Source of the DNA: Anaerolineae bacterium
Lineage (GTDB): Bacteria > Chloroflexota > Anaerolineae > Caldilineales > Caldilineaceae
Reading direction: 5' to 3'
Assembly: GCA_030432295.1 (NCBI GenBank)
Contig: JAUIHI010000003.1
Span: 310,001 to 374,000 of the forward strand
Length of the DNA stretch: 64,000 nucleotides
Under the pieces are notes generated by a model. That model ran no database searches. It was not told where the DNA came from and was given only the letters and a program-made list of their open reading frames with translations. The translations under genes were made by a program, and so were the position numbers. Positions 1 through 64,000 of the stretch are shown here, one piece after another. Numbering within the stretch: the first letter of the stretch is position 1; every line of letters starts with the position of its first letter.

Positions 1-646
1 CGTTGAGCGACTGGCTCACCTGGGCGATCAGACTCATCTGATCCAAGCGGTGGCGGGTGATGCTGAGTTGGTGATGGCGTAGCCCGTTGTCGGTGACAAA
101 CTGAACAAATCGGGTCAGGTCTTGATAGTCGTGATTCAACTCTGCCCATGTGTTGGAGAGGGCCAGGCTGACACCGCCGTGGAGCAGACCGTCAATTTGC
201 AGACGTATGTGCAAAATGGGCATGTCCTCATGGCGGCGGCCAATCCCCAATTCAATCCTGCCCGCTTCCAAAGACTCGAACTCCTGGAGTTTTTGGTCAT
301 GTCCAGACCGCCACGTAGACATAGGCGCATTTTGCAGGGCATCTTCCCAGCGCTCTATACGCTGAAGACGGCTGTCACGAAAATCGCCGACCCGAACAGA
401 GACCTCTGGGACTGATTCGTGGCTGGAGAAGAGCCAGATGCTCACTGCATCCACATCTTGATAGGAGAGCAGAATCTGTGCACAGCGCTGCCAATACTGA
501 TCCGTCTTTCCCTGGTTGAGGAACTGAGTTAGCTGGGATAGATCATCCAATAATTCTGGTGTACGGTCCAGAACAAAGTTGCTGAGGCCGGGGGGCGTTT
601 CTTTTGGGGGATCGTCAGCTTGCGTTGTTTCGTTGGGGTTCGGCAT
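1..646 (-). CDS. GAF-type sensor/regulator, N-terminal part (runs off left edge)
   Basis: An open frame begins at an ATG on the minus strand at 646 and stays open to base 1, so only the first 215 residues are visible. The protein starts MPNPNETTQADDPPKETPPG, a disordered Pro/Asp/Thr leader with no signal peptide. A soluble alpha/beta section of about 170 residues follows, with the feel of a GAF or PAS sensor domain (for example IELGIGRRHEDMPILHIRL, then GGVSLALSN). The visible part ends in a helix, LDQMSLIAQVSQSLN, which closely resembles the helix that opens GAF domains in multi-GAF sensors. The missing C-terminus could be a diguanylate cyclase, histidine kinase or phosphatase; nothing visible decides this. 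The frame is supported by codon use and by a terminator-like hairpin in the gap behind recA. Family placement is inference. Confidence 0.6.
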   Translation of the reverse strand, partial: MPNPNETTQADDPPKETPPGLSNFVLDRTPELLDDLSQLTQFLNQGKTDQYWQRCAQILLSYQDVDAVSIWLFSSHESVPEVSVRVGDFRDSRLQRIERWEDALQNAPMSTWRSGHDQKLQEFESLEAGRIELGIGRRHEDMPILHIRLQIDGLLHGGVSLALSNTWAELNHDYQDLTRFVQFVTDNGLRHHQLSITRHRLDQMSLIAQVSQSLN

Positions 647-821
647 CTGTTAGTGGTCCAATCAACAAGTATTGCACGCTAAATAATACCTGCATAGCGG
701 CAGCTAAGCATCCGTGAAAACATCCAATCCTGCCACAAGCTATGCTCTCTTCGGCTTTCTATGCATGTGTTGACCAAGGCGTGCCATTAACAGTATACCA
801 GCAGGCTGCCCGGAAAGATAG

Positions 822-852
822 AAAGCCGCCAAGAGTATACCCCTGGCGGCTT
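822..852 (-). terminator. hairpin downstream of recA
   Basis: Arms AAGCCGCCA (823-831) and TGGCGGCTT (844-852) form a perfect 9-bp stem with a 12-nt loop. Read on the minus strand the hairpin is followed by TTTCTATCTTT, a weak U-rich tract, so it would end recA transcripts. The rest of the 339-bp gap (647-985) shows no gene. Confidence 0.6.
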
Positions 853-985
853 ACTATTACTATTACGGTGTCACAGGTGACAACAACCTGTGTCGGCGAT
901 TACTTCAATCGGCTATTTCTTTGAAACGCACATCTGCTCACGCTTCCTGTTTCCCGTTATGCAGCTATTGCTACCAGACGCCGGA

Positions 986-2122
<1,137 letters not shown>

Positions 2123-2235
2123 GGGGCGTTTCTCCTGTGTGGATAGGTCTTCTGTGCGCTGAATCGAATGGGATAACCCAGCCAATTATGCGCCGTTGAA
2201 GCGCGTCAGTGGCCTGGTGTCCGTGGAATAGATGA

Positions 2236-2264
2236 ATTATAGAACATCTGTTCCTGGTTGTCAA
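2236..2264 (-). promoter_or_regulatory. recA promoter with LexA (SOS) box in the spacer
   Basis: On the minus strand TTGACA (2259-2264), a 17-nt spacer and TATAAT (2236-2241) give a perfect sigma-70-type consensus. The spacer contains the palindrome GAACAGATGTTC (2242-2253), which fits the GAAC-N4-GTTC LexA box of Gram-positive-type SOS systems. LexA bound here would block polymerase directly. The transcript would have a leader of roughly 105 nt before the recA ATG. Confidence 0.88.
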
Positions 2265-2525
2265 CCACGAATCAAGCCGAATATCGACACCTTCTCTTTT
2301 TTGTTATCGGAAATTTATGCTGCTATAATCCCGTCAATAGGTACTTCCCCAAGACATTTGGCTTGCCGTCTGCTCGACCTAATCCATGCGCTCCCGCATA
2401 GCAAGAGTCGTTGTAGCGATGAGCCATTTAATGATGCATATAGCCTATCCACCATTCATACCATTCGAAGAACCAAACCAGGGCAGTTCAACAGAATCGT
2501 CCCCCACACTGGTCTCCTTTTGCAA

Positions 2526-2861
2526 ATGAGTGTTAATCGACGAAAACTGAATCGAGCCTGGGAAACCCTGCGTGCCTTGCCCGTGCCTGCCATCGCCACC
2601 GACAGGCTTGTGGACCTGCACGACGATCTCGCCTACTACGATACCGCCATCGCGGAAGAGATGCGGGAATATGTGCGCGGGCGCAGAGTCAACCCGGCCC
2701 GTGTGCAGATCGATATGGAGTTGGATGAGACCTTGCGTGCCTTCAAGCCGGAAAACGCAGCCGAAGTTGTCTGCCGCCGCGAACTCTTGCGCTATAAACG
2801 ACGTGTCGACGAAGTGGTACGTGAGTTGATACGGGCCAACCCAGAGGCGCAAAGCAGTTAG
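2526..2861 (+). CDS. small hypothetical protein
   Basis: The product is 111 residues, starting MSVNRRKLNRAWETLRALPV, with no recognised family. It is soluble, charged (many Arg, Glu and Asp) and looks all-helical. The frame is open much further upstream to 2232, but that part overlaps the recA promoter and reads as non-coding, so the inner ATG at 2526 is preferred. The last four bases overlap the 3' end of the convergent tag gene. No function is proposed. Confidence 0.55.
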   Translation: MSVNRRKLNRAWETLRALPVPAIATDRLVDLHDDLAYYDTAIAEEMREYVRGRRVNPARVQIDMELDETLRAFKPENAAEVVCRRELLRYKRRVDEVVRELIRANPEAQSS

Positions 2862-3448
2862 TTTTCCGCTGCGGGTCCCCGGTATTTGAAGCACCCCACC
2901 GTGTGGTCGTCCACCATTCCCACGCTCTGCATAAACGCATAACAGATAGTCGGCCCGACAAAGGTGAAATCGGCTTTGCGCAGGGCTTTGGAAAGGGCGC
3001 GGGCTACGTCCGTTTCGGCGGGAATCGTCTCCGGCGTCAGGGGCACGGCGGGCAACAGTGGCTTGTCGACCACAAAGCGCCAGAGCCAGGCGGAGAATGC
3101 CCCATTCTCTTCCACCAGGCGCAGAAATGCCTTGGCGTTGCGCACGGCTCCCCGCACCTTCAGCCGGTTGCGCACAATTCCGGCATCCCCCAACAGGCTG
3201 GTGATCTTCTTCTCGTCATAGGCCGCAATTTTTGTCGCGTCGAAATTATCGAAGGCCCGCCGGAAGTTCTCCCGCTTGTGCAGAATCGTCCGCCAGGACA
3301 GCCCCGCCTGAAAACATTCCAGCAGCAGCCGTTCAAACAGGTCTCGGTCGTCGTAGACAGGCACACCCCATTCTGTGTCGTGATAGGCCTGCATCAGTTC
3401 GTCGTCCCCAGCCCAGAAGCAGCGGGGAAGGGAATGTGAATTGCTCAT
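2858..3448 (-). CDS. tag: DNA-3-methyladenine glycosylase I
   Basis: The enzyme removes 3-methyladenine from alkylated DNA in base-excision repair. The 196-residue length fits the Tag family. The zinc-binding set is visible: Cys10 in the opening RCFW, His23, and the C-terminal His182/Cys186 in DHTVGCFKY. The HDTEWGVP segment, the SWRTILHKRENFRRAF helix and the NRLKVRGAVRNA stretch are also typical. It lies in a repair-flavoured neighbourhood next to recA but is not in an operon with it. Confidence 0.95.
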   Translation of the reverse strand: MSNSHSLPRCFWAGDDELMQAYHDTEWGVPVYDDRDLFERLLLECFQAGLSWRTILHKRENFRRAFDNFDATKIAAYDEKKITSLLGDAGIVRNRLKVRGAVRNAKAFLRLVEENGAFSAWLWRFVVDKPLLPAVPLTPETIPAETDVARALSKALRKADFTFVGPTICYAFMQSVGMVDDHTVGCFKYRGPAAEN

Positions 3449-3467
3449 CGGCTATTCCTCCGGTTGG

Positions 3468-3580
3468 AAAAGGCAAAAGGCAAAAAGTGAAGGCAAAAGT
3501 CGCTGGGAAATAGGGGAGAACAAAAGGAAATGAGGGAATGCCACTACCACTTTTGCCTTGCCCTTTTGCCTTTTGCCTTC
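3468..3580. repeat. heptamer-run inverted repeat between tag and lysA
   Basis: The left part (3468-3500) is a run of AAAAGGC-like 7-nt words. The right part (3549-3580) is the same word inverted (TTTTGCC). The two runs could fold into a long imperfect hairpin in the gap between lysA and tag, both on the minus strand. The right arm touches the last two bases of lysA. A role as a transcription terminator for lysA is possible. Confidence 0.6.
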
Positions 3581-4889
3581 AAATATCTCTGTCCACCAAA
3601 TCGTCCAGTGTTTCCCGCCGCTGAATCAGCCGAGCCTGGCCCTCTTGCAGCCACAGCACCGCTGGACGCAGCGCGCCGTTGTAATTGCTGGACATCATCA
3701 GGTGATAGGCCCCGCTGACAGGAATGGCGATCAGCTCCCCCGGCTGCACATCGGCCATCGGCAGATTTTCGATCAGCACATCGCCGCTCTCGCAATAGGG
3801 GCCGCCCAGCCAGGCCGGGTCCAGCGCTGGCCGCAGAGGATCTGCGACAGGCAGGGCCGAATAGCGCGCGCCGTAGAGACTGGGCCGGATGTTGTCGGCC
3901 ATCCCCCCATCCAGCAACAGCCAGCGCCGATTGGTCGTTCGTTTGACCGCGCCCACCCGATAGATCGCGATACCCGCTACCGCCACAATACTGCGCCCCG
4001 GCTCCACATGCAGGATCGGCAGGGGCAGGTCGTTGGCTGCGCAGTCCTCGGCCAACTTCCGCGACAGAAAAGCCACGTAATCGTCGATCGACGGATGGGG
4101 CAGATCGTCCTCGTGATAGGGCACGCCCCAGCCACCGCCGGGAGAGAGATAGGCGGGTGTCCAGCCGCTGGCGTCCCGCAGCTCGGCCAGAAGCTCCAAC
4201 ACCCGTTCCAGCGCCGGGCCAATAGGCTCCGGGTCGTGGAAGTGTGACCCCTGATGGAAGTGGACGCCGGTCAGGGGCAGCCCCCGGGTCTGGCAGAGGG
4301 TTACGGCCTGTACTGTTTCGGCAAAGCCCATCCCGAATTTGCTGTCGTCTTGGCCGGTCTGGCGGAAGGCGTGGGTATCCACAGCCAGGCCAGGGCGCAC
4401 CCGCAGCCAGAGGTTAGGGAAGTTGGTCACGCCGTCGGCCAGAGCCGCCAGCCGTTCCAATTCCCAGAGATTGTCCACCACAATTGTGCCTGCGGTTTCC
4501 AGTGCAGCCTGCAAATCTGCATCCGATTTGTTGACGCCGTGGACGAGAATCTGGCTGCGGGGCACGCCGGCTTTGGCTGCAATGTAGAGTTCACCTGCGC
4601 CTGTGCAGTCCACCCACAGGCCGCGTCCGGCAGCCCAGCGGGCCGCGGCCAGATTCATCAGCGCCTTGCCCGCGTAGGTGATGCCTCCCCCGCCGGGATA
4701 GTGGGCGGCCAGGGCAGCCCGGTATTCGTCCACCGCCGCGTCCAGGCTGGATTGGTCGTAGAGGTAGAGCGGCGTGCCGTACTCCTCGGCCAGTTCGGTC
4801 AAATCACACCCGCCGATGGCAAGCCGCTCCATCCCGTCCACCCGGCGGATTTCAGTTGACTTTGGGAAAAGTTGTAGCCGTTTCTGCAT
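3579..4889 (-). CDS. lysA: diaminopimelate decarboxylase
   Basis: LysA is a PLP enzyme that decarboxylates meso-diaminopimelate to L-lysine, the last step of lysine synthesis. The 436-residue protein has the fold-III PLP lysine in TYAGKA (Lys75), the HFHQGSHFHD stretch, the GGGWGVPY phosphate-binding glycine run, EPGRS and the dimer-interface CESGD motif (GGPYCESGD). The ATG at 4889 is kept because the first residues (LFPKSTEI) match the usual N-terminus before the IGGCDLTELA segment, although no clear ribosome site is seen. The nearest neighbour is a DMT exporter 27 bp upstream on the same strand, so the two may be co-transcribed. Confidence 0.95.
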   Translation of the reverse strand: MQKRLQLFPKSTEIRRVDGMERLAIGGCDLTELAEEYGTPLYLYDQSSLDAAVDEYRAALAAHYPGGGGITYAGKALMNLAAARWAAGRGLWVDCTGAGELYIAAKAGVPRSQILVHGVNKSDADLQAALETAGTIVVDNLWELERLAALADGVTNFPNLWLRVRPGLAVDTHAFRQTGQDDSKFGMGFAETVQAVTLCQTRGLPLTGVHFHQGSHFHDPEPIGPALERVLELLAELRDASGWTPAYLSPGGGWGVPYHEDDLPHPSIDDYVAFLSRKLAEDCAANDLPLPILHVEPGRSIVAVAGIAIYRVGAVKRTTNRRWLLLDGGMADNIRPSLYGARYSALPVADPLRPALDPAWLGGPYCESGDVLIENLPMADVQPGELIAIPVSGAYHLMMSSNYNGALRPAVLWLQEGQARLIQRRETLDDLVDRDI

Positions 4890-4916
4890 AGGTTTTCTTT
4901 GTGTTTCTTTGTGGTT

Positions 4917-5771
4917 TTATAGCACAACCAGCACAATCCCGGCCAGGGTGACCAGCGCGCCGATTAGACTGGCAAAGGTGGGCATTTCGTTCAGTAGCAG
5001 GACCCCCAGCACAATCCCGCCGGTCACTTCTTGGGTGGCGACCAGATTGACAACCGTCGCGCTCACCCGTCGCAGGGCCGCGTTGTAGAGAGTGTGGCCC
5101 AGCCCCAATGGCAGCGCGCCCAACGCCACAACACTCAGAATCGCAGGCCAGGAGTAGCCGCCGGGCGAAAAGTTCACAGCGGCCACAGGCAGCAGCCAGA
5201 GCGCGCCTGCGGTGTAGACCGTCCCCGCATAGGCGATCAGCGAAAAGCGCTCCCGCTGGCTGCGTCCGGCCACACTGTAGATGCCAAAACAGAGCGCGCT
5301 GCCCACGGCCAGTCCGTCGCCGATGAGCATCCGGGGCGTCAGCGTCGGCTCGAAACCGGCCAGCACTGCCACCCCGGCCACAGCCACAGCGATTCCGATC
5401 CACTTGCGCAGGGTCAGGCTTTCTTTCAGCACCAGCCAGGAAAAGATGGCAACAAAAATTGGCGCGGTATAGACCAGCGCCAAAGCGTGTGCAATCGTCG
5501 TATATTCCAGGGAGGCAATGTAGAGCGCAAAGTGGAGAGCGGTCACCAGCCCGTAGAAGGCGAAACGACCCCACTCCGAGCGGGCAGGCAGACGCTCCCG
5601 GCGGGCCAGAGCCAAACCGCCAACCAGCAGCGCCGCCACCAGCAATCGCCCCGCGGCAATCTCAAAAGAGGTGAGGCTGCCAGCGGCCCAGCGAATCAGC
5701 ACCGGGCTTGTGCTAAAGAGCAGAACAGCCATCGCCACAAATCCAATGCCACGACGCTCTTCGCTGCTCAC
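4917..5771 (-). CDS. DMT-family (EamA) transporter
   Basis: This is an inner-membrane carrier of the drug/metabolite transporter superfamily, about 284 residues with ten predicted membrane spans in two EamA halves. Examples are the spans around FVAMAVLLFSTSPVLIRWAA, AIFSWLVLKESLTLRKWIGI and the C-terminal LIGALVTLAGIVLVVL. The Glu-rich end of span 4 (LVLKESLT) and the matching LLLNEMPT in the second half are family marks. GTG at 5771 (GAGAG six bases upstream) or TTG at 5777 could start it. The substrate is unknown; its position just upstream of lysA makes amino-acid export a guess only. Confidence 0.85.
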   Translation of the reverse strand: MSSEERRGIGFVAMAVLLFSTSPVLIRWAAGSLTSFEIAAGRLLVAALLVGGLALARRERLPARSEWGRFAFYGLVTALHFALYIASLEYTTIAHALALVYTAPIFVAIFSWLVLKESLTLRKWIGIAVAVAGVAVLAGFEPTLTPRMLIGDGLAVGSALCFGIYSVAGRSQRERFSLIAYAGTVYTAGALWLLPVAAVNFSPGGYSWPAILSVVALGALPLGLGHTLYNAALRRVSATVVNLVATQEVTGGIVLGVLLLNEMPTFASLIGALVTLAGIVLVVL

Positions 5772-5913
5772 GCACAACTCTCGCTATCAGGTGGAGAAAA
5801 CAGAACGCGGATTAGACTGGCTGGGCCGAACGCTGTGGATACAAAACCTGCCTGTCCAAAAATGTATTTTTGGGCGTGGTTCATTGGAAGGGTTCGGCAT
5901 CTTACCAATTCAA

Positions 5914-6002
5914 GACGAGGAGTAGGCACGCCCACGTGCCGGTCGTGGTCGAGTCATCGCCGCACGTGGGCGTGCTCACTCCTCTCGGTGTGCCTACTCG
6001 TC
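5914..6002. repeat. nested inverted-repeat element
   Basis: The outer arms pair GACGAGGAGTAGGCAC (5914-5929) with GTGCCTACTCGTC (5990-6002). An inner pair joins GGCACGCCCACGTGC (5925-5939) with GCACGTGGGCGTGCT (5962-5976). It is non-coding and could be a small MITE-like element or a terminator. The 280-bp gap 5772-6051 holds nothing else that I can support. Confidence 0.6.
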
Positions 6003-6051
6003 ACTATTTGTAAAGCTCTTTTGACGGCACAATGGAACCACGCCTATTTTT

Positions 6052-6180
6052 TTAGATGCCAGGAGCCAGGAGCGCAGCAATCGAGCCAAGCACCATACTG
6101 ACAATAATGAGAAGACTGAGGAAGTAGAAAATCTTCTCGTTGCGTGTGAATTTTTTGCGTTGATTCTTGCTGCGACTCAT
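6052..6180 (-). CDS. 42-residue single-span membrane peptide
   Basis: The peptide starts MSRSKNQRKKFTRNEKIF, a strongly basic head. One hydrophobic span follows (YFLSLLIIVSMVLGSIAALL), then APGI and the stop TAA at 6052. A GGAG lies about nine bases before the ATG at 6180 on the minus strand. The basic head followed by a span predicts an N-in membrane peptide. No homologue is recognised; short proteins of this design are common in the phylum (inference). Confidence 0.6.
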   Translation of the reverse strand: MSRSKNQRKKFTRNEKIFYFLSLLIIVSMVLGSIAALLAPGI

Positions 6181-6277
6181 ACCAAACACTCCATTGAAAA
6201 AAGGTAGACACGAATGTCAGAAGTATAGCATACCGGAAAGGAAAGGGGGAAGTTGGTGCACAAGCTGTTGGCTTGCC

Positions 6278-8629
6278 CTAGGGTTGAACCCGAATCGGGC
6301 CGAGCAAAAAGCGGTCGGCCCCCTCTGCGCCCGTAGCATCCAACAGGCGCAGACGCGCAAAGTCTGGCCAGGGGTAGAGGCCGATCTCAAAGCGGTAGAG
6401 ACCAGTTGGCGCGTCCGGGCTGAGAGTGAAGGTGTGGACGCTCTCGAACACTGGGCCGGGCTGCCAGGTGGATGTGGCCGGCACTGCGCCCACATCCGTG
6501 CCTCCGTGCATTATCAGCCCCTCGTCCAGAATGTGGGCGAAGATTGAATACTCTTTGGCAACGGGGCCACGGGCCTGCCAGTAGAACGTCGCTGTCATCT
6601 CCTCGCCGGGATGTAACACCCTGCGGTCGAAGGCGTAGCCGACCAACGAAATGTTGTCGGCGAAGCGCACGTCGAGGGGATTGGGAAGAACGCCTGTCGG
6701 ACCTTCCAGACTTGCGCTCCCAAAGCGATAGCTGTCGCTGCCCCCTGCCGGGTGGAGAAGGGGGAGGCGCTGCTCTGTCCGGTGATCGTATAGCCCGACT
6801 TCCCAGTGGGCTGTGTTGGGCGTGTAGGCCGTGGCCGGAATCGAAACCGCGTATTCCTCCCACAGCACACCGCCCACCTCCCAGCCGCTGGTAGGGCGCA
6901 GACCGCCGCCGGGGATTGTGTCCAGCTGGGCGATGGTCAACCCGGCCTCGTCCACCAGATGGAGGAAAATGGAATAGTCAGTTGTCACCGGGGCACGGGA
7001 GAGCCAGCCCAGCCGGATTGTGGCAGTGTCGCCGGGGCGCAGATTCTCCGGCCTGGCAGAGGCGGCCACCAGTTCGATCTGCGCGCTCTCCCCACCGAAG
7101 ACGGCCAACGTCTCGCTGGCCTGGGACTGGGGCATCGGCGGTGGGCGATAGGCGGGGCCGATCAGCCAGAAGGGGGTGGCCGCAGACAGGACGAACAGTC
7201 CACCCACAATTCCCCAGCCCAGGCGCGAGCCGATGCGTTTGCCGTAGCCATCTGCTCCCCACACAAAAAGTAGTCCCAGCGCAGCCGCGGCGGGGAAGAA
7301 ATAACGTCCCTGTGCAGCCGGGGCCACCCGCATAAAGTTGAGCCAGGAGAGGACGAGGAGAAAGAGCCAGAGGAGGGGAATAATAGTGAATGGTGAATGG
7401 TGAATAGTGAATTGTGAATAGGGCGTGTCACGACGCAATACGGAATACGCAATACGCAATAGGCCCGCCAGCAGACCCACGGCCAGCAGAATTTCCACCC
7501 CGCGGAGAGCTGTGTAAATCCATTCCGGATAGGGCAGATTGAGCCAGCCGAAGAGACCCCAGAAGGAGCGTTCCAGGCTGCCCAGTTCGCCGACGATCAC
7601 CCGCCAGTCCGCGGGGATGACCCGCAGGAGAATGTTGGCCTCCCAGACATTCCAGGCCAACAGATCGCCGTAGAGCCGCCAGTTGCGCAGATACCACCAG
7701 CCCGCGATGAGTAGCGCTGGGAGACCGGTCCACAGGGCCGCGTTCCACACCAGCCGCCACGAGCGGGTGCGCCCGTTCTCGCGGGCGGCCCAGGCCAGCC
7801 ACAGAATCACCAGCCCGGCCAGGCCAACCAGCGCCAGACTGCTGAGCTTGGCCAGAAGGGCGACGCCAAGGAGCAGGCCGAGGACGGCAAGATGACCGGG
7901 TGAGTGGGTAGTGATTCGATCTGGCACGCCTGTTACTCGAATACTTTTGCCTTCCGCCGGTCTTCCGGCGCTCCTTTCTGCCTTTTGCCTTGTCGCTGCT
8001 TCCACCAACCACCAGATCACCAGCCCGGCCGCGGCGTTGACTGCGTTGTCGTTGCTGGCCGCGGCGCTGATAAAGAGAAATTGGGGGATAAAAGCCACGA
8101 AGGCCGCGCCGAGCAGCGCTTTGCCTTCGCCCAGCAGGACGCGCAGGGTGCGGTAGACAGCGTAGACTGTCACCGCGCCGAGGAAGACGGAGAAGAAGCG
8201 GGCGATGTGCAGGGCCAGAATTGAGCCGTGCCAGGGAAGGTTCTCGTCCGCGTGGTGGATCAGGTAGTTGCGGTTGATGGCCGCGCCGGGCTGGCCGATG
8301 GCCGCGTGGGGATTGGCCCTGGCATAGATTTCGGGGAAATCCGACTGGTTGACTCCAGCCGTGAACAGGGCCCCAGCCAGATAATAGCCCGGAGCCTGCA
8401 CGCCCTGCTGCCGCCACATCGCCTGAGTATTCGGCTCAGAGACGGGCAGGCTGCGCTCTGTCACCAGATGCTGGATAAAGGCAAAATGCCAGATTTCGTC
8501 CGGTGTCTCGAAGGCTGGGGTGATGACGCTGTAGGTGGCGGCGAGGAGGACGAAGACGGCCAGGAGCAGGCGAATGCCCCCAATGCGGAATGCAGAATGT
8601 GGAATGCAGTCGGAGGATCGAGTCTCCAT
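6278..8629 (-). CDS. GT-C-type membrane glycosyltransferase / DUF2142-like protein
   Basis: This is a large polytopic membrane protein of 783 residues. It opens with a span and then TPAFETPDEIWHFAF, the acidic Asp-Glu loop expected of GT-C transferases that use lipid-linked sugars. About ten spans follow to near residue 430, for example LHIARFFSVFLGAVTVYAVY, GLVGLAGLVILWLAW and LFLLVLSWLNFM. The C-terminal half (about 450-783) is soluble and beta-rich, with two repeated segments (DYSIFLHLVDEAG and EYSIFAHILDEG), so it probably faces outward. It is seven bases from an upstream GT2 synthase-type gene, which may supply the lipid-linked sugar. ATG 8629 and GTG 8632 are both possible starts. Runs of 7-nt repeats lie inside the reading frame. 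Confidence 0.75.
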   Translation of the reverse strand: METRSSDCIPHSAFRIGGIRLLLAVFVLLAATYSVITPAFETPDEIWHFAFIQHLVTERSLPVSEPNTQAMWRQQGVQAPGYYLAGALFTAGVNQSDFPEIYARANPHAAIGQPGAAINRNYLIHHADENLPWHGSILALHIARFFSVFLGAVTVYAVYRTLRVLLGEGKALLGAAFVAFIPQFLFISAAASNDNAVNAAAGLVIWWLVEAATRQKAERSAGRPAEGKSIRVTGVPDRITTHSPGHLAVLGLLLGVALLAKLSSLALVGLAGLVILWLAWAARENGRTRSWRLVWNAALWTGLPALLIAGWWYLRNWRLYGDLLAWNVWEANILLRVIPADWRVIVGELGSLERSFWGLFGWLNLPYPEWIYTALRGVEILLAVGLLAGLLRIAYSVLRRDTPYSQFTIHHSPFTIIPLLWLFLLVLSWLNFMRVAPAAQGRYFFPAAAALGLLFVWGADGYGKRIGSRLGWGIVGGLFVLSAATPFWLIGPAYRPPPMPQSQASETLAVFGGESAQIELVAASARPENLRPGDTATIRLGWLSRAPVTTDYSIFLHLVDEAGLTIAQLDTIPGGGLRPTSGWEVGGVLWEEYAVSIPATAYTPNTAHWEVGLYDHRTEQRLPLLHPAGGSDSYRFGSASLEGPTGVLPNPLDVRFADNISLVGYAFDRRVLHPGEEMTATFYWQARGPVAKEYSIFAHILDEGLIMHGGTDVGAVPATSTWQPGPVFESVHTFTLSPDAPTGLYRFEIGLYPWPDFARLRLLDATGAEGADRFLLGPIRVQP
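7385..7461. repeat. two heptamer tandem runs inside a coding frame
   Basis: Five units of NGTGAAT occupy 7385-7419, and four units of CGSAATA occupy 7434-7461. They lie inside the GT-C-type gene and keep its frame open, encoding segments such as QFTIHHSPFTI. A third run (ATGCGGA type) at 8583-8610 encodes part of its N-terminus. Confidence 0.7.
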
Positions 8630-8635
8630 CACTGG

Positions 8636-9523
8636 CTACCCGTTCCGTCTGGGCAATGGCAGCCCGTGACCCTCTGCGTCGTCGCGGCTCTGCGCTAGAC
8701 TTCCTCCCCTTTGCGCCTCTGCCTCTCTGCTTCTCTGCGTTGAGGCTGCTACCTGTGCCCCGTTGGGTTTCCAAAAGAGCAGATAGTAGAGCCAACTGCG
8801 CACGTAGCGGGGCCAGACATCCAGCACCCGGAAGTTGGATTCGCCGTTGGCCCGCACATATTCGTGGGTGGCTACTTCGCCCAGGCGATAGCCCAGGCGC
8901 ACGGTTTTGATGACCATTTCCTGCTCGATCGTCGTGATATTTTCTTGCAATTCCAGGGCCAGGGCCACATCTTTGCGGATAGCCCGAAAGCCGTTCTGAC
9001 AGTCGGTCAGACGCACGTTTTGCGTGTAGTTGACGCTGAGGGTGATAATCTGGCTGCCAAAGAGCCGCACAAACTGCTGAATCGTGGCGTGAAGTTCGTC
9101 GCTGCCCCCCAGCATCCGGGAGCCAGAGACGTGATCCGCGTGGCCGTCGAGGATCGGCTGGACCAGGGCGGGGATATCCCGCGGGTCGTGGCTGCCGTCC
9201 GCGTCGATAAAGACCAGCACATCGCCGGTCGCCCGCTCCATCCCCACCCGGATGGCGTCGCCTTTGCCCTTTGCGTTATCCAGCACAACCGTCGCGCCCA
9301 ACTCCTCGGCAATCTGTCGCGTGTCGTCTGTGCTGTGGCCGTCCACCACCAGCAGTTCGTCGGCAAAGGGCGCGGCCACTTCCAACACCGGGCGCAGGTT
9401 GACCGCTTCGTTGCGGGTGGGCACAATGACCGTCACCCGCCAGGCGCGGTCATCAGACCCCGTGCGGCGAATGGCAGACGGACGCTGGGGATGGGTGTAC
9501 CAGTCAGGCAGGGCAGGGGTCAC
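8636..9523 (-). CDS. family 2 glycosyltransferase (polyprenyl-phosphate sugar synthase type)
   Basis: The enzyme probably moves a sugar from a nucleotide donor to a polyprenyl phosphate on the cytoplasmic face. The GT-A core shows TVIVPTRNEAVNL, ELLVVDGHSTDDT, the DxD-type FIDADGSHDP and the distal HEYVRANGESNFR region, as in dolichol-phosphate mannosyltransferase-like proteins. It starts at GTG 9523 and is 295 residues long. The last 50 residues after LLFWKPNGAQ are low-complexity (Gln/Arg/Glu) and correspond to CTCTGCG-type short repeats in the DNA, so the original gene may have ended earlier. It sits just ahead of the GT-C-type gene and is probably in one operon with it. Confidence 0.85.
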   Translation of the reverse strand: MTPALPDWYTHPQRPSAIRRTGSDDRAWRVTVIVPTRNEAVNLRPVLEVAAPFADELLVVDGHSTDDTRQIAEELGATVVLDNAKGKGDAIRVGMERATGDVLVFIDADGSHDPRDIPALVQPILDGHADHVSGSRMLGGSDELHATIQQFVRLFGSQIITLSVNYTQNVRLTDCQNGFRAIRKDVALALELQENITTIEQEMVIKTVRLGYRLGEVATHEYVRANGESNFRVLDVWPRYVRSWLYYLLFWKPNGAQVAASTQRSREAEAQRGGSLAQSRDDAEGHGLPLPRRNG

Positions 9524-9615
9524 GGGTGGCCTCGGAAAAATGGAACGCGGATGACGCGTAGTGAGCGGATCGGCGCGGATTCATTGATGCGTCCCCTAAC
9601 TTTACCATTTGGCCG

Positions 9616-9648
9616 GGGATCGACAAATAGTCGGGATCGACAAATAGT
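9616..9648. repeat. tandem 16-bp repeat (two copies)
   Basis: GGGATCGACAAATAGT occurs at 9616-9631 and again at 9633-9648. It lies in the divergent gap between the GT2 gene (minus) and the antitoxin-like gene (plus), so it could be an operator. The rest of the gap 9524-9736 shows no gene. Confidence 0.6.
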
Positions 9649-9736
9649 TGGGTGTCGCTTTGCCGCAAAGCAACAGAATGTGCTACGATGCGCGTGTTCA
9701 GTGTAGCGCACAAAAATCTGGATGAGAGGTAGAAAA

Positions 9737-10045
9737 ATGACAGCACTCCCAACAGCCGAGCTTGCCACTGCGTTTGGCCTGAGCGAAGGAGAGCTTTTCC
9801 GACAGGCCTTCATCAGTCTGCTCCACGAGAAAAAGCGCCAGGTTCTTGGCTTGAAACTGGAGTATTTGGCGCGTTATGGTGCACAGACGCCCGACGAACT
9901 GGAGACAAAAATTGCAGAGGGTACAGTGGCAGAGCATCCCGCCTGGGAAGACCTGATTGCTGCCGAAAATTTGAACGCTCGAATCGAGGAGATCGATGTC
10001 TATCTCAACGATCTACAACGAACTGAGACTGATCGCCCTGAATGA
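9737..10045 (+). CDS. candidate antitoxin of a TumE-like toxin
   Basis: The product is 102 residues, starting MTALPTAELATAFGLSEGEL. GAGAGG lies eight bases before the ATG at 9737, which is therefore preferred to the ATG at 9722. The protein is small, acidic and helical (HEKKRQVLGLKLEYL, ARIEEIDVYLNDLQ). Its last 50 bases overlap the start of the next gene, a layout common for toxin-antitoxin pairs. The partner resembles DUF6516/TumE toxins, whose neighbours are antitoxins. I do not recognise the fold of this protein; the role rests on position. Confidence 0.5.
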   Translation: MTALPTAELATAFGLSEGELFRQAFISLLHEKKRQVLGLKLEYLARYGAQTPDELETKIAEGTVAEHPAWEDLIAAENLNARIEEIDVYLNDLQRTETDRPE

Positions 10046-10384
10046 ATTTCAGGATGTGGTACTGCGCGCCGAGATTTTAGAATTTTATCGGGCGACCCGC
10101 ACAAAGTGCGATTTGACATCGTTGACGGATCATTGCTCGATGTCTTTCTATCGCTCTCTGGTCGATATTCCTATCATTGGGAGCGGCGATTAGCCGGTAT
10201 CAACAAAATCTACCGTCACGACAACGCGCCTCATCTGCGATGGCGGTCTGTTTCTACCTTTCCGAAACATTTTCACGACGGAAGTGAGGACAATGTGACA
10301 GATAGTTTTCTGAATGAATCGCCTCCTGCTGCATTGCGACAGATTCTCACTTTTGTGCGACAGACACTTCTCAGCGAAGCCTGA
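9996..10384 (+). pseudogene. TumE-like (DUF6516) toxin, frameshifted
   Basis: The first frame starts at ATG 9996 (MSISTIYNELRLIALNEF) and runs well to LRAEILEF near 10084. It then turns into unrelated sequence and stops at about 10193. The family continues in the next frame from about 10085: LSGDPHKVRFDIVDG, then RYSYHWERR, HDNAPHLRW and TFPKHFHDG, which is the DUF6516/TumE core, to a stop at 10384. One missing T in the TTTT run at 10083-10086 would restore a single protein of about 129 residues. Either the toxin is dead or the base is a sequencing error in a homopolymer. The start overlaps the candidate antitoxin by 50 bp. Confidence 0.65.
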
Positions 10385-10405
10385 TACTCTCCCCTGGATA
10401 GCTCA

Positions 10406-11797
10406 ATGACTACAATAAATACGCCGTACCCAACCCTTCCCCTCCCCACCGCGGACATCGCGATTGTCGGCCTGGGGCCAGGCGATGTGGGCGAAATTCC
10501 CCTGGCCGTCTGGCAATTGCTGCACAGCGGACGCCGGGTGATTCTGCGCACCTGCCGCCACCCCTGCGTGGAAGCGCTGGGGGCGATTGCCGATCTGCAA
10601 AGCTGTGACGATCTCTACGAGCGGCACGACGAATTCGCCGATGTCTACGCCGCTGTGGTGGAACGAGTGCTGGCTGCGGCGGCAGAGGGGCCAGTCGTCT
10701 ATGTGCTCCCCGGCCACCCGTGGGTGGGGGAAGCGACAACCGGCGCGCTGCTGGCCGGGGCAGCCGAAAAAGGGCTGACTGTCCACGTGAGCGGCGGGGC
10801 CAGTTTCATCGACGCAGCGTCCACGGCCCTGGGGCTGGACCCGATGGAGGGCTGCCAGATTGTGGACGGGATGCTCCTGGCCGCCCAACATCACCCCCAA
10901 CTGGACGTGAGCCTGCCCGCGCTGGTCGGTCAAGTCTACTCCCGGCAGGTGGCGTCGGATGTGAAGCTGACACTGCTCAACGCCTACACTGTGGACCAGC
11001 CGGTGACGCTCATTCAGGCAGCGGGCACACCGGCCCAGCACACCCAAAAATTGTCACTGCACGAGTTGGATCGGCGAGACGACTTCGACCACCTGACCAG
11101 CCTTTTCATCCCCGCGCAACGGCCCGGCGGCAGCTTCAACGATTTGCAGGAACTGATCGCCCACCTGCGCGCGCCAGAAGGCTGTCCCTGGGATCAGGTG
11201 CAGACGCTGGAAAGCCTGAAGGAGTTTCTGCTGGCCGAGTGCTGCGAAGTGCTGGAGGCCATCGACAACGAGGACGACGAACACACCGCCGAGGAACTGG
11301 GCGATGTACTGGGCATTGTCGCGATGATTGTCCAGGTGGCGACGGAAGAGAGCCGTTTCCAGATGGCCGACACCATCCGCGCCAGTGTGGAGAAGCTGAC
11401 CCGACGCCATCCCCACGTTTTTGATGTGGCGAATGTGCCGGATATGGACGGTCTCTACAGCCAGTGGGATGCCATCAAAGCCCAGGAGCGGGCGGACAAA
11501 GGCCAGAAACCGAAAGGACCCCTGGACGGGATTCCGGCTTCCCTGCCTGCGCTGGAAAAGGCGCGAGAGTTGCAGTCCAAAGCCGAGAAGGCGGGGCTGC
11601 TCAGTCGGGCTGAGGTGGCCGCGGAGAATTCGGCGCTGGCAGAATTGCTTCCTCCTGGCAGTGATGAGACGGATCTGGGCAGATTGCTCTGGCAACTCAC
11701 CGCGCTGGCAAAAGCCCGGGGCTTGCAGGCCGAGGCCGCGCTGCGGACGTATGCCGTGCGTTTTCGGGAAGGGGCGGATGATGGGGTTCTGGAGTGA
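10406..11797 (+). CDS. mazG: MazG nucleotide pyrophosphohydrolase with N-terminal tetrapyrrole-methylase domain
   Basis: The protein is 463 residues long with a YabN-like layout. An N-terminal SAM-dependent tetrapyrrole-methylase-type domain (IAIVGLGPGD at about residue 18, VLPGHPWVGE, SGGASFIDAA) is followed by a MazG domain (about 240-360). The MazG metal motif is visible as LKEFLLAECCEVLEAID followed by EELGDVLGIVAMI. MazG hydrolyses NTPs and dNTPs to monophosphates, for house-cleaning or stringent-response tuning. The last 100 residues look like a partial second all-alpha MazG half (LQSKAEKAGL, LGRLLWQLTALAKARGL). It starts 22 bp after the broken toxin and has a weak ribosome site. Confidence 0.93.
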   Translation: MTTINTPYPTLPLPTADIAIVGLGPGDVGEIPLAVWQLLHSGRRVILRTCRHPCVEALGAIADLQSCDDLYERHDEFADVYAAVVERVLAAAAEGPVVYVLPGHPWVGEATTGALLAGAAEKGLTVHVSGGASFIDAASTALGLDPMEGCQIVDGMLLAAQHHPQLDVSLPALVGQVYSRQVASDVKLTLLNAYTVDQPVTLIQAAGTPAQHTQKLSLHELDRRDDFDHLTSLFIPAQRPGGSFNDLQELIAHLRAPEGCPWDQVQTLESLKEFLLAECCEVLEAIDNEDDEHTAEELGDVLGIVAMIVQVATEESRFQMADTIRASVEKLTRRHPHVFDVANVPDMDGLYSQWDAIKAQERADKGQKPKGPLDGIPASLPALEKARELQSKAEKAGLLSRAEVAAENSALAELLPPGSDETDLGRLLWQLTALAKARGLQAEAALRTYAVRFREGADDGVLE

Positions 11798-11907
11798 CGC
11801 GGGATGCCGGGATCGCATCATCCCATCCCCCCAGAACCGGTTTGCCACAACTTGCCACCCACTTTCTCCTATGCTATTCTTAGCCTGCTTCCGATAGTCC
11901 TTTCTAT

Positions 11908-11954
11908 AGCAGTTGTCTACTACAGCAGTTGTCTACTACAGCAGTTGTCTACAG
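11908..11954 (+). promoter_or_regulatory. three tandem 16-bp repeats upstream of the liv operon
   Basis: AGCAGTTGTCTACTAC is repeated head to tail from 11908, with the third copy ending in a variant (AGCAGTTGTCTACAG). The block lies 105 bp before the substrate-binding-protein gene. It could be operator sites for a regulator of the operon; no regulator is identified. Confidence 0.6.
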
Positions 11955-12058
11955 TAGTAGAAGGCAGACCAATTCCCCGGCTGCCGATTTGATCTTAATA
12001 GTGATTCACTCCGTTCGTTCCATTTGCAGTCCAAATTCACATCTCAGGAGGAAGACCG

Positions 12059-13432
12059 ATGAAACAGTGGCGATTGTATCCGTTGCTGGCTCTGCTTGTG
12101 GTTTTGGCAATGGTGCTGGCCGCGTGCCCTGCACCCGCGCCCGCCCAGGAGGCCGCACCAGCCGAAGAGGCAGCCCCCGCCGCGGCAGAAGCCGAAGCCA
12201 CCGAAGCGCCTGCTGCCGAAGCACCCGCGGCTGAGGCCGCAGCCGGTGGCACTGTTGTCAAAGTCTACACAAGCTGGCCGCTCCAGGGGCCGATGCTCCC
12301 AGAAGGCGATTCGATGAAGAAGGCTGTGGACCTGGCCCTGAAGCACTACCTGGACGAAAACGGCGGCGGGCCTGCCGGTCTGACCGTCGAACTGGTCAAC
12401 CTGGACGATGCGTCCCCCACCACCGGCTCCTGGGACGGCACAATTGAGGCCGAGAACGCCCAGAAGTGTGTCAACGACGCGGATTGTATGGTCTTCTTCG
12501 GCACCTACAACTCCGGTGCGGCCAAGATTTCCATGCCCATCACCAACCGGGCGGGCATTGCCCAGATCACCCCGGCCAACACCTACCCCGGCCTGACCCA
12601 CGCCTGGGATCAGGGCGAGCCGGAAATCTATCGCCCCAGCGGCAAAGTCAACTACTTCCGCACCAACGCGGCTGACGACGTGCAGGGCTGGGCGGGCGCG
12701 TCCTGGGCCAAGTGCCTGGGCTACGACACCGTCTACCTGCTGGACGACCGCCAGTTGTACGGTAAGGGTGTGGTGGATGCCTTCATCCAGCAGGCCGAGA
12801 AGGTGGGCATTGAGATCGTCGGTCGCGACGGCGTCGAGTCCTCGGACATCGACTTCCGCGCCCTGCTGACCAAAGTCAAATCGGCCAATCCCGCTCTGGT
12901 CTACGGCGGCTTCGTCATTGACAGCGGTGGCCCCCAGGTCATCCAGCAGATGGGCAGCCTGGGCCTCTTTGACCTGGGCATCAAATTCATGGGGCCGGAT
13001 GGTCTGGTCAATCCGGCGCTGGTCGAGCAGGTCGGCGGCGCGGATGTGGCCAACGACAATGTGCTCCTCACCTTCCCCGGCCTGGCCCCCAGCCAGTTGA
13101 CCTCAGAAGCAGGCCAGAAGTTCTTCACCGACTTCATCGCCGAATACGGGATGGAACCCAGCCCGTGGAGCACCTACGCCTACCAGGCCATGCAGGTCAT
13201 CCTCGATTCGGTCGAGCGGGCCGGCACGGCTGATCGGGGCGCGATTCTGGAAGCAATGGCGGCACTGGACAACTTCGAGGGCGTCACTGGCGTCTTCGGC
13301 TTCAACGAGAACGGCGACCCGACTGTCTCGGCGATGGGTGGCAATATTGTGCGCGACGGCGAAATCCAGTACGTCGGGGCCATCAGCCCGGATATGGTGG
13401 ACGCGGGCACATGCGATACGGCCATGCCGTAA
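12059..13432 (+). CDS. branched-chain amino acid ABC transporter, substrate-binding lipoprotein
   Basis: This is the extracellular receptor of the LivJ/LivK type, 457 residues. The signal peptide MKQWRLYPLLALLVVLAMVL ends in the lipobox LAAC (Cys23). A 40-residue Ala/Pro/Glu-rich tether follows, and then a periplasmic-binding-protein type I fold (VYTSWPLQGPM, FFGTYNSGAAKI, PANTYPGLT, VYLLDDRQLYGKGV). A strong AGGAGG lies just before the ATG at 12059. The permease and ATPase genes follow after a 306-bp gap that contains hairpins. Ligands may be branched-chain or other hydrophobic amino acids. Confidence 0.93.
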   Translation: MKQWRLYPLLALLVVLAMVLAACPAPAPAQEAAPAEEAAPAAAEAEATEAPAAEAPAAEAAAGGTVVKVYTSWPLQGPMLPEGDSMKKAVDLALKHYLDENGGGPAGLTVELVNLDDASPTTGSWDGTIEAENAQKCVNDADCMVFFGTYNSGAAKISMPITNRAGIAQITPANTYPGLTHAWDQGEPEIYRPSGKVNYFRTNAADDVQGWAGASWAKCLGYDTVYLLDDRQLYGKGVVDAFIQQAEKVGIEIVGRDGVESSDIDFRALLTKVKSANPALVYGGFVIDSGGPQVIQQMGSLGLFDLGIKFMGPDGLVNPALVEQVGGADVANDNVLLTFPGLAPSQLTSEAGQKFFTDFIAEYGMEPSPWSTYAYQAMQVILDSVERAGTADRGAILEAMAALDNFEGVTGVFGFNENGDPTVSAMGGNIVRDGEIQYVGAISPDMVDAGTCDTAMP

Positions 13433-13436
13433 GAAA

Positions 13437-13457
13437 TTGCGTATTGCGTATTCCGTT
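13437..13457. repeat. heptamer run
   Basis: Three 7-nt units, TTGCGTA twice and then TTCCGTT, start two bases after the stop codon of the binding-protein gene. They belong to the same class of short tandem words seen at 3468, 7385, 8583 and 17402. Confidence 0.6.
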
Positions 13458-13497
13458 TGTCTGGTGGGGCGCTGAATGGCGTTTCGCCAGACAAACG
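13454..13497 (+). terminator. hairpin after the binding-protein gene
   Basis: CGTTTGTCTGG (13454-13464) pairs perfectly with CCAGACAAACG (13487-13497), an 11-bp stem without a U-tract. It may attenuate rather than fully end transcription, giving more binding protein than permease as in many ABC operons. Confidence 0.5.
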
Positions 13498-13515
13498 ATG
13501 AATAATGCATGACCA

Positions 13516-13661
13516 GCGCTGGTTGAGTAGGCGGGTGCTTTTTCCCGCCGTATCGAAACCAAGCGGGTAGACCAGAAGTGTCACTAAAACCCGTTCGCTT
13601 GATTTCGATACGCCTCGAAGACGCAGAATCCGAAGGATTCTGACTGCTACTCAATCAGCGC
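13516..13661. repeat. about 145-bp inverted-repeat element
   Basis: The ends pair GCGCTGGTTGAGTAG (13516-13530) with CTACTCAATCAGCGC (13647-13661) with one mismatch. Inner arms around TATCGAAACCAAGCG and CGCTTGATTTCGATA also pair, and a small hairpin GAATCCGAAGGATTC lies inside. It is non-coding, between the receptor gene and livH, and looks like a MITE or REP-type element. Confidence 0.65.
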
Positions 13662-13738
13662 TCACTAGTCTAGCACGCGTCCAACGCCCCCTCCTCCCGA
13701 CGCCCGGCCAACCGACCACTCCCAACCCGAGGTGCCCC

Positions 13739-14677
13739 GTGTCGCCAACTGAAGTTCTGATCCAACAGTTGTTGAATGGCCTGACGATTGGCGCCTATCT
13801 GGCGCTGATCGCGTTGGGCTATACGATGGTTTACGGTATTATCGAGCTGATCAATTTCGCCCACGGCGATCTTTTTACCTTTGGCTTCCTCATCTCCCTC
13901 AGCCTCTTCCGGCTCTACGGCGCGACGGGAACGCTGGTGGGTTTCGAGTTGGTCTGGCTCTTCACGACGGTGCTGCTGCTGACAATGCTCCTGACGGGCA
14001 TTCTCAACGTCGTCATCGACCGCATCGCCTATAAACCCTTGCGTAAAGCGCCCCGGCTGGCCCCCCTGATCACCGCCGTGGGCATGTCCTTTGCCCTGGA
14101 AAATATCTTTGCCAACTGGTACGGCTCTAGCCAGATCAACTACCCGGACTTCTTCCCCCGGATAGATATTCTGCGCGAGTGGTTTCAGATGGACACGTAC
14201 ATTCTCTTCACCACCCAGGACCTGCTCCTCGTCGGCGTGACGATTCCGTTGATGATCGGCCTGCGTTTCTTCATTCAGCGCACAAAGCTGGGCAAGGCTA
14301 TGCGGGCCAGCGCTCAGAATGCCAACGCCGCCGCGATTATGGGCATCAATGTGGAGCGGGTGATTATGATTACCTTCTTCATCGGCGGCGCGCTGGCCGG
14401 CGCGGCCGGGATGATCTTCGGCAACTTCCTGCACACCGGGCGCTATCTGATGGGCTTTGACGCGGGTCTCTTCGCCTTCACCGCCGCGGTCTTTGGCGGC
14501 ATCGGCAACATCACAGGCGCGATGCTGGGCGGGCTGATTATCGGGCTGATCAAAGCCTTCAGCGATCAATACCTGGCCGCCCAGTGGACCCGGGCCGTCA
14601 TCTTCGCCATTCTGATTCTGGTGCTGGTTTTCCGGCCCCAGGGACTGCTGGGCCAAGGGGAGGCGGAGAAAGCCTGA
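13739..14677 (+). CDS. livH: branched-chain amino acid ABC transporter permease LivH
   Basis: This is an integral membrane permease of 312 residues with about eight spans. It opens with LIQQLLNGLTIGAYLALIAL and GYTMVYGIIELINFAHGD, the family signature. It also contains the cytoplasmic EAA-like loop GKAMRASAQNANAAAIMGIN that docks the ATPase. It starts at GTG 13739. The stop overlaps the ATG of livM (TGATG), which shows tight translational coupling. Confidence 0.95.
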   Translation: MSPTEVLIQQLLNGLTIGAYLALIALGYTMVYGIIELINFAHGDLFTFGFLISLSLFRLYGATGTLVGFELVWLFTTVLLLTMLLTGILNVVIDRIAYKPLRKAPRLAPLITAVGMSFALENIFANWYGSSQINYPDFFPRIDILREWFQMDTYILFTTQDLLLVGVTIPLMIGLRFFIQRTKLGKAMRASAQNANAAAIMGINVERVIMITFFIGGALAGAAGMIFGNFLHTGRYLMGFDAGLFAFTAAVFGGIGNITGAMLGGLIIGLIKAFSDQYLAAQWTRAVIFAILILVLVFRPQGLLGQGEAEKA

Positions 14678-16620
14678 TGGAACAGATACAGCGGAATCCC
14701 TCCCCCAAAACTCCTGGCCGCAGCACGGCCATTGTCCGCCCGGAACAGATCACCAATTGGGTGCTGGTCAGCGGGCTGGAAGCCTTTATCCTCATCGCAC
14801 TCACCCCTGCGCTGCTTAACCAGTGGGGCGGGCTGGGCTGGGCCGCCTTTGCCCTGGGCGCGGTGATGGCCGTCTTCGCCTATGGCTGGTATATGGGCAA
14901 AGCCGGGGCCTACCCGATGCTGGCAATTTTCTACGTCTTTTCCTTCGTCAGTCTGCTGGGGGCTGTGCTGGCTTTCCTTTCCACCCAGCCGATTGTCACC
15001 GCGCTGATCTTTCTGGCCCTGGCCTATCTGACCGCGGGGGCTTTTGCCCGCAAGGAGCGGGGCGCGTCGATCTTTCTGGCGATTGTGCTGGTCATCGGCT
15101 TTGTCGTCCTCTTTGCTTCGGCCAGCGAAGGGGCACGGGACCGGCTGAATCTGATGCTGCTTTTCTTCGCCCTCTATGTGCTGACCAGCGGCGCGGCCAC
15201 ATTTATTTTCGGCGTGCGTTTCAGCGATCTGCGCCGCCCGGATATGTTGGCCTTCTACGGTCTTGACAAAGAACCTGTCATCCTCACCGCCGTCGAGGCA
15301 CTGAATGTCCGGCTGACTGCCTTCCTCTCGGCCAGCTACGGCCTGATGACTGGGCTGCTGCGTCCGATTGGACGGGGTTCCGCGGCCACAGGACGGGCCT
15401 GGCGGGGCGCGCTGGCGGGTCTGCCCCGGCCCGCGCTGAAGGGGACGCAGATTGTCCTGCTCGTCCTCGGCCTGCTCGTCTTCCCCCTGGCCATCCGCCA
15501 GTTGGAGATGGCGACAAATCTCTCCCTCCTCATCACAATGAATGTGGGGCTGCTTTTCGTCGTCCTGGCCCTGGGGCTGAATATCGTCGTCGGTTTCGCT
15601 GGCCTGCTCGACCTGGGCTATGCGGCCTTCTTCGCCATCGGGGCCTATACAATGGGCATCTTCACCTGGCCCAATCTGGGGTTGGAGTGGAGCTTCTGGG
15701 TGGTCATCTGGCTGAGCGCGCTGGTGGCCGGTATCTTTGGGATGATTATCGGCGCGCCGACCCTGCGTCTGCGGGGGGATTATCTGGCGATTGTCACCCT
15801 GGCCTTCGGCGAGATTGTGCCCCGAGCCATCCGGGAGATGTGGGATATCAAACTCAAAATTCCCTTCACCGACATCTACCTTATCGGCTCGAAGCTGGAC
15901 GGTTTCAATTTGACCAACGGCCCTCAGGGGATGAATCCCGTGGGCAGGCCGATGTTCTTTGGCACGGAAATCGGTGTAGACCCCATCCAACTGGGCGCAT
16001 TGACTATCAGCCCGCCCATGCAGTGGTATTTTCTGATTCTGATGGTGGGTGGGATTGTCCTCTTTGCCGCGCTGCGTCTGGAACGTTCCCGGCTGGGCCG
16101 GGCGTGGATGGCGATCCGGGAGGACGAGACGGCCGCGGATGCCATGGGCGTGGACCCGGTGCGCACGAAGCTGCTGGCCTTTGCCCTGGGCGCATCCTTC
16201 TCCGGCTTCGCTGGCTCCATCTACGCGGCGATGATCCAGGCCATTTTCCCGGAACTCTTTAGCTTCCTTGTCTCCATCTTCCTACTGATTCTGGTGATTG
16301 TGAGCGGGATGGGCAACATTTGGGGCGTGCTGGTGGGCGGGCTGATGATCTCCCTCTTTGACCGGGTGGTTCTGGCCCAGATTGTGCCCCAATTTGTCCC
16401 CGGCGGCGATGTGCTGCAAAAGTGGCGCTGGGTGATGTACGCGGCGGGGCTGATTGCGGTGATGGTCCTGCGCCCGGAGGGACTCTTCCCCAGTGCGGCC
16501 CGGCGCGCCGAGCTGCACGTGGACGACGAGGATTGGGACGCAGATTTTGACGATCTGGACCCGGAGACGGCGACAGTTGTGGGCGCAGAAACCGCAGTCG
16601 ATAAGGGAGGCAACTGGTAA
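14677..16620 (+). CDS. livM: LivM-type permease with long N-terminal membrane extension
   Basis: The second permease subunit is 647 residues, well above the usual 320-425. The conserved LivM core starts near residue 280 (LALGLNIVVGFAGLLDLGYA). It includes TLRLRGDYLAIVTLAFGEIV, the docking loop GRAWMAIREDETAADAMGV and RPEGLFPSAAR. The first 250 residues add six to eight further hydrophobic segments (LEAFILIALTPALLNQW, AIFYVFSFVSLLGAVLAFL, FLAIVLVIGFVVLFASA) of unknown role. The ATG at 14677 overlaps the livH stop by one base. The C-terminus is very acidic (DDEDWDADFDDLDPE). The TAATG junction couples it to livG. Confidence 0.93.
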   Translation: MEQIQRNPSPKTPGRSTAIVRPEQITNWVLVSGLEAFILIALTPALLNQWGGLGWAAFALGAVMAVFAYGWYMGKAGAYPMLAIFYVFSFVSLLGAVLAFLSTQPIVTALIFLALAYLTAGAFARKERGASIFLAIVLVIGFVVLFASASEGARDRLNLMLLFFALYVLTSGAATFIFGVRFSDLRRPDMLAFYGLDKEPVILTAVEALNVRLTAFLSASYGLMTGLLRPIGRGSAATGRAWRGALAGLPRPALKGTQIVLLVLGLLVFPLAIRQLEMATNLSLLITMNVGLLFVVLALGLNIVVGFAGLLDLGYAAFFAIGAYTMGIFTWPNLGLEWSFWVVIWLSALVAGIFGMIIGAPTLRLRGDYLAIVTLAFGEIVPRAIREMWDIKLKIPFTDIYLIGSKLDGFNLTNGPQGMNPVGRPMFFGTEIGVDPIQLGALTISPPMQWYFLILMVGGIVLFAALRLERSRLGRAWMAIREDETAADAMGVDPVRTKLLAFALGASFSGFAGSIYAAMIQAIFPELFSFLVSIFLLILVIVSGMGNIWGVLVGGLMISLFDRVVLAQIVPQFVPGGDVLQKWRWVMYAAGLIAVMVLRPEGLFPSAARRAELHVDDEDWDADFDDLDPETATVVGAETAVDKGGNW

Positions 16621-17396
16621 TGGCACTCCTGCAAGCGAAGGGACTCACCAAACGCTTTGGCGGGTTGACCGCGGTGGATTCTGTGGATATGACAATTGAG
16701 CCGGGGCGGATTGTCAGCCTTATCGGCCCCAACGGCGCGGGCAAGACGACTTTCTTTAATATGGTGACGGGTCTCTACACGCCCACCGAAGGGACGCTGG
16801 ACTTTGACGGCCACCGGCTGGGCCGCTACAAACCCAACCGGGTCACATCCCTGGGAATCGCCCGCACCTTCCAGAACATCCGCCTCTTCAAGGCGATGTC
16901 GGCGCGAGAGAATGTGCTGGTGGGGATGAACTGCCGCCTGCGCTCGCCCTGGTACGCCTCCCTGCTGCACACGCCGGGGATGAAAGCCGAAGAGGCCGCG
17001 GCCTTCAAGCGGGCCGACGAACTGCTCGAATATGTGGGGCTGGGCGTGGAGCGGGGCGATACGGTCTCCCAGAATCTGGCCTACGGGATGCAGCGCCGTC
17101 TGGAGATTGCCCGTGCCCTGGCCACAGAACCCAAACTCCTCCTCCTGGACGAACCCTCGGCGGGGATGAACCCGCGCGAAACCCAATCCCTCACCGAGTT
17201 CATCCGCCAGTTGCGGGACGATCTGGGGCTGACGATTCTGCTCATCGAACACGACATGAAAGTGGTGATGGGCATCTCCGACGAAATCCACGTCCTGGAA
17301 TACGGCCAGAAGATCGCCGAAGGCGCGCCCAAGGAAATCCAGCGCAACCCGCGGGTGATTGAAGCCTATTTGGGGAAAGCGGCGACGGAAGCGTGA
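16620..17396 (+). CDS. livG: branched-chain amino acid ABC transporter ATPase LivG
   Basis: This is an ABC nucleotide-binding subunit of 258 residues. Visible motifs are Walker A GPNGAGKTT (about residue 38), the Q-loop with GIARTFQNIRLFKAMSARENV, a degenerate signature motif (NLAYGMQRRLEIARAL, in place of LSGGQ) and Walker B LLLLDEPSAGMNP. The GIARTFQN stretch and the C-terminal EGAPKEIQRNPRVIEAYLG tail are LivG marks. The ATG overlaps the livM stop in TAATG. Confidence 0.95.
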   Translation: MALLQAKGLTKRFGGLTAVDSVDMTIEPGRIVSLIGPNGAGKTTFFNMVTGLYTPTEGTLDFDGHRLGRYKPNRVTSLGIARTFQNIRLFKAMSARENVLVGMNCRLRSPWYASLLHTPGMKAEEAAAFKRADELLEYVGLGVERGDTVSQNLAYGMQRRLEIARALATEPKLLLLDEPSAGMNPRETQSLTEFIRQLRDDLGLTILLIEHDMKVVMGISDEIHVLEYGQKIAEGAPKEIQRNPRVIEAYLGKAATEA

Positions 17397-17400
17397 CAGT

Positions 17401-17465
17401 TGCTGCGTGCTCCGTGCTGCGTGAGATGTGTTGCATCCCTTCACGCAGTACGGAGCACGCAGCAC
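17401..17465. repeat. heptamer-built hairpin between livG and livF
   Basis: Left words GCTGCGT-GCTCCGT-GCTGCGT (17402-17422) pair with right words CACGCAG-TACGGAG-CACGCAG (17442-17462), a stem of about 24 bp in an operon gap. There is no U-tract, so it may stabilise or attenuate the mRNA rather than end it. Confidence 0.7.
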
Positions 17466-17513
17466 ACTAAACCTATCTGATCCAAACTAAAAAGACAGCA
17501 CAGGTACTCCTCT

Positions 17514-18233
17514 ATGTCTTCCCACATGCTCGAACTGCAAAACGTCCACTCCTTCTACGGCCACATCCACGCGCTGAAGGGGGTCTCCCTGCACGTGGAT
17601 CAGGGGGAGATCGTCACTCTCATTGGTTCCAACGGCGCGGGCAAGAGCACGACCATCCGCACGATCTCCGGGTTGCTCCATCCCCGGCGGGGCACAGTGA
17701 CGCTGGAAGGACAGTCCATCGCCGGTCTGCCCGCGCACCAGGTGGCCGGGCTGGGCGTGGGTCAGGCCCCGGAAGGGCGCTGGATATTCCCCAAACTGAC
17801 GGTGCTGGAAAATCTGGAGATGGGCGCGTTCAGTCGCAAGGATACCGACGGCATCGCGGACGATCTGGAGTATGCCTTCTCCCTCTTTCCCCGGCTGAAG
17901 GAGCGCCTGAACCAGCAGGGCGGAACCCTCTCCGGTGGGGAGCAGCAGATGCTCGCCATCGGCCGCGCCCTGATGGCCCGCCCCCGTCTGCTCCTGCTGG
18001 ATGAGCCGTCGATGGGGCTGGCGCCGATGCTGGTGGAGCTGATCTTCGATACGGTGGCGAGTATCAACCGCCAGGGAATGACGATTCTGCTGGTGGAGCA
18101 GAACGCGCTGATGGCCCTGCAGGTGGCCCACCGGGGCTATGTGTTGCAGACCGGGGAGATTGTCCTGGGCGGGGATGCCAAGGAATTGCAGACGAATGAG
18201 CAGGTGCGCAAGGCGTACCTGGGAGAGGAGTAG
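17514..18233 (+). CDS. livF: branched-chain amino acid ABC transporter ATPase LivF
   Basis: The second ABC ATPase subunit is 239 residues. It has Walker A GSNGAGKSTT (about residue 40), the LivF-type GVGQAPEGRWIFPKLTVLENL, the signature LSGGEQQMLAIGRAL and Walker B LLLLDEPSMGLAP. It ends with GEIVLGGDAKELQ and VRKAYLGEE, as usual for the subunit. It completes the receptor-H-M-G-F operon and is separated from livG by a hairpin-rich 117-bp spacer. Confidence 0.95.
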   Translation: MSSHMLELQNVHSFYGHIHALKGVSLHVDQGEIVTLIGSNGAGKSTTIRTISGLLHPRRGTVTLEGQSIAGLPAHQVAGLGVGQAPEGRWIFPKLTVLENLEMGAFSRKDTDGIADDLEYAFSLFPRLKERLNQQGGTLSGGEQQMLAIGRALMARPRLLLLDEPSMGLAPMLVELIFDTVASINRQGMTILLVEQNALMALQVAHRGYVLQTGEIVLGGDAKELQTNEQVRKAYLGEE

Positions 18234-18329
18234 GGTCGTGACGAAATCCAACGGTGAACTGGGATGGCGATAGTGACTGCCGAATGAGCCAGTCATATCG
18301 ACTGATTCCGCATATTCAGAGGATACCCA

Positions 18330-19238
18330 ATGGCGCGAGCGCCTGTCGAACGTAAACTCCGGCGTAGGTTGCCCGTCACCCGTTTCATGCAAACGTATAT
18401 GCCGCTTCCGCTCGCACGTTGGCTGATTGTGCAAGGCCTGGCGCGTGCGCATCTGCCCGCTGGGGTCACACGCAAGGCTATCTCGGCAGACGGCGTGGCG
18501 TGTGAATGGGTGATCCCCGAGAACAGCCCGAAGGATCAGGTGCTGCTCTACCTGCACGGCGGTGGTTTCGTCTTTGGATTGACCCCACCACACCTGGCGA
18601 TGGTGGCCTATTTGGCGCAGAAAATGGGTATCCGGGCCCTGATGGTGGATTATCGGCTTGCGCCGGACCATCCATTTCCTGCAGCCCTGGACGACTGCGT
18701 TACCACATATCGCTGGCTTTTGAAGCAGGGGGTTCCCGCGCAGAAATTGGTGGTGGCGGGCGATTCCGCGGGCGGCAACTTGACGATCACAACAATGATG
18801 AAGCTGCGCTCTGACGGCGATCCCCTGCCTGCGGCCGCGGCCTGTCTTTCGCCTGTGGCAACTTTCGCTGGCAGTGTATCCCGGCACGATGGATTCAATG
18901 ACCCCGTGCTGCCTCCCAAAGTAATGAAATTCTACAATCACTCCTATGTTGCAGACAATGACCCGCGCAATCCCTTGATTTCGCCGGTATTTGGCGATTG
19001 GCGGGGTTTGCCGCCGCTGTTGATTCACGTGGGAGAAGATGAGGTTCTGCACGATGACGCGGTTCGGGTCGAAGCTTTGGCCAAGGCAGCGGGTGTTGAA
19101 GTGCGCCTGGAAATTTACCCGCGCATGTGGCACGTGTGGCAGATTCATACAGCATTGCCGCAGACTACTCAATCCCTGGACGACATCGCCCAATTCTTTG
19201 CGGCCGTCATAGCATCCAAACCATCAGGCTTTGCGTGA
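18330..19238 (+). CDS. alpha/beta hydrolase, hormone-sensitive-lipase type
   Basis: This is a carboxylesterase-like enzyme of 302 residues. The oxyanion motif HGGG (LYLHGGGFVFG, His76) and the nucleophile elbow GDSAGGN (Ser146) place it in the HSL/family IV esterases. The acid is probably in HVGEDEVLHDDAV and the His in MWHVWQ near the C-terminus. GAGGA lies upstream of the ATG at 18330. The 3' end overlaps the convergent mgtC-like gene by 15 bp. The natural substrate is unknown. Confidence 0.9.
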   Translation: MARAPVERKLRRRLPVTRFMQTYMPLPLARWLIVQGLARAHLPAGVTRKAISADGVACEWVIPENSPKDQVLLYLHGGGFVFGLTPPHLAMVAYLAQKMGIRALMVDYRLAPDHPFPAALDDCVTTYRWLLKQGVPAQKLVVAGDSAGGNLTITTMMKLRSDGDPLPAAAACLSPVATFAGSVSRHDGFNDPVLPPKVMKFYNHSYVADNDPRNPLISPVFGDWRGLPPLLIHVGEDEVLHDDAVRVEALAKAAGVEVRLEIYPRMWHVWQIHTALPQTTQSLDDIAQFFAAVIASKPSGFA

Positions 19239-19682
19239 CTCGTCCATTCCTTCGACTTGCCCTTTGATCGAACTGAGCCAACGCAGGATGAGAAAGGTCA
19301 AGGCTACGATAATCAGAGCGATGGAATATTGGGCGAAACCCACTGCGATACCCGCAGCTCCGGTTGTCCAAATACTGGCCGCCGTGGCTGTCCCCCGCAC
19401 GCCACTGCCATTGCCGTCCTTCAAAATGGCACCGCCCCCGATAAAGCCAAGCCCTGTGATGACGCCTTCCATCAAGCGCATTTTGGCATCGCCATTGTCC
19501 CCGATTACCGAAGTCCCAATCAACACAAATGCACAGGTTCCCAGTGCGACGAGGGGAAATGTGCGCAGACCCATAATGCGCGTCGCCCGTTCTCTTTCCC
19601 AGGCAATGGGCATGACAATCAGCCAGGCAGTGACCAGATGGGCCAACTGGTAAAGGAGTGTGGTCAGATCAATTGGGAGCAT
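19224..19682 (-). CDS. MgtC/SapB family membrane protein
   Basis: The protein is 152 residues with about five spans. MgtC-family features are WERERATRIMGLRTFPLVAL, the glycine-rich GVITGLGFIGGGAILKDG and VRGTATAASIWTTGAAGIAVG. MgtC proteins modulate the F-type ATPase and low-magnesium survival in some pathogens; in free-living bacteria the role is unclear. ATG 19682 (MLPIDLTTLLYQLAH) is chosen because AAGGA lies upstream. The longer frame to 19709 would run into a hairpin stem. Confidence 0.92.
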   Translation of the reverse strand: MLPIDLTTLLYQLAHLVTAWLIVMPIAWERERATRIMGLRTFPLVALGTCAFVLIGTSVIGDNGDAKMRLMEGVITGLGFIGGGAILKDGNGSGVRGTATAASIWTTGAAGIAVGFAQYSIALIIVALTFLILRWLSSIKGQVEGMDESRKA

Positions 19683-19702
19683 TTTATTTTCCTTTGATCG
19701 AA

Positions 19703-19751
19703 AGAGCACGGAATGCCTCTTTGCGTATTCTGCTCAGGCATTCCGTGCTCT
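19703..19751 (-). terminator. 16-bp perfect hairpin
   Basis: AGAGCACGGAATGCCT (19703-19718) pairs perfectly with AGGCATTCCGTGCTCT (19736-19751). It lies behind the PRC-barrel gene and in front of the mgtC-like gene, both on the minus strand. It could end the first transcript or act in the leader of the second. Confidence 0.65.
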
Positions 19752-19794
19752 GGAATTATCTTGTCAGACAGGCGTCCCTGTCCACATCACGATG

Positions 19795-22434
19795 TTAGGG
19801 TTGCGCCGTGTCACTGTTGGTGTGCCAATAGGTGTCTATGTCTCTGCGGAAATCGGTCATGACCAGATTCTCCCACAGGGTACTGTCAAAGAGAGGTGCA
19901 CCCTCCAGTTCTACAACATCCACATCCAACTGGATGACCTCTTTACCGGCGACGGCAGCGATTCGTTGGAAGGGAACGATATAGGATTCATCCGCCAGCT
20001 CCAGATACTGATCGGTTTGCACGACAGCGAAGGGAACGTTGGCGTCCCGTAGATTGATAATCAGATCTTCGATATGGCCCACGGCTTCGCCGTCAGCGTC
20101 GTTCACCTGCCACGCCAGGAGTTCGCTCACCCGGATGGCCGTGCCTGTGAGTGCTGATTCGGTGTCGGTCAGAGCCTGTGTATTCGTCATCATCTCTGTG
20201 GCCGATTCTTCCATACCGGTGTTGATTCCAATCGAATGCCAGAAAGTACGGATGTCCCTATCCCATTCCGGAACGTTCAGGTCCAGCCATTCGTTCTGAC
20301 CGAATTGGGGCGCTGATTCCAGCATTGTTTCGTCCATATTGGCAACCAGCCAACCGTTGAAAGAGCTGAAGGTCAACTGGTCCAGGGGGATGAGAAAAAC
20401 ACTTTCACCCAAGCCCAGGAAACCGCCGAATTTGATGGCGGCATAGTGGACCGCGCCGCTCTCCCGATCAACGACCAGATCGTTGACTTCGCCGATGTCC
20501 TCACCGTCCATATCCACCACTGGATAGCCCATTAGCTGTTGGGCCAGGATATAGGAGGCAGCCAGCATACGCATGCCGGGTTGGGTGATGGCGTTGTTCC
20601 CCACTGTTTGCCATTCCTGTATATAGGCTTCGTCCCAGCCGGGCTGACTGATGTCCAGTGCGTCCAGGCTGATGATGGACCCATTCTCCGGCATTGCCAT
20701 ATCCATCAGCACTTCATCCGTCTCGAAGTTGTAGATGAGGGCGTAGATTGGCACGATTGTGCTGTTGTCGCTTTCGGCGCTACTTTCCGAGATGACGACA
20801 TAGCGTATGTCACCGTCGCTGTAGATGATGTCCTGAATTTCGCCAATGGACTCTTGGGTTTCCCATGCATGCACTGGCTCACCAATCAACTGGCTGACTG
20901 GGAAGAGAAGATGGGGCAGACCCCGGAAAGTGACAGGTGCACCGAAAGGACCATTTCCATAGGGTGTCAGAATTGGGGACGTAGTCGTTCCAGCCAGAGG
21001 GGACCAGTAGGCCGCGATATCGCTGGCCAAAGTCAGATCGTTCAACTGGCTGGGCCAGTCCTCACCCTGTAGTCGGGGAGCGCCCAGAATCGTATCGTAG
21101 TCGGTATGGATCACAAAGCTATTGGCGTCTTCTCCCCAGGTCAGGGCATCAGCCCCAATGGGAATCCGATATCCGGCCATAGCCTGGCTGTCCAAAACCG
21201 TGTGCGTCTCACTCATCGCCTCTGTAGCCGTCATTATAACGGTCTCAGCAACTGTTCCCATTTCGGCGACGTGGGTTGTGATTTCGCCATAGGGGGTGAG
21301 AATCACATAGACTACGGTGCCGGTCTCCAAATTGAGCAGCAGGTCATCAATCTGGCCCAGTTCCTCGCCTTCAATGCCGTATACAGTAGCGCCCAGTGCC
21401 TGGCCCAATCGAACAGCGGTGGAATCCGGGGCAAAGGTGTGTGCCCGAATCGTGCGCACGCCCTCTTCCTCATTCTCTCTGTTCTCTACGTTGGCCGCCT
21501 GGGAATCTTCCCATCCAAGACTTTGCCAGAAGGAGCGGATGTCAGCATCCCAGTCCGGATTGAGAAAATCAATGACACTATAATCGTATCTGGGTGCAGC
21601 TTCGATCTGTTCTTCTGTAATATCCAGCGTCAGATCGCCCTCAATGCCGCCCTCATCTACAGCGGTCACTGCAAAGGCGTTGAGCGGCACAAGGAAGTAG
21701 TCCTGACCCAGCCCGAGAAAGCCGCCAAAGGAAGTTACCGCATACAGAATGTGACCACTGCGCAGATCGATCAGAACGTCTTCAATCTCAGCCAGCCCTA
21801 CATCTTCGGGACTGCTCACGCCCCGATCCAACAGATCGCTCAAAAGAACGAGGGTGTTGATATTCTCAGGTGTGTTCATCTGATTGTCGGCGCGCAGATC
21901 GAGCTGCCCCATCAAAGCTTGGGCGTCGTCATACCAACTGGTCTCTTGCAGATTGGGCCAGTCGCCCGGAAAACCGTCCACATCTTCTAGCGCGTTATCT
22001 GGAAGGTTGAGCAGCAACACATTTGTGCTTTCGTCCCAACTCAACTTGCTGAGGGGGGCAGGTAGAACTCGCTGATCCAGGCCCAAAAAGCCACCAAATT
22101 CGATGGTTACCATCAGAATCTGCTGATTTTGCAGGTCAACGACCGCATCGGAAACTTCACCGATATTGTCTCCCGCAGCATTGCGGACAGTATAGCCAAT
22201 CAACGCCTCACCTTCTACGATACCCGCTATTTCAGCAGGTGCAGCGACCGGCTCTTCTGCGGCAGGTTCCGGCGTGGCAGTTGCCACATCCGGTACCGGT
22301 TCTGGTGTATTGGTTGGCACAATCACTTCTGCTATCGGTGTAGGTGTGGGTTCCGCTGTATTGCCTCCACAGGCACCGATAAGTAATGCAATGGTGAGAA
22401 ATACGCACCAAATTGGATTAAGTTTTTTCGACAT
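19795..22434 (-). CDS. lipoprotein with six PRC-barrel repeats
   Basis: The protein is 879 residues long. The signal peptide ends in the lipobox GACGG, followed by a Thr/Pro-rich tether (TPTPIAEVIVPTNTPEP). Six PRC-barrel-like units can be read, each with a form of [IL]GxV/EDLxxDxxxGxVxYAxxxFGGFLGLGxxxFLxPLxxL. Units 1, 2 and 5 keep FGGFLGL almost unchanged, while units 3, 4 and 6 are diverged. Between units lie WD-type linkers (NPDWDADIRSFWQSLGW, PEWDRDIRTFWHSIGI). ATG 22434 follows a perfect AAGGAGG. PRC barrels bind partners or ligands and are known from photosynthetic reaction-centre H subunits and RimM. Here an outward-facing scaffold or stress role is inferred. Confidence 0.9.
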   Translation of the reverse strand: MSKKLNPIWCVFLTIALLIGACGGNTAEPTPTPIAEVIVPTNTPEPVPDVATATPEPAAEEPVAAPAEIAGIVEGEALIGYTVRNAAGDNIGEVSDAVVDLQNQQILMVTIEFGGFLGLDQRVLPAPLSKLSWDESTNVLLLNLPDNALEDVDGFPGDWPNLQETSWYDDAQALMGQLDLRADNQMNTPENINTLVLLSDLLDRGVSSPEDVGLAEIEDVLIDLRSGHILYAVTSFGGFLGLGQDYFLVPLNAFAVTAVDEGGIEGDLTLDITEEQIEAAPRYDYSVIDFLNPDWDADIRSFWQSLGWEDSQAANVENRENEEEGVRTIRAHTFAPDSTAVRLGQALGATVYGIEGEELGQIDDLLLNLETGTVVYVILTPYGEITTHVAEMGTVAETVIMTATEAMSETHTVLDSQAMAGYRIPIGADALTWGEDANSFVIHTDYDTILGAPRLQGEDWPSQLNDLTLASDIAAYWSPLAGTTTSPILTPYGNGPFGAPVTFRGLPHLLFPVSQLIGEPVHAWETQESIGEIQDIIYSDGDIRYVVISESSAESDNSTIVPIYALIYNFETDEVLMDMAMPENGSIISLDALDISQPGWDEAYIQEWQTVGNNAITQPGMRMLAASYILAQQLMGYPVVDMDGEDIGEVNDLVVDRESGAVHYAAIKFGGFLGLGESVFLIPLDQLTFSSFNGWLVANMDETMLESAPQFGQNEWLDLNVPEWDRDIRTFWHSIGINTGMEESATEMMTNTQALTDTESALTGTAIRVSELLAWQVNDADGEAVGHIEDLIINLRDANVPFAVVQTDQYLELADESYIVPFQRIAAVAGKEVIQLDVDVVELEGAPLFDSTLWENLVMTDFRRDIDTYWHTNSDTAQP

Positions 22435-22545
22435 AGCATACCTCCTTAAGGTATCGAATTGGGGTTTGGGGAAGTCTTGCAAAATGCAGTTTGGACTGGA
22501 GGGTCAGCCCCTCGTTTGACACAAATGCTGACATCACAGGGATGA

Positions 22546-22752
22546 CTAAAGAAGCGTATCCTTGACTTCTCCGCCGTGTTCTTTCAGATCCGCTGTAACT
22601 TTCTTGCCCTGAGATTGAACCGTCGACTTGACACTCTCTGCGCTGATTTGCGCTTCACCGGTGATGGACTTGGCAGTCGTCTTGACTTCTTCGGCCACTT
22701 GCTGACCTGTCTGTTTTGCCTCATCCACAATCGTCTCGACCGAATGCTGCAC
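22546..22752 (-). CDS. small charged helical protein (CsbD/LEA-like)
   Basis: The product is 68 residues and starts at GTG 22752. The sequence is Lys/Glu/Val-rich and amphipathic (VDEAKQTGQQVAEEVKTTAK, VKSTVQSQGKKVTADLKEHG) with no hydrophobic core, resembling CsbD or LEA-type stress peptides. The frame stays open upstream of the GTG without an ATG, so the start is uncertain. It lies 111 bp upstream of the PRC-barrel gene on the same strand. Confidence 0.45.
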   Translation of the reverse strand: MQHSVETIVDEAKQTGQQVAEEVKTTAKSITGEAQISAESVKSTVQSQGKKVTADLKEHGGEVKDTLL

Positions 22753-23471
22753 TTCCGGTACAGCCTCTTCTTTTGTGGGAGAATCAAATGGTAGTTGAGT
22801 ACGTTTGTGAATCTACATACTAGCCAACAGCGGCCAGTTGCAGGATAGCACGCAGGCCCACCTGAAGTAACGACCCTTGCGTCAGTTTCATAATGTATTT
22901 TTTGCCAGTTAAACCCCGGCGAAAACGACAGTGCACTGGTGTATAAGTGGGCCATCTTAATAGGCGTCTGTATCCTCGTCGTTGATTCATACCGAACCTG
23001 TCCGTCGAGCTTTTTCTATCATCCGCTCCCACAACAAAGCTTCCACCATTTCCCCACGCTTTCTCCAGCCTTGACCCGTATAGCCCATACAGGCATACTC
23101 TCCGTATACAGCCAACAGTTACCCTGCAAATCCGCCAGGTTGATGTGCGTATCCAAAATGTATTGGCTGAAGCCATGCACCTACCCTCCGACGGCAGCCA
23201 GATCAGCGCTGCCATTCTCTCTGTCGAGCCAAAAAATGACAAGGTCCAACAATCACTCCTTGAACGTAGACTGACTACACTGCCGTATTGATGCGACCTT
23301 ACCTTACATGGTGTTGATCCCGGCATGCCCCCGACTGGCTTTGTACAAATGAGGATAGGCCTGTCTGTTCTGCGAATTGTTTTTTGACATTCCGTGCATA
23401 TTCACAATAATTGAACGTGCTGTGAATTCATCGTCCGTGCAAGAATCGCTCGTACAATAGAGGAGTGTCCC
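22753..23471. other. 719-bp gap without a convincing gene
   Basis: Both strands hold open frames here but none has a start with a ribosome site. The best candidate is a plus-strand frame ending at about 23291 that reads VTLQIRQVDVRIQNVLAEAM and later ERRLTTLPY. It has no ATG near its beginning, so it may be a remnant. No repeat or RNA gene is seen. Confidence 0.4.
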
Positions 23472-24008
23472 TTGACTCTTGAAGCACTGAGAGCAGACTT
23501 TGAGTCTGCTACAAACAGATCGATCTCCATGCCTGTGGCGGGAGCTATCGTCTGGACTTTGGTTGGGCTGGCCAGCACCCAATTGAGTGAGAGAGCATCA
23601 TTGCTGACACTACTTTTTGCTACAGGAGCTATTTTCCCCATCGCATTACTCATTGCCCAGGTGCGAAAGGAGAATCTAGTTTCGTCCCCCAATCCCTTGG
23701 CAAAACTCATGGGTTATTGTGTCCTGATGGTGAACCTTTTGTGGGCAGTCCACATACCTCTTTTTCTTCAGGCACCCGAATACCTGAGCTTGAGTTTGGG
23801 GATTGGTTTGGGTTTGCACTGGGTCGTCTACTCCTGGATTATCCAGCACCCAGTTGGAATCATTCACGCCATTCTGAGGACAATTCTGGTCTTACTGGCT
23901 TGGTATGCGTTTCCAGACTTCCGCCTGCTGGCGGTCAGTGGTGTGATAGTCGTCGTGTATCTTTGGAGTATCTATCAGATGGTTGCCCGGCCCATTAAGT
24001 TCATATAG
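23472..24008 (+). CDS. DUF7010-like membrane protein
   Basis: The protein is 178 residues with about five spans (AIVWTLVGLASTQL, LLFATGAIFPIALLIAQV, GYCVLMVNLLWAVHIPLFL, SLSLGIGLGLHWVVYSWI and a C-terminal pair). Start TTG 23472 is chosen because AGGAG lies six bases upstream (23461-23465); the next ATG (23529) would cut into the first span. The overall pattern, including NPLAKLMGY and HWVVYSW, resembles DUF7010 proteins of unknown function (recalled, not searched). Confidence 0.7.
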   Translation: MTLEALRADFESATNRSISMPVAGAIVWTLVGLASTQLSERASLLTLLFATGAIFPIALLIAQVRKENLVSSPNPLAKLMGYCVLMVNLLWAVHIPLFLQAPEYLSLSLGIGLGLHWVVYSWIIQHPVGIIHAILRTILVLLAWYAFPDFRLLAVSGVIVVVYLWSIYQMVARPIKFI

Positions 24009-24209
24009 CTCCTCCAACTGATAGTCGAGAGCTTTGGCGCCGTTGTAGCGGGTGAAGATGTCGGCCAGTTACCTGTTCAGGCAAGGGGTGTCGTGAATGC
24101 GTGAGAGGTGGTCTGGGCAGCCCAATCACACCCTCACACCCTTGTCGCTCCTGAAGTGCCGGGGACTTTGCGTCGAATGAACTCGGCTTTCGAACTGCCA
24201 CCTGCCACT

Positions 24210-24239
24210 TTGCAACTCAGCTCTTTCCTGTGCTACAAT
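24210..24239 (+). promoter_or_regulatory. tRNA-Arg promoter
   Basis: TTGCAA (24210-24215), an 18-nt spacer and TACAAT (24234-24239) lie 11 bases before the first tRNA base, as expected for a sigma-70-type tRNA promoter. Confidence 0.7.
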
Positions 24240-24250
24240 TCCTGCACAGC

Positions 24251-24324
24251 GCGCCCGTAGCTCAGTGGATTAGAGCACTGGTCTTCGGAACCAGGTGTCG
24301 GGGGTTCGAATCCCTCCGGGCGTA
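24251..24324 (+). tRNA. tRNA-Arg (anticodon TCG)
   Basis: The acceptor GCGCCCG pairs with CGGGCGT. The anticodon arm CTGGT-CTTCGGA-ACCAG reads TCG, and the T arm contains GGTTCGAAT. CCA is not encoded. It is followed by a strong intrinsic terminator and does not carry an integrated element in this window. Confidence 0.95.
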
Positions 24325-24329
24325 CTACA

Positions 24330-24377
24330 AAAAGAGCCGTTGAGCCACCCATCTGAGGGTGGCTCAACGGCTCTTTT
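24330..24377 (+). terminator. intrinsic terminator of tRNA-Arg
   Basis: A 21-bp perfect stem (24330-24350 with 24357-24377) has the core GAGCCGTTGAGCCACCC, a 6-nt loop ATCTGA and a 3' arm ending in TTTT. The A-run on the other side means it can also serve the convergent P450 gene. Confidence 0.93.
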
Positions 24378-24397
24378 GCGTGTGAGGAGTTTTGTTC

Positions 24398-25618
24398 CTA
24401 CACCGCCACCATCCGGGGCGTCACGTCCCAGCGCACGGGCAGATTCTTCACCCCGTGCAGGAGCACCCCGTCCGTCGGCGGCAGGCCACCGGAAGTAGTG
24501 CGGGCCAGATTCGGCAGCCGTTCCAGCAGAATGGGCAGGACGACTTTGGCTTCCAGCCGGGCCAGGGGCGCGCCCAGGCAATAGTGGACGCCCTGACCGA
24601 AGGCGATGTGGCGGTTGGGCTTGCGGGTGATGTCGAAGCGGTTGGCGTGCTCAAACACAGATTCGTCCCGGTTGGCCGAGCCGATCAGCGCGATCACCCG
24701 CTGGTCCGGCGGCACTGTGCGCCCCCCTAACTCTGTCTCTGCCGAGGAGACCCGGAACATAAACTGCACGGGCGAGCGGAAGCGCAGCACCTCTTCGATG
24801 GCATCAGGCAGCAGGGCCGGATTGGCCCGCACGGCCTCCAGCGCGTCCGGGTGTTCCAGAAAGAGCATCACCGCGTTGCTGATCAGATTCGTCGTCGTCA
24901 CATTGCCCGCCACCAGCAGCAGACCGCAAAAATCGAGCAGGTCCCACTCGCTCAACTTCTGCCCGTCCAACTCCGCGGCCACCAGCCCGCTGATCAGATC
25001 GTCCTGGGGATTGGCCCGACGCGCTTCGATAATCTTCTTGAAATAGGCCCCCATTTCGCCCCCGCCCAGGGGCGCATCTGACCCCTGCTGGTTGCCCTGC
25101 TGCTCCTGGCTCGAGGAAAAGATGTCGTCCGCACTGCGCACAATTTCATCCGACCAGACTTTGAACTGGGCGCGATCCGCCGCTGGCACACCCAGCATCT
25201 CGGCAATCACCATCACCGGCAGAGGATAGGCCAGGTCCTGCACCAGGTCCATACGACCAGCGTCGGCCACCCCATCGATCAGTTCGTGGGTCAGCTCGCC
25301 GATGCGGCCTTCCAGGCTGGCGACGGCTTTGGGCGTAAAGGCTTTGGTCATCAGCCCGCGCAGTTTTGTGTGTACGGGCGGATCGGAGCCGATCAGACTG
25401 ATTTTGCTGGACTGATCCAACTCTTCGCCAGGGCGAAAAGCCCGGCGGAAATCTGACGAGTAGTGTTCGTAGTCCGAGAGAATTTTCTTCACGTCGTCGT
25501 AGCGGGTGGCGAACCAGAGATCGTAGCGGGCGATGTGGACGACCGGCTGGACCCGGCGCAGCAGCCAATAGAGCGGATAGGGGTTGCGCCGTTGCAGCGT
25601 CAGAAAGCGATTGAGCAT
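24398..25618 (-). CDS. cytochrome P450
   Basis: This is a bacterial class I-type P450 of 406 residues. The heme ligand motif FGQGVHYCLGAPLARLE is complete (Cys347), and the ExxR motif is in AIEEVLRF. The I-helix reads LLLVAGNVTTTNL: the Thr pair is kept but the acidic residue of the usual AGxET is Val. An insert rich in Gln/Ser/Gly (SSSQEQQGNQQGSD) lies before the G helix. No ferredoxin or reductase gene is next to it, so electron partners must be elsewhere. Substrate and pathway cannot be told from the context. Confidence 0.95.
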   Translation of the reverse strand: MLNRFLTLQRRNPYPLYWLLRRVQPVVHIARYDLWFATRYDDVKKILSDYEHYSSDFRRAFRPGEELDQSSKISLIGSDPPVHTKLRGLMTKAFTPKAVASLEGRIGELTHELIDGVADAGRMDLVQDLAYPLPVMVIAEMLGVPAADRAQFKVWSDEIVRSADDIFSSSQEQQGNQQGSDAPLGGGEMGAYFKKIIEARRANPQDDLISGLVAAELDGQKLSEWDLLDFCGLLLVAGNVTTTNLISNAVMLFLEHPDALEAVRANPALLPDAIEEVLRFRSPVQFMFRVSSAETELGGRTVPPDQRVIALIGSANRDESVFEHANRFDITRKPNRHIAFGQGVHYCLGAPLARLEAKVVLPILLERLPNLARTTSGGLPPTDGVLLHGVKNLPVRWDVTPRMVAV

Positions 25619-25817
25619 AAGAATTCCTCCATTGCAGGACTGGCGATATTTGGGGAAATGTGGATGGCGACAAAAAGAGTCGTCAATATACTTACACAGT
25701 ATCCGCCAAAAGCTGCCCCAGCGGTGGTATCTGCCTTCCGATTGGTGGAGACTGAACTATCCGAGCCACGCCGGATAAATTCGCCTACAAGCCGGGCGAT
25801 TTTCTGCGATTCAAGCC

Positions 25818-26163
25818 CCCTTCAGGGGGCGTCGCTCGGTAGCTGGGCTACTTTCGAGTAGCCCGGTGTCTTTAGCGCCGGGCGGCGCGGTCGATTCCAC
25901 TTCGCCCGAAAACTGTAACCCATGCATATAGGCAATCGGGTGAAATTCAAGTTCGGGGCGGGGGTTGGTTTGCAGCGACCGCACCGGGCTAAAGACCCGG
26001 AGCTACAGGGCGACGCCGGATAAATCCGGCTTAGAAACAGCCTCTTCGTTCTGCAAAGCCCCTTTCAGGGGGCGTAGCTCGGTAGCCCGGTGTCTTTAGC
26101 ACCGGGCGGCACAGACGATTCCATTTCGCCCCAAATCTGAATTACACCATAGGCAATCGGGCG
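25818..26163. repeat. two diverged copies of a palindromic intergenic repeat
   Basis: Copy 1 (about 25818-25946) and copy 2 (about 26055-26163) share CTTTCAGGGGGCGT-like, AGCCCGGTGTCTTTAGC, CCGGGCGGC and ATAGGCAATCGGG blocks. An inverted fragment (ACCGGGCTAAAGACCCGG) lies between them. The whole 618-bp gap 25619-26236 between P450 and the MFS gene is built of this material and contains no gene. Confidence 0.7.
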
Positions 26164-26236
26164 ACTGGTCGGCAACACCCATCTGTGGGATAATGGAAAC
26201 TTGCCGTCCCATCCAAGCATCCCAGCGTCTCAGCCA

Positions 26237-28456
26237 ATGTCCCACGAAACAACGACCGTCGAAAAACTGCGCGGCCTGCCCTGGAGCTACGGGACCAACG
26301 TCGCCAATACAATCTTCTCCCAGTTCACCTATTTTGGATCGGTCTTCGTCCTCTTTCTGGACCACCTGGGCCTTTCCAAAACCGAGATCGGCTTCGTCCT
26401 GGCCCTGACGCCCCTGGCCGCGCTGATCGCGCCTTTTGTGGCTCCCTACACCGCCCGCATTGGCTACAAGCGGGCCTTCGTCCTCTACTACGGCGGGCGC
26501 AAGGCGGTGACGGTCCTGCTCCTGCTTACGCCGGTCATCCTCAGCGCCTACGGCGGGCGGGCCGCGTTCTGGTTTGTAGCCGGGGTGGCCGCGCTCTTCT
26601 CCCTGAGCCGGGCTGTGGAAGAGACCGCCTACTACCCCTGGATGCAGGAATTTGTGCCCAATTCTGTGCGGGGCAAATATTCGGCCACCAGCAACATTTT
26701 CACCGCCTTCACTGGCTTTGTCTCGGTCTGGGTCGCGGGGCTGGTCATCGGCAGCGCCAGCGGGCTGAACGGTTTTATGCTCCTTTTCGCGGCGGGGATT
26801 GTGGCCGGTTTTGTCTCGGTCTGGGCCGCCACATTCATCCCCGGCGGTGCGCCCAACCCGGCAGAGGCAAGCGGAAAACGCAATCTGTGGGCCGCTGTGC
26901 AGGACCCGGACTTCCGCCGCTATCTGCTGGGGCTGGCCCTGATCACCCTGGGCACTGTGCCCCTGGCCTCCTTTTTGCCCCTCTATTTGCAGGATTTGGT
27001 GGGGCTGGACCCCAGCGCCGTCGTCTTCATTCAGATGGGCACTCTCTTTGGAACCCTCGCGTCCAGCTATCTGTGGGGCTGGGCCGCGGACCGCTACGGC
27101 AGCAAACCGGTGATGCTGACCGGCGCGGCGATGCTGGTGCTGACGCCGATCCTCTGGTGGCTGCTGCCCCGACAGATGGCGTGGAGCCTTTACCCGGCCC
27201 TGGGCATGGCCTTTGTGCAGGGGATGGGCAATCTGGGCTGGGGCATTGGCGCGGCCCGGCTGCTTTTTGTGACGATTGTGCCCACGGAAAAGAAGATGGA
27301 CTATCTGGCCCTCTACTTCTTCTGGGCCGGGATCACCGCCGGTCTCAGCCAACTGCTGGGGGGACGCATTCTCGACCTGACCCAGCGCATCGCCGGGCAG
27401 ATCGGCCCCCTGACTCTCGACCCCTACACACCCATTTTCCTCGTCTCTATTCTGATGCCCCTGGGCAGTATTTTCCTCATGCGCGCCATCCGCGGGGACA
27501 GCCCCTTCTCCACCACCCAATTCGCCGGGCTTTTTCTGCGCGGCAATCCTTTTTTGGCGATGGGGTCGCTGGTGCGTTTTCACTGGGCCAGGGACGAGGA
27601 GGGCACTGTCGCCGTGACCGAGCGGATGGGCACAATCCGCAGCCGGCTGGCCGTGGACGAACTGCTGGAGAGTCTGGCCGATCCCCGTTTCAATGTGCGC
27701 TTTGAGGCCATTCTTGCCATCGCCCGGATGCCCGCGGATGCGCGGCTGATCGCCGGGCTGGTCAAGACGCTGGAAGGCAAGAATCCCGCTCTCAGTGTGC
27801 TGGCAGCCTGGGCGCTGGGACGGCTGGGCGACGAGCAGGGCAACGCCGCGCTGCGCGCCGCGCTGGATAGCTCCGCCTATCGTTCGGTCCAGGCCCACAG
27901 CGCCCGCTCTCTGGGAACACTGGGGGATCGCTCGGCGGTTCCGTTGCTGCTGGAACGGCTGAATAGTGAGGAAGATGAAGGATTGCAGGTGGCCTATGCG
28001 TCGGCCCTGGGCAGGCTGGGCGCTGCGGAAGCGACGACGCCGTTGCTTCAACTTTTGGAACGCAGCGAGGACGAGATGACCCGCTTGGAGGTGGCCCTGG
28101 CTCTGGCCCGGCTGGTGGGGGACGAGCGTCACTTCATCCGGCTGTTGCGCCAGCTCCGCGCCGAGCCGGGCACGAGCGCGGCCCAGGCCGTCACAGGATT
28201 CATCCGCCACCGGGCCGGGGATGGGAGCATCACTGCCGAAGCCCAGGCCAGCCTGCTTGCTAGCAGCGAAGCCTTTGCCCAGAACCGGATGGCGACCGGG
28301 ACCGCCCAACTGCTGGCCGGGATCGAAACTCTGCCCCCTCTGGCCGAACCGGGCGCTGACGACATCCGCCGGGTCTGCATAGCCCGGCTGGCCGCCAGCC
28401 CGGAACCGCCGTTGGACTATCTGCTGCTGCTGCTCTTTGTGCTGCGGGCGGGGTGA
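26237..28456 (+). CDS. MFS transporter fused to a HEAT-like repeat domain
   Basis: The protein is 739 residues long. Residues 1 to about 430 are an MFS carrier with twelve spans (FGSVFVLFLDHLGLSKTEIGFV, PLAALIAPFVAPYTARIGYKR, LYLQDLVGLDPSAVVFIQMG, WGWAADRYGSKPVML). After an 80-residue linker a soluble domain of helical HEAT/PBS-lyase-type repeats follows (about 490-660): AAWALGRLGDEQGNAALRAA, SARSLGTLGDRSAVPLLLER, ASALGRLGAAEATTPLLQLL, ALALARLVGDERHFIRLLRQ. The tail would lie in the cytoplasm and could bind a partner. The ATG at 26237 is chosen as the first good start; the TTG at 26201 is also open. The substrate is unknown. Confidence 0.88.
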   Translation: MSHETTTVEKLRGLPWSYGTNVANTIFSQFTYFGSVFVLFLDHLGLSKTEIGFVLALTPLAALIAPFVAPYTARIGYKRAFVLYYGGRKAVTVLLLLTPVILSAYGGRAAFWFVAGVAALFSLSRAVEETAYYPWMQEFVPNSVRGKYSATSNIFTAFTGFVSVWVAGLVIGSASGLNGFMLLFAAGIVAGFVSVWAATFIPGGAPNPAEASGKRNLWAAVQDPDFRRYLLGLALITLGTVPLASFLPLYLQDLVGLDPSAVVFIQMGTLFGTLASSYLWGWAADRYGSKPVMLTGAAMLVLTPILWWLLPRQMAWSLYPALGMAFVQGMGNLGWGIGAARLLFVTIVPTEKKMDYLALYFFWAGITAGLSQLLGGRILDLTQRIAGQIGPLTLDPYTPIFLVSILMPLGSIFLMRAIRGDSPFSTTQFAGLFLRGNPFLAMGSLVRFHWARDEEGTVAVTERMGTIRSRLAVDELLESLADPRFNVRFEAILAIARMPADARLIAGLVKTLEGKNPALSVLAAWALGRLGDEQGNAALRAALDSSAYRSVQAHSARSLGTLGDRSAVPLLLERLNSEEDEGLQVAYASALGRLGAAEATTPLLQLLERSEDEMTRLEVALALARLVGDERHFIRLLRQLRAEPGTSAAQAVTGFIRHRAGDGSITAEAQASLLASSEAFAQNRMATGTAQLLAGIETLPPLAEPGADDIRRVCIARLAASPEPPLDYLLLLLFVLRAG

Positions 28457-28529
28457 AAAGGCATCGCCTGCCCTAACCTTTGACGACCGAAATTTGACGA
28501 ATTCAGCCGTAACGGGTACACTATGCGAC

Positions 28530-28611
<82 letters not shown>

Positions 28612-28617
28612 ACCACA

Positions 28618-28662
28618 ACATATAGTAGTTGGGTCAGCGTACATGCACTACATATAGTGGTT
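28618..28662. promoter_or_regulatory. possible integrase arm-type sites, left end
   Basis: ACATATAGTAGTT (28618-28630) and ACATATAGTGGTT (28650-28662) are direct repeats 32 bp apart, between attL and the integrase start. An exact inverted copy of the first lies near attR at 49339-49351. Confidence 0.6.
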
Positions 28663-28690
28663 CCAATCCTTACGGAAAGGGAGCACTAAA

Positions 28691-29596
28691 ATGACCCCGC
28701 TTACACGAAAAGCAGCGCCTTCAGTTTTGGCCTGCTTTTCTGTTTTTCTGCTCGACACAAAATCACGTCGTCTCTCCCCTAAATCTATCCGTTTCTATGA
28801 CCAACAACTCCGCTACTTTCTGGATTGGCTAGAGGAAAATGGAGTCTTCCCAGACAGTGTATCCATCACCGAACTGGACCGTAATGACATACGTCAATAT
28901 CTCTCCGACCGCACGGACAGCGGACTGGCTGCGGCTTCGGTAGACGCCTGCTATCGGGCATTGAACGCTTTCTGCAATTTCTGTGTGGCCGAAGGCTGGT
29001 TGACTGTATCGCCGATGAGCAACATCCGGCGACCCCGCAAAGACCAGAAGATTCCCCCCGCTTTCAGCAAAGACGAAATCGAACATCTTTTGCGTAACTG
29101 TGATACCAGTCGGGATAGGGCACTTGTGCTATTCCTGACTGACACCGGCTGTCGTGCCCAGGAGATGCTCAATCTGAATATAGAGGATGTGGTTCTCTCC
29201 ACCGGCTCTGTGAACATCCTACGTGGCAAAGGAGCGAAACAGCGATACGCCTTTATTGGCTTTCGCACACGCAAACTATTGAGTCTTTATCTGGCCGAGA
29301 GAGGATCAGTGGAGTCGAAAGACCCTCTCTTTATCATCGAACACGGCACACGTCTCCAATACGACGGTCTCAAATCCCTCATGCACCGTTTGGAGAAAGC
29401 ATCGGGTCTGGAATGTTACGCCCACAAATTCCGCCACACGATGGCCCGTCTATGTCTGCGAGCAGGGATGAATATCTACGCTCTCCAAGCCTTGATGGGG
29501 CACAGTAGCCTGGAAATCCTCAAAGTCTATGCCCGTGTGGAGGGAGTTGATGTAGCCGCTGCCCATCAACAGTACGGGGCTGTTGACAGTTTGTAG
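28691..29596 (+). CDS. tyrosine recombinase/integrase
   Basis: This is a site-specific recombinase of 301 residues. The N-terminal SAM-like core-binding domain (about 10-105) includes SPKSIRFYDQQLRYFLDWLE. The catalytic domain carries Arg155 (TGCRAQE), the Lys beta-hairpin GKGAKQRY, His245/Arg248 in HKFRHT, His271 in MGHSS and the nucleophile Tyr280 in LKVYARV. All six residues expected of an active enzyme are visible. It sits 80 bp inside attL and points into the element, the usual place for an integrase that inserts into a tRNA 3' end. Confidence 0.96.
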   Translation: MTPLTRKAAPSVLACFSVFLLDTKSRRLSPKSIRFYDQQLRYFLDWLEENGVFPDSVSITELDRNDIRQYLSDRTDSGLAAASVDACYRALNAFCNFCVAEGWLTVSPMSNIRRPRKDQKIPPAFSKDEIEHLLRNCDTSRDRALVLFLTDTGCRAQEMLNLNIEDVVLSTGSVNILRGKGAKQRYAFIGFRTRKLLSLYLAERGSVESKDPLFIIEHGTRLQYDGLKSLMHRLEKASGLECYAHKFRHTMARLCLRAGMNIYALQALMGHSSLEILKVYARVEGVDVAAAHQQYGAVDSL

Positions 29597-29605
29597 TTCC
29601 AAACA

Positions 29606-29656
29606 GGCTGGATAAAGAAAAATGGGGTGACGCCAACTTTCTTCTTTATCCAGTCT
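29606..29656 (+). terminator. hairpin after the integrase
   Basis: GGCTGGATAAAGAA (29606-29619) pairs with TTCTTTATCCAGTC, whose end lies at 29655, followed by TATTTG. It probably ends integrase transcripts. Confidence 0.55.
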
Positions 29657-29805
29657 ATTTGTAGCCTTTTATCAAACCGATTCGTACATTTGCACCCGGC
29701 ACTTCTTTACTACAAGATAAACGCAGTTGTGTTATGATTGTGCCAGGATTCTTCATCAGGATCGTTCTTGAACACTCGTCCCATTCACCCACAAAGAGGA
29801 AAGCC

Positions 29806-30327
29806 GTGACAACGAAAGTCTGGTGGCTCGCAATCAATAAAAACCACAATCTCTCATCGTATGAGGAAATCAAGGAGCGCAAGATCGTCGCACTGTTCTA
29901 TCCCGAAATCGACGACTTGACACCGATTCTTGAAAGCTATCGGGGGGACGAGGAACAGTGGTTTGATACGGTTCAGAAACGCCAAGACAGTCTTGGTGCA
30001 AGCAATGACCTAAACACAGCAGTTGAGTACGGGGCCAGAGCGCTTCGTTATCTACTTCGTGCCAAGGCTGGCGATCTGGTTGTGGCTATCGAAGGCACAG
30101 ACATCCGTGGCATCTCTCAGATCGACGGTGATGCAGTAGAAAACTACCGATATGACAAGGGGTTCAAGGGCGCACATATCGTCGCTGATGATATCAAGTG
30201 GTATGACCTGCCGACAGCGATTGGTGGACTATTTGCCGTTTCATCACGAGGCGTACAAGGCGCACGACAAATGCACGACAGCGCAGAGCTTGCCCTTGAC
30301 ATCTGGGAAAAACTGATTGCCGCATAG
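29806..30327 (+). CDS. PUA/EVE-superfamily-like small protein
   Basis: The protein is 173 residues, starting at GTG 29806 with AGAGG eight bases upstream; the longer frame to 29734 lacks a ribosome site. It opens VTTKVWWLAINKN and contains LRAKAGDLVVAIEGTDIRGI and YRYDKGFKGAHIV. This pattern of WW near the start plus GD-hydrophobic strands recalls EVE/PUA-type domains that read modified bases in restriction systems. The match is by eye and tentative. It directly precedes the PLD-helicase and methylase genes, which fits a sensing or specificity role. The frame stays open for 55 codons beyond its TAG stop. Confidence 0.55.
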   Translation: MTTKVWWLAINKNHNLSSYEEIKERKIVALFYPEIDDLTPILESYRGDEEQWFDTVQKRQDSLGASNDLNTAVEYGARALRYLLRAKAGDLVVAIEGTDIRGISQIDGDAVENYRYDKGFKGAHIVADDIKWYDLPTAIGGLFAVSSRGVQGARQMHDSAELALDIWEKLIAA

Positions 30328-30570
30328 AGGAGGCAATCGGTTTCCCTACCGGCAAGCCATTATCACGAACTGACTGAAAAGATCGAACAGCTTCGTGCAG
30401 GCTGGCTAAATGGAAAAGAATTTGCCGCTCACTTTCCGACCATTATAGCCAGCTTGCATCTCTCCCCGCTTTACAGTATGATAGCCCATTGTTAGTAAGT
30501 AAATTTTTCCCTCCCCTTCTATTCTCTTTGCCCAGCCTATCCGCCACAGTTCAGCCTAGAATCCCGCGCC

Positions 30571-33500
30571 ATGCCTATTATTTTTGATAATATCGAAAGA
30601 CCCCTACTTCCGGCTTTGAAACAAACAATGGGTGTGGCCTATCGAGCCGACTTCTGCGTGGGCTACTTTAATTTGCGTGGCTGGCGTGCGATTGATGAGG
30701 GTGTGAATGCTTGGGCCGGTGGCGACAACGCCAACTGTCGTCTGCTAGTAGGGATGCACCAGCACCCAAGAGAGCATCTGCGCAAAGCATACGGGATTGG
30801 GGACGAAGATACGCTGTTGGACAACAGCACGGCCAACCAGATGAAGAAAGAGTTAGCGGCTGAGTTTCGCCAACAGTTGATGCTGGGAATGCCTACCAAT
30901 GCGGACGAGGCAGGCTTGCAACGACTGGCGAACCAGATTCGCTCTGGAAAGCTGGTGGTGAAGCTCTTTATGCGCCATCAGTTGCACGCCAAACTCTATC
31001 TGCTCCATCGCAACGATTACAATACGCCGATTGTAGGCTATCTGGGCAGCAGCAACCTGACCTTCTCCGGGCTATCGGGCCAGGGCGAACTGAATATCGA
31101 TGTGGTGGACCAGGACGCCGGTGGCAAACTGAGCCAGTGGTTCGAGGAGCGCTGGGAAGACCGCTGGTGTGTGGACATTTCCCAGGAGTTGGTGGAGATT
31201 ATTGACGAGAGTTGGGCCAGCGAAAAGCTGACGCCCCCCTATCACGTCTACCTGAAAATGGCCTATCACCTGTCACGGGAGGCCAGGGCGGGACTGAGTG
31301 AGTTCAGCATCCCCCGTGAGTTTCAGGGCAAGCTCTTTGAGTTCCAGACCGCAGCCGTGCGCATTGCAGCGCGCCATCTGCACAGGCGGGGTGGTGTGCT
31401 GATCGGGGATGTGGTGGGCTTGGGCAAGACGATTATGGCGACTGCGGTTGCCAAGATATTTGACGAGGATTTAGGCGCGGATACCCTGATTATCTGTCCC
31501 AAGAACCTGACCAAAATGTGGCAGTCCTATGTGGATGAGTACCGGCTACGAGGAAAAGTGTTGTCGATCACCCAGGCCCAGCGGGAATTGCCCGAACTGC
31601 GTCGCTATCGCCTAGTGCTGCTGGACGAGAGCCACAACCTGCGCAACCGGGATGGCAAGCGCTATCGGGCCATCTACGACTACATCCAGAAGAACGAGAG
31701 TCGCTGTATTCTGCTTTCGGCCACTCCCTACAACAAAACCTATCTGGACCTCTCCAATCAGTTGCGTCTCTTTATCCCAGACGAGGCAGATTTAGGCATT
31801 CGACCTGAATCCCTGTTGCGGGAGATGGGCGAAGTCGAATTCAGCCGCAAGCATCAGGCCGGGACACGCACCCTGGCAGCGTTTGAAAAGAGCGAGTACG
31901 CCGACGACTGGCGAGAGTTGATGAGCCTCTTTATGGTACGTCGCACCCGCAGCTTCATTCGGGAAAACTATGCGGAGAGAGACCCGGAGAACGGACGCCA
32001 ATACCTGCCCTTCAGCGATGGAACTCGCGCCTACTTCCCGGATCGTGTGCCCAAACGGGTAGATTTTGCCGTAGACGAGGACAATCCCAACGACCAGTAC
32101 GCCCGTCTCTTTGCCCCGGATGTAGTGGACACCATCAATGCCTTGCAGTTGCCCCGCTATGGATTGGGCAATTATGTGCGTGCAAGACCAGCCACACCAC
32201 CGACAGCCACCGAGAAAGCGCTGATTGCCAATCTGTCACGGGGGGGACGGCGACTGATGGGTTTTAGCCGTACCAATCTCTTCAAACGCTTGGAGAGCAG
32301 CGGCCACGCCTTTCTGCTTTCAGTCGAACGCCATATCCTGCGCAATTACATATTTCTTTACGCCCTGGGAAATAAGCTGCCCCTGCCTATCGGGACCCAG
32401 GGATCGGAGATGCTGGACAGCCGTTTTGAAGACGAAGACCCGGATAGGACGAACTACTCTGGGCAGCGGCTTTTTGATGACGGTAGCTACGAGAACGGCG
32501 ACGAGAACGGCGACGAGGAAGAGACAACGGAGACCAACGGGACAACACCCGTGCGTCTGCGTTCACCACTTGCCTTTCAGGAACGGGCAGCGACTATCTA
32601 CAACCAGTATCGCACCCTCTACCCCCGACGCTTCAAATGGATACGCCCAGACCTCTTCCAGCCCCAACTTGCAAGAGATTTACAGGCCGACGCCGAGAAT
32701 CTGCTGCTGATTCTGCAAGAGATCGGGGATTGGGATGCCAGCCAGGACGCACAGATGGAAGCCCTGGCCGATCTGATTCTGAACAAGCACCGGGGTGAAA
32801 AGATTCTTATCTTCAGCCAGTTTGCCGATACGGTCCACTATCTGCGCAGACAACTGGAACAACGGGGTGTGACCCGACTGGCAGCGGCCACGGGCAACGC
32901 GGAAGACCCCACTGCATTGGCATGGCGTTTCAGCCCGGTGAGCAATGGACGCCGGGAGCAGGTGTCAGCCCAGGACGAAATCCGGGTGCTGGTGGCGACG
33001 GATGTACTGAGCGAAGGGCAGAATTTGCAGGATTGCCATATCGTCGTGAACTTCGACCTGCCCTGGGCCATCATTCGCCTGATCCAGCGGGCGGGCCGTG
33101 TGGACCGCATCGGTCAGACTGCTACCCAAATTCTCTGCTACGCTTTCTGGCCTGCGGATGGGGTAGAACGAATTATCCGCCTGCGTGACAGATTGCGCCA
33201 GCGCTTGCGGGAGAACGGCGAAGTGGTGGGGGCCGACGAAACCTTCTTTGAGGACGAAGCCAGCGTATCCACCCTGACTGACCTTTACAACGAGCGCAAC
33301 GGCGTGCTGGACGATGAACCGGACAGCGAAATCGATCTGGTTTCCCAGGCATTGCAGATTTGGAAGAACGCCACCGACGCCAACCCCAGCCTGAAACGGA
33401 CTGTGGAATCTATGCCCGATGTGGTCTATTCCACCAAAGCGCTAACAGAAAGCAGCAACCCGCAAGCAGCCGAAGGTGTCCTCATCTTTGCCCAGACACC

Positions 33501-34008
33501 TTCTGGCAACAACGCCCTGACTTGGCTGGATAAGGGGGGACAGGCTATCAGTCAATCTCAGATGGCGATTCTGGAAGCGGCCCGTTGCCAGTTGGACACA
33601 CCGGCTCTACCCCGGCAGGAGAACCATCACGATCTGGTGAAAGAGGGGGTACGTCAGATTTTGGAGGAGACCCGTTCCCTGGTGGGTGGTCAATTGGGGC
33701 GACCCACCGGCGCACGTTTCAAGACCTATGACCGTTTGAACACCTATGCCACAGAATTGCGCAGAACCCTGCTGGGCGATCTGCCCGAGAGCCAGAGTCT
33801 CTACAAGGCACTGGAACAGATTTATCAGTACCCCCTGCGGGAGAACGCCAAGGAGAAGCTGAACCGTCAACTGCGCAGCAACATCCGGGATGAGGATTTG
33901 GCGACGCTGGTGGTGACGCTCTACGAGGAAGACAGCCTTTGTCTGGTGCAGGAGAGTGACAGCGACGGCGATCCGCGCATTATCTGCTCGCTGGGATTGG
34001 TAGCGTAA
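30571..34008 (+). CDS. PLD-nuclease/SNF2-type helicase, probable restriction subunit
   Basis: The protein is 1145 residues long. The N-terminal domain is phospholipase-D-like, with the HxK motif at about residues 139-141 (QLHAKLYLL) and GSSNLTFSGL after it. A superfamily 2 helicase follows: motif I GDVVGLGKTIMAT (about 279-290), motif II DESH (about 350) and motif III LLSATPYNK. The C-terminal RecA lobe reads ILIFSQFADTVHYLR, VLSEGQNLQDCHIVVNFD and IQRAGRVDRIGQ. This suits a nuclease that tracks along DNA on ATP. The methylase gene follows 50 bp downstream. The pair resembles restriction-modification-like systems with SNF2 helicase, PLD nuclease and a COG1002-type methylase (related in parts to DISARM). 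A GAGAACGGCGAC repeat encodes an acidic linker near residue 640. Confidence 0.9.
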   Translation: MPIIFDNIERPLLPALKQTMGVAYRADFCVGYFNLRGWRAIDEGVNAWAGGDNANCRLLVGMHQHPREHLRKAYGIGDEDTLLDNSTANQMKKELAAEFRQQLMLGMPTNADEAGLQRLANQIRSGKLVVKLFMRHQLHAKLYLLHRNDYNTPIVGYLGSSNLTFSGLSGQGELNIDVVDQDAGGKLSQWFEERWEDRWCVDISQELVEIIDESWASEKLTPPYHVYLKMAYHLSREARAGLSEFSIPREFQGKLFEFQTAAVRIAARHLHRRGGVLIGDVVGLGKTIMATAVAKIFDEDLGADTLIICPKNLTKMWQSYVDEYRLRGKVLSITQAQRELPELRRYRLVLLDESHNLRNRDGKRYRAIYDYIQKNESRCILLSATPYNKTYLDLSNQLRLFIPDEADLGIRPESLLREMGEVEFSRKHQAGTRTLAAFEKSEYADDWRELMSLFMVRRTRSFIRENYAERDPENGRQYLPFSDGTRAYFPDRVPKRVDFAVDEDNPNDQYARLFAPDVVDTINALQLPRYGLGNYVRARPATPPTATEKALIANLSRGGRRLMGFSRTNLFKRLESSGHAFLLSVERHILRNYIFLYALGNKLPLPIGTQGSEMLDSRFEDEDPDRTNYSGQRLFDDGSYENGDENGDEEETTETNGTTPVRLRSPLAFQERAATIYNQYRTLYPRRFKWIRPDLFQPQLARDLQADAENLLLILQEIGDWDASQDAQMEALADLILNKHRGEKILIFSQFADTVHYLRRQLEQRGVTRLAAATGNAEDPTALAWRFSPVSNGRREQVSAQDEIRVLVATDVLSEGQNLQDCHIVVNFDLPWAIIRLIQRAGRVDRIGQTATQILCYAFWPADGVERIIRLRDRLRQRLRENGEVVGADETFFEDEASVSTLTDLYNERNGVLDDEPDSEIDLVSQALQIWKNATDANPSLKRTVESMPDVVYSTKALTESSNPQAAEGVLIFAQTPSGNNALTWLDKGGQAISQSQMAILEAARCQLDTPALPRQENHHDLVKEGVRQILEETRSLVGGQLGRPTGARFKTYDRLNTYATELRRTLLGDLPESQSLYKALEQIYQYPLRENAKEKLNRQLRSNIRDEDLATLVVTLYEEDSLCLVQESDSDGDPRIICSLGLVA

Positions 34009-34058
34009 TCAGAAGTTCGACTTCTTCTGAGAAATCGAACTTCTCTCTTGGAGGCATT

Positions 34059-37000
34059 ATGACCTGGAACCCCACCCGTGTACGCCGACACCTGCAAAAC
34101 CGCACCTTTGCCCCGCTCTTCATCGAAGAACTGGGCTGGGACAACCTGGCTGAGCGGTTGTCCGTGGATGTGGACGGAACCCGCTATCTGCTCGAATCCG
34201 TGGCCCACAAACGGGGCGTGGTGGCCTTTGTCCATCGGGCTGGGGACGCACTGCCCGACAGCCGCATACGGCGCAAGATAGAGACGCAGGTAGCCCGCAG
34301 CCACCGGGAGCACGTCATCATCTACAGCGATGGGCCGGGGACACAGCAGGTCTGGCAATGGGTGCGTCGGGAAGCGGGCAAACCCCTGAGCAACCGGGAA
34401 CACCGCTACGACAGCCACCAGTCCGGCGAATCCCTTATCCAAAAGCTGGAAGCCATCCGTTTCAGCCTGGACGAGGAAGACGACCTGACCCTGACCGATG
34501 TGGTGGGCAGTGTGCGTGCGGCCTTCAATGTGGAACGGGCCACCAAGAAATTCTACACCGAATTCAAACGGCAACACGACGCCTTTCAAAAGTTCCTACA
34601 GGGCATACCTAACGGGGAGATGGAGCGCTGGTATGTGTCGGTGATGCTCAACCGGCTGATGTTCCTCTACTTTATCCAGAAGAAGGGATTTCTGACCGGG
34701 GACAGGGACTATCTGCGCACAAAGCTCTCGGCCAGCCAGAGCCGGGGCGAAGACGGCTACTACCGGGACTTCCTCTGCCCCCTCTTTTTCGAGGGCTTTG
34801 CCAAACCCAAAGAGCAGCGCACCGCCGCCATCAACGCCCTGCTGGGCGACATCCCCTATCTCAACGGCGGCATCTTCCAGCAGCACCAGGTGGAGCAGCT
34901 TCACGGGCGTACCATCGCCATCCCGGACCGGGCCTTTGACCGGCTCTTCGACTTCTTCGACAGCTACCAGTGGCATCTGGACGACCGCCCCCTGCGCGAC
35001 GACCGGGAGATCAACCCGGACGTACTGGGCTACATCTTCGAGCAGTACATCAACCAGAAGCAGATGGGAGCCTATTACACCAAAGAGGACATCACCGACT
35101 ATATCGGCAAGAATACGATCATCCCCTTCCTCTTCGACCGGGCGCAGAAGGAGTATCCCGACGGCTTCCGGGGGCCAAACGGGGCGTGGGCACTGCTGGA
35201 ACGGGACCCGGCGCGCTACATCTACCCGGCTGTGGCCAAAGGGGTGGAACTGCCCCTGCCGCCAGAGATTGCTGCGGGTCTGGACGACGTGAGCCAGCGG
35301 GGAGAGTGGAACACCCCCACACCGGAGGAGTACGCCCTGCCCACGGAAATCTGGCGGGAGACAGTAGCCCGACGCCAGCGCTATGCAGAAGTGCAGGGAA
35401 AGCTGGAACGGGGCGAAGTCCAGTCTATCAACGACCTGATCACCCTGAATCTGGACATCCGCCAGTTTGCCCAGGATGTGATCGAACAGTCGGAACGGCC
35501 AGAGACCGTGCGCGCCTTCTGGAAGGCCCTGACCGGTGTCTCTGTGCTGGACCCCACCTGCGGCTCCGGGGCCTTTCTCTTTGCGGCCCTCAACATTCTG
35601 GAACCCCTCTACGAAGCGGCCCTGGCCCGGATGCAGGCCTTTGTGGGCGAACTCGGCCCGGAGGATTCGGCCCGGCGTTTCAAGGATTTTCGGGACGAAC
35701 TGGCGCAGGTGGCCCGCCACCCCAACCAGAAATACTTCGTCTACAAGTCGATTGTGGTCAACAACCTCTACGGCGTGGACATTATGGCCGAGGCCACGGA
35801 GATTGCCAAGCTGCGTCTCTTTTTGAAGCTGGTGGCCCAGGTGGAGGAGGTCTCCAAGCTGGAACCCTTGCCCGACATCGACTTCAACATCCGGGCCGGG
35901 AATACACTGGTGGGCTTTGCCACCTATGCCGATGTGGAGGAGACTGTGCGGGGCGACCGGCTGCTGCTGCTGCCCGAGGACGAGGAACTGCTGGCGCAAA
36001 TCCGGGAGGAGGCTGAAGCGGTGGAACGGCTCTTTGGCCGTTTCCGGGCTATGCAGACCACCCACGACGTGCGCGAATGGGGCGACGACTACGCCACCAG
36101 CAAAGCCATTTTGACCCACCGATTGAAGGCGTTGGACGAGCGACTGAACCGGCTATTGGCCCAACAGTACGGCATCGACCCGGACAAGCTGGAATACGAG
36201 GGCTGGCGCAGCAGTCACCAGCCCTTCCACTGGTTTGTGGAGTTCTACGGGATTCTCAAGGCTGGCGGGTTTGATGTGGTGATCGGGAATCCGCCTTATG
36301 TGGAGTATCGGATTATCCGGCAAGACTACCAACTTCGAGAGGGAACTTATCAATCGATTGATTCTGCTAATCTTTACGCGTTCTGTATGGAGCGCTCCAC
36401 TCAATTGATTCGCGATAGCGGACGTTTTGGAATGATTGTTCCCACAAGCGTTATCGGTCTGGATAAAACCGACAATTTGCGTCAAGTGTTGGTCGAACAT
36501 TTTCGGCTAAATATATGTAGCACCTATGGAATTCGGCCATCCAAGCTGTTTGAAGGGGTTGATCAAAGACTCTGCATTTACTTGGCCCACTCACAGTCGT
36601 CTCAACAAAGTGTGATTCAAACCACACGCCACCACTACTGGTATTCTGACGAACGATCAAATCTTTTCGGATTGCTTGAATATAACAATACGTTCAATCA
36701 CAATCGTCTTTCTCGTTTTCCTCAAATTGCTAATTCTACCGCTGGCAATATCTTCCAGAAGATTGAAGCGCTGGGCACTCGGACGATAAATCATTGCTTT
36801 TCACCGGGCAAAACTGGGCATCTCATTCATTACCACAGAAGTCCCCGTTACTGGATTAGAAGTATTGACTTTGAACCTCATTTCAAAAGCGCTACTCGTT
36901 CGCGCTCGGTTTTCCATTTCCGAGATTTACTATTCGTGAGTGCCAGCGAAGGCAAAGCTGTTGGAGCGTTGCTGAACAGCAGTTTGTTCTATCTCTGGTT

Positions 37001-37331
37001 TGTATCAATGGGGAATGGTCGCAACATTACGGGAGCAGATATTGAGGAATTCCCAATCGGGAAAATCTCTGATGAAAACGCATTTTCACTGGGAACAATC
37101 TTCGACTCCTTGATGCTTGACTATAAGGCACATTCCGTAATCCGGGTTCGAGCAGACCAGGAATATCAAGAATTTGATCAAAGCAAATCCAAACCCATCA
37201 TGGACCAAATCGACAGCGTCCTGGCCCGGCACTACGGCTTCAGCGACGAGGAGTTGGATTACATCATCAATTACGACATCAAGTATCGGATGGGGGATGA
37301 GTTGTTCACGGAGGAGGAGGGGGAGGGGTAG
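34059..37331 (+). CDS. Eco57I/PglX-type DNA adenine methyltransferase
   Basis: This is a large class I SAM-dependent methylase of 1090 residues. Motif I is DPTCGSGAFLF at residue 498, and the catalytic NPPY (GNPPYVEY) is at about residue 744. A helical region of about 470 residues precedes motif I, and a target-recognition/C-terminal region follows NPPY, as in type IIG/PglX proteins. It starts with ATG 34059 after TTGGAGG. Base composition changes sharply just after NPPY: about 36300-37190 is AT-richer than the rest, which suggests exchange of the specificity domain. It would mark self DNA against the upstream PLD-helicase. Confidence 0.92.
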   Translation: MTWNPTRVRRHLQNRTFAPLFIEELGWDNLAERLSVDVDGTRYLLESVAHKRGVVAFVHRAGDALPDSRIRRKIETQVARSHREHVIIYSDGPGTQQVWQWVRREAGKPLSNREHRYDSHQSGESLIQKLEAIRFSLDEEDDLTLTDVVGSVRAAFNVERATKKFYTEFKRQHDAFQKFLQGIPNGEMERWYVSVMLNRLMFLYFIQKKGFLTGDRDYLRTKLSASQSRGEDGYYRDFLCPLFFEGFAKPKEQRTAAINALLGDIPYLNGGIFQQHQVEQLHGRTIAIPDRAFDRLFDFFDSYQWHLDDRPLRDDREINPDVLGYIFEQYINQKQMGAYYTKEDITDYIGKNTIIPFLFDRAQKEYPDGFRGPNGAWALLERDPARYIYPAVAKGVELPLPPEIAAGLDDVSQRGEWNTPTPEEYALPTEIWRETVARRQRYAEVQGKLERGEVQSINDLITLNLDIRQFAQDVIEQSERPETVRAFWKALTGVSVLDPTCGSGAFLFAALNILEPLYEAALARMQAFVGELGPEDSARRFKDFRDELAQVARHPNQKYFVYKSIVVNNLYGVDIMAEATEIAKLRLFLKLVAQVEEVSKLEPLPDIDFNIRAGNTLVGFATYADVEETVRGDRLLLLPEDEELLAQIREEAEAVERLFGRFRAMQTTHDVREWGDDYATSKAILTHRLKALDERLNRLLAQQYGIDPDKLEYEGWRSSHQPFHWFVEFYGILKAGGFDVVIGNPPYVEYRIIRQDYQLREGTYQSIDSANLYAFCMERSTQLIRDSGRFGMIVPTSVIGLDKTDNLRQVLVEHFRLNICSTYGIRPSKLFEGVDQRLCIYLAHSQSSQQSVIQTTRHHYWYSDERSNLFGLLEYNNTFNHNRLSRFPQIANSTAGNIFQKIEALGTRTINHCFSPGKTGHLIHYHRSPRYWIRSIDFEPHFKSATRSRSVFHFRDLLFVSASEGKAVGALLNSSLFYLWFVSMGNGRNITGADIEEFPIGKISDENAFSLGTIFDSLMLDYKAHSVIRVRADQEYQEFDQSKSKPIMDQIDSVLARHYGFSDEELDYIINYDIKYRMGDELFTEEEGEG

Positions 37332-37460
37332 GAGGTCAACAGGGGAAGTCAAAGAGCATCGGGCGCTGTTTTTTAAGGACCAACTGGTGACGTGGCAGAG
37401 ACGGTAAACCAGTAAGATTTCAGATTTCTATAACGTAAGGGCAAACAGGAATTACAGGCT

Positions 37461-38753
37461 ATGCTTACACATATGACCGAAGCACAGGAAATATCCGCCG
37501 ACATAGAACGACTCAATCAGTTTACACAGTTAACTACGTTTGTTTTTGAACAGGTCGAAGCCAGATTTTTCCCTATTCTCAAGCCCAGGGAATGGCTGCC
37601 TATTCGACAGGATAATCCAGGTATTATACGAAGAATAATTGACCGAATCTATTTCAGACCCACCCACACCCAAGCAGAAAACTTTCTAAACACCTTTTTG
37701 GGCATAGCTGCAATTGAGCTTGCTCTTGTAATGATGGTCAACTTTGAGGGTCTCTATCTCAATGTCCCTGCCTTGACCATTCACTTCCTCTCTCTTTGGA
37801 CGGCGGCTTCGCTATCTAGTTTGACTATATTCTCCATCATCAAGTTTGTATTTGGTGTCTTTTTATTATTTTCTATTACTGGCCTACTGAGCCTTCTTGC
37901 GGCATTTGGCACGTTTGGCGCGTATGACACTATTACCCAAATTATACGCAACCCGCGAATATCTTCTCGTCTGAGATTATTACTCGGGCTTTCCATAGCG
38001 GTAGCCATCGGATGGTGGTTGTGGGTAGATGCTCCACGGTATATGGATGGTGCAGTCTTTGACAAAGATGATCCGATAAGCAACGGTAGACTAACCGCAA
38101 TCTGGTACAGCGCAGTGGTCAAATCTATTTCATTCTTTGTGTTCTATATTCCATTGCTGATCAACTCAACTGTGCTGAGCTTCATGGTTGTGATTGAATC
38201 TATCACCTTAGGTTCAATGCTTCTAAAATGGTTGTTGTCATCGTACGTCCTCTTTAATGTTGCATTTTTGCGCGATTTTCTCCTCACTCCTATAGAGACA
38301 CACAACAACTCCCTACCCAATTCCTTGATAGACATCCATCAGAGCGACCTTGATCTGATTCAAGAATGGGCGCAAAGTCGCGCAAATTCAGGAGTGAACC
38401 AAACCATATTTACTACTATAGTTTTAGCCACCATAGCCATAGTGGCCACTACGGATCTGGGAAATAACGCATTCCTCTATCTGGCTGACTTGCTAGCACA
38501 ACGTGGGAACTCAAATGCGAGTCTTGGGACAATTATGCTAAGTCAATTCATAATTGCCGCTTTAGGTGCTGCTGCATTTCTGATTGTCTGGTTACTACGA
38601 GAGATATTCGTCGCGAATATGATCATTCAACTGATGGTTCTTGCAAGGAGTGCCAAATCTGATCATAAGCCCTATCAATCCTTCCCGCGCACTTTAGCGA
38701 GATTCCATAGAATGAGATCATTATCCCGTTCACGATTCCGCATGAATCGCTGA
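37461..38753 (+). CDS. multi-span membrane protein, unknown function
   Basis: The product is 430 residues with no recognised family. A soluble N-terminus of about 75 residues precedes five to seven hydrophobic spans (AAIELALVMMVNFEGLYL, IIKFVFGVFLLFSITGLLSLL, LLLGLSIAVAIGWWLWV, SISFFVFYIPLLINSTVLSF, FIIAALGAAAFLIVWLL). A loop near the C-terminus carries SRANSGVNQTIFTT. The DNA is AT-richer than the helicase and the first half of the methylase. It lies in the same direction as the methylase, 129 bp behind it. Together with the next gene it might be a membrane effector (inference). Confidence 0.7.
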   Translation: MLTHMTEAQEISADIERLNQFTQLTTFVFEQVEARFFPILKPREWLPIRQDNPGIIRRIIDRIYFRPTHTQAENFLNTFLGIAAIELALVMMVNFEGLYLNVPALTIHFLSLWTAASLSSLTIFSIIKFVFGVFLLFSITGLLSLLAAFGTFGAYDTITQIIRNPRISSRLRLLLGLSIAVAIGWWLWVDAPRYMDGAVFDKDDPISNGRLTAIWYSAVVKSISFFVFYIPLLINSTVLSFMVVIESITLGSMLLKWLLSSYVLFNVAFLRDFLLTPIETHNNSLPNSLIDIHQSDLDLIQEWAQSRANSGVNQTIFTTIVLATIAIVATTDLGNNAFLYLADLLAQRGNSNASLGTIMLSQFIIAALGAAAFLIVWLLREIFVANMIIQLMVLARSAKSDHKPYQSFPRTLARFHRMRSLSRSRFRMNR

Positions 38754-38897
38754 GGTGACCAAACATGTCCTACCAGCAAATTGTCTTGAATGGCAATGGA
38801 GTTAGAACCCTATTTCTCGATCAGTGACAGGAATCGAAATGGCCTTTTGTTCGCACAGTTGGATACAATAGCTGTTCGAACCAAATAGGAGGCGTCT

Positions 38898-40235
38898 ATG
38901 GGGTCATCAACGGATAGAATTCCTTTTGTAGGGTTTATTCACTATCACTATTCACAGTGTAAAAAGGTCTTTGACCATCCGCGTATTCTTCAGGCTGGCG
39001 ATACGTGCCCTAAATGCGGCAAACCGTTTGGTCCAATCATTCATTGGACAAGCAAAGCGTGTAACGATGACTTTTATTCTGACATGGATCTTCCAGTCGG
39101 AACTGAACTTCAGTGTCCTGTATGTGAGAAACATGTGGTCGTCATTAGGGCAGCTTGGTGGGTCAGGCTATTCGGGCTTATTGAGTCAAAGATGCGTCGA
39201 GTCCCGAATGAAACCTGGCGTTCCTGCTTCGGTAGCGTAAGCCTGTTGTTTGCTAGCGTTTTATTCGTACTGCTGGTCATATCGCTTATTCCTGCGCTCC
39301 TCCAATTCCTCTCTTTTCTATGGGGAATGCTTGTCAGTTTATGGCAAGCCATTGTCGTCCTCTTCACTTTGATTCCTGATTTTTTCATTGGTTTCGGTCA
39401 ATCTGTACTCGACATCGCGCGTGCCGCTCTCTTGACCGTGACATTCACTTTGGCCGTGCTGCTAGTCCCAATTGTGATCTGTATAGCAGTTTATTTGTTT
39501 ATCCGGTTGATTGGCATTGTTTTCCAAGCGTCGGTCGCGACAAAGGAAAGAGAAGACCTCATATACACATCGCCGGAAATTGCTGGCGCTTGGGATCCAA
39601 CACGAATCAGCGATCGAATGACGGATACTGAATTCATCGAACGTTTGAGAGATTTCAAATCACGTTTTCCTGTGCCTGCTTCCAGCCCGGACTTTCCAGA
39701 GCAGTATGCCATTGCTCAAGACGCAATAGATGTTGCTGTTGCTAAAGAACGAGACTTGCTGAACAAACAGCAGGTAGTCACTGGACTACTGATCGTTGTC
39801 ATCTGTTTTGGTGCATTGATTTGTTATACATCGGTCAAGAGTATACTAGAACTTAGCCGTCTGCTTCAGCGTGTTGTGATGCTAGGTGCATTCAATGTCT
39901 TGCTTTTCTTTGCTCTATATTATGGGACCAAGTTCTTCATTGGTCTCGACAAAGTATATGAGAGACTAGGGCGCGCTCTTGCTCTATCGATTTTCTTTGC
40001 AGGTACCAGCACACTGACGGTCGTCATTTTTGCTTTTCTCCCACAAAAGATTGTGTTGCGGGGCGACGATCTTGTGATTCAACTTGTCTGGAACCTCCTG
40101 GCAGAAGTCGTAATCACAGGCTTTGAAATCTTTGGCACACTACTGTGGGAACGCCCAATCAACAGCATCAGCCACTGGCTTTCCCAGGCAATTCAATGGC
40201 TACGGCAGCAACTTGGCATCTCTACAACAATATGA
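38898..40235 (+). CDS. membrane protein with N-terminal zinc ribbons, unknown function
   Basis: The protein is 445 residues long. The start ATG 38898 follows AGGAGG. The N-terminal 80 residues hold cysteine pairs: Cys21, CPKC at 37-40 and CPVC at 73-76, which suggests a zinc ribbon. At least six spans follow (SVSLLFASVLFVLLVISLI, LLTVTFTLAVLLVPIVICIA, VVTGLLIVVICFGALICYT, ALALSIFFAGTSTLTVVIF and others), with a soluble stretch at about 215-285. No family is recognised. With the preceding membrane protein it forms a pair between the methylase and the SLOG-like gene. Confidence 0.72.
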   Translation: MGSSTDRIPFVGFIHYHYSQCKKVFDHPRILQAGDTCPKCGKPFGPIIHWTSKACNDDFYSDMDLPVGTELQCPVCEKHVVVIRAAWWVRLFGLIESKMRRVPNETWRSCFGSVSLLFASVLFVLLVISLIPALLQFLSFLWGMLVSLWQAIVVLFTLIPDFFIGFGQSVLDIARAALLTVTFTLAVLLVPIVICIAVYLFIRLIGIVFQASVATKEREDLIYTSPEIAGAWDPTRISDRMTDTEFIERLRDFKSRFPVPASSPDFPEQYAIAQDAIDVAVAKERDLLNKQQVVTGLLIVVICFGALICYTSVKSILELSRLLQRVVMLGAFNVLLFFALYYGTKFFIGLDKVYERLGRALALSIFFAGTSTLTVVIFAFLPQKIVLRGDDLVIQLVWNLLAEVVITGFEIFGTLLWERPINSISHWLSQAIQWLRQQLGISTTI

Positions 40236-40276
40236 GGAAAGTTGTATCTGTCCCTCACTTCTACATATAGACATTC

Positions 40277-40867
40277 ATGCAAGAACAACATTTCCCATTT
40301 CGTTTGCCACAGAACGATGTAGCTTCTCAACTCACCATTTGGGGCGATTCAGCCATCTGGACGGATATCACGAAAGGTGGCAGCCCTGCCTTGGCTCTGC
40401 TCTCCTCCTCTCGTGTCCCGGCCAGCATCCTCCTGCAAATCCACGACTGGGCGCGCCATTGGCGACAGCACGGGCCAATCGTCATCAGCGGCTTTCAATC
40501 CGAGACGGAGAACGAAGCCCTACAAGTATTGCTGGGTGGCGTGCAGCCGGTGGTCCTCGTCCTGGCGCGGGGGATGCTCAAACGCTTGCGTCCCGAATAT
40601 CGCCAGCCGGTGGAGGAAGGCAGACTGCTGCTGGTCTCGCCTTTTCCCGATTCTGTGCAATGGGTCAGCGCCGAGAATGCCCAGGTGCGCAATCGGCTGG
40701 TCTGTAATCTGGCAAATGCCGTATTGGTGGCTCACGCAGAGCCGGGAAGCAAAACAGAGAAGTTGGCCGAGACGCTTACAGACGGGGATAAGCCCTTATG
40801 GACAGTGGACCATCCCGGCAACAAGAATTTGCAGGCATTGGGCTTTCGCGCGTACTCGACTGGGTGA
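40277..40867 (+). CDS. DprA/SMF-like (SLOG superfamily) Rossmann protein
   Basis: The protein is 196 residues. The core reads GGSPALALLSSSRVPASILLQ, HGPIVISGFQSETENEALQ, GVQPVVLVLARGM, RLLLVSPFP, NAQVRNRLVCNLANAVLVAHA and SKTEKLAETL. That is the SMF/DprA Rossmann order with the NR-x-V/I-x-x-LA motif, without the SAM and winged-helix parts of full DprA. SLOG proteins bind nucleotides or single-stranded DNA and occur in several defence systems as sensors. Here it lies 41 bp behind the zinc-ribbon membrane protein. Confidence 0.75.
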   Translation: MQEQHFPFRLPQNDVASQLTIWGDSAIWTDITKGGSPALALLSSSRVPASILLQIHDWARHWRQHGPIVISGFQSETENEALQVLLGGVQPVVLVLARGMLKRLRPEYRQPVEEGRLLLVSPFPDSVQWVSAENAQVRNRLVCNLANAVLVAHAEPGSKTEKLAETLTDGDKPLWTVDHPGNKNLQALGFRAYSTG

Positions 40868-41021
40868 AGGGTTCGAAATCCTCGCAATTGTGGAATGAGT
40901 GATGCAATCGCTTACGCAGTCTGTGACGTAGCGTAGATTTCATTTTCTGCGATACAAATTGTTCTGATCTGTTTTGATCGTTTGAATTTGGCTACCAGCA
41001 AGAGGTTGATCTCCAGGAACT

Positions 41022-41732
41022 ATGAACGCAGCACAAGCGATCAAGAAGATTGTACATCTACGCGCGAACCCGACTCCTTATCAGTTTCGCCAAGTAGCGA
41101 ATGTGCTATTGCAGCACATGAGAGAGGATGAAGACTTCTCGGATATCGTTGAGCGTGTATTTGCATCTCCGCCTGTTGAACGGGCAAACAACTGGTTGGA
41201 ATTTATCGAGCTTCCATACGCCGCAGAATTTGTCCATGACGACATCGGCCAACACGAATGGCGAATCAGTATTGGCACTGTGGCTGGTGATGTAATCGCT
41301 TCGAGGGTTCTTTCGTGTACAGTAACCGACTTGTCCGGTGGCGATGTGCGGATTGTCCTTGCCCGTCATAGGCCGGAAGCTATCCCACTGTTCGAAGCGC
41401 TATCGGCTCTGATTCAAGTGAATTGGCCGAAGGGTGAGTTAGTGGGCGGTGATGAAGACGTTTATCCGCAAGAGGAATATGTCAAAACCACACAAGAAGA
41501 TTCTACAGTCAGTGATATGAATAAGCCGTGGATGAAGATTCCCGACCTAAACTGGCACAGGAAAGCTCTTATGCTTTGGTGGCAAGGGAATACGTCAGAT
41601 GAAATTGCCAAAGTAATACATGTATCCAAAAAGACCATTGATAACACATTGGCTGAGTATCGCAAGAATCCAGAATACGGACCGACAATCATTCCCACTG
41701 CGGCGGAATTGAAGAGGCTCGGACACCGCTAG
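41022..41732 (+). CDS. protein with C-terminal HTH, possible regulator
   Basis: The protein is 236 residues. The N-terminal 150 residues are soluble, mixed alpha/beta and unrecognised (FIELPYAAEFVHDD, EWRISIGTVAGDV). After an acidic linker with DVYPQEEY, the last 65 residues look like a sigma-4/LuxR-type helix-turn-helix (RKALMLWWQGNTSDEIAKVI then HVSKKTIDNTLAEYRK). AGGA precedes the ATG. It stands at the boundary between the cargo genes and the replication genes, so it may regulate either side. Confidence 0.65.
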   Translation: MNAAQAIKKIVHLRANPTPYQFRQVANVLLQHMREDEDFSDIVERVFASPPVERANNWLEFIELPYAAEFVHDDIGQHEWRISIGTVAGDVIASRVLSCTVTDLSGGDVRIVLARHRPEAIPLFEALSALIQVNWPKGELVGGDEDVYPQEEYVKTTQEDSTVSDMNKPWMKIPDLNWHRKALMLWWQGNTSDEIAKVIHVSKKTIDNTLAEYRKNPEYGPTIIPTAAELKRLGHR

Positions 41733-41883
41733 TACCAAACAATTGCAGAAAGAAAGGAAAAACTCCGGGGTATTTCGGGATGCTCCGGGATATTCCAGGG
41801 CATGGACGGTCGGGAAATCCAGCAGATATGATGAGGGTGTAGATACTTTTCTACACCCTCATTTTTTATTTCTGAAAGGAGTA

Positions 41884-42081
41884 ATGAAATCGAACGAAAG
41901 AACGGCAGAGGAGAAGTTCGCGTTTTTGCAACAGTTCATGGCAGTACAAAACAAAAGCCACCGACCGGGACAGCCGCCAAGCAAATCCGGTCAATGGCTA
42001 CAATCAATCACGCCCACAAGGGCACAATCTAACAGAAAGTATAGCACGAAATATGGACAATGTACATCAATTTCCCGATGA
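41884..42081 (+). CDS. small basic protein upstream of the RepA-like gene
   Basis: The product is 65 residues, starting MKSNERTAEEKFAFLQQFMA. AAAGGAG lies directly before the ATG at 41884, so this start is preferred to the one at 41743. It is rich in Lys, Arg, Ser and Gln. Its end overlaps the next gene by 29 bp in another frame. The function is unknown; co-translation with the RepA-like gene is likely. Confidence 0.55.
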   Translation: MKSNERTAEEKFAFLQQFMAVQNKSHRPGQPPSKSGQWLQSITPTRAQSNRKYSTKYGQCTSISR

Positions 42082-43105
42082 AACAATCTTCCCGACAGGA
42101 GGGCTACCCATGCCCTTCCAAAACGAAGGCGAAAATGCCGACTTGCCCCCACTCACATCCTGGGCAGACCTGGATGTCCCTGATATCACCTGGGATTGGG
42201 AACCCTGGCTTGCCAAGGGATTTATGACCATCCTTGCAGGATTTCCTGGCACTGGCAAATCTATCTTCCTGCTGGACGCTATCTGTCGTTCTTACATTAC
42301 TGGTCGCACATGGCCGGACGGACAGCCCTATACAGGAGAAATGGGCAAAGTGCTCTGGCTGGAAACCGAAGGGGCCAACCTTCTCAATATCAACCGAGCG
42401 CGAGCCTTTGGCCTGCCACTGGAAGATATTATCTGTCTCTCAATCGACCCCTTTGATACTGTCTCGCTAGGGAACGATGCGCAGAAAAAGGCCATCGAAG
42501 AACTTGCCCAACATCCTGACATCCGTGTCATCATTTTTGACAGCCTCTCTGGGGGACACGGCGCAGACGAAAACAGCAGTACAGTAATGATTCCTGTGGT
42601 CAAGTGGCTGGCAGAGTTGGCAGCGAAATCCAACAAGCCTGTGATCCCAACCCACCACCTGAACAAGGGGACTGCCCCGGCGAACCAGGATATTACGTTG
42701 AACCGATTGCGGGGTTCTACGGCCATAGGCCAGTTTGCCCGCACAGTCTGGGGCATCAGCCAACCATCTCTGGAGAACCCTGACCTCAAGAAGGTATATG
42801 TAGTCAAGACGAATCTGGGCACCTTCCCCAAGCCCATCGGCTTCACTATCACCGATTCGGGTGTTGTCTCAACGGAACTGCCTTCCTCGCCAGACCAGAG
42901 CGACACGCAGGAGAACCGGGAGAAAGTGTCAAACTTCCTAACCGAGTTGCTCAAAGACGGAGCGCGACCCTCCATAGAGGTAAGCATTGCGCTCAAAAAG
43001 GCGGGACTTTCTTGGGATGTCGCTAATCGTGTCAAGAAGCGTCTGGGCATCGCTTCCGAAAAACGGGGAGACAACTGGGTCTGGTTAGTGAAGCAAGATA
43101 GCTAA
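42053..43105 (+). CDS. RepA-like hexameric AAA/RecA-fold ATPase
   Basis: The protein is 350 residues. Walker A is GFPGTGKS at residues 63-70 (Lys69) and Walker B is VIIFDSLSGG. A HHLNKGTA segment is followed by LRGSTAIGQFARTVWGI, as in the RSF1010 RepA / phage helicase group. The C-terminal 75 residues look like a winged helix (RPSIEVSIALKKAGLSWDVANRVKKRLG). It probably unwinds the element's own origin. The primase gene lies just downstream. Confidence 0.85.
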   Translation: MDNVHQFPDETIFPTGGLPMPFQNEGENADLPPLTSWADLDVPDITWDWEPWLAKGFMTILAGFPGTGKSIFLLDAICRSYITGRTWPDGQPYTGEMGKVLWLETEGANLLNINRARAFGLPLEDIICLSIDPFDTVSLGNDAQKKAIEELAQHPDIRVIIFDSLSGGHGADENSSTVMIPVVKWLAELAAKSNKPVIPTHHLNKGTAPANQDITLNRLRGSTAIGQFARTVWGISQPSLENPDLKKVYVVKTNLGTFPKPIGFTITDSGVVSTELPSSPDQSDTQENREKVSNFLTELLKDGARPSIEVSIALKKAGLSWDVANRVKKRLGIASEKRGDNWVWLVKQDS

Positions 43106-43121
43106 CTGAGCCTCCCTGCGA

Positions 43122-43235
43122 CCTTGCGATCTTGCATTCTTACCATCTTGCTATCTTCTCTCCATTCAACTACATATAGGTAGTAGTAAGCTAGGGTGGG
43201 GAAGGTGGCAAGGTGGCAAGATAGCAAGGTTGTAG
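43122..43235. repeat. octamer runs in inverse orientation
   Basis: TCTTGCNN-like 8-nt words (43122-43161) are followed by inverse words GGTGGCAA, GGTGGCAA, GATAGCAA and GGTTGTAG (43204-43235). The block fills the gap between the RepA-like and primase genes and may fold on itself. ACTACATATAGG near 43170 resembles the arm-type motif. Confidence 0.6.
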
Positions 43236-43270
43236 GGTGGGTACCTGCGCAATCATCAACAAGGAGAAGC

Positions 43271-44299
43271 ATGCAAATGTTCGACACACAAACAATCAAA
43301 GCCAATGCGGATATGTTCGCACTGGTGGAAAGCAATCTGGGACAGTGCCTCAGACACAACGGCCACTCACACCAATGGCTCTGCCCTTTTCACGGAGAAA
43401 AGACACCGAGCTTTACTGTCTATCCAGAGACACGGAGTTGGTACTGTTACGGCTGTCGCAAAGGCGGTGATGTCATCCAGTGGGTTCAGCAATACAAAGG
43501 ACTCGACTTCAAAGAGTCATGCAGATACATCCAACAATTCGTGCGAAGTCAGCCAGCCATATCGATTCCTCGGCTACCAACAGTCAAGAAGCAAAGTGTG
43601 CTGAAAGGAGATACCTGGCAAAGCCGAGCCTCGGCCCTGGTCGTTGAGAGCCAAAAACGTCTCTGGAAAGATAGTGTCGCAACGGACGCCCTGGCCTATC
43701 TACATGAGCGAGGATTCAGTGACGAGACCATACGCAATGCCCAACTTGGCTACAATATCGGTAAGAAGGAGCAGCGCACGGATTGGGGTCTCCCCCTCGA
43801 TAGCTACGCTGATTACGTCTGGGTTGACAATGGAATAGTGATTCCCTTCCTGGTCAATGGCATCCCACAATGGATAACCATTCGTAAATTCCCCAAAGTA
43901 GAGAACGTCGCTGGGAAGGAGTATAGGTACAAAGTCCTGACCGGTTCAACCTACACCCTCTACAACGGCGACCTTCTCGACCCGACTCAACCGGCCATCC
44001 TGACCGAAGGCGTCTTCGATGCACTCAGTGTCCAGCAAGAGGCAGGAGACTTGATAGTGTCCGTTGCCACGAGTAGCACGGGTGGAGTCAGAACCCCAGA
44101 ATGGATTGACAAACTGGCTACCCTGCCACTGGTTCTGGTTGCCTACGACGCTGACAAACCGGGAGACGAAGCCAGTGAGTTCTGGTTAGAGAAATTACCC
44201 AATGCCAGACGCTTGCGCCCCTTACTCGATGACCCAAATGCCATGCTCAAAGCGGGTATGGACATTCGTCAGTGGGTTCAAAATGGACTGAACGGATAG
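43271..44299 (+). CDS. DnaG-like primase (CHC2 zinc finger and Toprim)
   Basis: The protein is 342 residues. The zinc ligands Cys38, His41, Cys59 and Cys62 (WLCPFHGEKTPSF and WYCYGCRKGGDV) mark the CHC2 domain. A Toprim-like region follows with LTEGVFDALSVQ and VAYDADKPGDEAS. The ATG at 43271 has AAGGAG seven bases upstream. It probably synthesises primers for the element's replication with the RepA-like ATPase. No helicase-interaction C-terminal domain as in full DnaG is seen. Confidence 0.9.
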   Translation: MQMFDTQTIKANADMFALVESNLGQCLRHNGHSHQWLCPFHGEKTPSFTVYPETRSWYCYGCRKGGDVIQWVQQYKGLDFKESCRYIQQFVRSQPAISIPRLPTVKKQSVLKGDTWQSRASALVVESQKRLWKDSVATDALAYLHERGFSDETIRNAQLGYNIGKKEQRTDWGLPLDSYADYVWVDNGIVIPFLVNGIPQWITIRKFPKVENVAGKEYRYKVLTGSTYTLYNGDLLDPTQPAILTEGVFDALSVQQEAGDLIVSVATSSTGGVRTPEWIDKLATLPLVLVAYDADKPGDEASEFWLEKLPNARRLRPLLDDPNAMLKAGMDIRQWVQNGLNG

Positions 44300-44309
44300 C
44301 AGTCTCAAA

Positions 44310-44343
44310 ATAGGATAGGCGTATTCCCCAATGCGTCTATCCT
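44310..44343 (+). terminator. hairpin after the primase
   Basis: TAGGATAG (44310-44317) pairs with CTATCCTA (44336-44343), followed by AAAATTCTCC. It is a moderate terminator candidate behind the primase stop. Confidence 0.5.
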
Positions 44344-44468
44344 AAAATTCTCCTTATCCAGCCTGTTTACACAACCTCCCCATGGTACAGTCCCTCCTTG
44401 CTTTTGGGTCTCCGGCCAAGAAGCCTCTATAGACATCCCGTTTGAGTGTGAGAGAAAGTGACATCCCC

Positions 44469-45246
44469 ATTCGTACCTTGGCTAGTCCAACACCCTCAGT
44501 TATTCAACTAGCTTAGATGTGTAGTGCTACATGTATAATTTCCATATCACATTTGGGCTACCCTCTAGCCTCGTCACAACCAAATTTGTACCTTGGCCGA
44601 CAGGCATACCCTTCCCCAGCGGGAATCCAGATGGGAAAATACGCATACTTTTCGTCTCTCTTTTCACCTCTGAAAGCACCCACCTTCCCCAGCGATTCCC
44701 CCTATTCGTATCCCTTGACCGATAGAGACATCCGAACTGAGCAGTTGTCCATACCACATGTACGAATAGCTAAAATCCCTCTTTCATAATCTTGTATTGT
44801 CCACCCCAGGAGTTCCCCCTATTCGTATTCCTTGACCGATAGAATCCCCTTGCCCAGCCGTCATCTGCCCTGACATATACGAATGCTCTGGTTCCTCTCC
44901 GTCCCATCTGGAAGCATACTCTCCGTCTGCGTTGTCCCGATTCGTGTTCCTTTCCCAGTAGAAGCCCCCTTGCCCCGCAGGTATCCACGCTGGCCTGTAC
45001 GAATCATTGTTGGCATTGTCATCTTTGAAACCACACTTCTCCTGACAACCCCAATCATCCAGTATTCGTATCCCTTACCCAAAGGGACACACTTCACCAA
45101 AGCAACCCACCCAGCCGTGCAAATACGCTCCATTCTACATCTAACCGTTCGCGATCACTTCCGCCTCGAAATCCTTATCCCTATTCGTATCGATGGCCCA
45201 ACGAGACACCGAATGAAGTAGATCGTCCCTTGCCATGTACAAATAT
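44469..45246. repeat. array of seven ~118-bp units with inverted ATTCGTA/TACGAAT ends
   Basis: ATTCGTA-like left ends occur at 44469, 44584 (ATTTGTA), 44704, 44821, 44940, 45064 and 45183, spaced 115-124 bp. Each is followed after 50-60 bases by a right end such as TGTACGAAT, ATATACGAAT or TGTACAAAT. The bodies are diverged but share CCCTTGACCGATAGA-like and CCTTGCCC-like blocks. Neither strand carries a convincing gene. The array fills most of the 1.29-kb gap between primase and the SWIM protein. It could be iterons of a replication origin, or structured RNA. Confidence 0.75.
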
Positions 45247-45530
45247 CTCCTTTCACTTTTTCTAAAAGCCATCTGTCCCTCATCAGGCACAATGTTTTGA
45301 CCCCTGGTGTGAGAGAGGGTCATATATGAGATAGGAAAAGGTCAAAAGTGAACATAGGGGGTGTCGATACCCCTTCGACAGAACATCACCTTCGACCTGG
45401 ACCCTCTATGCAATACAGAGCCATTCAAGCACGAGGAGGAATCTGCCTTTGACCCAAGTACAGTGAAGTAGTTCCCTTGAAGCCAGACCGTTGAACCAGA
45501 AAGTCACAACCCTATATCCGTCTACGTACA

Positions 45531-45561
45531 AGCCTCGACCCCATCGGTCGGGGCTTTTTTT
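45531..45561 (+). terminator. strong intrinsic terminator upstream of the SWIM gene
   Basis: AGCCTCGACC (45531-45540) pairs with GGTCGGGGCT (45546-45555) with one G-T pair, a 5-nt loop and then a T7 run. It ends 30 bases before the next ATG, although no protein gene precedes it for 1.2 kb. It therefore ends a non-coding transcript or works as an attenuator. Confidence 0.85.
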
Positions 45562-45590
45562 GTTGCCCACAATCCACAAGGAGAAATCCC

Positions 45591-46481
45591 ATGCAATCCG
45601 TCCTGCACCTGAACAACCTTCTCCACTACGCAGCCCGTACCAAACACCCGGTCAGCCTCTACGTGCGTCCCACAGGCTGTCCGTCCACCAGCCAGGGTAT
45701 CCCCGTCGATGACGGTCTCTATCAGGTTACAGGCTATGTCATGGGTGATGAACCCAGACAAGCCTACGACTATACCATCAACGGTTGGCTCTCTCCCTTT
45801 TGGCGTGTAATGGAAGCAACCGGATGGCGAGTCGCTTCCCGACACAAAGCAATTCAGGGCGAACGCCGTTGGTCCCTTGCCCGCATGGATGAGCTTCTAC
45901 TGCCCGGACTACCCACCCGTGACCAACTACTCGACTATGTGGAGAAGATTCGACCACTGGCCGGAGAACGGGCCGAGCGAGGCTTGGAGATTGCCACATC
46001 GGGCAAAGTCCACAAGTTGACGCCCCTCTCCGATGGCAAGGACAGATGGGAAGTAGATGGCACGGAGACGGGCTGTGGAGCCTACACAGTCAGTATCCAG
46101 GGCCGCTATTGCACCTGTCCCGATGCAACCAGTGGCGCAGCCCCCCGTTGGTTCAATGCCCCTCTCTGCAAACACCGTCTGGCTGTCATGTATATCACCC
46201 GCTGGCAAGAGGACCAACAGCGTGCCCAGGAGACAGCCCAGGTCAACAACCTTCCCTGTACCCCTCCTACCCCGGCTTACCCCACCGATTACATCACCAT
46301 CACACCACCTGTCCGCTCCAACGAGGGTTGGCGTTGGTCACAGGTACGCCACAGTGGAGCCTATACCCGCTATTCCCAAGAGGAGTATCCCAACCAGGAA
46401 GTTGTCATGCGGGTAGCCCGCTCCATTGCCGACTGTAAAGACCTGCCTCTCTACCTCAACGGTTTCACCCCTTCTGCGTGA
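45591..46481 (+). CDS. SWIM-type zinc-finger protein
   Basis: The protein is 296 residues. The SWIM motif CxC...CxH is visible: Cys174 and Cys176 in RYCTCPD, then Cys193 and His195 in LCKHRLAV. SWIM domains bind DNA or proteins. The rest is unrecognised; the region WLSPFWRVMEATGWRV and the helical RDQLLDYVEKIRPL precede the finger. AAGGAG lies upstream of the ATG at 45591. Proteins of this kind occur in integrative elements with RadC and ArdC (general knowledge). Confidence 0.8.
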   Translation: MQSVLHLNNLLHYAARTKHPVSLYVRPTGCPSTSQGIPVDDGLYQVTGYVMGDEPRQAYDYTINGWLSPFWRVMEATGWRVASRHKAIQGERRWSLARMDELLLPGLPTRDQLLDYVEKIRPLAGERAERGLEIATSGKVHKLTPLSDGKDRWEVDGTETGCGAYTVSIQGRYCTCPDATSGAAPRWFNAPLCKHRLAVMYITRWQEDQQRAQETAQVNNLPCTPPTPAYPTDYITITPPVRSNEGWRWSQVRHSGAYTRYSQEEYPNQEVVMRVARSIADCKDLPLYLNGFTPSA

Positions 46482-46557
46482 GTACAAGTACCACATACGA
46501 ATATCTGTGTCTTTGTTCCATCCACCCTATCGTTCAATCCTAAACAGGAGACTTCCC

Positions 46558-47043
46558 ATGTCCGAGCACACCAAACCCCAGAGCTTTTCCGAGTTGTATC
46601 CAGGCAAGTATCTGAAAGCCGACGACTTGCAAGGCAAGAGCTACCTGCTTCGCATTGTCTCCGTCAGTGTGGAGAAGTTGCGCCAGTTCGATGGCACCCA
46701 GGCATGGAAGGTGGTGCTCACCTTCGACAAGGCCCAGAAGTTGCTCATCCTCAACAAGACCCAGTGCAAGGCATTGACCGACATCACAGGCAGCGAACAG
46801 TTTCAGGGATGGCAGGGCATCACAGTCAAACTCTCGCCGGTTACGGCCCAGAATGGCAAGCCGACCATTCACATTGCCAAGGTACGCATGGCTGAACCTC
46901 TGTCCAAGCCAGAGGAGAAAGCCAGTCCAGTAGTTACCTTCACCGACAACTCAGAAGCCAGCCTCGAAGTACCGACAGCCCCCGTCCTTCCCCTCTCATC
47001 CAACGGTACGCATAGCAACCCCGCTACAGCCTACCGGGACTGA
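46558..47043 (+). CDS. small element protein, possibly ssDNA-binding
   Basis: The protein is 161 residues, starting MSEHTKPQSFSELYPGKYLK with CAGGAG upstream of the ATG at 46558. The core (about 20-115) is beta-rich: YLLRIVSVSVEKL, AWKVVLTFDKAQKLLILN, WQGITVKLSPVTAQNGKPTIH. This could be an OB-like fold. The C-terminal 45 residues are low-complexity (Pro/Ser/Thr/Asn). No family is recognised with certainty. Confidence 0.65.
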   Translation: MSEHTKPQSFSELYPGKYLKADDLQGKSYLLRIVSVSVEKLRQFDGTQAWKVVLTFDKAQKLLILNKTQCKALTDITGSEQFQGWQGITVKLSPVTAQNGKPTIHIAKVRMAEPLSKPEEKASPVVTFTDNSEASLEVPTAPVLPLSSNGTHSNPATAYRD

Positions 47044-47161
47044 ATCTCCTGGCCTTCTGTACAAATGACTTCTCTCTTTTCTACATTCAGGCCCCTTCTG
47101 TCTGTCTGACTCCAAGAAATCGCTACCAATTCTCTCTCAACCCGAAAGGATAGTTCCACCC

Positions 47162-47464
47162 ATGCTACTCAACAGCGTCAGCATCACCTATGGCCGCAAG
47201 GTCAATCTCGGCGACTACAACAACGCCAACATCGAAGTCACCATCGGCGCAGATGTCGAACTGGGCGACGACCTCCACGAGGTCATGCAGGAGCTTTGGA
47301 CGATGGCAAAAGCCAACGTGCGTGCCCAGGTTCTCCCTCTGCTGGCTAAAGGAAAGGAGACATCTGACACACCACTGGGCTTGAGCAACGGTCAACCCAA
47401 TGGAATCACCACCCTTGGTACACCTACCGTTGGCATCACGACCAACGGTAACGGTCACAGCTAA
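47162..47464 (+). CDS. small element protein, unknown
   Basis: The product is 100 residues, starting MLLNSVSITYGRKVNLGDYN. The first 65 residues look folded (ANIEVTIGADVELGDDLHEV, MQELWTMAKANVRAQVLPLL). The rest is a Gly/Thr/Asn-rich tail. AAAGGA lies upstream. Small proteins with this N-terminal pattern are common next to ssDNA-binding-type genes in mobile elements (inference from memory). Confidence 0.6.
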   Translation: MLLNSVSITYGRKVNLGDYNNANIEVTIGADVELGDDLHEVMQELWTMAKANVRAQVLPLLAKGKETSDTPLGLSNGQPNGITTLGTPTVGITTNGNGHS

Positions 47465-47571
47465 TCGTCTTTCCCTGTTTCTATCCGAACCCACAGCCAC
47501 AAAATATATATATAAGCCCTCAATGGTATCAACCCATTGGGGGCTTCTCATTTCCAGGAGACCAGAATCCC

Positions 47572-48300
47572 ATGTCCACCATCCAATACCCTCTCTTTGT
47601 CCTGCCCAGCGAACGGGAATCACAACCCCTCACCATTCGTGAACTACCCTTCACCGACCAGCCGTGTAATCGACTGCGCTACGCCGGTTCTGCTTCTCTC
47701 TCCTTGCGTGAACTGTTGGCCCTGCTCATCGGTGGCAACAATGCCCTGGCTGTAGCTGAGAATATTCTGCGTACCGCCCACAGTGCATCTGAGATAGCCT
47801 GTCTCTCCTTCCACGAGTTGACCTGTATCCACGGCGTCGGTCCCACCAGCGCAGCCCGTATCCAGGTCGCTTTTGCCCTGGCCCAACGTATCCAGTTCGA
47901 CAATCGCCAGGAACTTCCCCAGATTCACAACCCCGCCGACATCGCCAATTTGCTCATGTTGGAGATGGGCTTGCTCGATCACGAACAGTTGCGTGTGGTC
48001 CTGCTCGACACCAGAAACCGGGTGCAGGAAATTGTCCTGCTCTACAAGGGTTCGTTGAATACGGCTGTTGTTCGTGTGGGGGAAGTCTTCAAGGAAGCAT
48101 TACGACGCAACGTGGCTTCGATTGTACTGGTGCATAACCACCCATCCACGGACCCTACTCCATCCCCAGAGGATGTACGTCTGACTGAGAAAGTTGTGGA
48201 GGCTGGCAAGCTGCTCAATATCGACGTACTTGATCATCTGGTCATCTGCCACAACCGCTTTGTGTCACTCAAAGAGCGAGGTCTTGGCTTCCGCAGCTAG
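47572..48300 (+). CDS. radC: RadC-family JAB-domain protein
   Basis: The protein is 242 residues. An N-terminal helix-hairpin-helix region (LSFHELTCIHGVGPTSAARI) is followed by the MPN/JAB core. The metal-binding signature HNHPSTDPTPSPED starts at His188, and downstream are DVLDHLVICHNRFVSLKERG. RadC proteins are frequent on mobile elements; their reaction is not firmly known. CCAGGAGACC lies upstream of the ATG. Confidence 0.93.
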   Translation: MSTIQYPLFVLPSERESQPLTIRELPFTDQPCNRLRYAGSASLSLRELLALLIGGNNALAVAENILRTAHSASEIACLSFHELTCIHGVGPTSAARIQVAFALAQRIQFDNRQELPQIHNPADIANLLMLEMGLLDHEQLRVVLLDTRNRVQEIVLLYKGSLNTAVVRVGEVFKEALRRNVASIVLVHNHPSTDPTPSPEDVRLTEKVVEAGKLLNIDVLDHLVICHNRFVSLKERGLGFRS

Positions 48301-48416
48301 AAGCCATGCGTCAACACATAGAGTCCCTTCCGTTCGTCCTCAAAATTCACTTTATCCAGCCAATAGAAGCCACTCGACAGATAACCAAGCTATCCAGCAT
48401 TCAAGGAGACAATCCG

Positions 48417-49247
48417 ATGAAGTTCTATGGAAAGGCCGAAGAAACAGGCCAGACGATTTTGCAAGCGTTCCAGTCGGGCAGTGTACCGGCTGCACTTGCT
48501 CCCCTCTTTATCACAGGCAACCAGGAGCGATACTGTGCCTGTTGGTCCTGGCTCAATCAGTTGCTTGTGGCTCTCCACGGCTACAGCGACGCCCGAACCT
48601 ACAACGGTTGGCAAGAGGTCAAGCGACAGGTCCGCAAGGGCGAGAAAGCCTTTTGCATCTTTGAACCCGTGCGTACCACTGTCCACGACACAACGACTGG
48701 CGAAGAACGTATGCTTGTCATTGGCTACAAAGCTGGTGCTCGTTTTGGCATCGAACAGACTGATGGTGAACCCCTACCCGGTAACGAGGAGACCCAGCGC
48801 TTTGTCGATTCACTTCCGCTCTTGACTGTGGCCCAGACGTGGGGAATTCGAGTGACTACCTACAATGGCAGAGAGGGTAGCGCTCACGGCTATTTTCGCA
48901 CGGTTGGGGAGGAAGCCGAGGCCATCGCTTTGGGGGTAGCGAATCTATCGACCTGGGCGCACGAGTTGGTACACGCCGCTGACCATCGCTTGGGCAATCT
49001 GAAAGAGACAGGTCAACACTGGCGTTCTGAGACTGTGGCGGAGCTTGGTGGCTGTATCCTCCTCCACATGCTGGGACGCCCTACAGAGGCCGACAGTGGC
49101 GGGGCATGGGAGTATGTGAAGCGCTATGCCCAGAACGCTGACATCGACCCCCTGAACGCTTGTGTGGAGGTCCTCAATCGTACCTGTCAGGCGGTGAGCC
49201 TGATTATGCAAACTGCCGGGGAAGTGACTACAGTGGAGGCGATTTAG
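48417..49247 (+). CDS. ArdC-like antirestriction protein (ssDNA-binding plus metallopeptidase)
   Basis: The protein is 276 residues. The N-terminal domain (about 1-110) shows the ArdC pattern YGKAEETGQTILQAF, CWSWLNQLL, YSDARTYNGWQEVKRQVRKG and ICIF-like EKAFCIFEPV. The C-terminal domain has the zinc-peptidase motif HELVHAADH (His182, Glu183, His186) and a third ligand region ETVAELGG (Glu209). ArdC proteins protect incoming single-stranded DNA from restriction. It starts at ATG 48417 after AAGGAG. It is the last gene of the element, next to attR and to the host type I system. Confidence 0.85.
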   Translation: MKFYGKAEETGQTILQAFQSGSVPAALAPLFITGNQERYCACWSWLNQLLVALHGYSDARTYNGWQEVKRQVRKGEKAFCIFEPVRTTVHDTTTGEERMLVIGYKAGARFGIEQTDGEPLPGNEETQRFVDSLPLLTVAQTWGIRVTTYNGREGSAHGYFRTVGEEAEAIALGVANLSTWAHELVHAADHRLGNLKETGQHWRSETVAELGGCILLHMLGRPTEADSGGAWEYVKRYAQNADIDPLNACVEVLNRTCQAVSLIMQTAGEVTTVEAI

Positions 49248-49338
49248 ACCCGACTGGGTAAGGCTTTTCTAGCCAAAAATCACCGTCTGTGATACCATAT
49301 TTTTAGCTTTTCAACCCCGATGACACGAAAATCGGCTG

Positions 49339-49351
49339 AACTACTATATGT
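49339..49351 (-). promoter_or_regulatory. inverted copy of the left arm-type motif
   Basis: AACTACTATATGT is the exact reverse complement of ACATATAGTAGTT at 28618-28630. It lies about 36 bp inside attR, as expected for a paired integrase arm site. Confidence 0.6.
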
Positions 49352-49386
49352 AGTGGTGTGTAAACTCCTAAAGCACTATATCTTGT

Positions 49387-49468
<82 letters not shown>

Positions 49469-49472
49469 CAAA

Positions 49473-49518
49473 GCAAACAAAGAGAGACCACCGATTGCGG
49501 TGGTCTCTCTTTGTTTGC
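49473..49518 (+). terminator. intrinsic terminator of tRNA-Lys
   Basis: A 20-bp perfect stem (49473-49492 with 49499-49518; core AAAGAGAGACCACC) has a 6-nt loop GATTGC. The 3' arm is T-rich (TCTCTTTGTTTG). It can serve the tRNA on the plus strand and the convergent deazaflavin-type gene on the minus strand. Confidence 0.85.
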
Positions 49519-49539
49519 GTGCAGCCTGCTTCGCTTTGT

Positions 49540-49977
49540 CTATTCGACGGATTCGGCCACAAAGACCGGAATGAGCCGCTCGGTTTTCTCCTGGTAGCTC
49601 TGATAGGGGGGAAAGGCGGCTACCGCAATATCCCACAGCCGCTGTCGCTCGGTAGGATCGGTTACTTCCCGCACCCGCATGGCGTGGACTTCGGTCTTGT
49701 CGCGGATTTCCACATCGGGGTCCGCCTTCAAATTGTAGTACCAGACCGGATGCTTGGGAGCGCCGCCCTGGGATGCGATGAGGATATAGCGATCCCCGTC
49801 CACGGCCCGCATCAGCGGTGTCTTGCGGATGGCTCCGCTCTTGCGCCCCCGGTTGGTGACGATAATCACCGGCAGGCCCGTATCCCGCAGCGTCACGCCT
49901 TCTGTGCCGCCGCTGCCTTCGTACAGTTCCACCTGCTCTGCCACCCACGCGCTGGGGCTGGGTATGTATTCACTCAT
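49540..49977 (-). CDS. nitroreductase/deazaflavin (F420)-type DUF385 protein
   Basis: The protein is 145 residues, starting MSEYIPSPSAWVAEQVELYE, with AGGAGAG upstream of the ATG at 49977. The core matches the Ddn/DUF385 split-barrel family: LPVIIVTNRGRKSGAIRKTPLM, YILIASQGGAPKHPVWYYNL, PDVEIRD. These proteins bind F420 or related cofactors and reduce varied substrates. The gene lies just outside the island on the host side. Confidence 0.9.
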   Translation of the reverse strand: MSEYIPSPSAWVAEQVELYEGSGGTEGVTLRDTGLPVIIVTNRGRKSGAIRKTPLMRAVDGDRYILIASQGGAPKHPVWYYNLKADPDVEIRDKTEVHAMRVREVTDPTERQRLWDIAVAAFPPYQSYQEKTERLIPVFVAESVE

Positions 49978-50106
49978 TGGCTCTCTCCTGTCTGTTGGTT
50001 GATTTGTCGAATGTCTTGGCCTATTGTACAACAAAACCGGCCGGGACAATGCAAACCTTTTTCTGCATTCCCTGATGTAGGATCGGCGAACCAACAAGTT
50101 GGGCAG

Positions 50107-50170
50107 CCTTCCCGGAAACGGCCACAGCAGTAGGGGAGTAAACATCTGGTGATGGCCGCTTCCGGGAAGG
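50107..50170. repeat. 64-bp REP/BIME hairpin
   Basis: CCTTCCCGGAAACGGCCA pairs with TGGCCGCTTCCGGGAAGG. It has the same length and ends as the units near the RAYT gene at 54074. It lies between the DUF385 gene and hsdM. Confidence 0.8.
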
Positions 50171-50346
50171 TCGAAAGTGACGACTTACGCAACGGCCAAT
50201 TTGTACCCGGTGATACGCTTGCGCCCCGCCTCCCTTTACGGTATCATAACCACCTGCAACAATCGGTTCCTTCTCTTTCCGAATCAGCCCATTCCTGGCT
50301 TTTTGCCACACAAACCCACTGCAATCCCAGCGAGACAGCCAACCCT

Positions 50347-51930
50347 ATGCCCGTAACGATCAACCAGGACGAAATCAACAGCATTGTCTGGAAAGCCTGC
50401 GACACCTTCCGGGGCACAATTGACCCGTCCGAATACAAAAACTATATTCTGGTGATGCTCTTTCTCAAATACATCAGCGATGTGTGGCAGGAGCACTACG
50501 ACGACCTGCGCGCACGCTATGCCGATGACGAGCGGCGTATCCGTCGTCAGTTGCAATACGAGCGCTTTGTCCTGCCAGAGGGAGCCGACTACTACACCCT
50601 CTACGACGAGCGCAACGAGAGCAATCTGGGCGAGCGCATCAACATTGCCCTGGAAAAGATAGAGGACGCCAACAAAGCCAAGTTGGAAGGGGTCTTCCGC
50701 AACATCGACTTCAACAGCGAAGCCGCGCTGGGACGCACGAAACAGCGCAACGAACGGCTCAAGCACCTGTTGGAAGACTTTCACGACCCCCGCCTGAACC
50801 TGCGCCCTTCCCGCATCGGCAGCCAGGATGTGATTGGCAACGCCTATGAATATCTGATTGGCAAGTTTGCCAGCGACGCGGGCAAGAAGGCCGGTGAGTT
50901 CTACACCCCACCGGAAGTCTCCCTGCTGCTGGCCGAACTGCTCGACCCCCAACCCGGTGAACGCATCTGTGACCCGGCCTGTGGCTCCGGTTCTCTGCTG
51001 ATTAAGTGCGCCCAGCAGATCACGGCCCTTCCGGGAAGCGGCCAAAATCAGAATGGGTCAACGGAAATATCCGGGCCGCTTCCCGGAAGGCTGCGCGCCG
51101 ACAACTACGCTGCCTATGGGCAGGAGGCCAACGGCGCAACCTGGGCGCTGTGTATGATGAACCTCTTCCTGCACAATATCAATGTGACCATCGACAACAT
51201 CAAATGGACCGACACCCTCAAAGACCCCCGTCTGTTGGAGGGTGACAATCTCATGCGCTATCACGTCGTCGTCGCCAACCCGCCCTTCTCTCTGGACAAG
51301 TGGGGCGCAGAGGATGCGGCCAAGGACCGCTTTGGCCGCTTCCATCGGGGCGTGCCCCCCAAGAGCAAGGCCGACTACGCCTTTCTCTCCCATATGGTGG
51401 AGACGACCTTTCTGGACCCGACCCAAAATGGACGGGTAGGGGTGGTGGTGCCCCACGGGGTGCTCTTTCGGGGCGGGGCCGAGGGCAAGATACGCCGCCA
51501 GTTTATCGAGGAGAATCTGCTCGATGCGGTCATCGGTCTGCCCGAAAATCTCTTCTACGGGACGGGTATCCCTGCGGCCATCCTCCTATTCAAGCGCAAC
51601 AAACGGGATGACAGCGTGCTCTTTATCGACGCCAGTCGGGAGTACGAGCCGGGAACGAACCAGAACAGACTACGAGAGAAGGACAGACTCACAATAGGCG
51701 ACGCCTACCGGCGTCGTGGTTTTGTGGACAAATACGCCTATTGCGCCACACGGGACGAAATCGCCGAGAACGATTACAACCTGAACATTCCCCGCTATGT
51801 GGATACCTTCGAGGCCGAGGAGCCGGTGGATATGGCCGGGGTGAATCGGGAGATTGGGGGTCTGCGTGCCCAGTTGGGCGAGTTGGAGGGGCAGATGCAG
51901 GGGTATCTGAGGGAGTTGGGTTTAGCCTAA
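50347..51930 (+). CDS. hsdM: type I restriction-modification methylase subunit HsdM
   Basis: The protein is 527 residues. An N-terminal helical domain (NSIVWKACDTFRGTIDPSEY, KNYILVMLFLKYISDVW) is followed by the N6-adenine methylase core: motif I DPACGSGSLL at residue 209 and catalytic NPPFSLDKW at residue 311. ATG 50347 (MPVTINQDEINSI) is chosen; the frame is open back to 50149 but that part overlaps a BIME. A 64-bp BIME lies in frame at residues 227-248 (TALPGSGQNQ to GPLPGRL), just after CAQQI and before the conserved YGQEANG. The stop overlaps the hsdS start in TAATG. Confidence 0.96.
   Translation: MPVTINQDEINSIVWKACDTFRGTIDPSEYKNYILVMLFLKYISDVWQEHYDDLRARYADDERRIRRQLQYERFVLPEGADYYTLYDERNESNLGERINIALEKIEDANKAKLEGVFRNIDFNSEAALGRTKQRNERLKHLLEDFHDPRLNLRPSRIGSQDVIGNAYEYLIGKFASDAGKKAGEFYTPPEVSLLLAELLDPQPGERICDPACGSGSLLIKCAQQITALPGSGQNQNGSTEISGPLPGRLRADNYAAYGQEANGATWALCMMNLFLHNINVTIDNIKWTDTLKDPRLLEGDNLMRYHVVVANPPFSLDKWGAEDAAKDRFGRFHRGVPPKSKADYAFLSHMVETTFLDPTQNGRVGVVVPHGVLFRGGAEGKIRRQFIEENLLDAVIGLPENLFYGTGIPAAILLFKRNKRDDSVLFIDASREYEPGTNQNRLREKDRLTIGDAYRRRGFVDKYAYCATRDEIAENDYNLNIPRYVDTFEAEEPVDMAGVNREIGGLRAQLGELEGQMQGYLRELGLA
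51027..51090. repeat. 64-bp REP/BIME inserted in the hsdM coding sequence
   Basis: CCTTCCGGGAAGCGGCC pairs with GGGCCGCTTCCCGGAAGG. The length is 64 bp, exactly like the intergenic units. The reading frame passes through it without a stop and returns to the family sequence at YGQEANG. Confidence 0.85.
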
Positions 51931-53192
51931 TGACTCCATTCAAACAGAACATCCCATCGGGATGGAAGCTCGCAACCATTGACGAAGTTGTCACACTCAA
52001 ATCAGGCAGTACACCACTACGAGCCAAACAGGAAGCCTATTTCGACGCTGGGACAATTCCGTGGGTCAAAACAATGGACCTAACCAATGGTCCAATCTTG
52101 GAAACAGATGAGAAAATCACAGAATTGGCGCTTCGAGAATCAAGTTGTCCGATGCTAAAGCCCGGAACAGTTCTCGTGGCGATGTATGGCGGATTCAATC
52201 AGATTGGGCGCACAGGGTTGATGACATTTCCTGGCACTATCAATCAGGCCATTTCAGCGCTCATGCCAAACAAAGACGTACTTGACTCAGGCTACCTGTT
52301 GAATTGGTTGAATTGCAATGTGATGAGTTGGAGGCGGTTGGCGGCGAGCAGTCGTAAAGACCCAAACATTACTCGAAGTGACGTAGCAGGCTTCCCTGTA
52401 CTCCTCCCACCCCTGCCCGAACAGCGCAAGATAGCCCAAATCCTGGGGACGTGGGACGAGGCCATCGCCACCACGGAGAAGCTCATCGCCGCCCTGGAAC
52501 GGCGCAAGCAGGGGTTGATGCAGCGCTTGTTGACGGGTCAGGTGCGCTTTGGGGAGTTTGTTGAATCTGAAGATTATCAAGAGACGCGCTATGGTTTTCT
52601 TCCCGGTGACTGGCGACTTGCTGAGATTCAGTCGATTGGCAAAGTCAATAAAGAAAACGCTGACAAAGACCCGAACAGGGAATGGTTCTACATTGACCTT
52701 TCATCCGTCGAAAACGGTACCATTGATTTTCCCCTCAGTCGGATTCGATTTGAAGAATTACCCTCTCGAGCTCAACGAGTTTTACATCGCGGCGATGTGT
52801 TGATGGCAACGGTTCGGCCCAATTTGCTGGGTTACGGGCTTTGTGATTTTGAACCTGTAGATACGCTTTGTTCGACTGGCTTTGCACTGATCTCTCCGAT
52901 AGACTTGGATGATGCGTCCTTTATTTACTATAGCTTGTACGGTGCGACAGTTCAGGGCCAGATTCACGGAATGGTGACTGGTTCAAGTTATCCCGCTATC
53001 AATTCGACAGAAGTTATGCAATTGAGAATCTTCTACCCGAATAGTAAAGTAGAAAGAATGAAAATCGCCAACACTCTTCAAAATGTTGATGGAGAAATGA
53101 AGGCACTGCGTCGCTATAAGAATCGGTTGGAGCTACAGAAAAAAGGGTTGATGCAACGCCTGCTCACGGGGCAGGTGAGGGTGGCGGGGTAG
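51930..53192 (+). CDS. hsdS: type I restriction-modification specificity subunit HsdS
   Basis: The protein is 420 residues with two target-recognition domains. TRD1 is about residues 5-160 (IPSGWKLATIDEVVTLKSGS, RSDVAGFPVLLPPLPEQRKIA). The central spacer helix is AALERRKQGLMQRLLTGQVRF, TRD2 is about 215-370, and the C-terminal helix repeats the spacer (LELQKKGLMQRLLTGQVRVAG). Both TRDs are AT-richer than the spacers, as expected for modules exchanged between strains. Translation starts at the ATG overlapping the hsdM stop. The last 60 bases of the gene are the source of the tandem copies that follow. Confidence 0.95.
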   Translation: MTPFKQNIPSGWKLATIDEVVTLKSGSTPLRAKQEAYFDAGTIPWVKTMDLTNGPILETDEKITELALRESSCPMLKPGTVLVAMYGGFNQIGRTGLMTFPGTINQAISALMPNKDVLDSGYLLNWLNCNVMSWRRLAASSRKDPNITRSDVAGFPVLLPPLPEQRKIAQILGTWDEAIATTEKLIAALERRKQGLMQRLLTGQVRFGEFVESEDYQETRYGFLPGDWRLAEIQSIGKVNKENADKDPNREWFYIDLSSVENGTIDFPLSRIRFEELPSRAQRVLHRGDVLMATVRPNLLGYGLCDFEPVDTLCSTGFALISPIDLDDASFIYYSLYGATVQGQIHGMVTGSSYPAINSTEVMQLRIFYPNSKVERMKIANTLQNVDGEMKALRRYKNRLELQKKGLMQRLLTGQVRVAG

Positions 53193-54050
53193 GTAGCCTT
53201 CCGGGAAGGGGCCGGGTGATTGAGGGGATAAGAAAGTTGGTGTGGCCTCTTCCCGGAAGGGGGATACGAGTCATCTCTGCCCGTCCGAGAAAAAAGGGAT
53301 TGATGCAATGGCTGCTGACGGGCAGGTGTGGGTGGCGGGGTAGGCGACCTTCCGGGAAGAGGCCAGGCGATTGAGGGAATAAGAAAGTTGGTGTGGCCTC
53401 TTCCCGGAAGGATGGAGACGAGACATCTCCGCCAGTCCGGGGAAAATGGTTTGGGGCAATGGCTGCTGACGGGCAGGTGCGGGTGGCGGAGTAGATGGCC
53501 TTCCGGGAAGAGGCCAGGCGATTGAGGGAATAAGAAAGTTGGTGTGGCCTCTTCCCGGAAGGTGGAAGACGAGACATCTCTGCCCGTCCGAGGAAAAAGG
53601 GATTGATGCAACGCCTGCTCACGGGGCAGGTGCGGGTGGCGGGGAAGGTGGAAGACGAGACATCTGCGCCAGTCCGGGGAAAATGGTTTGGGGCAATGGC
53701 TGCTGACGGGCAGGTGTGGGTGGCGGGGTAGGCGACCTTCCGGGAAGAGGCCAGGCGATTGAGGGGATAGGAAAGCTGGTGTGGCCGCATCCCGGAAGGA
53801 AAGACGAGACATCTCCGCCAGTTCGGAGAATTGGGGTTGACGAAACGGCGGATGTCGGGCAGGTGCGGTTGGTGGGGTAGATGGCCTTCAGGGAAGGGGC
53901 CAGGCGATTGAGGGAATCCGTGTGTAATTGTGGCCCCTTCCCGGAAGGTGGAAGACGAGACATCTGCGCCAGTCCGGGGAAAATGGTTTGGGGCAATGGC
54001 TGCTGACGGGCAGGTGTGGGTGGCGGGGTAGGTGGCCTCCCGGGAAGGGG
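53193..54050. repeat. tandem REP/BIME array with captured hsdS 3' ends
   Basis: Units of about 151 bp each combine a 64-bp BIME with a decayed copy of the end of hsdS (GGGATTGATGCAACGCCTGC-like, GGGCAGGTGCGGGTGGCG, GGGTAG). Complete BIMEs lie at 53197-53260, 53348-53411, 53499-53562, 53736-53799 and 53885-53948, and a half unit at 54036-54050. One unit near 53600-53700 lacks its BIME. The frames in the captured pieces are broken, so they are not expressed as protein. Confidence 0.88.
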
Positions 54051-54073
54051 TTTCGGTAGATTGGAGGAATTCA

Positions 54074-54661
54074 ATGCCACGTCGTAAACTTCGTTTTGAG
54101 CAGGGCCGCTATTATCACGTCTACAACCGGGGCGCGGGACGCCAGGGCATTTTCCGCAAGGAACGGGATTATTTCAATCTCCTCGAACTGATGAAGGAGA
54201 TTTCTGCCATCTGCAACATTTCCATCATCGCCTACTGTCTGCTGCCCAATCACTACCACTGGCTGGTCCGGCAGAATGGGCCAATTGGTGTGAACAAGTT
54301 GGTGGCCCGGATATTTGGCAGCTATAGTCAATCGTTCAACAATCGATACAATCGCAGTGGCACGCTCTTTGAGGGAACTTTTGAAGCAATTCTGGTTGAG
54401 ACCGACGAATATCTGCGCCATCTCTGCCGCTATATTCACGCCAATCCCGTTCGCCACCAACTGTCTCTTTCACCCGATCTGTGGCCCTATTCCAACTATC
54501 TGGAATTTGTCGGCAGGCGGTCCGGCAAACTGGTTGATCTGGCATTTGTAGCCGCCCACTTTCCGCAGCCCGGACAGTACGAGGCGTATGTACTCTCTTA
54601 TTTGACCGATCAGGTGACTTTGCCGCCGGGGTTGCGAACGTATTTAGAAGGATTGATGTGA
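54074..54661 (+). CDS. REP-associated tyrosine transposase (RAYT, Y1/IS200-like)
   Basis: This is a HUH-family single-strand transposase of 195 residues. HUH motif: NHYHWLV (His60 and His62). It also shows RGAGRQGIFRKERDYF, the NRYNRSGTLFEG segment and the conserved CRYIHANPVRH stretch. ATG 54074 has GGAGG seven bases upstream. It is flanked on both sides by 64-bp BIMEs, the arrangement known for RAYT genes, which are thought to spread REP sequences. No IS-type terminal repeats are needed for this class. Confidence 0.93.
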   Translation: MPRRKLRFEQGRYYHVYNRGAGRQGIFRKERDYFNLLELMKEISAICNISIIAYCLLPNHYHWLVRQNGPIGVNKLVARIFGSYSQSFNNRYNRSGTLFEGTFEAILVETDEYLRHLCRYIHANPVRHQLSLSPDLWPYSNYLEFVGRRSGKLVDLAFVAAHFPQPGQYEAYVLSYLTDQVTLPPGLRTYLEGLM

Positions 54662-54666
54662 GGCGA

Positions 54667-54814
54667 CCTTCCGGGAAGAGGCCAGGCAATTGAGGGAATA
54701 AGAAAGTTGGTGCGGCCTCGTCCCGGAAGGGGAGGACGAGACATCGCTGCCAGTCCGGGGAAAAAGGGATTGATGCAACGCCTGCTCACGGGGCAGGTGC
54801 GGGTGGCGGGGTAG
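54667..54814. repeat. BIME plus hsdS-end copy downstream of RAYT
   Basis: The BIME occupies 54667-54730 (64 bp), followed by another copy of the hsdS end (about 54768-54814, ending GGCGGGGTAG). The RAYT gene is therefore embedded in the array rather than beside it. Confidence 0.85.
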
Positions 54815-54850
54815 ATGGAGATAGACTTTTGAAAACCAAGTGGAGGCGGT

Positions 54851-56347
54851 ATGGAAAGTTCTGAAAAAATTTCAATTGCGGAATTACGGAGCCAGATGGA
54901 GCCTTTTTTCGGACGGACAATTTTCGATGAAGACATGTATCTTATGATATGTCTTATTTTTCTAAAAGGTTTTTACGAGCTAGAACTATCTCAACGCCAG
55001 GGAAAACTCCCGCCTGAAGCCGAGTGGCCAGTATTGCTCATAGATCCCTCATATGACAGTCTTATGCAAGGATTCCGGGCTTTTGAATTACTGCCTGAAA
55101 ACAAGGGGTTTGCAAATCCGTTTTCCCAATTCGTTTTTGACAGGGACAAATGGAATGAGAATCCCAAAATCAAAGAGGGTTGGCCTGCCATAAAAAATAC
55201 ATTAGCCAGCTTTGAACTCTGGCTTGCCTTGATGCAAGTACCGCGCACCCCAGCAGGAACTACCCCAACCTCAATTAGTAGTTTGCTGGCAAAGATTCTC
55301 TCGCCTAGAGCGAAATCGACGATTTACGACCCCACCTCAGGCACTGCCCAATTATTATCGATTGTCGCAAATTCGAAAATGACGGGTGATACAGATTCTG
55401 ATGTCAAAATATTTGGGCAGGAAGCCAATCAGATGATTGCATGCATCGGTAAAATGCATGTTGCTTTATACGGTTTGCCTCCCCAAAATATAGCCGTAGG
55501 TGACACGCTGCTATCGCCGCAGCACCTTGAAGATGGGCAAATCAGGAAGTTTGATTATGTAGTAGCCAATGCCCCCTTCAATATGTCGAGGAGTAAGGCA
55601 TATGTAGACAAGTTGCGCAGCGACCCATTCGGACGATTTGCATTTGGACTACCTTCAAACTCTCTTGATTTTGCCTTCATTCAACACGTAGTAGCCAGCC
55701 TAAATGAGAATGGGCGGGGTGCTATTGTCACAACTCCAGGAGTTCTATTCCGTGGAGGCGTTGAAGGTAGAATCCGACAGACCCTAGTCCAACAAGATAT
55801 TATCGAGGCAGTTATCTCTCTGCCAGCAGGCATGTTCACGAATACAAAAACACCTGTTGTGCTGCTCTTATTTAACAAGCAGAAACCAGAATTCTTGCGA
55901 GAACATATCCGTTTTATTTATGCAGATGAACTGGGAGAGCGTACAGAACAGTGGTATCCGGTAAGACTGAGCGAATCTGAGCAAAGTAGAATTGTCGATG
56001 CAATCAAAAGTCCATCCAACATCAAAAACTTTGCCGAAACCGTCCCTATAGAAAGGATAGAAAAACAAGAATTTCGGCTAACACCAGCCATCTATATGGA
56101 CCTGCTTGATTTCGATAAATTCCTTGGAGGTGAGTATGGTTTAGTCAATTTGGCAGATAAGGCTGAAATAATCCAAGGCACCCGGATAGTAAGAGGTGGT
56201 AAGACCCCATTTATTCAAGGACGAAATCTCGCTGGCAGGCTGTCATTGTCGGAACTAGAGTTGGCTACTTTGCCTGAGAGCGTGAAAGGAGTTTATACCA
56301 AACAAGGAGATATCCTTGTCCAAAGAATTGGTGATCAGCCTAAGTAG
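54851..56347 (+). CDS. second N6-methylase-like protein, 5' part of a split gene
   Basis: The open part is 498 residues. It is an HsdM-like core with altered motifs: motif I DPTSGTAQLL at residue 160 in place of DPxCGxG, and NAPFN at residue 240 in place of NPPF/Y. Methylation may therefore be weak or lost. Typical parts are FGQEANQMIACIGKMHVALY, SLDFAFIQHVVASLNENGRG and GVLFRGGVEGRIRQTLVQQD. From about residue 440 it reads like the start of an HsdS recognition domain (QGTRIVRGGKTPFIQGRNL, GDILVQRIGDQPK), where it stops at TAG. The same domain resumes at about 56445 in another frame. The DNA is AT-rich compared with its neighbours, which suggests transfer. Confidence 0.85.
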   Translation: MESSEKISIAELRSQMEPFFGRTIFDEDMYLMICLIFLKGFYELELSQRQGKLPPEAEWPVLLIDPSYDSLMQGFRAFELLPENKGFANPFSQFVFDRDKWNENPKIKEGWPAIKNTLASFELWLALMQVPRTPAGTTPTSISSLLAKILSPRAKSTIYDPTSGTAQLLSIVANSKMTGDTDSDVKIFGQEANQMIACIGKMHVALYGLPPQNIAVGDTLLSPQHLEDGQIRKFDYVVANAPFNMSRSKAYVDKLRSDPFGRFAFGLPSNSLDFAFIQHVVASLNENGRGAIVTTPGVLFRGGVEGRIRQTLVQQDIIEAVISLPAGMFTNTKTPVVLLLFNKQKPEFLREHIRFIYADELGERTEQWYPVRLSESEQSRIVDAIKSPSNIKNFAETVPIERIEKQEFRLTPAIYMDLLDFDKFLGGEYGLVNLADKAEIIQGTRIVRGGKTPFIQGRNLAGRLSLSELELATLPESVKGVYTKQGDILVQRIGDQPK

Positions 56348-56447
56348 TTCCAAGAAAATTTTTAGACATAAATTAGCTTTATTTTCGTCAATCCTAACCT
56401 GATTATCGTGAAATTCTATTTCCAAAAACTTCTTTGATTTTACTTAG
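56340..56447. mobile_element. about 108-bp AT-rich insertion with imperfect inverted ends
   Basis: The left end CTAAGTAGTTCCAAGAAAAT and the right end, read inverted, ACTAAGTAAAATCAAAGAAG are similar over about 25 bases. The insert separates two parts of one recognition domain and shifts the frame. It looks like a miniature non-coding element. Confidence 0.5.
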
Positions 56448-57744
56448 TGCTTCTCTTGTAGAAGAAGATGCATCTGGCACTCTGATTAACGATACCGTCT
56501 ACATAATCCGGCCAAATTCAGATATCGATAATACAACCAGACAATTTTGGGTCAAGTTCTGGAATTCAGAACGTGGGCAGGGATACCTAACCACATTTTT
56601 AAGGGGGCAGGTGAGAAAAACCTCCACAATTAAATTGAAAGATCTGCGCAATATCCAATTACCATATCCAAGGCCATCTGCTCTAGATGCCTTTAGCCAG
56701 TTACTCCAGGTCGAAAAACGACTTACCAGCCGCATTGATGAACTACAACAGCTATTAGGTGACCTCTTTAGCGAGGAGATGGACGAGGGGGCGAAGCTAC
56801 AGGACTTGACCAATAGAGCACATGGTCTTGATATGAGCATTATACAAAGTGACGATTTAGGCTTCCGTATTCGCAACTTCTATCCTTTTGTTCTCGCCTA
56901 TGCCTATCGTCTATTAGATGCAATTCATAGTCCGTCTGAGCGCTATGTGGAACAGCTACGCGTGGCCGAAAACGTATTGGTCTTTCTTGGCAATGTTGGC
57001 TTATGCATGGCCGCCCATCTAGATAAGTTGGCTACAGATGACAATCGAAATCTTACCAAGAGTGACTTAGGAGGATTTTGGAGTGGCGGCATTTCTCCCG
57101 GTGACTGGCAACAAATGGCCAGACAAGCCGGAAGTCTTGTGAGAAACACCCAAGCGTCACCAGCAATTGATGTATTTGGGGACCTGTGGTTTCGAGGTCG
57201 GGGCACAAAGGAGTCTTCTTTCGCCGCCCTGACCAAGGACTTAGTCACTCTCAAGAATGACCACAAGCACGACCGCGGGCCAAAGACTGAACCAGATTAC
57301 CAACACGGAAACGACAATCTTGGGCATAAGCTAGAGGAATGCTTCTCTGGTGTCGAGTTCTTTGTCTCATCTCCCATGCGCCTCATACTGGACACGAATT
57401 TGGATTGGGCGACACAAGCCACACATTTAGAGACCTTGGCTTTTGTAGGAGACCATCCAGGATTGCAAAAAGAGGCGTTGGATTATCCAAAACCGCTCGT
57501 CAAAGGTCACCTCTATCTCGATGTTGGTGCAAGTGAATGGGTTCCCCTATACCCGCTAATCTCTGTACACTACTGCCCCAGTTGTAAGTCAAGAGAGACA
57601 TACTTCATTGACCGTTATGATGGCCCCAGTGGCCGATTTGTGCTAAAGAGCTTTGAGCGTGGACACACCCACGAGAATGACGAAGTCACAAAGCAGGTTA
57701 CGATAGACTTTGAGATTTGGATGAACAGGAACGTGAAGGATTGA
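56434..57744 (+). CDS. S-domain remainder with HEPN-like C-terminal region, 3' part of the split gene
   Basis: This part is 436 residues. Residues 7 to about 115 finish an HsdS-type recognition half-domain (EEDASGTLINDTVYIIRP, RGQVRKTSTIKLKDLRNIQL, then coiled QVEKRLTSRIDELQQLLGDL). A helical domain follows with LKNDHKHDRGP at about 274-284, similar to the R/K-x4-6-H motif of HEPN-type domains. After that comes PLYPLISVHYCPSCKSRETY (Cys381, Cys384), and then KSFERGHTHE. Such tails are known next to kinase or abortive-infection modules (my recollection). The TTG at 56434 is only the first possible start; the real protein probably began at 54851. Confidence 0.72.
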   Translation: MILLSASLVEEDASGTLINDTVYIIRPNSDIDNTTRQFWVKFWNSERGQGYLTTFLRGQVRKTSTIKLKDLRNIQLPYPRPSALDAFSQLLQVEKRLTSRIDELQQLLGDLFSEEMDEGAKLQDLTNRAHGLDMSIIQSDDLGFRIRNFYPFVLAYAYRLLDAIHSPSERYVEQLRVAENVLVFLGNVGLCMAAHLDKLATDDNRNLTKSDLGGFWSGGISPGDWQQMARQAGSLVRNTQASPAIDVFGDLWFRGRGTKESSFAALTKDLVTLKNDHKHDRGPKTEPDYQHGNDNLGHKLEECFSGVEFFVSSPMRLILDTNLDWATQATHLETLAFVGDHPGLQKEALDYPKPLVKGHLYLDVGASEWVPLYPLISVHYCPSCKSRETYFIDRYDGPSGRFVLKSFERGHTHENDEVTKQVTIDFEIWMNRNVKD

Positions 57745-57819
57745 ATGGGTAGGATGAGGATTATTCAGCGCTATATCACTGAGCAGATGCGGGTTAGGAT
57801 TGAGGAGGTTGTTCAATGA
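57745..57819 (+). CDS. 24-codon open frame between split methylase and broken gene
   Basis: MGRMRIIQRYITEQMRVRIE and four further residues, with the stop TGA overlapping the next ATG (ATGA). It may be a leader peptide or a gene fragment. Nothing supports a function. Confidence 0.25.
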   Translation: MGRMRIIQRYITEQMRVRIEEVVQ

Positions 57820-58120
57820 TTCCTGAAATTGAGGCCATTGTACAAAAGTATCCGAATCTCCATCTCTGAGTGAATAAAGGCGAACGCCATCGGATTATTA
57901 GGGCAGACATCCCCAAAGGTAGCTTCTGGGTTGAAAGACTCAGTGACAGCTATCGGCTCAAACCAACTGGTGATGTCGCCACTGTGCTTTCTGGTTATGT
58001 GAAGACAGTTGTGGGGAACCGTTCCGTCAAGACCAGGGCGACGACGTTTGGCATATCCCCTTTGATGGGTCGATGGAGAAAATCGTGCAGCGTCTGGCCG
58101 AGGCAGATCCGACGAGATAG
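57816..58120 (+). pseudogene. small gene broken by a stop and a frameshift
   Basis: The frame opens MIPEIEAIVQKYPNLHL, meets TGA at 57867 and goes on in the same frame as NKGERHRIIRADIPKGSFWV and on through GYVKTVVGNRSVK. Near 58025 the sensible reading moves to another frame: QDQGDDVWHIPFDGSMEKIV, then QRLAEADPTR and TAG at 58118. The intact protein would have had about 100 residues. The family is not recognised. Confidence 0.5.
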
Positions 58121-58159
58121 GCGAGAGGCCAAAAGGTCAATCAAAAAGGAGAATAATCG

Positions 58160-58729
58160 ATGACAACAAAAGAAGAGATATTGGCGTGGCCGTTAGAAGA
58201 GGTGAAATTCCTGGTTGATTATTCGTATTACAACGACCGGGAGCCTGAAAGACGTGTCGAAAGACTCCTCCTGCCTCCCCCATTGCCAGAACTTGGAATT
58301 GAGAAGGACACCCATCTCGCCAATTTTACAAGGGCCATACAAAATTCAAGCGGTTTTTCTCAACAAGTATTGAAAGATCTTTACCGCAACGCAGCGGAGG
58401 GTCATTTCACGGAAATTGACCCAAGCGGGTTAGGCAAAAAAGTCAAAATTCCGTGGGAACAGAAGTTGGCGTGGTTGTGGAAGGAATACCCGAATCAGGA
58501 CACATTGCGCGGATTCGTACATAACCTCTCTACCAAGACAACTCTCTGTGGACTTCTTATCTACAACCTTCTCAAGCATAGCGACCCAAAGAACCCAGGA
58601 TACCGAATGGTGGGTGCGGTTCTCAATACCTATCGTGTGAATGATGCCTGTCCAAAGAAGAAGGATGAGGAAAACAAAAGCGAGTATCTGATTGAACTCA
58701 AGTTGCGCCAAATTCTGAAATCCAAATAG
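58160..58729 (+). CDS. hypothetical protein upstream of hsdR
   Basis: The protein is 189 residues, soluble and unrecognised. It opens MTTKEEILAWPLEEVKFLVD and contains FSQQVLKDLYRNAAEGHFTE and PKNPGYRMVGAVLNTYRVND. AAAGGAG precedes the ATG. It lies 28 bp ahead of hsdR on the same strand, inside the type I locus, so an accessory or immunity-type role is possible but unsupported. Confidence 0.65.
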   Translation: MTTKEEILAWPLEEVKFLVDYSYYNDREPERRVERLLLPPPLPELGIEKDTHLANFTRAIQNSSGFSQQVLKDLYRNAAEGHFTEIDPSGLGKKVKIPWEQKLAWLWKEYPNQDTLRGFVHNLSTKTTLCGLLIYNLLKHSDPKNPGYRMVGAVLNTYRVNDACPKKKDEENKSEYLIELKLRQILKSK

Positions 58730-58757
58730 GGCGAGTCGCCGTTGTAGGAAATTTGCA

Positions 58758-61700
58758 ATGACCCAATCCCAAGCCTATCTGGAACTCATCTCCTCCCAAC
58801 TGCCCGCCCTCCAACTGCTTATCCAGATGGGCTGGACGTATCTGCCGCCCACCGAAGCCATGCACCTGCGCGGGGGGCGCACAAAGAACGTCATCCTCAC
58901 GGGCATTCTGGACCCCTGGCTGCGGGAACACAACCAGATCGCCTACAAAGGCGAGAGCCACCCCTTCAGCGACAACAATATCAGCCAGGCCATTGCCAAG
59001 CTGGTGGACGAACCCTTCCAGAGCCTCATCCCCACCAACAGCATCCTCAGCGAACTGCTCACCCTGGGCACCAGCCTGACCCAGACCATTCGGGGTGACC
59101 GCAAGAGCTACAGCCTGGACTACATCGACTGGCAACACCCCGAGCGCAATGTCTACCACATCAGCGACGAATTCAGCGTGGAGATGGCGGGCAGCCACAG
59201 CACACGCCGCCCAGATATTGTCCTCTTTGTCAACGGCATCCCTCTGGTGGTCATCGAATGCAAGCGGGCCGACAAAGAGCATCACGGCGAAAAGGCGATT
59301 GCCCTTGGCATCGAGCAACTGCTCACCTACCAGAGCGAAGGCGAGATACCCCACCTCTTCGCCACCTCCCAACTGCTCCTGGCTATCAGCCCCAACGACG
59401 CCCTCTACGCTACCACAGCCACGCCCAAGAAGTTCTGGTCCCTCTGGCGAGAGACAGGCACGGACAGCGCCCATTTGGAAGCTGCCGTTCACGAACGGGC
59501 TGTACACGACCTCATCAATCGGCCCCTGAGTGGGGGCGACGAGAACCGTCTCTACGACTGGCGGGAGTACGCGGGTTCGATTCGCAGCCACTTTGCCAGG
59601 CTGGGCGAACGCTTGCCCACGGAACAGGACCGCACCCTACACGCGCTTCTGCGGCCAGAACGTCTCTTGGAACTGGCCTATCAGTACATCGTCTTCGATG
59701 ATGGCAAAAAGAAGATTGCCCGCTACCAACAATACTTCGCCATCCAGGAGACCCTCAAACGGGTCGTCCATCGCAACGCCCAGGGCACACGCACAGGCGG
59801 CGTCATCTGGCACACCACAGGCAGTGGCAAATCCCTGACAATGGTGATGCTCGCCAAAGCCCTGGCCCTCCATCCCAACGTACCCAATCCCCGTGTGGTG
59901 CTGGTCACCGACCGGGTAGATTTGGACGACCAGATTTTTGGCACATTCCGCGCCTGTGGCAAATCTGTGGCTCAGGCCAAAAGTGGCAAGCATCTGGTGC
60001 GTCTGGTCACGGGTCAACTGGGCAAGGGGGAACGGGCCACCGATGTCATCACCACCCTCATCAACAAATTTGAGGAAGCGGCCCGCCAGAAGGTCAAAGA
60101 CGAGGGCATCAATACTTTTGTGCTGGTGGACGAGAGCCACCGCAGTCAGTACGGTTCCATGCACGCCAAAATGCAACGGGTCTTCCCCAACGCCTGCTAC
60201 ATCGGCTTCACAGGCACGCCCCTGACCAAAAAGGAGAAGTCCACTGCGGAGAAGTTTGGCAGCTTCATCCACAAATACCCCATGCGCCAGGCAGTCAGCG
60301 ACAAAGCGGTGGTACCATTGCTCTATGAAGGGCGCATTGTGGAACAGGATGTGGACAAGGCCCAGTTGGAGCGCTGGTTCGAGCGCACCACCCGCCATCT
60401 GAGCGACGACCAGAAGGCTGACCTCAAGCGCAAGATGAGCCGTAGCGAGGCCATCAACGCCACGGCCCAGCGCATCCAGGAGATTGCCTACAATGTGGCT
60501 CTCCACTACGAACAGAACCAGCGGGGCACCGGTTTCAAAGCCCAGCTTGCCACCCCTTCCAAAGCCATCGCTGTCGCCTATCTCAACTATCTGCGGGAAT
60601 ATGGCATCGACGCCGCCTTGATGATTTCGCCCCCAGACAGCCGGGTAGGACAGGAGGAAGTGGATGGGACCCTGCCCGAAGTTCAGCTTTTCTGGAAACG
60701 GATGATGGACCGCTATGGCAGCGAGGAAGTCTACAACCGGGAGATACTCTCCTCCTTTTCCCAGGCCGATGGCATCGAGATTCTGGTGGTGGTGGACAAG
60801 CTGCTCACCGGCTTCGACGAACCCCGCAACCGGGTGCTCTATGTGGACAAACCCCTGCGCGAGCACACCCTTCTCCAGGCCATCGCACGGGTCAACCGGC
60901 TCTTTGAGGGCAAGGATTTCGGCTATATCATCGACTACCGGGGCGTGTTGGGCGAACTGAACCAGGCCATCAACCTTTATGACGCCCTGGCCGACTTTGA
61001 CGCCGAGGATGTGTTGGGCACGCTGGCCGATGTCTCCGAGCAGATTGAACGCCTGCCCCAGTTGCATTCGGACCTGTGGGCCATCTTTGCCCCTGTCGTC
61101 AACCAGCGGGACCGGGAGCAGATGGAACGCCATTTGGAGCCGGAAGACAGGCGGGCACGCTTCTACGAGGCCCTGACCGACTATGCCCGTGTCCTGGCTA
61201 TCGCCCTGGCTTCGGTCCAGTTCTACAGCGACACGCCGGAGCCGCGCATCCAGCGCTACAAGGACGACCTGAAATTCTTCCACAGCCTGCGCCAGTCGGT
61301 CCAGTTGCGCTACGCCGAAACAGTGAACTACCAGCGGGACTACGAAGAGAAGGTCCGCAAGCTGATGGATGAACACATCAAGGCCACGGGCACGACGGTC
61401 ATCACCGAAATGGTCAACATCTTCGACGCTGAGAAGTTCGACGCCGAAGTCGAGAAGCTGGCATCCCCCACCGCCAAGGCTGACACGATTCTGCACCGAA
61501 TGCAGCGCACCATCAGCGAACACATGGACGAAGACCCGGCCTACTATCGCAAATTCTCCGAACTCATCGCCGAAACCATTCGTGCCTATCGAGAAGGGCG
61601 CATCTCCGAACTGGAATATTTGACCCAGGCCGAAGAACGCTTGGAGAGCCTGCGCACACGCCGGGACAATGGCCAACCCGGCGACCTGACCCGTTACCGT

Positions 61701-61994
61701 CACGCCCCGGCCTACTTCGGCGCATTGAAGGAGCAACTGAACGGCTACGGGGCTGCGGTGGATGAGAACCAACTGGCCCAGGCTGCTATCCGCCAGGAAG
61801 AGATTATCGAAGGCTACAAAGTGATGGACTGGGCTGGCAACGCAGACGTCAAGAACCAGATTCGCCGCGCCCTGGACGATCACTTCTACGAGATGGAGCG
61901 GGCACTGGACCTGACCCTGAGTTCCGAGGAGTTGGACGCACTGATTGAGCAGGTCTTGGAAATCGCCATTGCCCGCGATAGACTATCTCTATGA
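58758..61994 (+). CDS. hsdR: type I restriction endonuclease subunit HsdR
   Basis: This is the restriction and translocation subunit, 1078 residues. The N-terminal PD-(D/E)XK nuclease has Asp153 (RRPDIVLF) and Glu167-x-Lys169 (VVIECKRAD). The SF2 translocase has motif I TTGSGKS (Lys358), motif II DESH (Asp458), motif III TGTPLT and motif VI region QAIARVNRLFEGK. The helical C-terminal part (about 850-1078) would dock on HsdM. It is separated from hsdM-hsdS by 5.6 kb of repeats, RAYT and a foreign methylase. Its last four bases overlap the next gene (ATGA). Confidence 0.97.
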   Translation: MTQSQAYLELISSQLPALQLLIQMGWTYLPPTEAMHLRGGRTKNVILTGILDPWLREHNQIAYKGESHPFSDNNISQAIAKLVDEPFQSLIPTNSILSELLTLGTSLTQTIRGDRKSYSLDYIDWQHPERNVYHISDEFSVEMAGSHSTRRPDIVLFVNGIPLVVIECKRADKEHHGEKAIALGIEQLLTYQSEGEIPHLFATSQLLLAISPNDALYATTATPKKFWSLWRETGTDSAHLEAAVHERAVHDLINRPLSGGDENRLYDWREYAGSIRSHFARLGERLPTEQDRTLHALLRPERLLELAYQYIVFDDGKKKIARYQQYFAIQETLKRVVHRNAQGTRTGGVIWHTTGSGKSLTMVMLAKALALHPNVPNPRVVLVTDRVDLDDQIFGTFRACGKSVAQAKSGKHLVRLVTGQLGKGERATDVITTLINKFEEAARQKVKDEGINTFVLVDESHRSQYGSMHAKMQRVFPNACYIGFTGTPLTKKEKSTAEKFGSFIHKYPMRQAVSDKAVVPLLYEGRIVEQDVDKAQLERWFERTTRHLSDDQKADLKRKMSRSEAINATAQRIQEIAYNVALHYEQNQRGTGFKAQLATPSKAIAVAYLNYLREYGIDAALMISPPDSRVGQEEVDGTLPEVQLFWKRMMDRYGSEEVYNREILSSFSQADGIEILVVVDKLLTGFDEPRNRVLYVDKPLREHTLLQAIARVNRLFEGKDFGYIIDYRGVLGELNQAINLYDALADFDAEDVLGTLADVSEQIERLPQLHSDLWAIFAPVVNQRDREQMERHLEPEDRRARFYEALTDYARVLAIALASVQFYSDTPEPRIQRYKDDLKFFHSLRQSVQLRYAETVNYQRDYEEKVRKLMDEHIKATGTTVITEMVNIFDAEKFDAEVEKLASPTAKADTILHRMQRTISEHMDEDPAYYRKFSELIAETIRAYREGRISELEYLTQAEERLESLRTRRDNGQPGDLTRYRHAPAYFGALKEQLNGYGAAVDENQLAQAAIRQEEIIEGYKVMDWAGNADVKNQIRRALDDHFYEMERALDLTLSSEELDALIEQVLEIAIARDRLSL

Positions 61995-62707
61995 GCAAAG
62001 GTACCTATGGTTTTTTGTACGGGGAAACCCGCATCGAATACAGCCTACTCTACGCCAAACGCAAGACCCTGGCCATCAGTGTCAAGCCTGACCGCAGCGT
62101 AGTGGTCAAAGCCCCCACAGGCACGTCCCTGGCCGATGTGGAAGCTGTGGTACGCAAGCGGGCCAACTGGATTCTGCGCCACCAGCGCCAGTTTGCCAGC
62201 TATCCCCCACCAACGCCACCCCGCCAATATGTCAGCGGCGAGACCCACCGCTATCTGGGCAGACAATACCGGCTCAAAGTCATCGAGGCCGAAAAGGAAT
62301 GGGTCAAACTCAGTCGGGGCTATCTTCACATTTGGACCGCCAACCCGCAGGATACAGAACGGGTCAAAGAGCTTCTGGACGACTGGTACAAACGACAGGC
62401 AAGCCGGGTCTTCCAGGAACGGCTCGACGCCTGCTATCCACGGGTCAAGCGTCTGGGCATTGCTTACCCGCCACTGGTCATTCGGTCGATGAAGAGTCGC
62501 TGGGGTAGCTGCTCGCCGAAGGGCAAAGTCACTCTCAACCTGAAATTGATACAGACACCCGCCGAGTGCATCGATTATGTGATACTCCACGAACTCTGCC
62601 ATCTGCGAGAGCATAATCACGGGCCGGGGTATTACGCGCTGTTGGGGCAGGTCTGTCCCGATTGGAAGGCGCGCAAGGCCCAGTTGAACAGTTGTGAGGT
62701 TGTGTAG
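61991..62707 (+). CDS. YgjP/SprT-like zinc metallopeptidase
   Basis: The protein is 238 residues. The DUF45/YgjP pattern is clear: KRKTLAISVKPDRSVVVKAP, YLGRQYRLKV, RSMKSRWGSCSPKGKVTLN and the zinc motif HELCH at residues 200-204, followed by HNHGPGYYALL. Start ATG 61991 overlaps the hsdR stop, so the two are translated together. Genes of this family often follow hsdR (general observation); a role in subunit turnover or control of restriction is inferred. Confidence 0.93.
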   Translation: MSKGTYGFLYGETRIEYSLLYAKRKTLAISVKPDRSVVVKAPTGTSLADVEAVVRKRANWILRHQRQFASYPPPTPPRQYVSGETHRYLGRQYRLKVIEAEKEWVKLSRGYLHIWTANPQDTERVKELLDDWYKRQASRVFQERLDACYPRVKRLGIAYPPLVIRSMKSRWGSCSPKGKVTLNLKLIQTPAECIDYVILHELCHLREHNHGPGYYALLGQVCPDWKARKAQLNSCEVV

Positions 62708-62785
62708 CCGAGTGTCCCGTCGCCTGCGAAAAGGAAATCGAAACAGTTACTGTTGTCCAACCCCCCTTTGAAAGTGAGAAGTTCA

Positions 62786-64000
62786 ATGCAACAGCCTATC
62801 CAAGTCACGCCCAATCGCCGTTTTTTGCAGCGCGCCGATGGCGCACCCTTTTTCTATCTGGGCGACACCGCCTGGCAGTTGTTCCATCGGCTCAACCTGG
62901 CGGACGCGACCCACTACCTGACCAACCGGGCCGCCAAAGGATTTACGGTCATCCAGGCGGTCGCTCTCGCCGAGTTGGGCGGGCTGGATGTCCCCAACGC
63001 CAACGGGGACCTGCCCCTGTTGGACCGGGACCCGACCCGCCCCAACGAAGACTACTTCCGCCACGTGGACGCGGTGCTGGCTGCGGCCAATCAACTTGGG
63101 CTGGTGATGGGTCTGCTGCCCACCTGGGGTTCCTATTGGAAATCCACCGGCTTCAACGCGGCCCCGATCTTTACGCCGGAATCAGCCCGGGTCTATGGCC
63201 GATTTTTGGGCGAACGTTACCGGGAAAGCGACCTGATCTGGATTTTGGGAGGGGATCGCAACGCTACTGATGAAGGGGAGCGGGCGATTATCCGGGCGAT
63301 GGCCCAGGGCTTGAGCGAAGGCGACGGCGGCGTGCATCTCAAAACCTATCACCCCATCGGGCCGGGACGCTCGGCGGAGATATTCCCTGACGAGGATTGG
63401 CTGGATTTTCACATGTGCCAGACATCCCACGGCAGCCATGACCACGACAACGGCCTGCTGATCGAGGCCGATTATGCCCTCGATCCACCCAAGCCCACCC
63501 TGGACGGCGAGCCGCGCTACGAGACGATTCCGGTCGGGTTCTACTTCCAGAACCACAACCGCTACGACCGCTTTGACGCCTACGACGTCCGCCAGGCCGC
63601 CTACTGGGCAATGTTGGCGGGATCTTGCGGCCACACCTACGGCAACAATAACGTCTGGCAGATGTGGACACCCGAACAGAAGCCGGTGATCTTCGCCGAC
63701 GTCCCCTGGCAGGAAGCCATCGATCATCCGGGGGCCTTTCAGATGGGTCTGCTGCGCCGCATCTTTGAGCGATACGACTACCAGCAGCTACAGCCTGCCC
63801 CGGCGCTTGTGGTGGATGGCCCCCGCTTTGGCGGAGCCAAAATCCGAGCCGCCCTGGCCCAGGACGGCTCGTTTGCCTTTGTCTATTCACCCCAGGGCGC
63901 ACCCTTCACTGTGGCGCGCAGCCAGCTTAAAGCAGCCAGGGTGGCGGAAATCTGGTTTGACCCCCGCTATGGCGGCACCCATCAGATTCACTTGGGCGAC
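62786..64000 (+). CDS. DUF4038/GH140-type glycoside hydrolase (runs off right edge)
   Basis: The frame is open from ATG 62786 to the last base, 405 codons. It begins MQQPIQVTPNRRFLQRADG, then FFYLGDTAWQLFHRLN, NRAAKGFTVIQAVALAELGG, LVMGLLPTWGSYW, WILGGDRNATDE and GSCGHTYGNNNVWQMW. This is the TIM-barrel pattern of DUF4038 proteins, which include apiosidase-like GH140 enzymes acting on plant pectin side chains. No signal peptide is seen, so it may act in the cytoplasm on imported sugars. The C-terminal part (FAFVYSPQGAPFTV onward) begins a beta domain. Confidence 0.85.
   Translation, partial: MQQPIQVTPNRRFLQRADGAPFFYLGDTAWQLFHRLNLADATHYLTNRAAKGFTVIQAVALAELGGLDVPNANGDLPLLDRDPTRPNEDYFRHVDAVLAAANQLGLVMGLLPTWGSYWKSTGFNAAPIFTPESARVYGRFLGERYRESDLIWILGGDRNATDEGERAIIRAMAQGLSEGDGGVHLKTYHPIGPGRSAEIFPDEDWLDFHMCQTSHGSHDHDNGLLIEADYALDPPKPTLDGEPRYETIPVGFYFQNHNRYDRFDAYDVRQAAYWAMLAGSCGHTYGNNNVWQMWTPEQKPVIFADVPWQEAIDHPGAFQMGLLRRIFERYDYQQLQPAPALVVDGPRFGGAKIRAALAQDGSFAFVYSPQGAPFTVARSQLKAARVAEIWFDPRYGGTHQIHLGD

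Follow-up and report, generated by a model that had tools for sequence, protein, structure and literature searches.

The element and its genes

The window (the whole 64-kb stretch of DNA that was analysed) carries an integrative element in a Caldilineaceae-type genome of the Chloroflexota. Its main features, in order along the sequence, are:

28530-49468, no strand assigned: integrative element of about 20.9 kb, bounded by 82-bp direct repeats
28530-28611 and 49387-49468: the 82-bp direct repeats, which contain tRNA-Lys(CTT)
28691-29596: tyrosine integrase, near the left direct repeat
41022-41732: HTH protein, a candidate binder of the array
42053-43105, + strand: RepA/DnaB-like helicase (AAA_25)
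43123-43229, no strand assigned: cluster of CTTGC/GCAAG short iterons, six copies in two opposed groups
43196-44299, + strand: DnaG-type primase (CHC2 zinc ribbon, Toprim), which may actually begin further in, at about 43268
44469-45246, no strand assigned: alternating ATTCGTA array, non-coding, period about 118 bp
44704-44767, no strand assigned: unit 3 of the array, ATTCGTA...TACGAAT
44821-44884, no strand assigned: unit 4 of the array, ATTCGTAT...ATACGAAT, with 8-bp perfect arms
45343-45356, + strand: box CAAAAGTGAACATA, ahead of the SWIM gene
45530-45563, + strand: terminator-like hairpin and T-run, directly before the SWIM gene
45591-46481, + strand: SWIM zinc-finger protein, the first gene past the array and the marker of three sister elements

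Elsewhere the element encodes an HKD/SNF2 helicase, a type IIG restriction enzyme, RadC, ArdC and defence genes. The array is placed between the primase gene and the downstream SWIM-RadC-ArdC operon. Among the element proteins scanned, several match no family; there was no Pfam match to ParA or ParB, and no relaxase was recognised. Words of the ACTACATATAGT type are found near both ends of the element (28611-28670 and 49330-49385) and once in the gap between helicase and primase (43165-43190), and are possible integrase arm sites. Further along the window, at 53137-54050, there are two abutting ~150-bp tandem-repeat arrays, which begin within the terminal part of a gene resembling a type I restriction specificity gene.

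Composition and spacing of the array

Within the array the word ATTCGTA is present in seven exact copies, rising to 11 when one mismatch is allowed, and its orientation flips at steps of 55-66 bp (about 58 bp) along some 780 bp. The left ends start at 44469, 44584 (ATTTGTA), 44704, 44821, 44940 (ATTCGTG), 45064 and 45183, giving successive intervals of 115, 120, 117, 119, 124 and 119 bp. Inverted ends start at 44640 (one mismatch), 44761, 44878, 44998 and 45238 (one mismatch), the distance between starts being 55-58 bp from left to right end and 60-66 bp from right end to the next left end. The earlier note had described seven units, each closed by an inverted end. All seven left ends are present, but a recognisable right end is found in only five or six units: that of unit 6 (ATACGC, at about 45122) is degraded, and unit 1 has no credible one. 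The period in the same orientation, about 118 bp, is close to eleven helical turns, but with a spread of 115-124 bp there is no need to assume strict helical phasing.

The regularity is real, with word counts and periodicity above those of every shuffle. In the 64-kb window ATTCGTA or its complement occurs 14 times against 3.1 expected (none of 100 shuffles had as many), and most of these copies fall inside the array. Between 44300 and 45330 the commonest 7-mer has eight occurrences, the maximum in shuffled sequence being six (0/500), and the self-match at lag 117/118 scores 44, the shuffle maximum being 19 (0/1000). The unit bodies have a mean pairwise identity of 47%, whereas the left word is conserved at about 90% or more at most positions. 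The top strand of the array is G-poor, with a GC skew of -0.34 (0.6% of windows of equal length are as extreme).

The spacings modulo 3 are 1, 0, 0, 2, 1 and 2, so that no frame stays open from one end of the array to the other, and only short ORFs cross it; a coding function is not supported, in agreement with the earlier note, which saw no credible protein frame. Other readings were also set aside. Integron attC sites do not fit, as a core motif is missing and the units have nothing like a cassette between them (judged by eye). A MITE does not fit, as the exact word pair is found in the host genome at the array locus only, and nor does a CRISPR, as the bodies diverge and no cas genes were seen. 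A search of the DNA of 60 relatives with the array as query matched only the array itself, and no known element of similar design was found in the open-access literature searched.

The array in sister elements

Relatives of the SWIM protein were sought in the family, the class (396 genomes), the phylum (400), genome contigs, viral contigs, plasmids and phages. In all of these sets, the only full-length relatives are in two further elements, and are 48-52% identical. One, here called G005 (locus L007, MAG CHL8), is from another species of the same genus, and the other, G020 (locus L006, MAG CHL9), is from the same family. There is a tRNA-Arg gene near the G005 element and a tRNA-Leu gene near the G020 element, each on the element's own contig, and these are presumably the insertion sites.

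The first 790 bp of the G005 contig contain 13 copies of TACCGA/TCGGTA (0/500 shuffles), which lie upstream of the SWIM gene and reach into its leader. The best lag, found independently, is 114 (0/1000 shuffles), the array period is about 114-117 bp, and the distances from word to inverse are 54-60 bp, with additional copies of the word besides. G005 thus has an array of the same layout in the same place as in the window, but made from a different word. This is the key new observation of the present analysis. By inspection the two words may nevertheless be related (top-strand CCTATTCGTATCC compared with CCTATTCGGTAC, at L007:504). The G005 contig stops at or just past the array, so that one of only two arrays is truncated, and neither helicase nor primase was found in the G005 assembly.

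G020 has the same gene order and keeps the helicase, primase and SWIM genes, but the corresponding 500-bp gap contains no array (its score is equalled or exceeded in 97 of 1000 shuffles). The array is therefore probably not essential to this family of elements.

Two other features are common to all three elements. The box ahead of the SWIM gene is found in each, with small differences (comparing the three sequences by eye), as is a sequence similar to the terminator-like hairpin, although about one such terminator-like site would be expected by chance in the region. No promoter-like site was found. The box and hairpin, at 45343-45563, could possibly form an attenuated leader. In addition, the top strand is C-rich from the end of the primase gene to RadC (44300-48000 in the window) in all three, the richness peaking at third codon positions in most genes. 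Together these shared features would allow a role in regulation or transfer.

Further Anaerolineae loci were collected from searches with the primase and with a 161-aa protein. Several carry short iterons, and none has a comparable array apart from the ambiguous L046, from another family. Upstream of the primase at this locus, copies of a 21-bp motif, TGAGACAGTTGATTCTTGAGA, in the two orientations are separated by about 120 bp; read in reverse (160-2440), the locus has about 2 kb of repeats and then an AT-rich stretch before the primase gene. With its step of about 120 bp it is a possible third case of an alternating array. However, its periods of 171 and 240 bp are both divisible by three and the repeats are spanned by a 503-aa frame, so that it may be coding, and it is not counted as a third case. 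Four loci (L044, L045, L049 and L050) have ParA-like sequences near the primase, recognised by sequence only. At L066 (5835-6003) a palindrome, CGGATCAAATGATCCG, is present in six copies, most of them 26 bp from the next, ahead of a gene that may encode a tyrosine recombinase; the set may be iteron- or centromere-like.

The gap between helicase and primase

The CTTGC/GCAAG cluster in this gap is stronger than in any of 1000 shuffles, and equivalent clusters of short iterons are found in the matching gaps of four relatives (G020, L040, L043 and L048). The words in G020 and the three more distant Anaerolineae elements include TGCACT, GTGACA and ATTGTCA, so that the gaps make up a series of likely origins in which the word changes between relatives. 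Similar clusters lie at L068 and L069 just 3' of a large gene resembling a replication protein (putative). In SaPI elements the origin is a set of short iterons that follows immediately after the helicase gene, and for SCCmec a putative origin lies downstream of the helicase operon (PMC7581432). By analogy, the cluster at 43123-43229 is the likelier replication origin, in preference to the array. Given that the gap has its own iterons, in the SaPI arrangement, the array is more likely to be an additional cis element.

Possible function of the array

The earlier note offered two readings of the array, an origin with unusually long iterons or a tandem set of structured RNAs, and both have lost ground. 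A replication origin with iterons of very long period, bound by an initiator of the element, is now rather improbable. The array does have the iteron-origin feature of many copies of one short word in non-coding sequence beside replication genes, and it adjoins the gene for the primase. In all elements that are readable on both sides, there is a sharp change of top-strand GC skew at the array gap; L046, with its inverted motif beside an AT-rich stretch, also speaks for it. Against this, the helicase-primase gap has its own iterons, in the window and in relatives, and G020 has no array. No AT-rich stretch adjoins the array in the window (GC is 47-50% in 500-bp bins over the array, and none was seen by eye). 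Its words alternate at 55-66 bp instead of forming direct repeats at one or two helical turns, a description which the gap cluster fits. As for structured RNAs, the arms of units 3-5 could pair, and the whole array has a folding z of about -2 on either strand, as expected from repeated inverted words. The individual units, however, fold like shuffled sequence (z from -2.0 to +0.7), Rfam has no match at the array, and when the arms of six units are compared, no pair has changed on both sides, while three have changed on one side only and three show mismatches only. We regard this explanation as very improbable, and equally so the suggestion that the array is no more than functionless decayed duplications. 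The low identity of the bodies and the degraded first and last units would agree with decay, but the word has been kept while the rest diverged, and an equal layout recurs with another word in a second species.

Two further roles can be considered. The array might be an operator array or leader that controls the SWIM operon together with the CAAAAGTGAACATA box and terminator. The presence of box and terminator-like sequence just before the SWIM ATG in three elements is in its favour. We think this unlikely all the same, since an operator would not need as many as a dozen sites over 780 bp, no promoter-like site was found, and box and terminator are kept in G020 and so do not depend on the array. 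A role in transfer or entry, as an oriT-like or leading-region site, is a shade less probable still. Here the SWIM, RadC and ArdC proteins (with an annealase in G020) would protect incoming single-stranded DNA, and the C-rich top strand from the array gap through RadC in three elements is in keeping with this. For some hosts, conjugation depends on the presence of the R388 ArdC in the recipient cells (PMC7213743), and anti-defence genes cluster in the leading regions of plasmids (PMC11541004); both count for such a role. However, no relaxase was recognised among the proteins scanned, no nic-like site was identified, and G020 lacks the array.

The best explanation is that the array is a cis-acting element bound by an element-specific DNA-binding protein, with a role in maintenance, replication control or segregation, or operon regulation. 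Judging from the sequence, we consider this about evenly balanced between right and wrong. An element-encoded protein would recognise the 7-8-bp word ATTCGTA(T) and fill about a dozen such words, flipped every ~58 bp, to form a regular nucleoprotein complex over ~780 bp, from the primase gene to the SWIM-RadC-ArdC operon. Such a complex would most likely help to maintain the excised element, through replication control or segregation, and might in addition determine how the downstream operon is expressed. We infer that the binder is encoded by the element because sister elements from a single genus use different words: the word has been swapped as a whole while spacing and alternation are kept, as expected if each array is bound by a protein specific to its element. 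Candidates are the SWIM protein and the HTH protein; the predicted structure of the former (mean pLDDT 57) is too uncertain for a structure search. The role is suggested by the position of the array, which places maintenance or replication control first, and operon regulation or entry after it.

In support of protein binding, we note the conserved word within diverged bodies, the lack of a coding frame, and the lack of compensatory changes in the arms. The earlier note had taken identical arms as the mark of protein binding, and this is what the arms show; its proposal of a regular array of protein-binding type beside helicase and primase genes in a mobile element is likewise supported. Against protein binding are the lack of an array in G020, the lack of a partner of ParA type in the set of element proteins examined, and the small number of arrays, two in all. 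Homogenisation of the array, instead of selection, could equally keep the copies of the word alike.

It is conceivable, though we think it unlikely, that integrative elements of Chloroflexota carry here a new type of cis element, with near-strict alternation at ~58 bp and a word that changes in concert with an element-specific binder. If so, the array would possibly provide element-specific replication, segregation or transfer without ParA. To our knowledge, the replication and maintenance of such elements in Chloroflexota have hardly been studied. The sister elements, with equal layout and different words, offer a natural specificity swap for the binder and its recognition code, and could show whether a regular alternating array serves maintenance or transfer in an element with no evident ParA.

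Comparison with known systems

The element resembles SaPI and SCCmec in being an integrative element that encodes helicase or primase and has repeated words near those genes. The role of their short-iteron origins is here better filled by the CTTGC cluster, and the array differs from them in word, spacing and position. The centromere of plasmid F, sopC/parS, consists of twelve repeats of 43 bp, and ParB binds a 16-bp inverted repeat that is present in each of them (PMC9178275). This centromere resembles the window array in being a tandem non-coding array of short inverted words in a mobile replicon, and an array of inverted-repeat sites, as in ParABS systems, is present here. The array differs in its period of 118 bp as compared to 43 bp, in having inverted words about 57 bp apart and no compact dimer site, and in that no ParA or ParB was recognised among the element proteins examined. 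The crr region of phage P4 consists of two ~120-bp direct repeats with short iterons, which are bound by the alpha helicase-primase. It has in common with the array the ~120-bp repeats, the short words, the cis action and an element with helicase-primase; in P4 ori and crr share an iteron word, whereas here the word of the array differs from the gap iterons. As a set of repeated protein-binding sites of iteron or centromere type in a mobile replicon, the array would thus be of a kind already known, with unusual spacing and alternation.

Follow-up and report, generated by a model that had tools for sequence, protein, structure and literature searches.

The window, a 64,000-nt stretch of the genome of an Anaerolineae bacterium (contig JAUIHI010000003.1), contains two open reading frames, ORF1 and ORF2, which on sequence grounds were once a single gene that a MITE has interrupted. 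In several lineages one polypeptide carries a methylase core, a single unit of TRD and spacer (half S), and a HEPN-like module. The best reading of this fusion is a device that works like PrrC, is built differently, and is broken in the window genome.

A fusion gene split by a MITE-like insert

The features of the split gene are as follows.

54851-56347, + strand: fusion gene, first half (ORF1), 498 aa; divergent N-terminus, N6-methylase core and start of the half-S unit
55262-56101, + strand: N6-methylase core within ORF1
55328-55351, + strand: motif I, DPTSGTAQ
55568-55579, + strand: motif IV, NAPF
about 56123 onward, + strand: start of the half-S unit in ORF1 (alignment with L019)
56340-56447, no strand: MITE-like insert splitting the gene, ~110 bp, with 31-nt imperfect inverted arms; matched at nine further sites of the genome
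56434-57744, + strand: fusion gene, second half (ORF2), 436 aa; remainder of the half-S unit including the spacer helix, then the HEPN-like module and the CxxC tail
56881-57369, + strand: HEPN-like helical module (alignment A4, structure model, hhalign with controls)
56968-56970, + strand: conserved Glu upstream of the motif
57253-57270, + strand: KNDHKH motif
57370-57741, + strand: C-terminal beta-rich tail with GDHP, CPSC (57574-57585) and GH (conserved A4 columns; strands in the model)

The ORF2 frame opens inside the insert, and neither half contains another stop or frameshift. The arms of the insert (56340-56370 and 56417-56447) are 71% complementary, and four of its nine further matches in the genome reach 99% identity or more over 102-107 nt. 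The six relatives searched had no match. Identical 2-base flanks, read by eye, border seven of eight copies and are TA in four. The element is therefore short, non-coding, multi-copy, bounded by terminal inverted repeats and flanked by a short target duplication, as MITEs are. A repeat array and a transposase lie near the split gene.

A search for intact relatives, proposed in the first-pass annotation, returned 12 single-chain proteins of 769-988 aa (L003, L017, L019, L021-L027, L053 and L105). In all of them the N6-methylase is followed by the half-S unit and then by the helical domain, and 10 also carry the CxxC tail. Because such relatives exist, the closest being L019 (a single frame of 988 aa with 42% identity to ORF2 along the length of ORF2), ORF1 and ORF2 were once one gene; the first-pass annotation had likewise joined the two frames into one protein split by a small insert, and the frames, the relatives and the MITE at the junction bear this out. 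Two separate genes were ruled out by the intact single-chain relatives, and a programmed frameshift by the multi-copy mobile element at the junction.

The family is hosted by Chloroflexota, Actinobacteria and one contig from a viral collection. The viral scan with ORF2 yielded none from seven candidate stretches, and a second viral scan yielded one locus, L105, out of 23 stretches. The viral scan with A6 gave 77 loci, none with the C-terminal module, and a scan of 78 viral loci for this module was positive only for L105. A search of a phage collection gave no match.

Since the MITE split the gene, the device is probably lost or impaired in the window genome. It is likely that the window copy is a functionless pseudogene, given near-identical MITE copies elsewhere in the genome, the repeat array and transposase nearby, and, in other genomes, one frameshifted (L020) and one truncated (L029) copy. 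However, this applies to the window copy at most, as its halves are otherwise uninterrupted, the hsdM, hsdS and hsdR frames of the window are open, and purifying selection acts on the intact relatives in other genomes; it is also compatible with a backup RNase function of the intact gene.

The helical module and the HEPN superfamily

ORF2 carries LKNDHKHDRGP and CPSC. N-x3-H is present in 12 of 12 intact relatives, preceded by Arg in nine, Lys in two and Leu in one, and its N and H are kept in all 13 sequences when the window is included. The HEPN signature, Rx4-6H with a polar residue after R, occurs in nine of the 12 as RN-x3-H. In the window, L019 and L053 the Arg position is occupied by Lys, and in L105 by Leu; these four have H-x-R-G-P-K in common. 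An upstream acidic residue, Glu65, is invariant in the 13 rows of alignment A4 (from which the L029 fragment was left out) and shows no Ex3[KR] pattern. Remote homologues again have Glu, N and H at these positions. Where the search pattern included the motif, the loci obtained are skewed in its favour; L003-L005, L017, L053 and L105 came from searches that did not require it. A 21-row alignment and tree kept motif-bearing relatives and left out L014, L018, L050, L056, L057 and L058, where the motif pattern was negative, so the N and H conservation in these 21 rows is partly by construction.

The structure model of the C-terminal part was of good confidence (pLDDT 89.8, pTM 0.87), with helices at 38-48 and 53-81, an insert at 95-138, and helices at 148-164, with the motif at the end, and 172-192. 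This agrees with the HEPN layout given in the part of PMC3710099 cited here, namely four helices forming two hairpins, helices 2 and 3 being separated by an insert, while neither Foldseek nor VIA-align gave a significant HEPN match to the model (best Foldseek E 0.19 in PDB and 0.026 in BFVD; best VIA-align Z 6.2, under the noise guide). At BFVD rank 10 Foldseek listed a phage MAE-28990/MAE-18760-like HEPN protein with a non-significant E of 0.35. No HEPN family was returned when ORF2 was scanned with Pfam, NCBIfam and PADLOC or when the 13 A4 rows were scanned with Pfam, and the PDB sequence search returned nothing with ORF2 and nothing below E 0.19 with the A4 profile.

By hhalign, the profile scored 27.1 and 21.5 against two HEPN families with the motif in register, compared with 23.4 between these two families and 10.1-18.3 for an unrelated helical control. 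These scores are weak in absolute terms: the probabilities are 3-14%, and among 40 column-shuffled Swt1 templates one or more likewise attained 21.5; a separate run of 30 shuffles reached 14.0. As in HEPN_RiboL-PSP and HEPN_Swt1 (PF18735, PF18731), to which hhalign aligned the motif in register, Rx4H with N after R is found in most rows, but the module has no significant membership in either family and its fused domains differ.

Taken together, the motif, the invariant upstream Glu, the helix layout and the profile similarity make it likely, though not proven, that the domain belongs to the HEPN superfamily; the HEPN-like region proposed in the first-pass annotation is thus probable, although library and fold searches gave no significant match. 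It is improbable that the region is an unrelated helical regulatory domain resembling RN-x3-H by chance or convergence: the lack of a significant profile or fold match and the low hhalign probabilities fit such a domain, but the in-register scores relative to the controls and the recurrence of the Glu, N and H positions argue against it.

As the motif Arg is replaced by Lys or Leu, the module of the window clade may be catalytically inactive. A non-catalytic module there, acting as an adaptor that binds RNA or protein and connects a (pseudo)methylase reader with an R-M or BREX complex, is nonetheless rather unlikely, since the invariant N and H and the common H-x-R-G-P-K indicate a site still under constraint, other basic residues may stand in for Arg in some HEPN families according to section 6 of PMC3710099, and Rx4H is kept in nine other intact relatives.

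The methylase and half-S parts and their neighbourhoods

ORF1 matched N6_Mtase (PF02384) in Pfam at residues 138-417 (E 6e-61), and ORF2 residues 7-113 matched PADLOC Specificity_I (E 4e-5), in support of a methylase and a half S in one polypeptide. A single Specificity unit was also found in L019 (residues 481-660, E 4e-10) and L053 (278-427, E 2e-11), whereas HsdS has two TRDs and two spacer regions. L019 has the N6_Mtase fold, HsdM_N and NPPF, and the methylase part of its full-length model strongly matched PacII M1/M2 and other HsdM structures; this model is poor overall (pLDDT 57.2, 8 rows) and was used for that match only.

Altered methylase motifs had been noted in the first-pass annotation. 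The claim holds more clearly for NAPF in place of NPPF, which departs from the NPP(F/Y/W) of HsdM, than for DPTSGTAQ, which is only mildly unusual: solved HsdM-type chains carry DPAAGSGS and DPAMGSGG, and L025-L027 carry DPACG[GS]AG. Motif I was accordingly dropped as a strong sign of inactivity. Among the 12 intact proteins NPPF is kept in eight, so that a methylase dead across the family was rejected and the protein may have a true methylase role; DPxxG is kept in 11. Counting the window, motif IV is altered in five of 13 (window, L023, L024, L053 and L105), and L053 has lost both motifs and still keeps the C-terminal module.

In seven close pairs, dN/dS was 0.08-0.12 for the HEPN-like part versus 0.22-0.53 for the methylase (Nei-Gojobori; pairs non-independent, dS small). 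The methylase was the least constrained part in all seven, and constraint was strongest on the HEPN-like part and tail in the pairs tested. In an eighth pair, L025-L023, both of these regions were saturated. Half-S and HEPN proteins occur without a methylase (L004, L005, L028, L030 and L031), and in more distant proteins the second part is accompanied by CHAT, cNMP-binding or hydrolase domains. Such methylase-free relatives had been named beforehand as evidence against the fusion; judged by their sequences, they show a mobile effector module and leave the fusion standing.

These data bear on whether the protein is an active single-chain site-specific adenine methylase (M plus half S), modifying DNA rather than driving suicide, with a C-terminal region for oligomerisation only. 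The conserved NPPF and DPxxG and the match to PacII M1/M2 and other HsdM structures favour such an enzyme, but we consider it quite unlikely given the relaxed constraint on the methylase, the retention of the C-terminal module where methylase motifs are altered or lost, and the methylase-free proteins.

Three further genes define the setting of the fusion gene.

50149-51930, + strand: HsdM, canonical type I methylase with DPACGSGS and NPPF (PF02384 E 1e-102, PF12161 E 4e-30; TIGR00497 289.8 bits, above cut-off)
51741-53192, + strand: HsdS frame with two Methylase_S units (PF01420 in two stretches, E 2e-20; PADLOC Specificity_I)
58758-61994, + strand: HsdR, type I restriction/translocase subunit (PF04313, PF18766; TIGR00348 467.8 bits, above cut-off; PDLC03041 E 3e-212)

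With a full-length HsdR 1 kb downstream and intact HsdM and HsdS upstream, the fusion gene lies inside a type I R-M locus. The first-pass annotation had described a device without a nuclease subunit, which the HsdR contradicts, and had favoured a modification-dependent or abortive device over classic restriction; an abortive type is a reasonable reading. L022 likewise combines the fusion with HsdR, HsdS and two HsdM, so that PrrC-type linkage to hsdMSR is complete in the window and L022. It is partial in L019, where the fusion is followed by an HsdM 65% identical to that of the window before the contig ends. An HsdM and a REase_I-like gene lie near the frameshifted copy of L020. Linkage to R-M is not universal, since six Streptomyces/Crossiella loci (L021, L023-L027) had no other HsdM, HsdS or HsdR within 5-8 kb on each side (blastp, 1e-5). 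The G469 homologue (contig C363) lies in a BREX-like operon with BrxL (E 2e-121), PglZ (E 3e-11), an SspC/BrxC-like ATPase, a DUF4007/SspB-like protein and a large methylase; in G469, PglZ, a BrxC-type ATPase, BrxL and a modification enzyme thus share one operon, as in BREX, and domain and PADLOC scans found no BREX gene among the flanking genes scanned in the window. L105 lies in a phage-integrase island with Fic and NERD genes.

A possible recognition-gated RNase

In the part of PMC3710099 cited here, at least 16 HEPN clades are linked to R-M, and backup suicide is proposed by analogy with PrrC. The fusion resembles PrrC (the EcoprrI-linked anticodon nuclease) and RloC in its HEPN-like, predicted RNase module, and PrrC in its linkage to type I R-M loci as a proposed backup suicide effector. 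PrrC and RloC use an ABC ATPase, whereas here a methylase and a half S share the chain, and no ATPase domain was found in the window ORFs or L019. Type I M2S complexes and PacII M1M2S share with the fusion the N6-methylase core, HsdM_N in several relatives, and a Methylase_S-type unit, but the fusion joins M and S in one chain, has only half an S, adds the HEPN-like module and CxxC tail, and has an altered motif IV in five of 13 sequences. HEPN-DUF499 ATPases of BREX-related (Type-1 BR/Hma) systems also have HEPN on a central component of an operon for defence by DNA modification, as described in the portion of PMC12839542 drawn on here; there it sits on the ATPase, in G469 on a methylase-derived half-S protein.

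We give about even weight to the intact gene encoding a suicide (backup) RNase that is linked to restriction and controlled by DNA recognition. Two copies would pair via their half-S spacer helices, by analogy with truncated half-S subunits, and form a DNA reader holding two HEPN domains together. The HsdM-like part may bind the TRD and read whether a site is methylated, or may partner the neighbouring HsdM. The trigger could be unmodified phage DNA or inhibition of the neighbouring R-M or BREX system, for example by a DNA-mimic anti-restriction protein binding methylase-TRD surfaces, upon which the released RNase would cut cellular RNA and abort the infection.

More tentatively, and with somewhat less than even confidence, methylase-gated RNases may form an undescribed defence class, in which a type I-like methylase with its half-S reader came to trigger a HEPN RNase, while in several lineages the methylase site decayed to a sensor or decoy. 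Such devices would have been recruited to type I R-M loci as well as to a BREX-like operon and a mobile island, and would sense unmodified sites or anti-restriction DNA mimics. If true, this would overturn the rule, stated in the part of the 2013 survey cited here, that HEPN domains linked to R-M are not fused to methylases. The family could serve type I R-M and BREX as a backup effector, and lets the licensing of cell suicide by a modification enzyme be tested directly.

Type I locus and the split fusion gene

The type I restriction-modification (R-M) locus of the window comprises hsdM, hsdS, hsdR and a YgjP-like gene, assigned by their Pfam domains, and the two halves of the fusion gene, ORF1 (54851-56347) and ORF2 (56434-57744), are placed together with a transposase gene between HsdS and HsdR:

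50149-51930, HsdM
51741-53192, HsdS
54032-54661, Y1/IS200-like transposase (REP-type), between HsdS and HsdR
58758-61994, HsdR
61991-62707, YgjP-like metallopeptidase

ORF1 encodes an N6-methylase core (E 6e-61) in which HsdM_N was undetected. The N-terminal part of ORF2 consists of a TRD end and S-subunit spacer, followed by a C-terminal region with no family match in Pfam, NCBIfam or PADLOC.

A repeat array at 53138-54818, between hsdS and the fusion gene and adjoining the transposase gene, contains six copies of a 225-nt repeat, mostly at ~151-bp spacing, and eight copies of a 28-nt repeat that takes in the 3′ end of hsdS; array and transposase resemble a REPtron that expanded from the hsdS terminus. 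Between the fusion gene and hsdR, a small ORF (57816-58163) is apparently interrupted by one in-frame stop, and the ORF that follows it (58160-58729, 189 aa) is without a Pfam or PADLOC family match.

The ORF1/ORF2 junction is an A+T-rich element of ~110 bp with imperfect 31-nt inverted arms, which matched nine other places in the same genome (four at 99-100% over 102-107 nt) and was absent from the six relatives' genomes searched. The same two flanking bases, read by eye, were present on both sides in seven of eight copies, TA in four. The element is a MITE insertion, judged recent because the copies are near-identical, and both gene halves are otherwise open. The first-pass annotation had taken the two frames for one protein split by a small insert, and the MITE at the junction, together with intact single-chain relatives, confirmed this. 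In its present split form, the gene is probably non-functional in this genome.

Relatives and their genomic settings

ORF2 is single copy in its own genome and had no match in 60 relatives searched. A profile search of 396 genomes of the same class matched 11 including its own, and among the others only genome G469 strongly (E 1e-70). Further loci were obtained by tblastn in plasmids (three Streptomycetaceae records), a scan of genome contigs (13 loci) and a viral collection (one locus, L105). The search for intact relatives of the joined sequence, proposed in the first-pass annotation, yielded 12 single polypeptides (L003, L017, L019, L021, L022, L023, L024, L025, L026, L027, L053 and L105), composed of a methylase or methylase remnant, a half S and the C-terminal module. 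The L020 copy is frameshifted, L029 is a fragment, and L004, L005, L028, L030 and L031 carry a methylase-less form of half S and module only. In RefSeq, the Streptomyces fusion protein is simply named 'N-6 DNA methylase', and proteins of the methylase-less form appear as 'restriction endonuclease'. The closest relative, L019 from an Anaerolineae MAG (988 aa), contains HsdM_N, N6_Mtase and half S, an identical LKNDHKHDRGP string and CPSC; a true HsdM starts four bases after it, followed by the start of an HsdS-like frame (by eye) at the contig end. The module tree joined the window with L019 (100/99), then with G469 (95/98).

A type I R-M setting is shared by the window, L019 and L022, the last a Nocardia fusion gene convergent with HsdR, HsdS and two HsdM genes. 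The two HsdM genes of L022 are adjacent (13321-16511; cf. PacII M1M2S). In L020, the broken copy has HsdM and a REase_I-like gene at a distance of 2-5 kb, and HsdS and a REase_I-like gene lie upstream of the methylase-less form in L030. Contig C363 of G469 (L053, L102, L104) carries a BREX-like operon with, in a row, a large DrmMI/type IIG-like methylase, DUF4007/SspB-like, the fusion (769 aa, degenerate methylase), an SspC/BrxC-like ATPase, PglZ (E 3e-11) and BrxL (E 2e-121); Type-4 BREX parts include DUF4007, SspC-type BrxC, PglZ and BrxL according to the available text of PMC12839542. In L017 (G413), a DrmD-like PLD-SNF2 helicase (654-4172) is directly upstream of the methylase-half-S-HEPN gene, and the two may form a two-gene defence system. 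The L105 fusion neighbours Fic, NERD, weak AbiTii-like and phage-integrase genes, and no other R-M gene was found nearby by blastp in L021 and L023-L027.

More distant module homologues were fused to a CHAT protease in L018 (G143), cNMP-binding domains in L015 and L016 (G124, G156) and a hydrolase in L054 (G528), which points to a wider, unnamed signalling/effector module. In L055 (3-2399, G724), the module's fusion partner weakly matched HARE-HTH (E 1e-4) and RAMA (E 0.005), possibly another combination of modified-DNA reader and HEPN.

The C-terminal module and its conservation

The window and each of the 12 intact proteins retained the N and H of the motif. The residue before N was Arg in nine of the proteins; the window, L019 and L053 have Lys at this position, and L105 has Leu. 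The loci of the genome-contig scan are biased to the motif because the search pattern contained it; both residues were also retained in all of L003-L005, L017, L053 and L105, found by other routes. Glu65 was invariant in the 13-row alignment of the C-terminal region. A model of the C-terminal 322 residues of the window (pLDDT 89.8, pTM 0.87) predicted a Glu-bearing hairpin, an insert, a motif-ending helix and a last helix, with beta strands thereafter, the helix order described for HEPN in the accessible portion of PMC3710099. In hhalign, the module profile gave 27.1 vs HEPN_RiboL-PSP and 21.5 vs HEPN_Swt1, with the motif in register and probabilities of only 3-14%; the controls were 23.4 for HEPN_RiboL-PSP vs HEPN_Swt1 and 10.1-18.3 for the unrelated helical family HsdM_N, and 40 column shuffles gave maxima of 12.2 and 21.5. 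No library or fold search run returned a significant match for the module. We consider it likely that the module is a HEPN domain.

Within the set L003 and L022-L027, seven close pairs gave dN/dS values of 0.22-0.53 in the methylase, 0.10-0.25 in the half S, 0.08-0.12 in the HEPN part and 0.07-0.18 in the tail. The part of the fusion under constraint is the C-terminal effector. Motif I (DPxxG) was present in 11 of the 12 intact proteins and the window. Motif IV was NPPF in eight of the 12, HPPF in L023 and L024, NPPV in L105 and NAPF in the window, and L053 had neither motif. In some lineages the methylase is drifting; in others it is probably still active.

Proposed mode of action

Dimers are the usual active form of HEPN RNases, and truncated half-S subunits also associate in pairs. 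Truncated EcoDXXI S subunits give symmetric recognition, i.e. by two identical TRDs, in the available text of PMC3874165. Two fusion chains could pair via their spacer helices. A pair of TRDs and a pair of methylase domains would then sit on DNA, and the two HEPN domains would be brought next to each other. The head made up of methylase and TRD would sense modification or serve as the target of DNA-mimic inhibitors, and RNA cleavage by the paired HEPN domains would be the response; the sequence of events linking recognition to release of the RNase is inferred. The nearest working models, from the accessible portions of their sources, are PrrC, which its R-M partner keeps silent (PMC3710099), and PARIS, which senses Ocr (PMC12839542). 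According to a 2013 survey, HEPN domains linked to R-M are not fused to methylases. Within the PMC literature searched, no later report of such a fusion was found, including in the available text of PMC10853773 and PMC12839542. Restriction-linked HEPN effectors are already known, but a methylase/half-S carrier of this kind is not.
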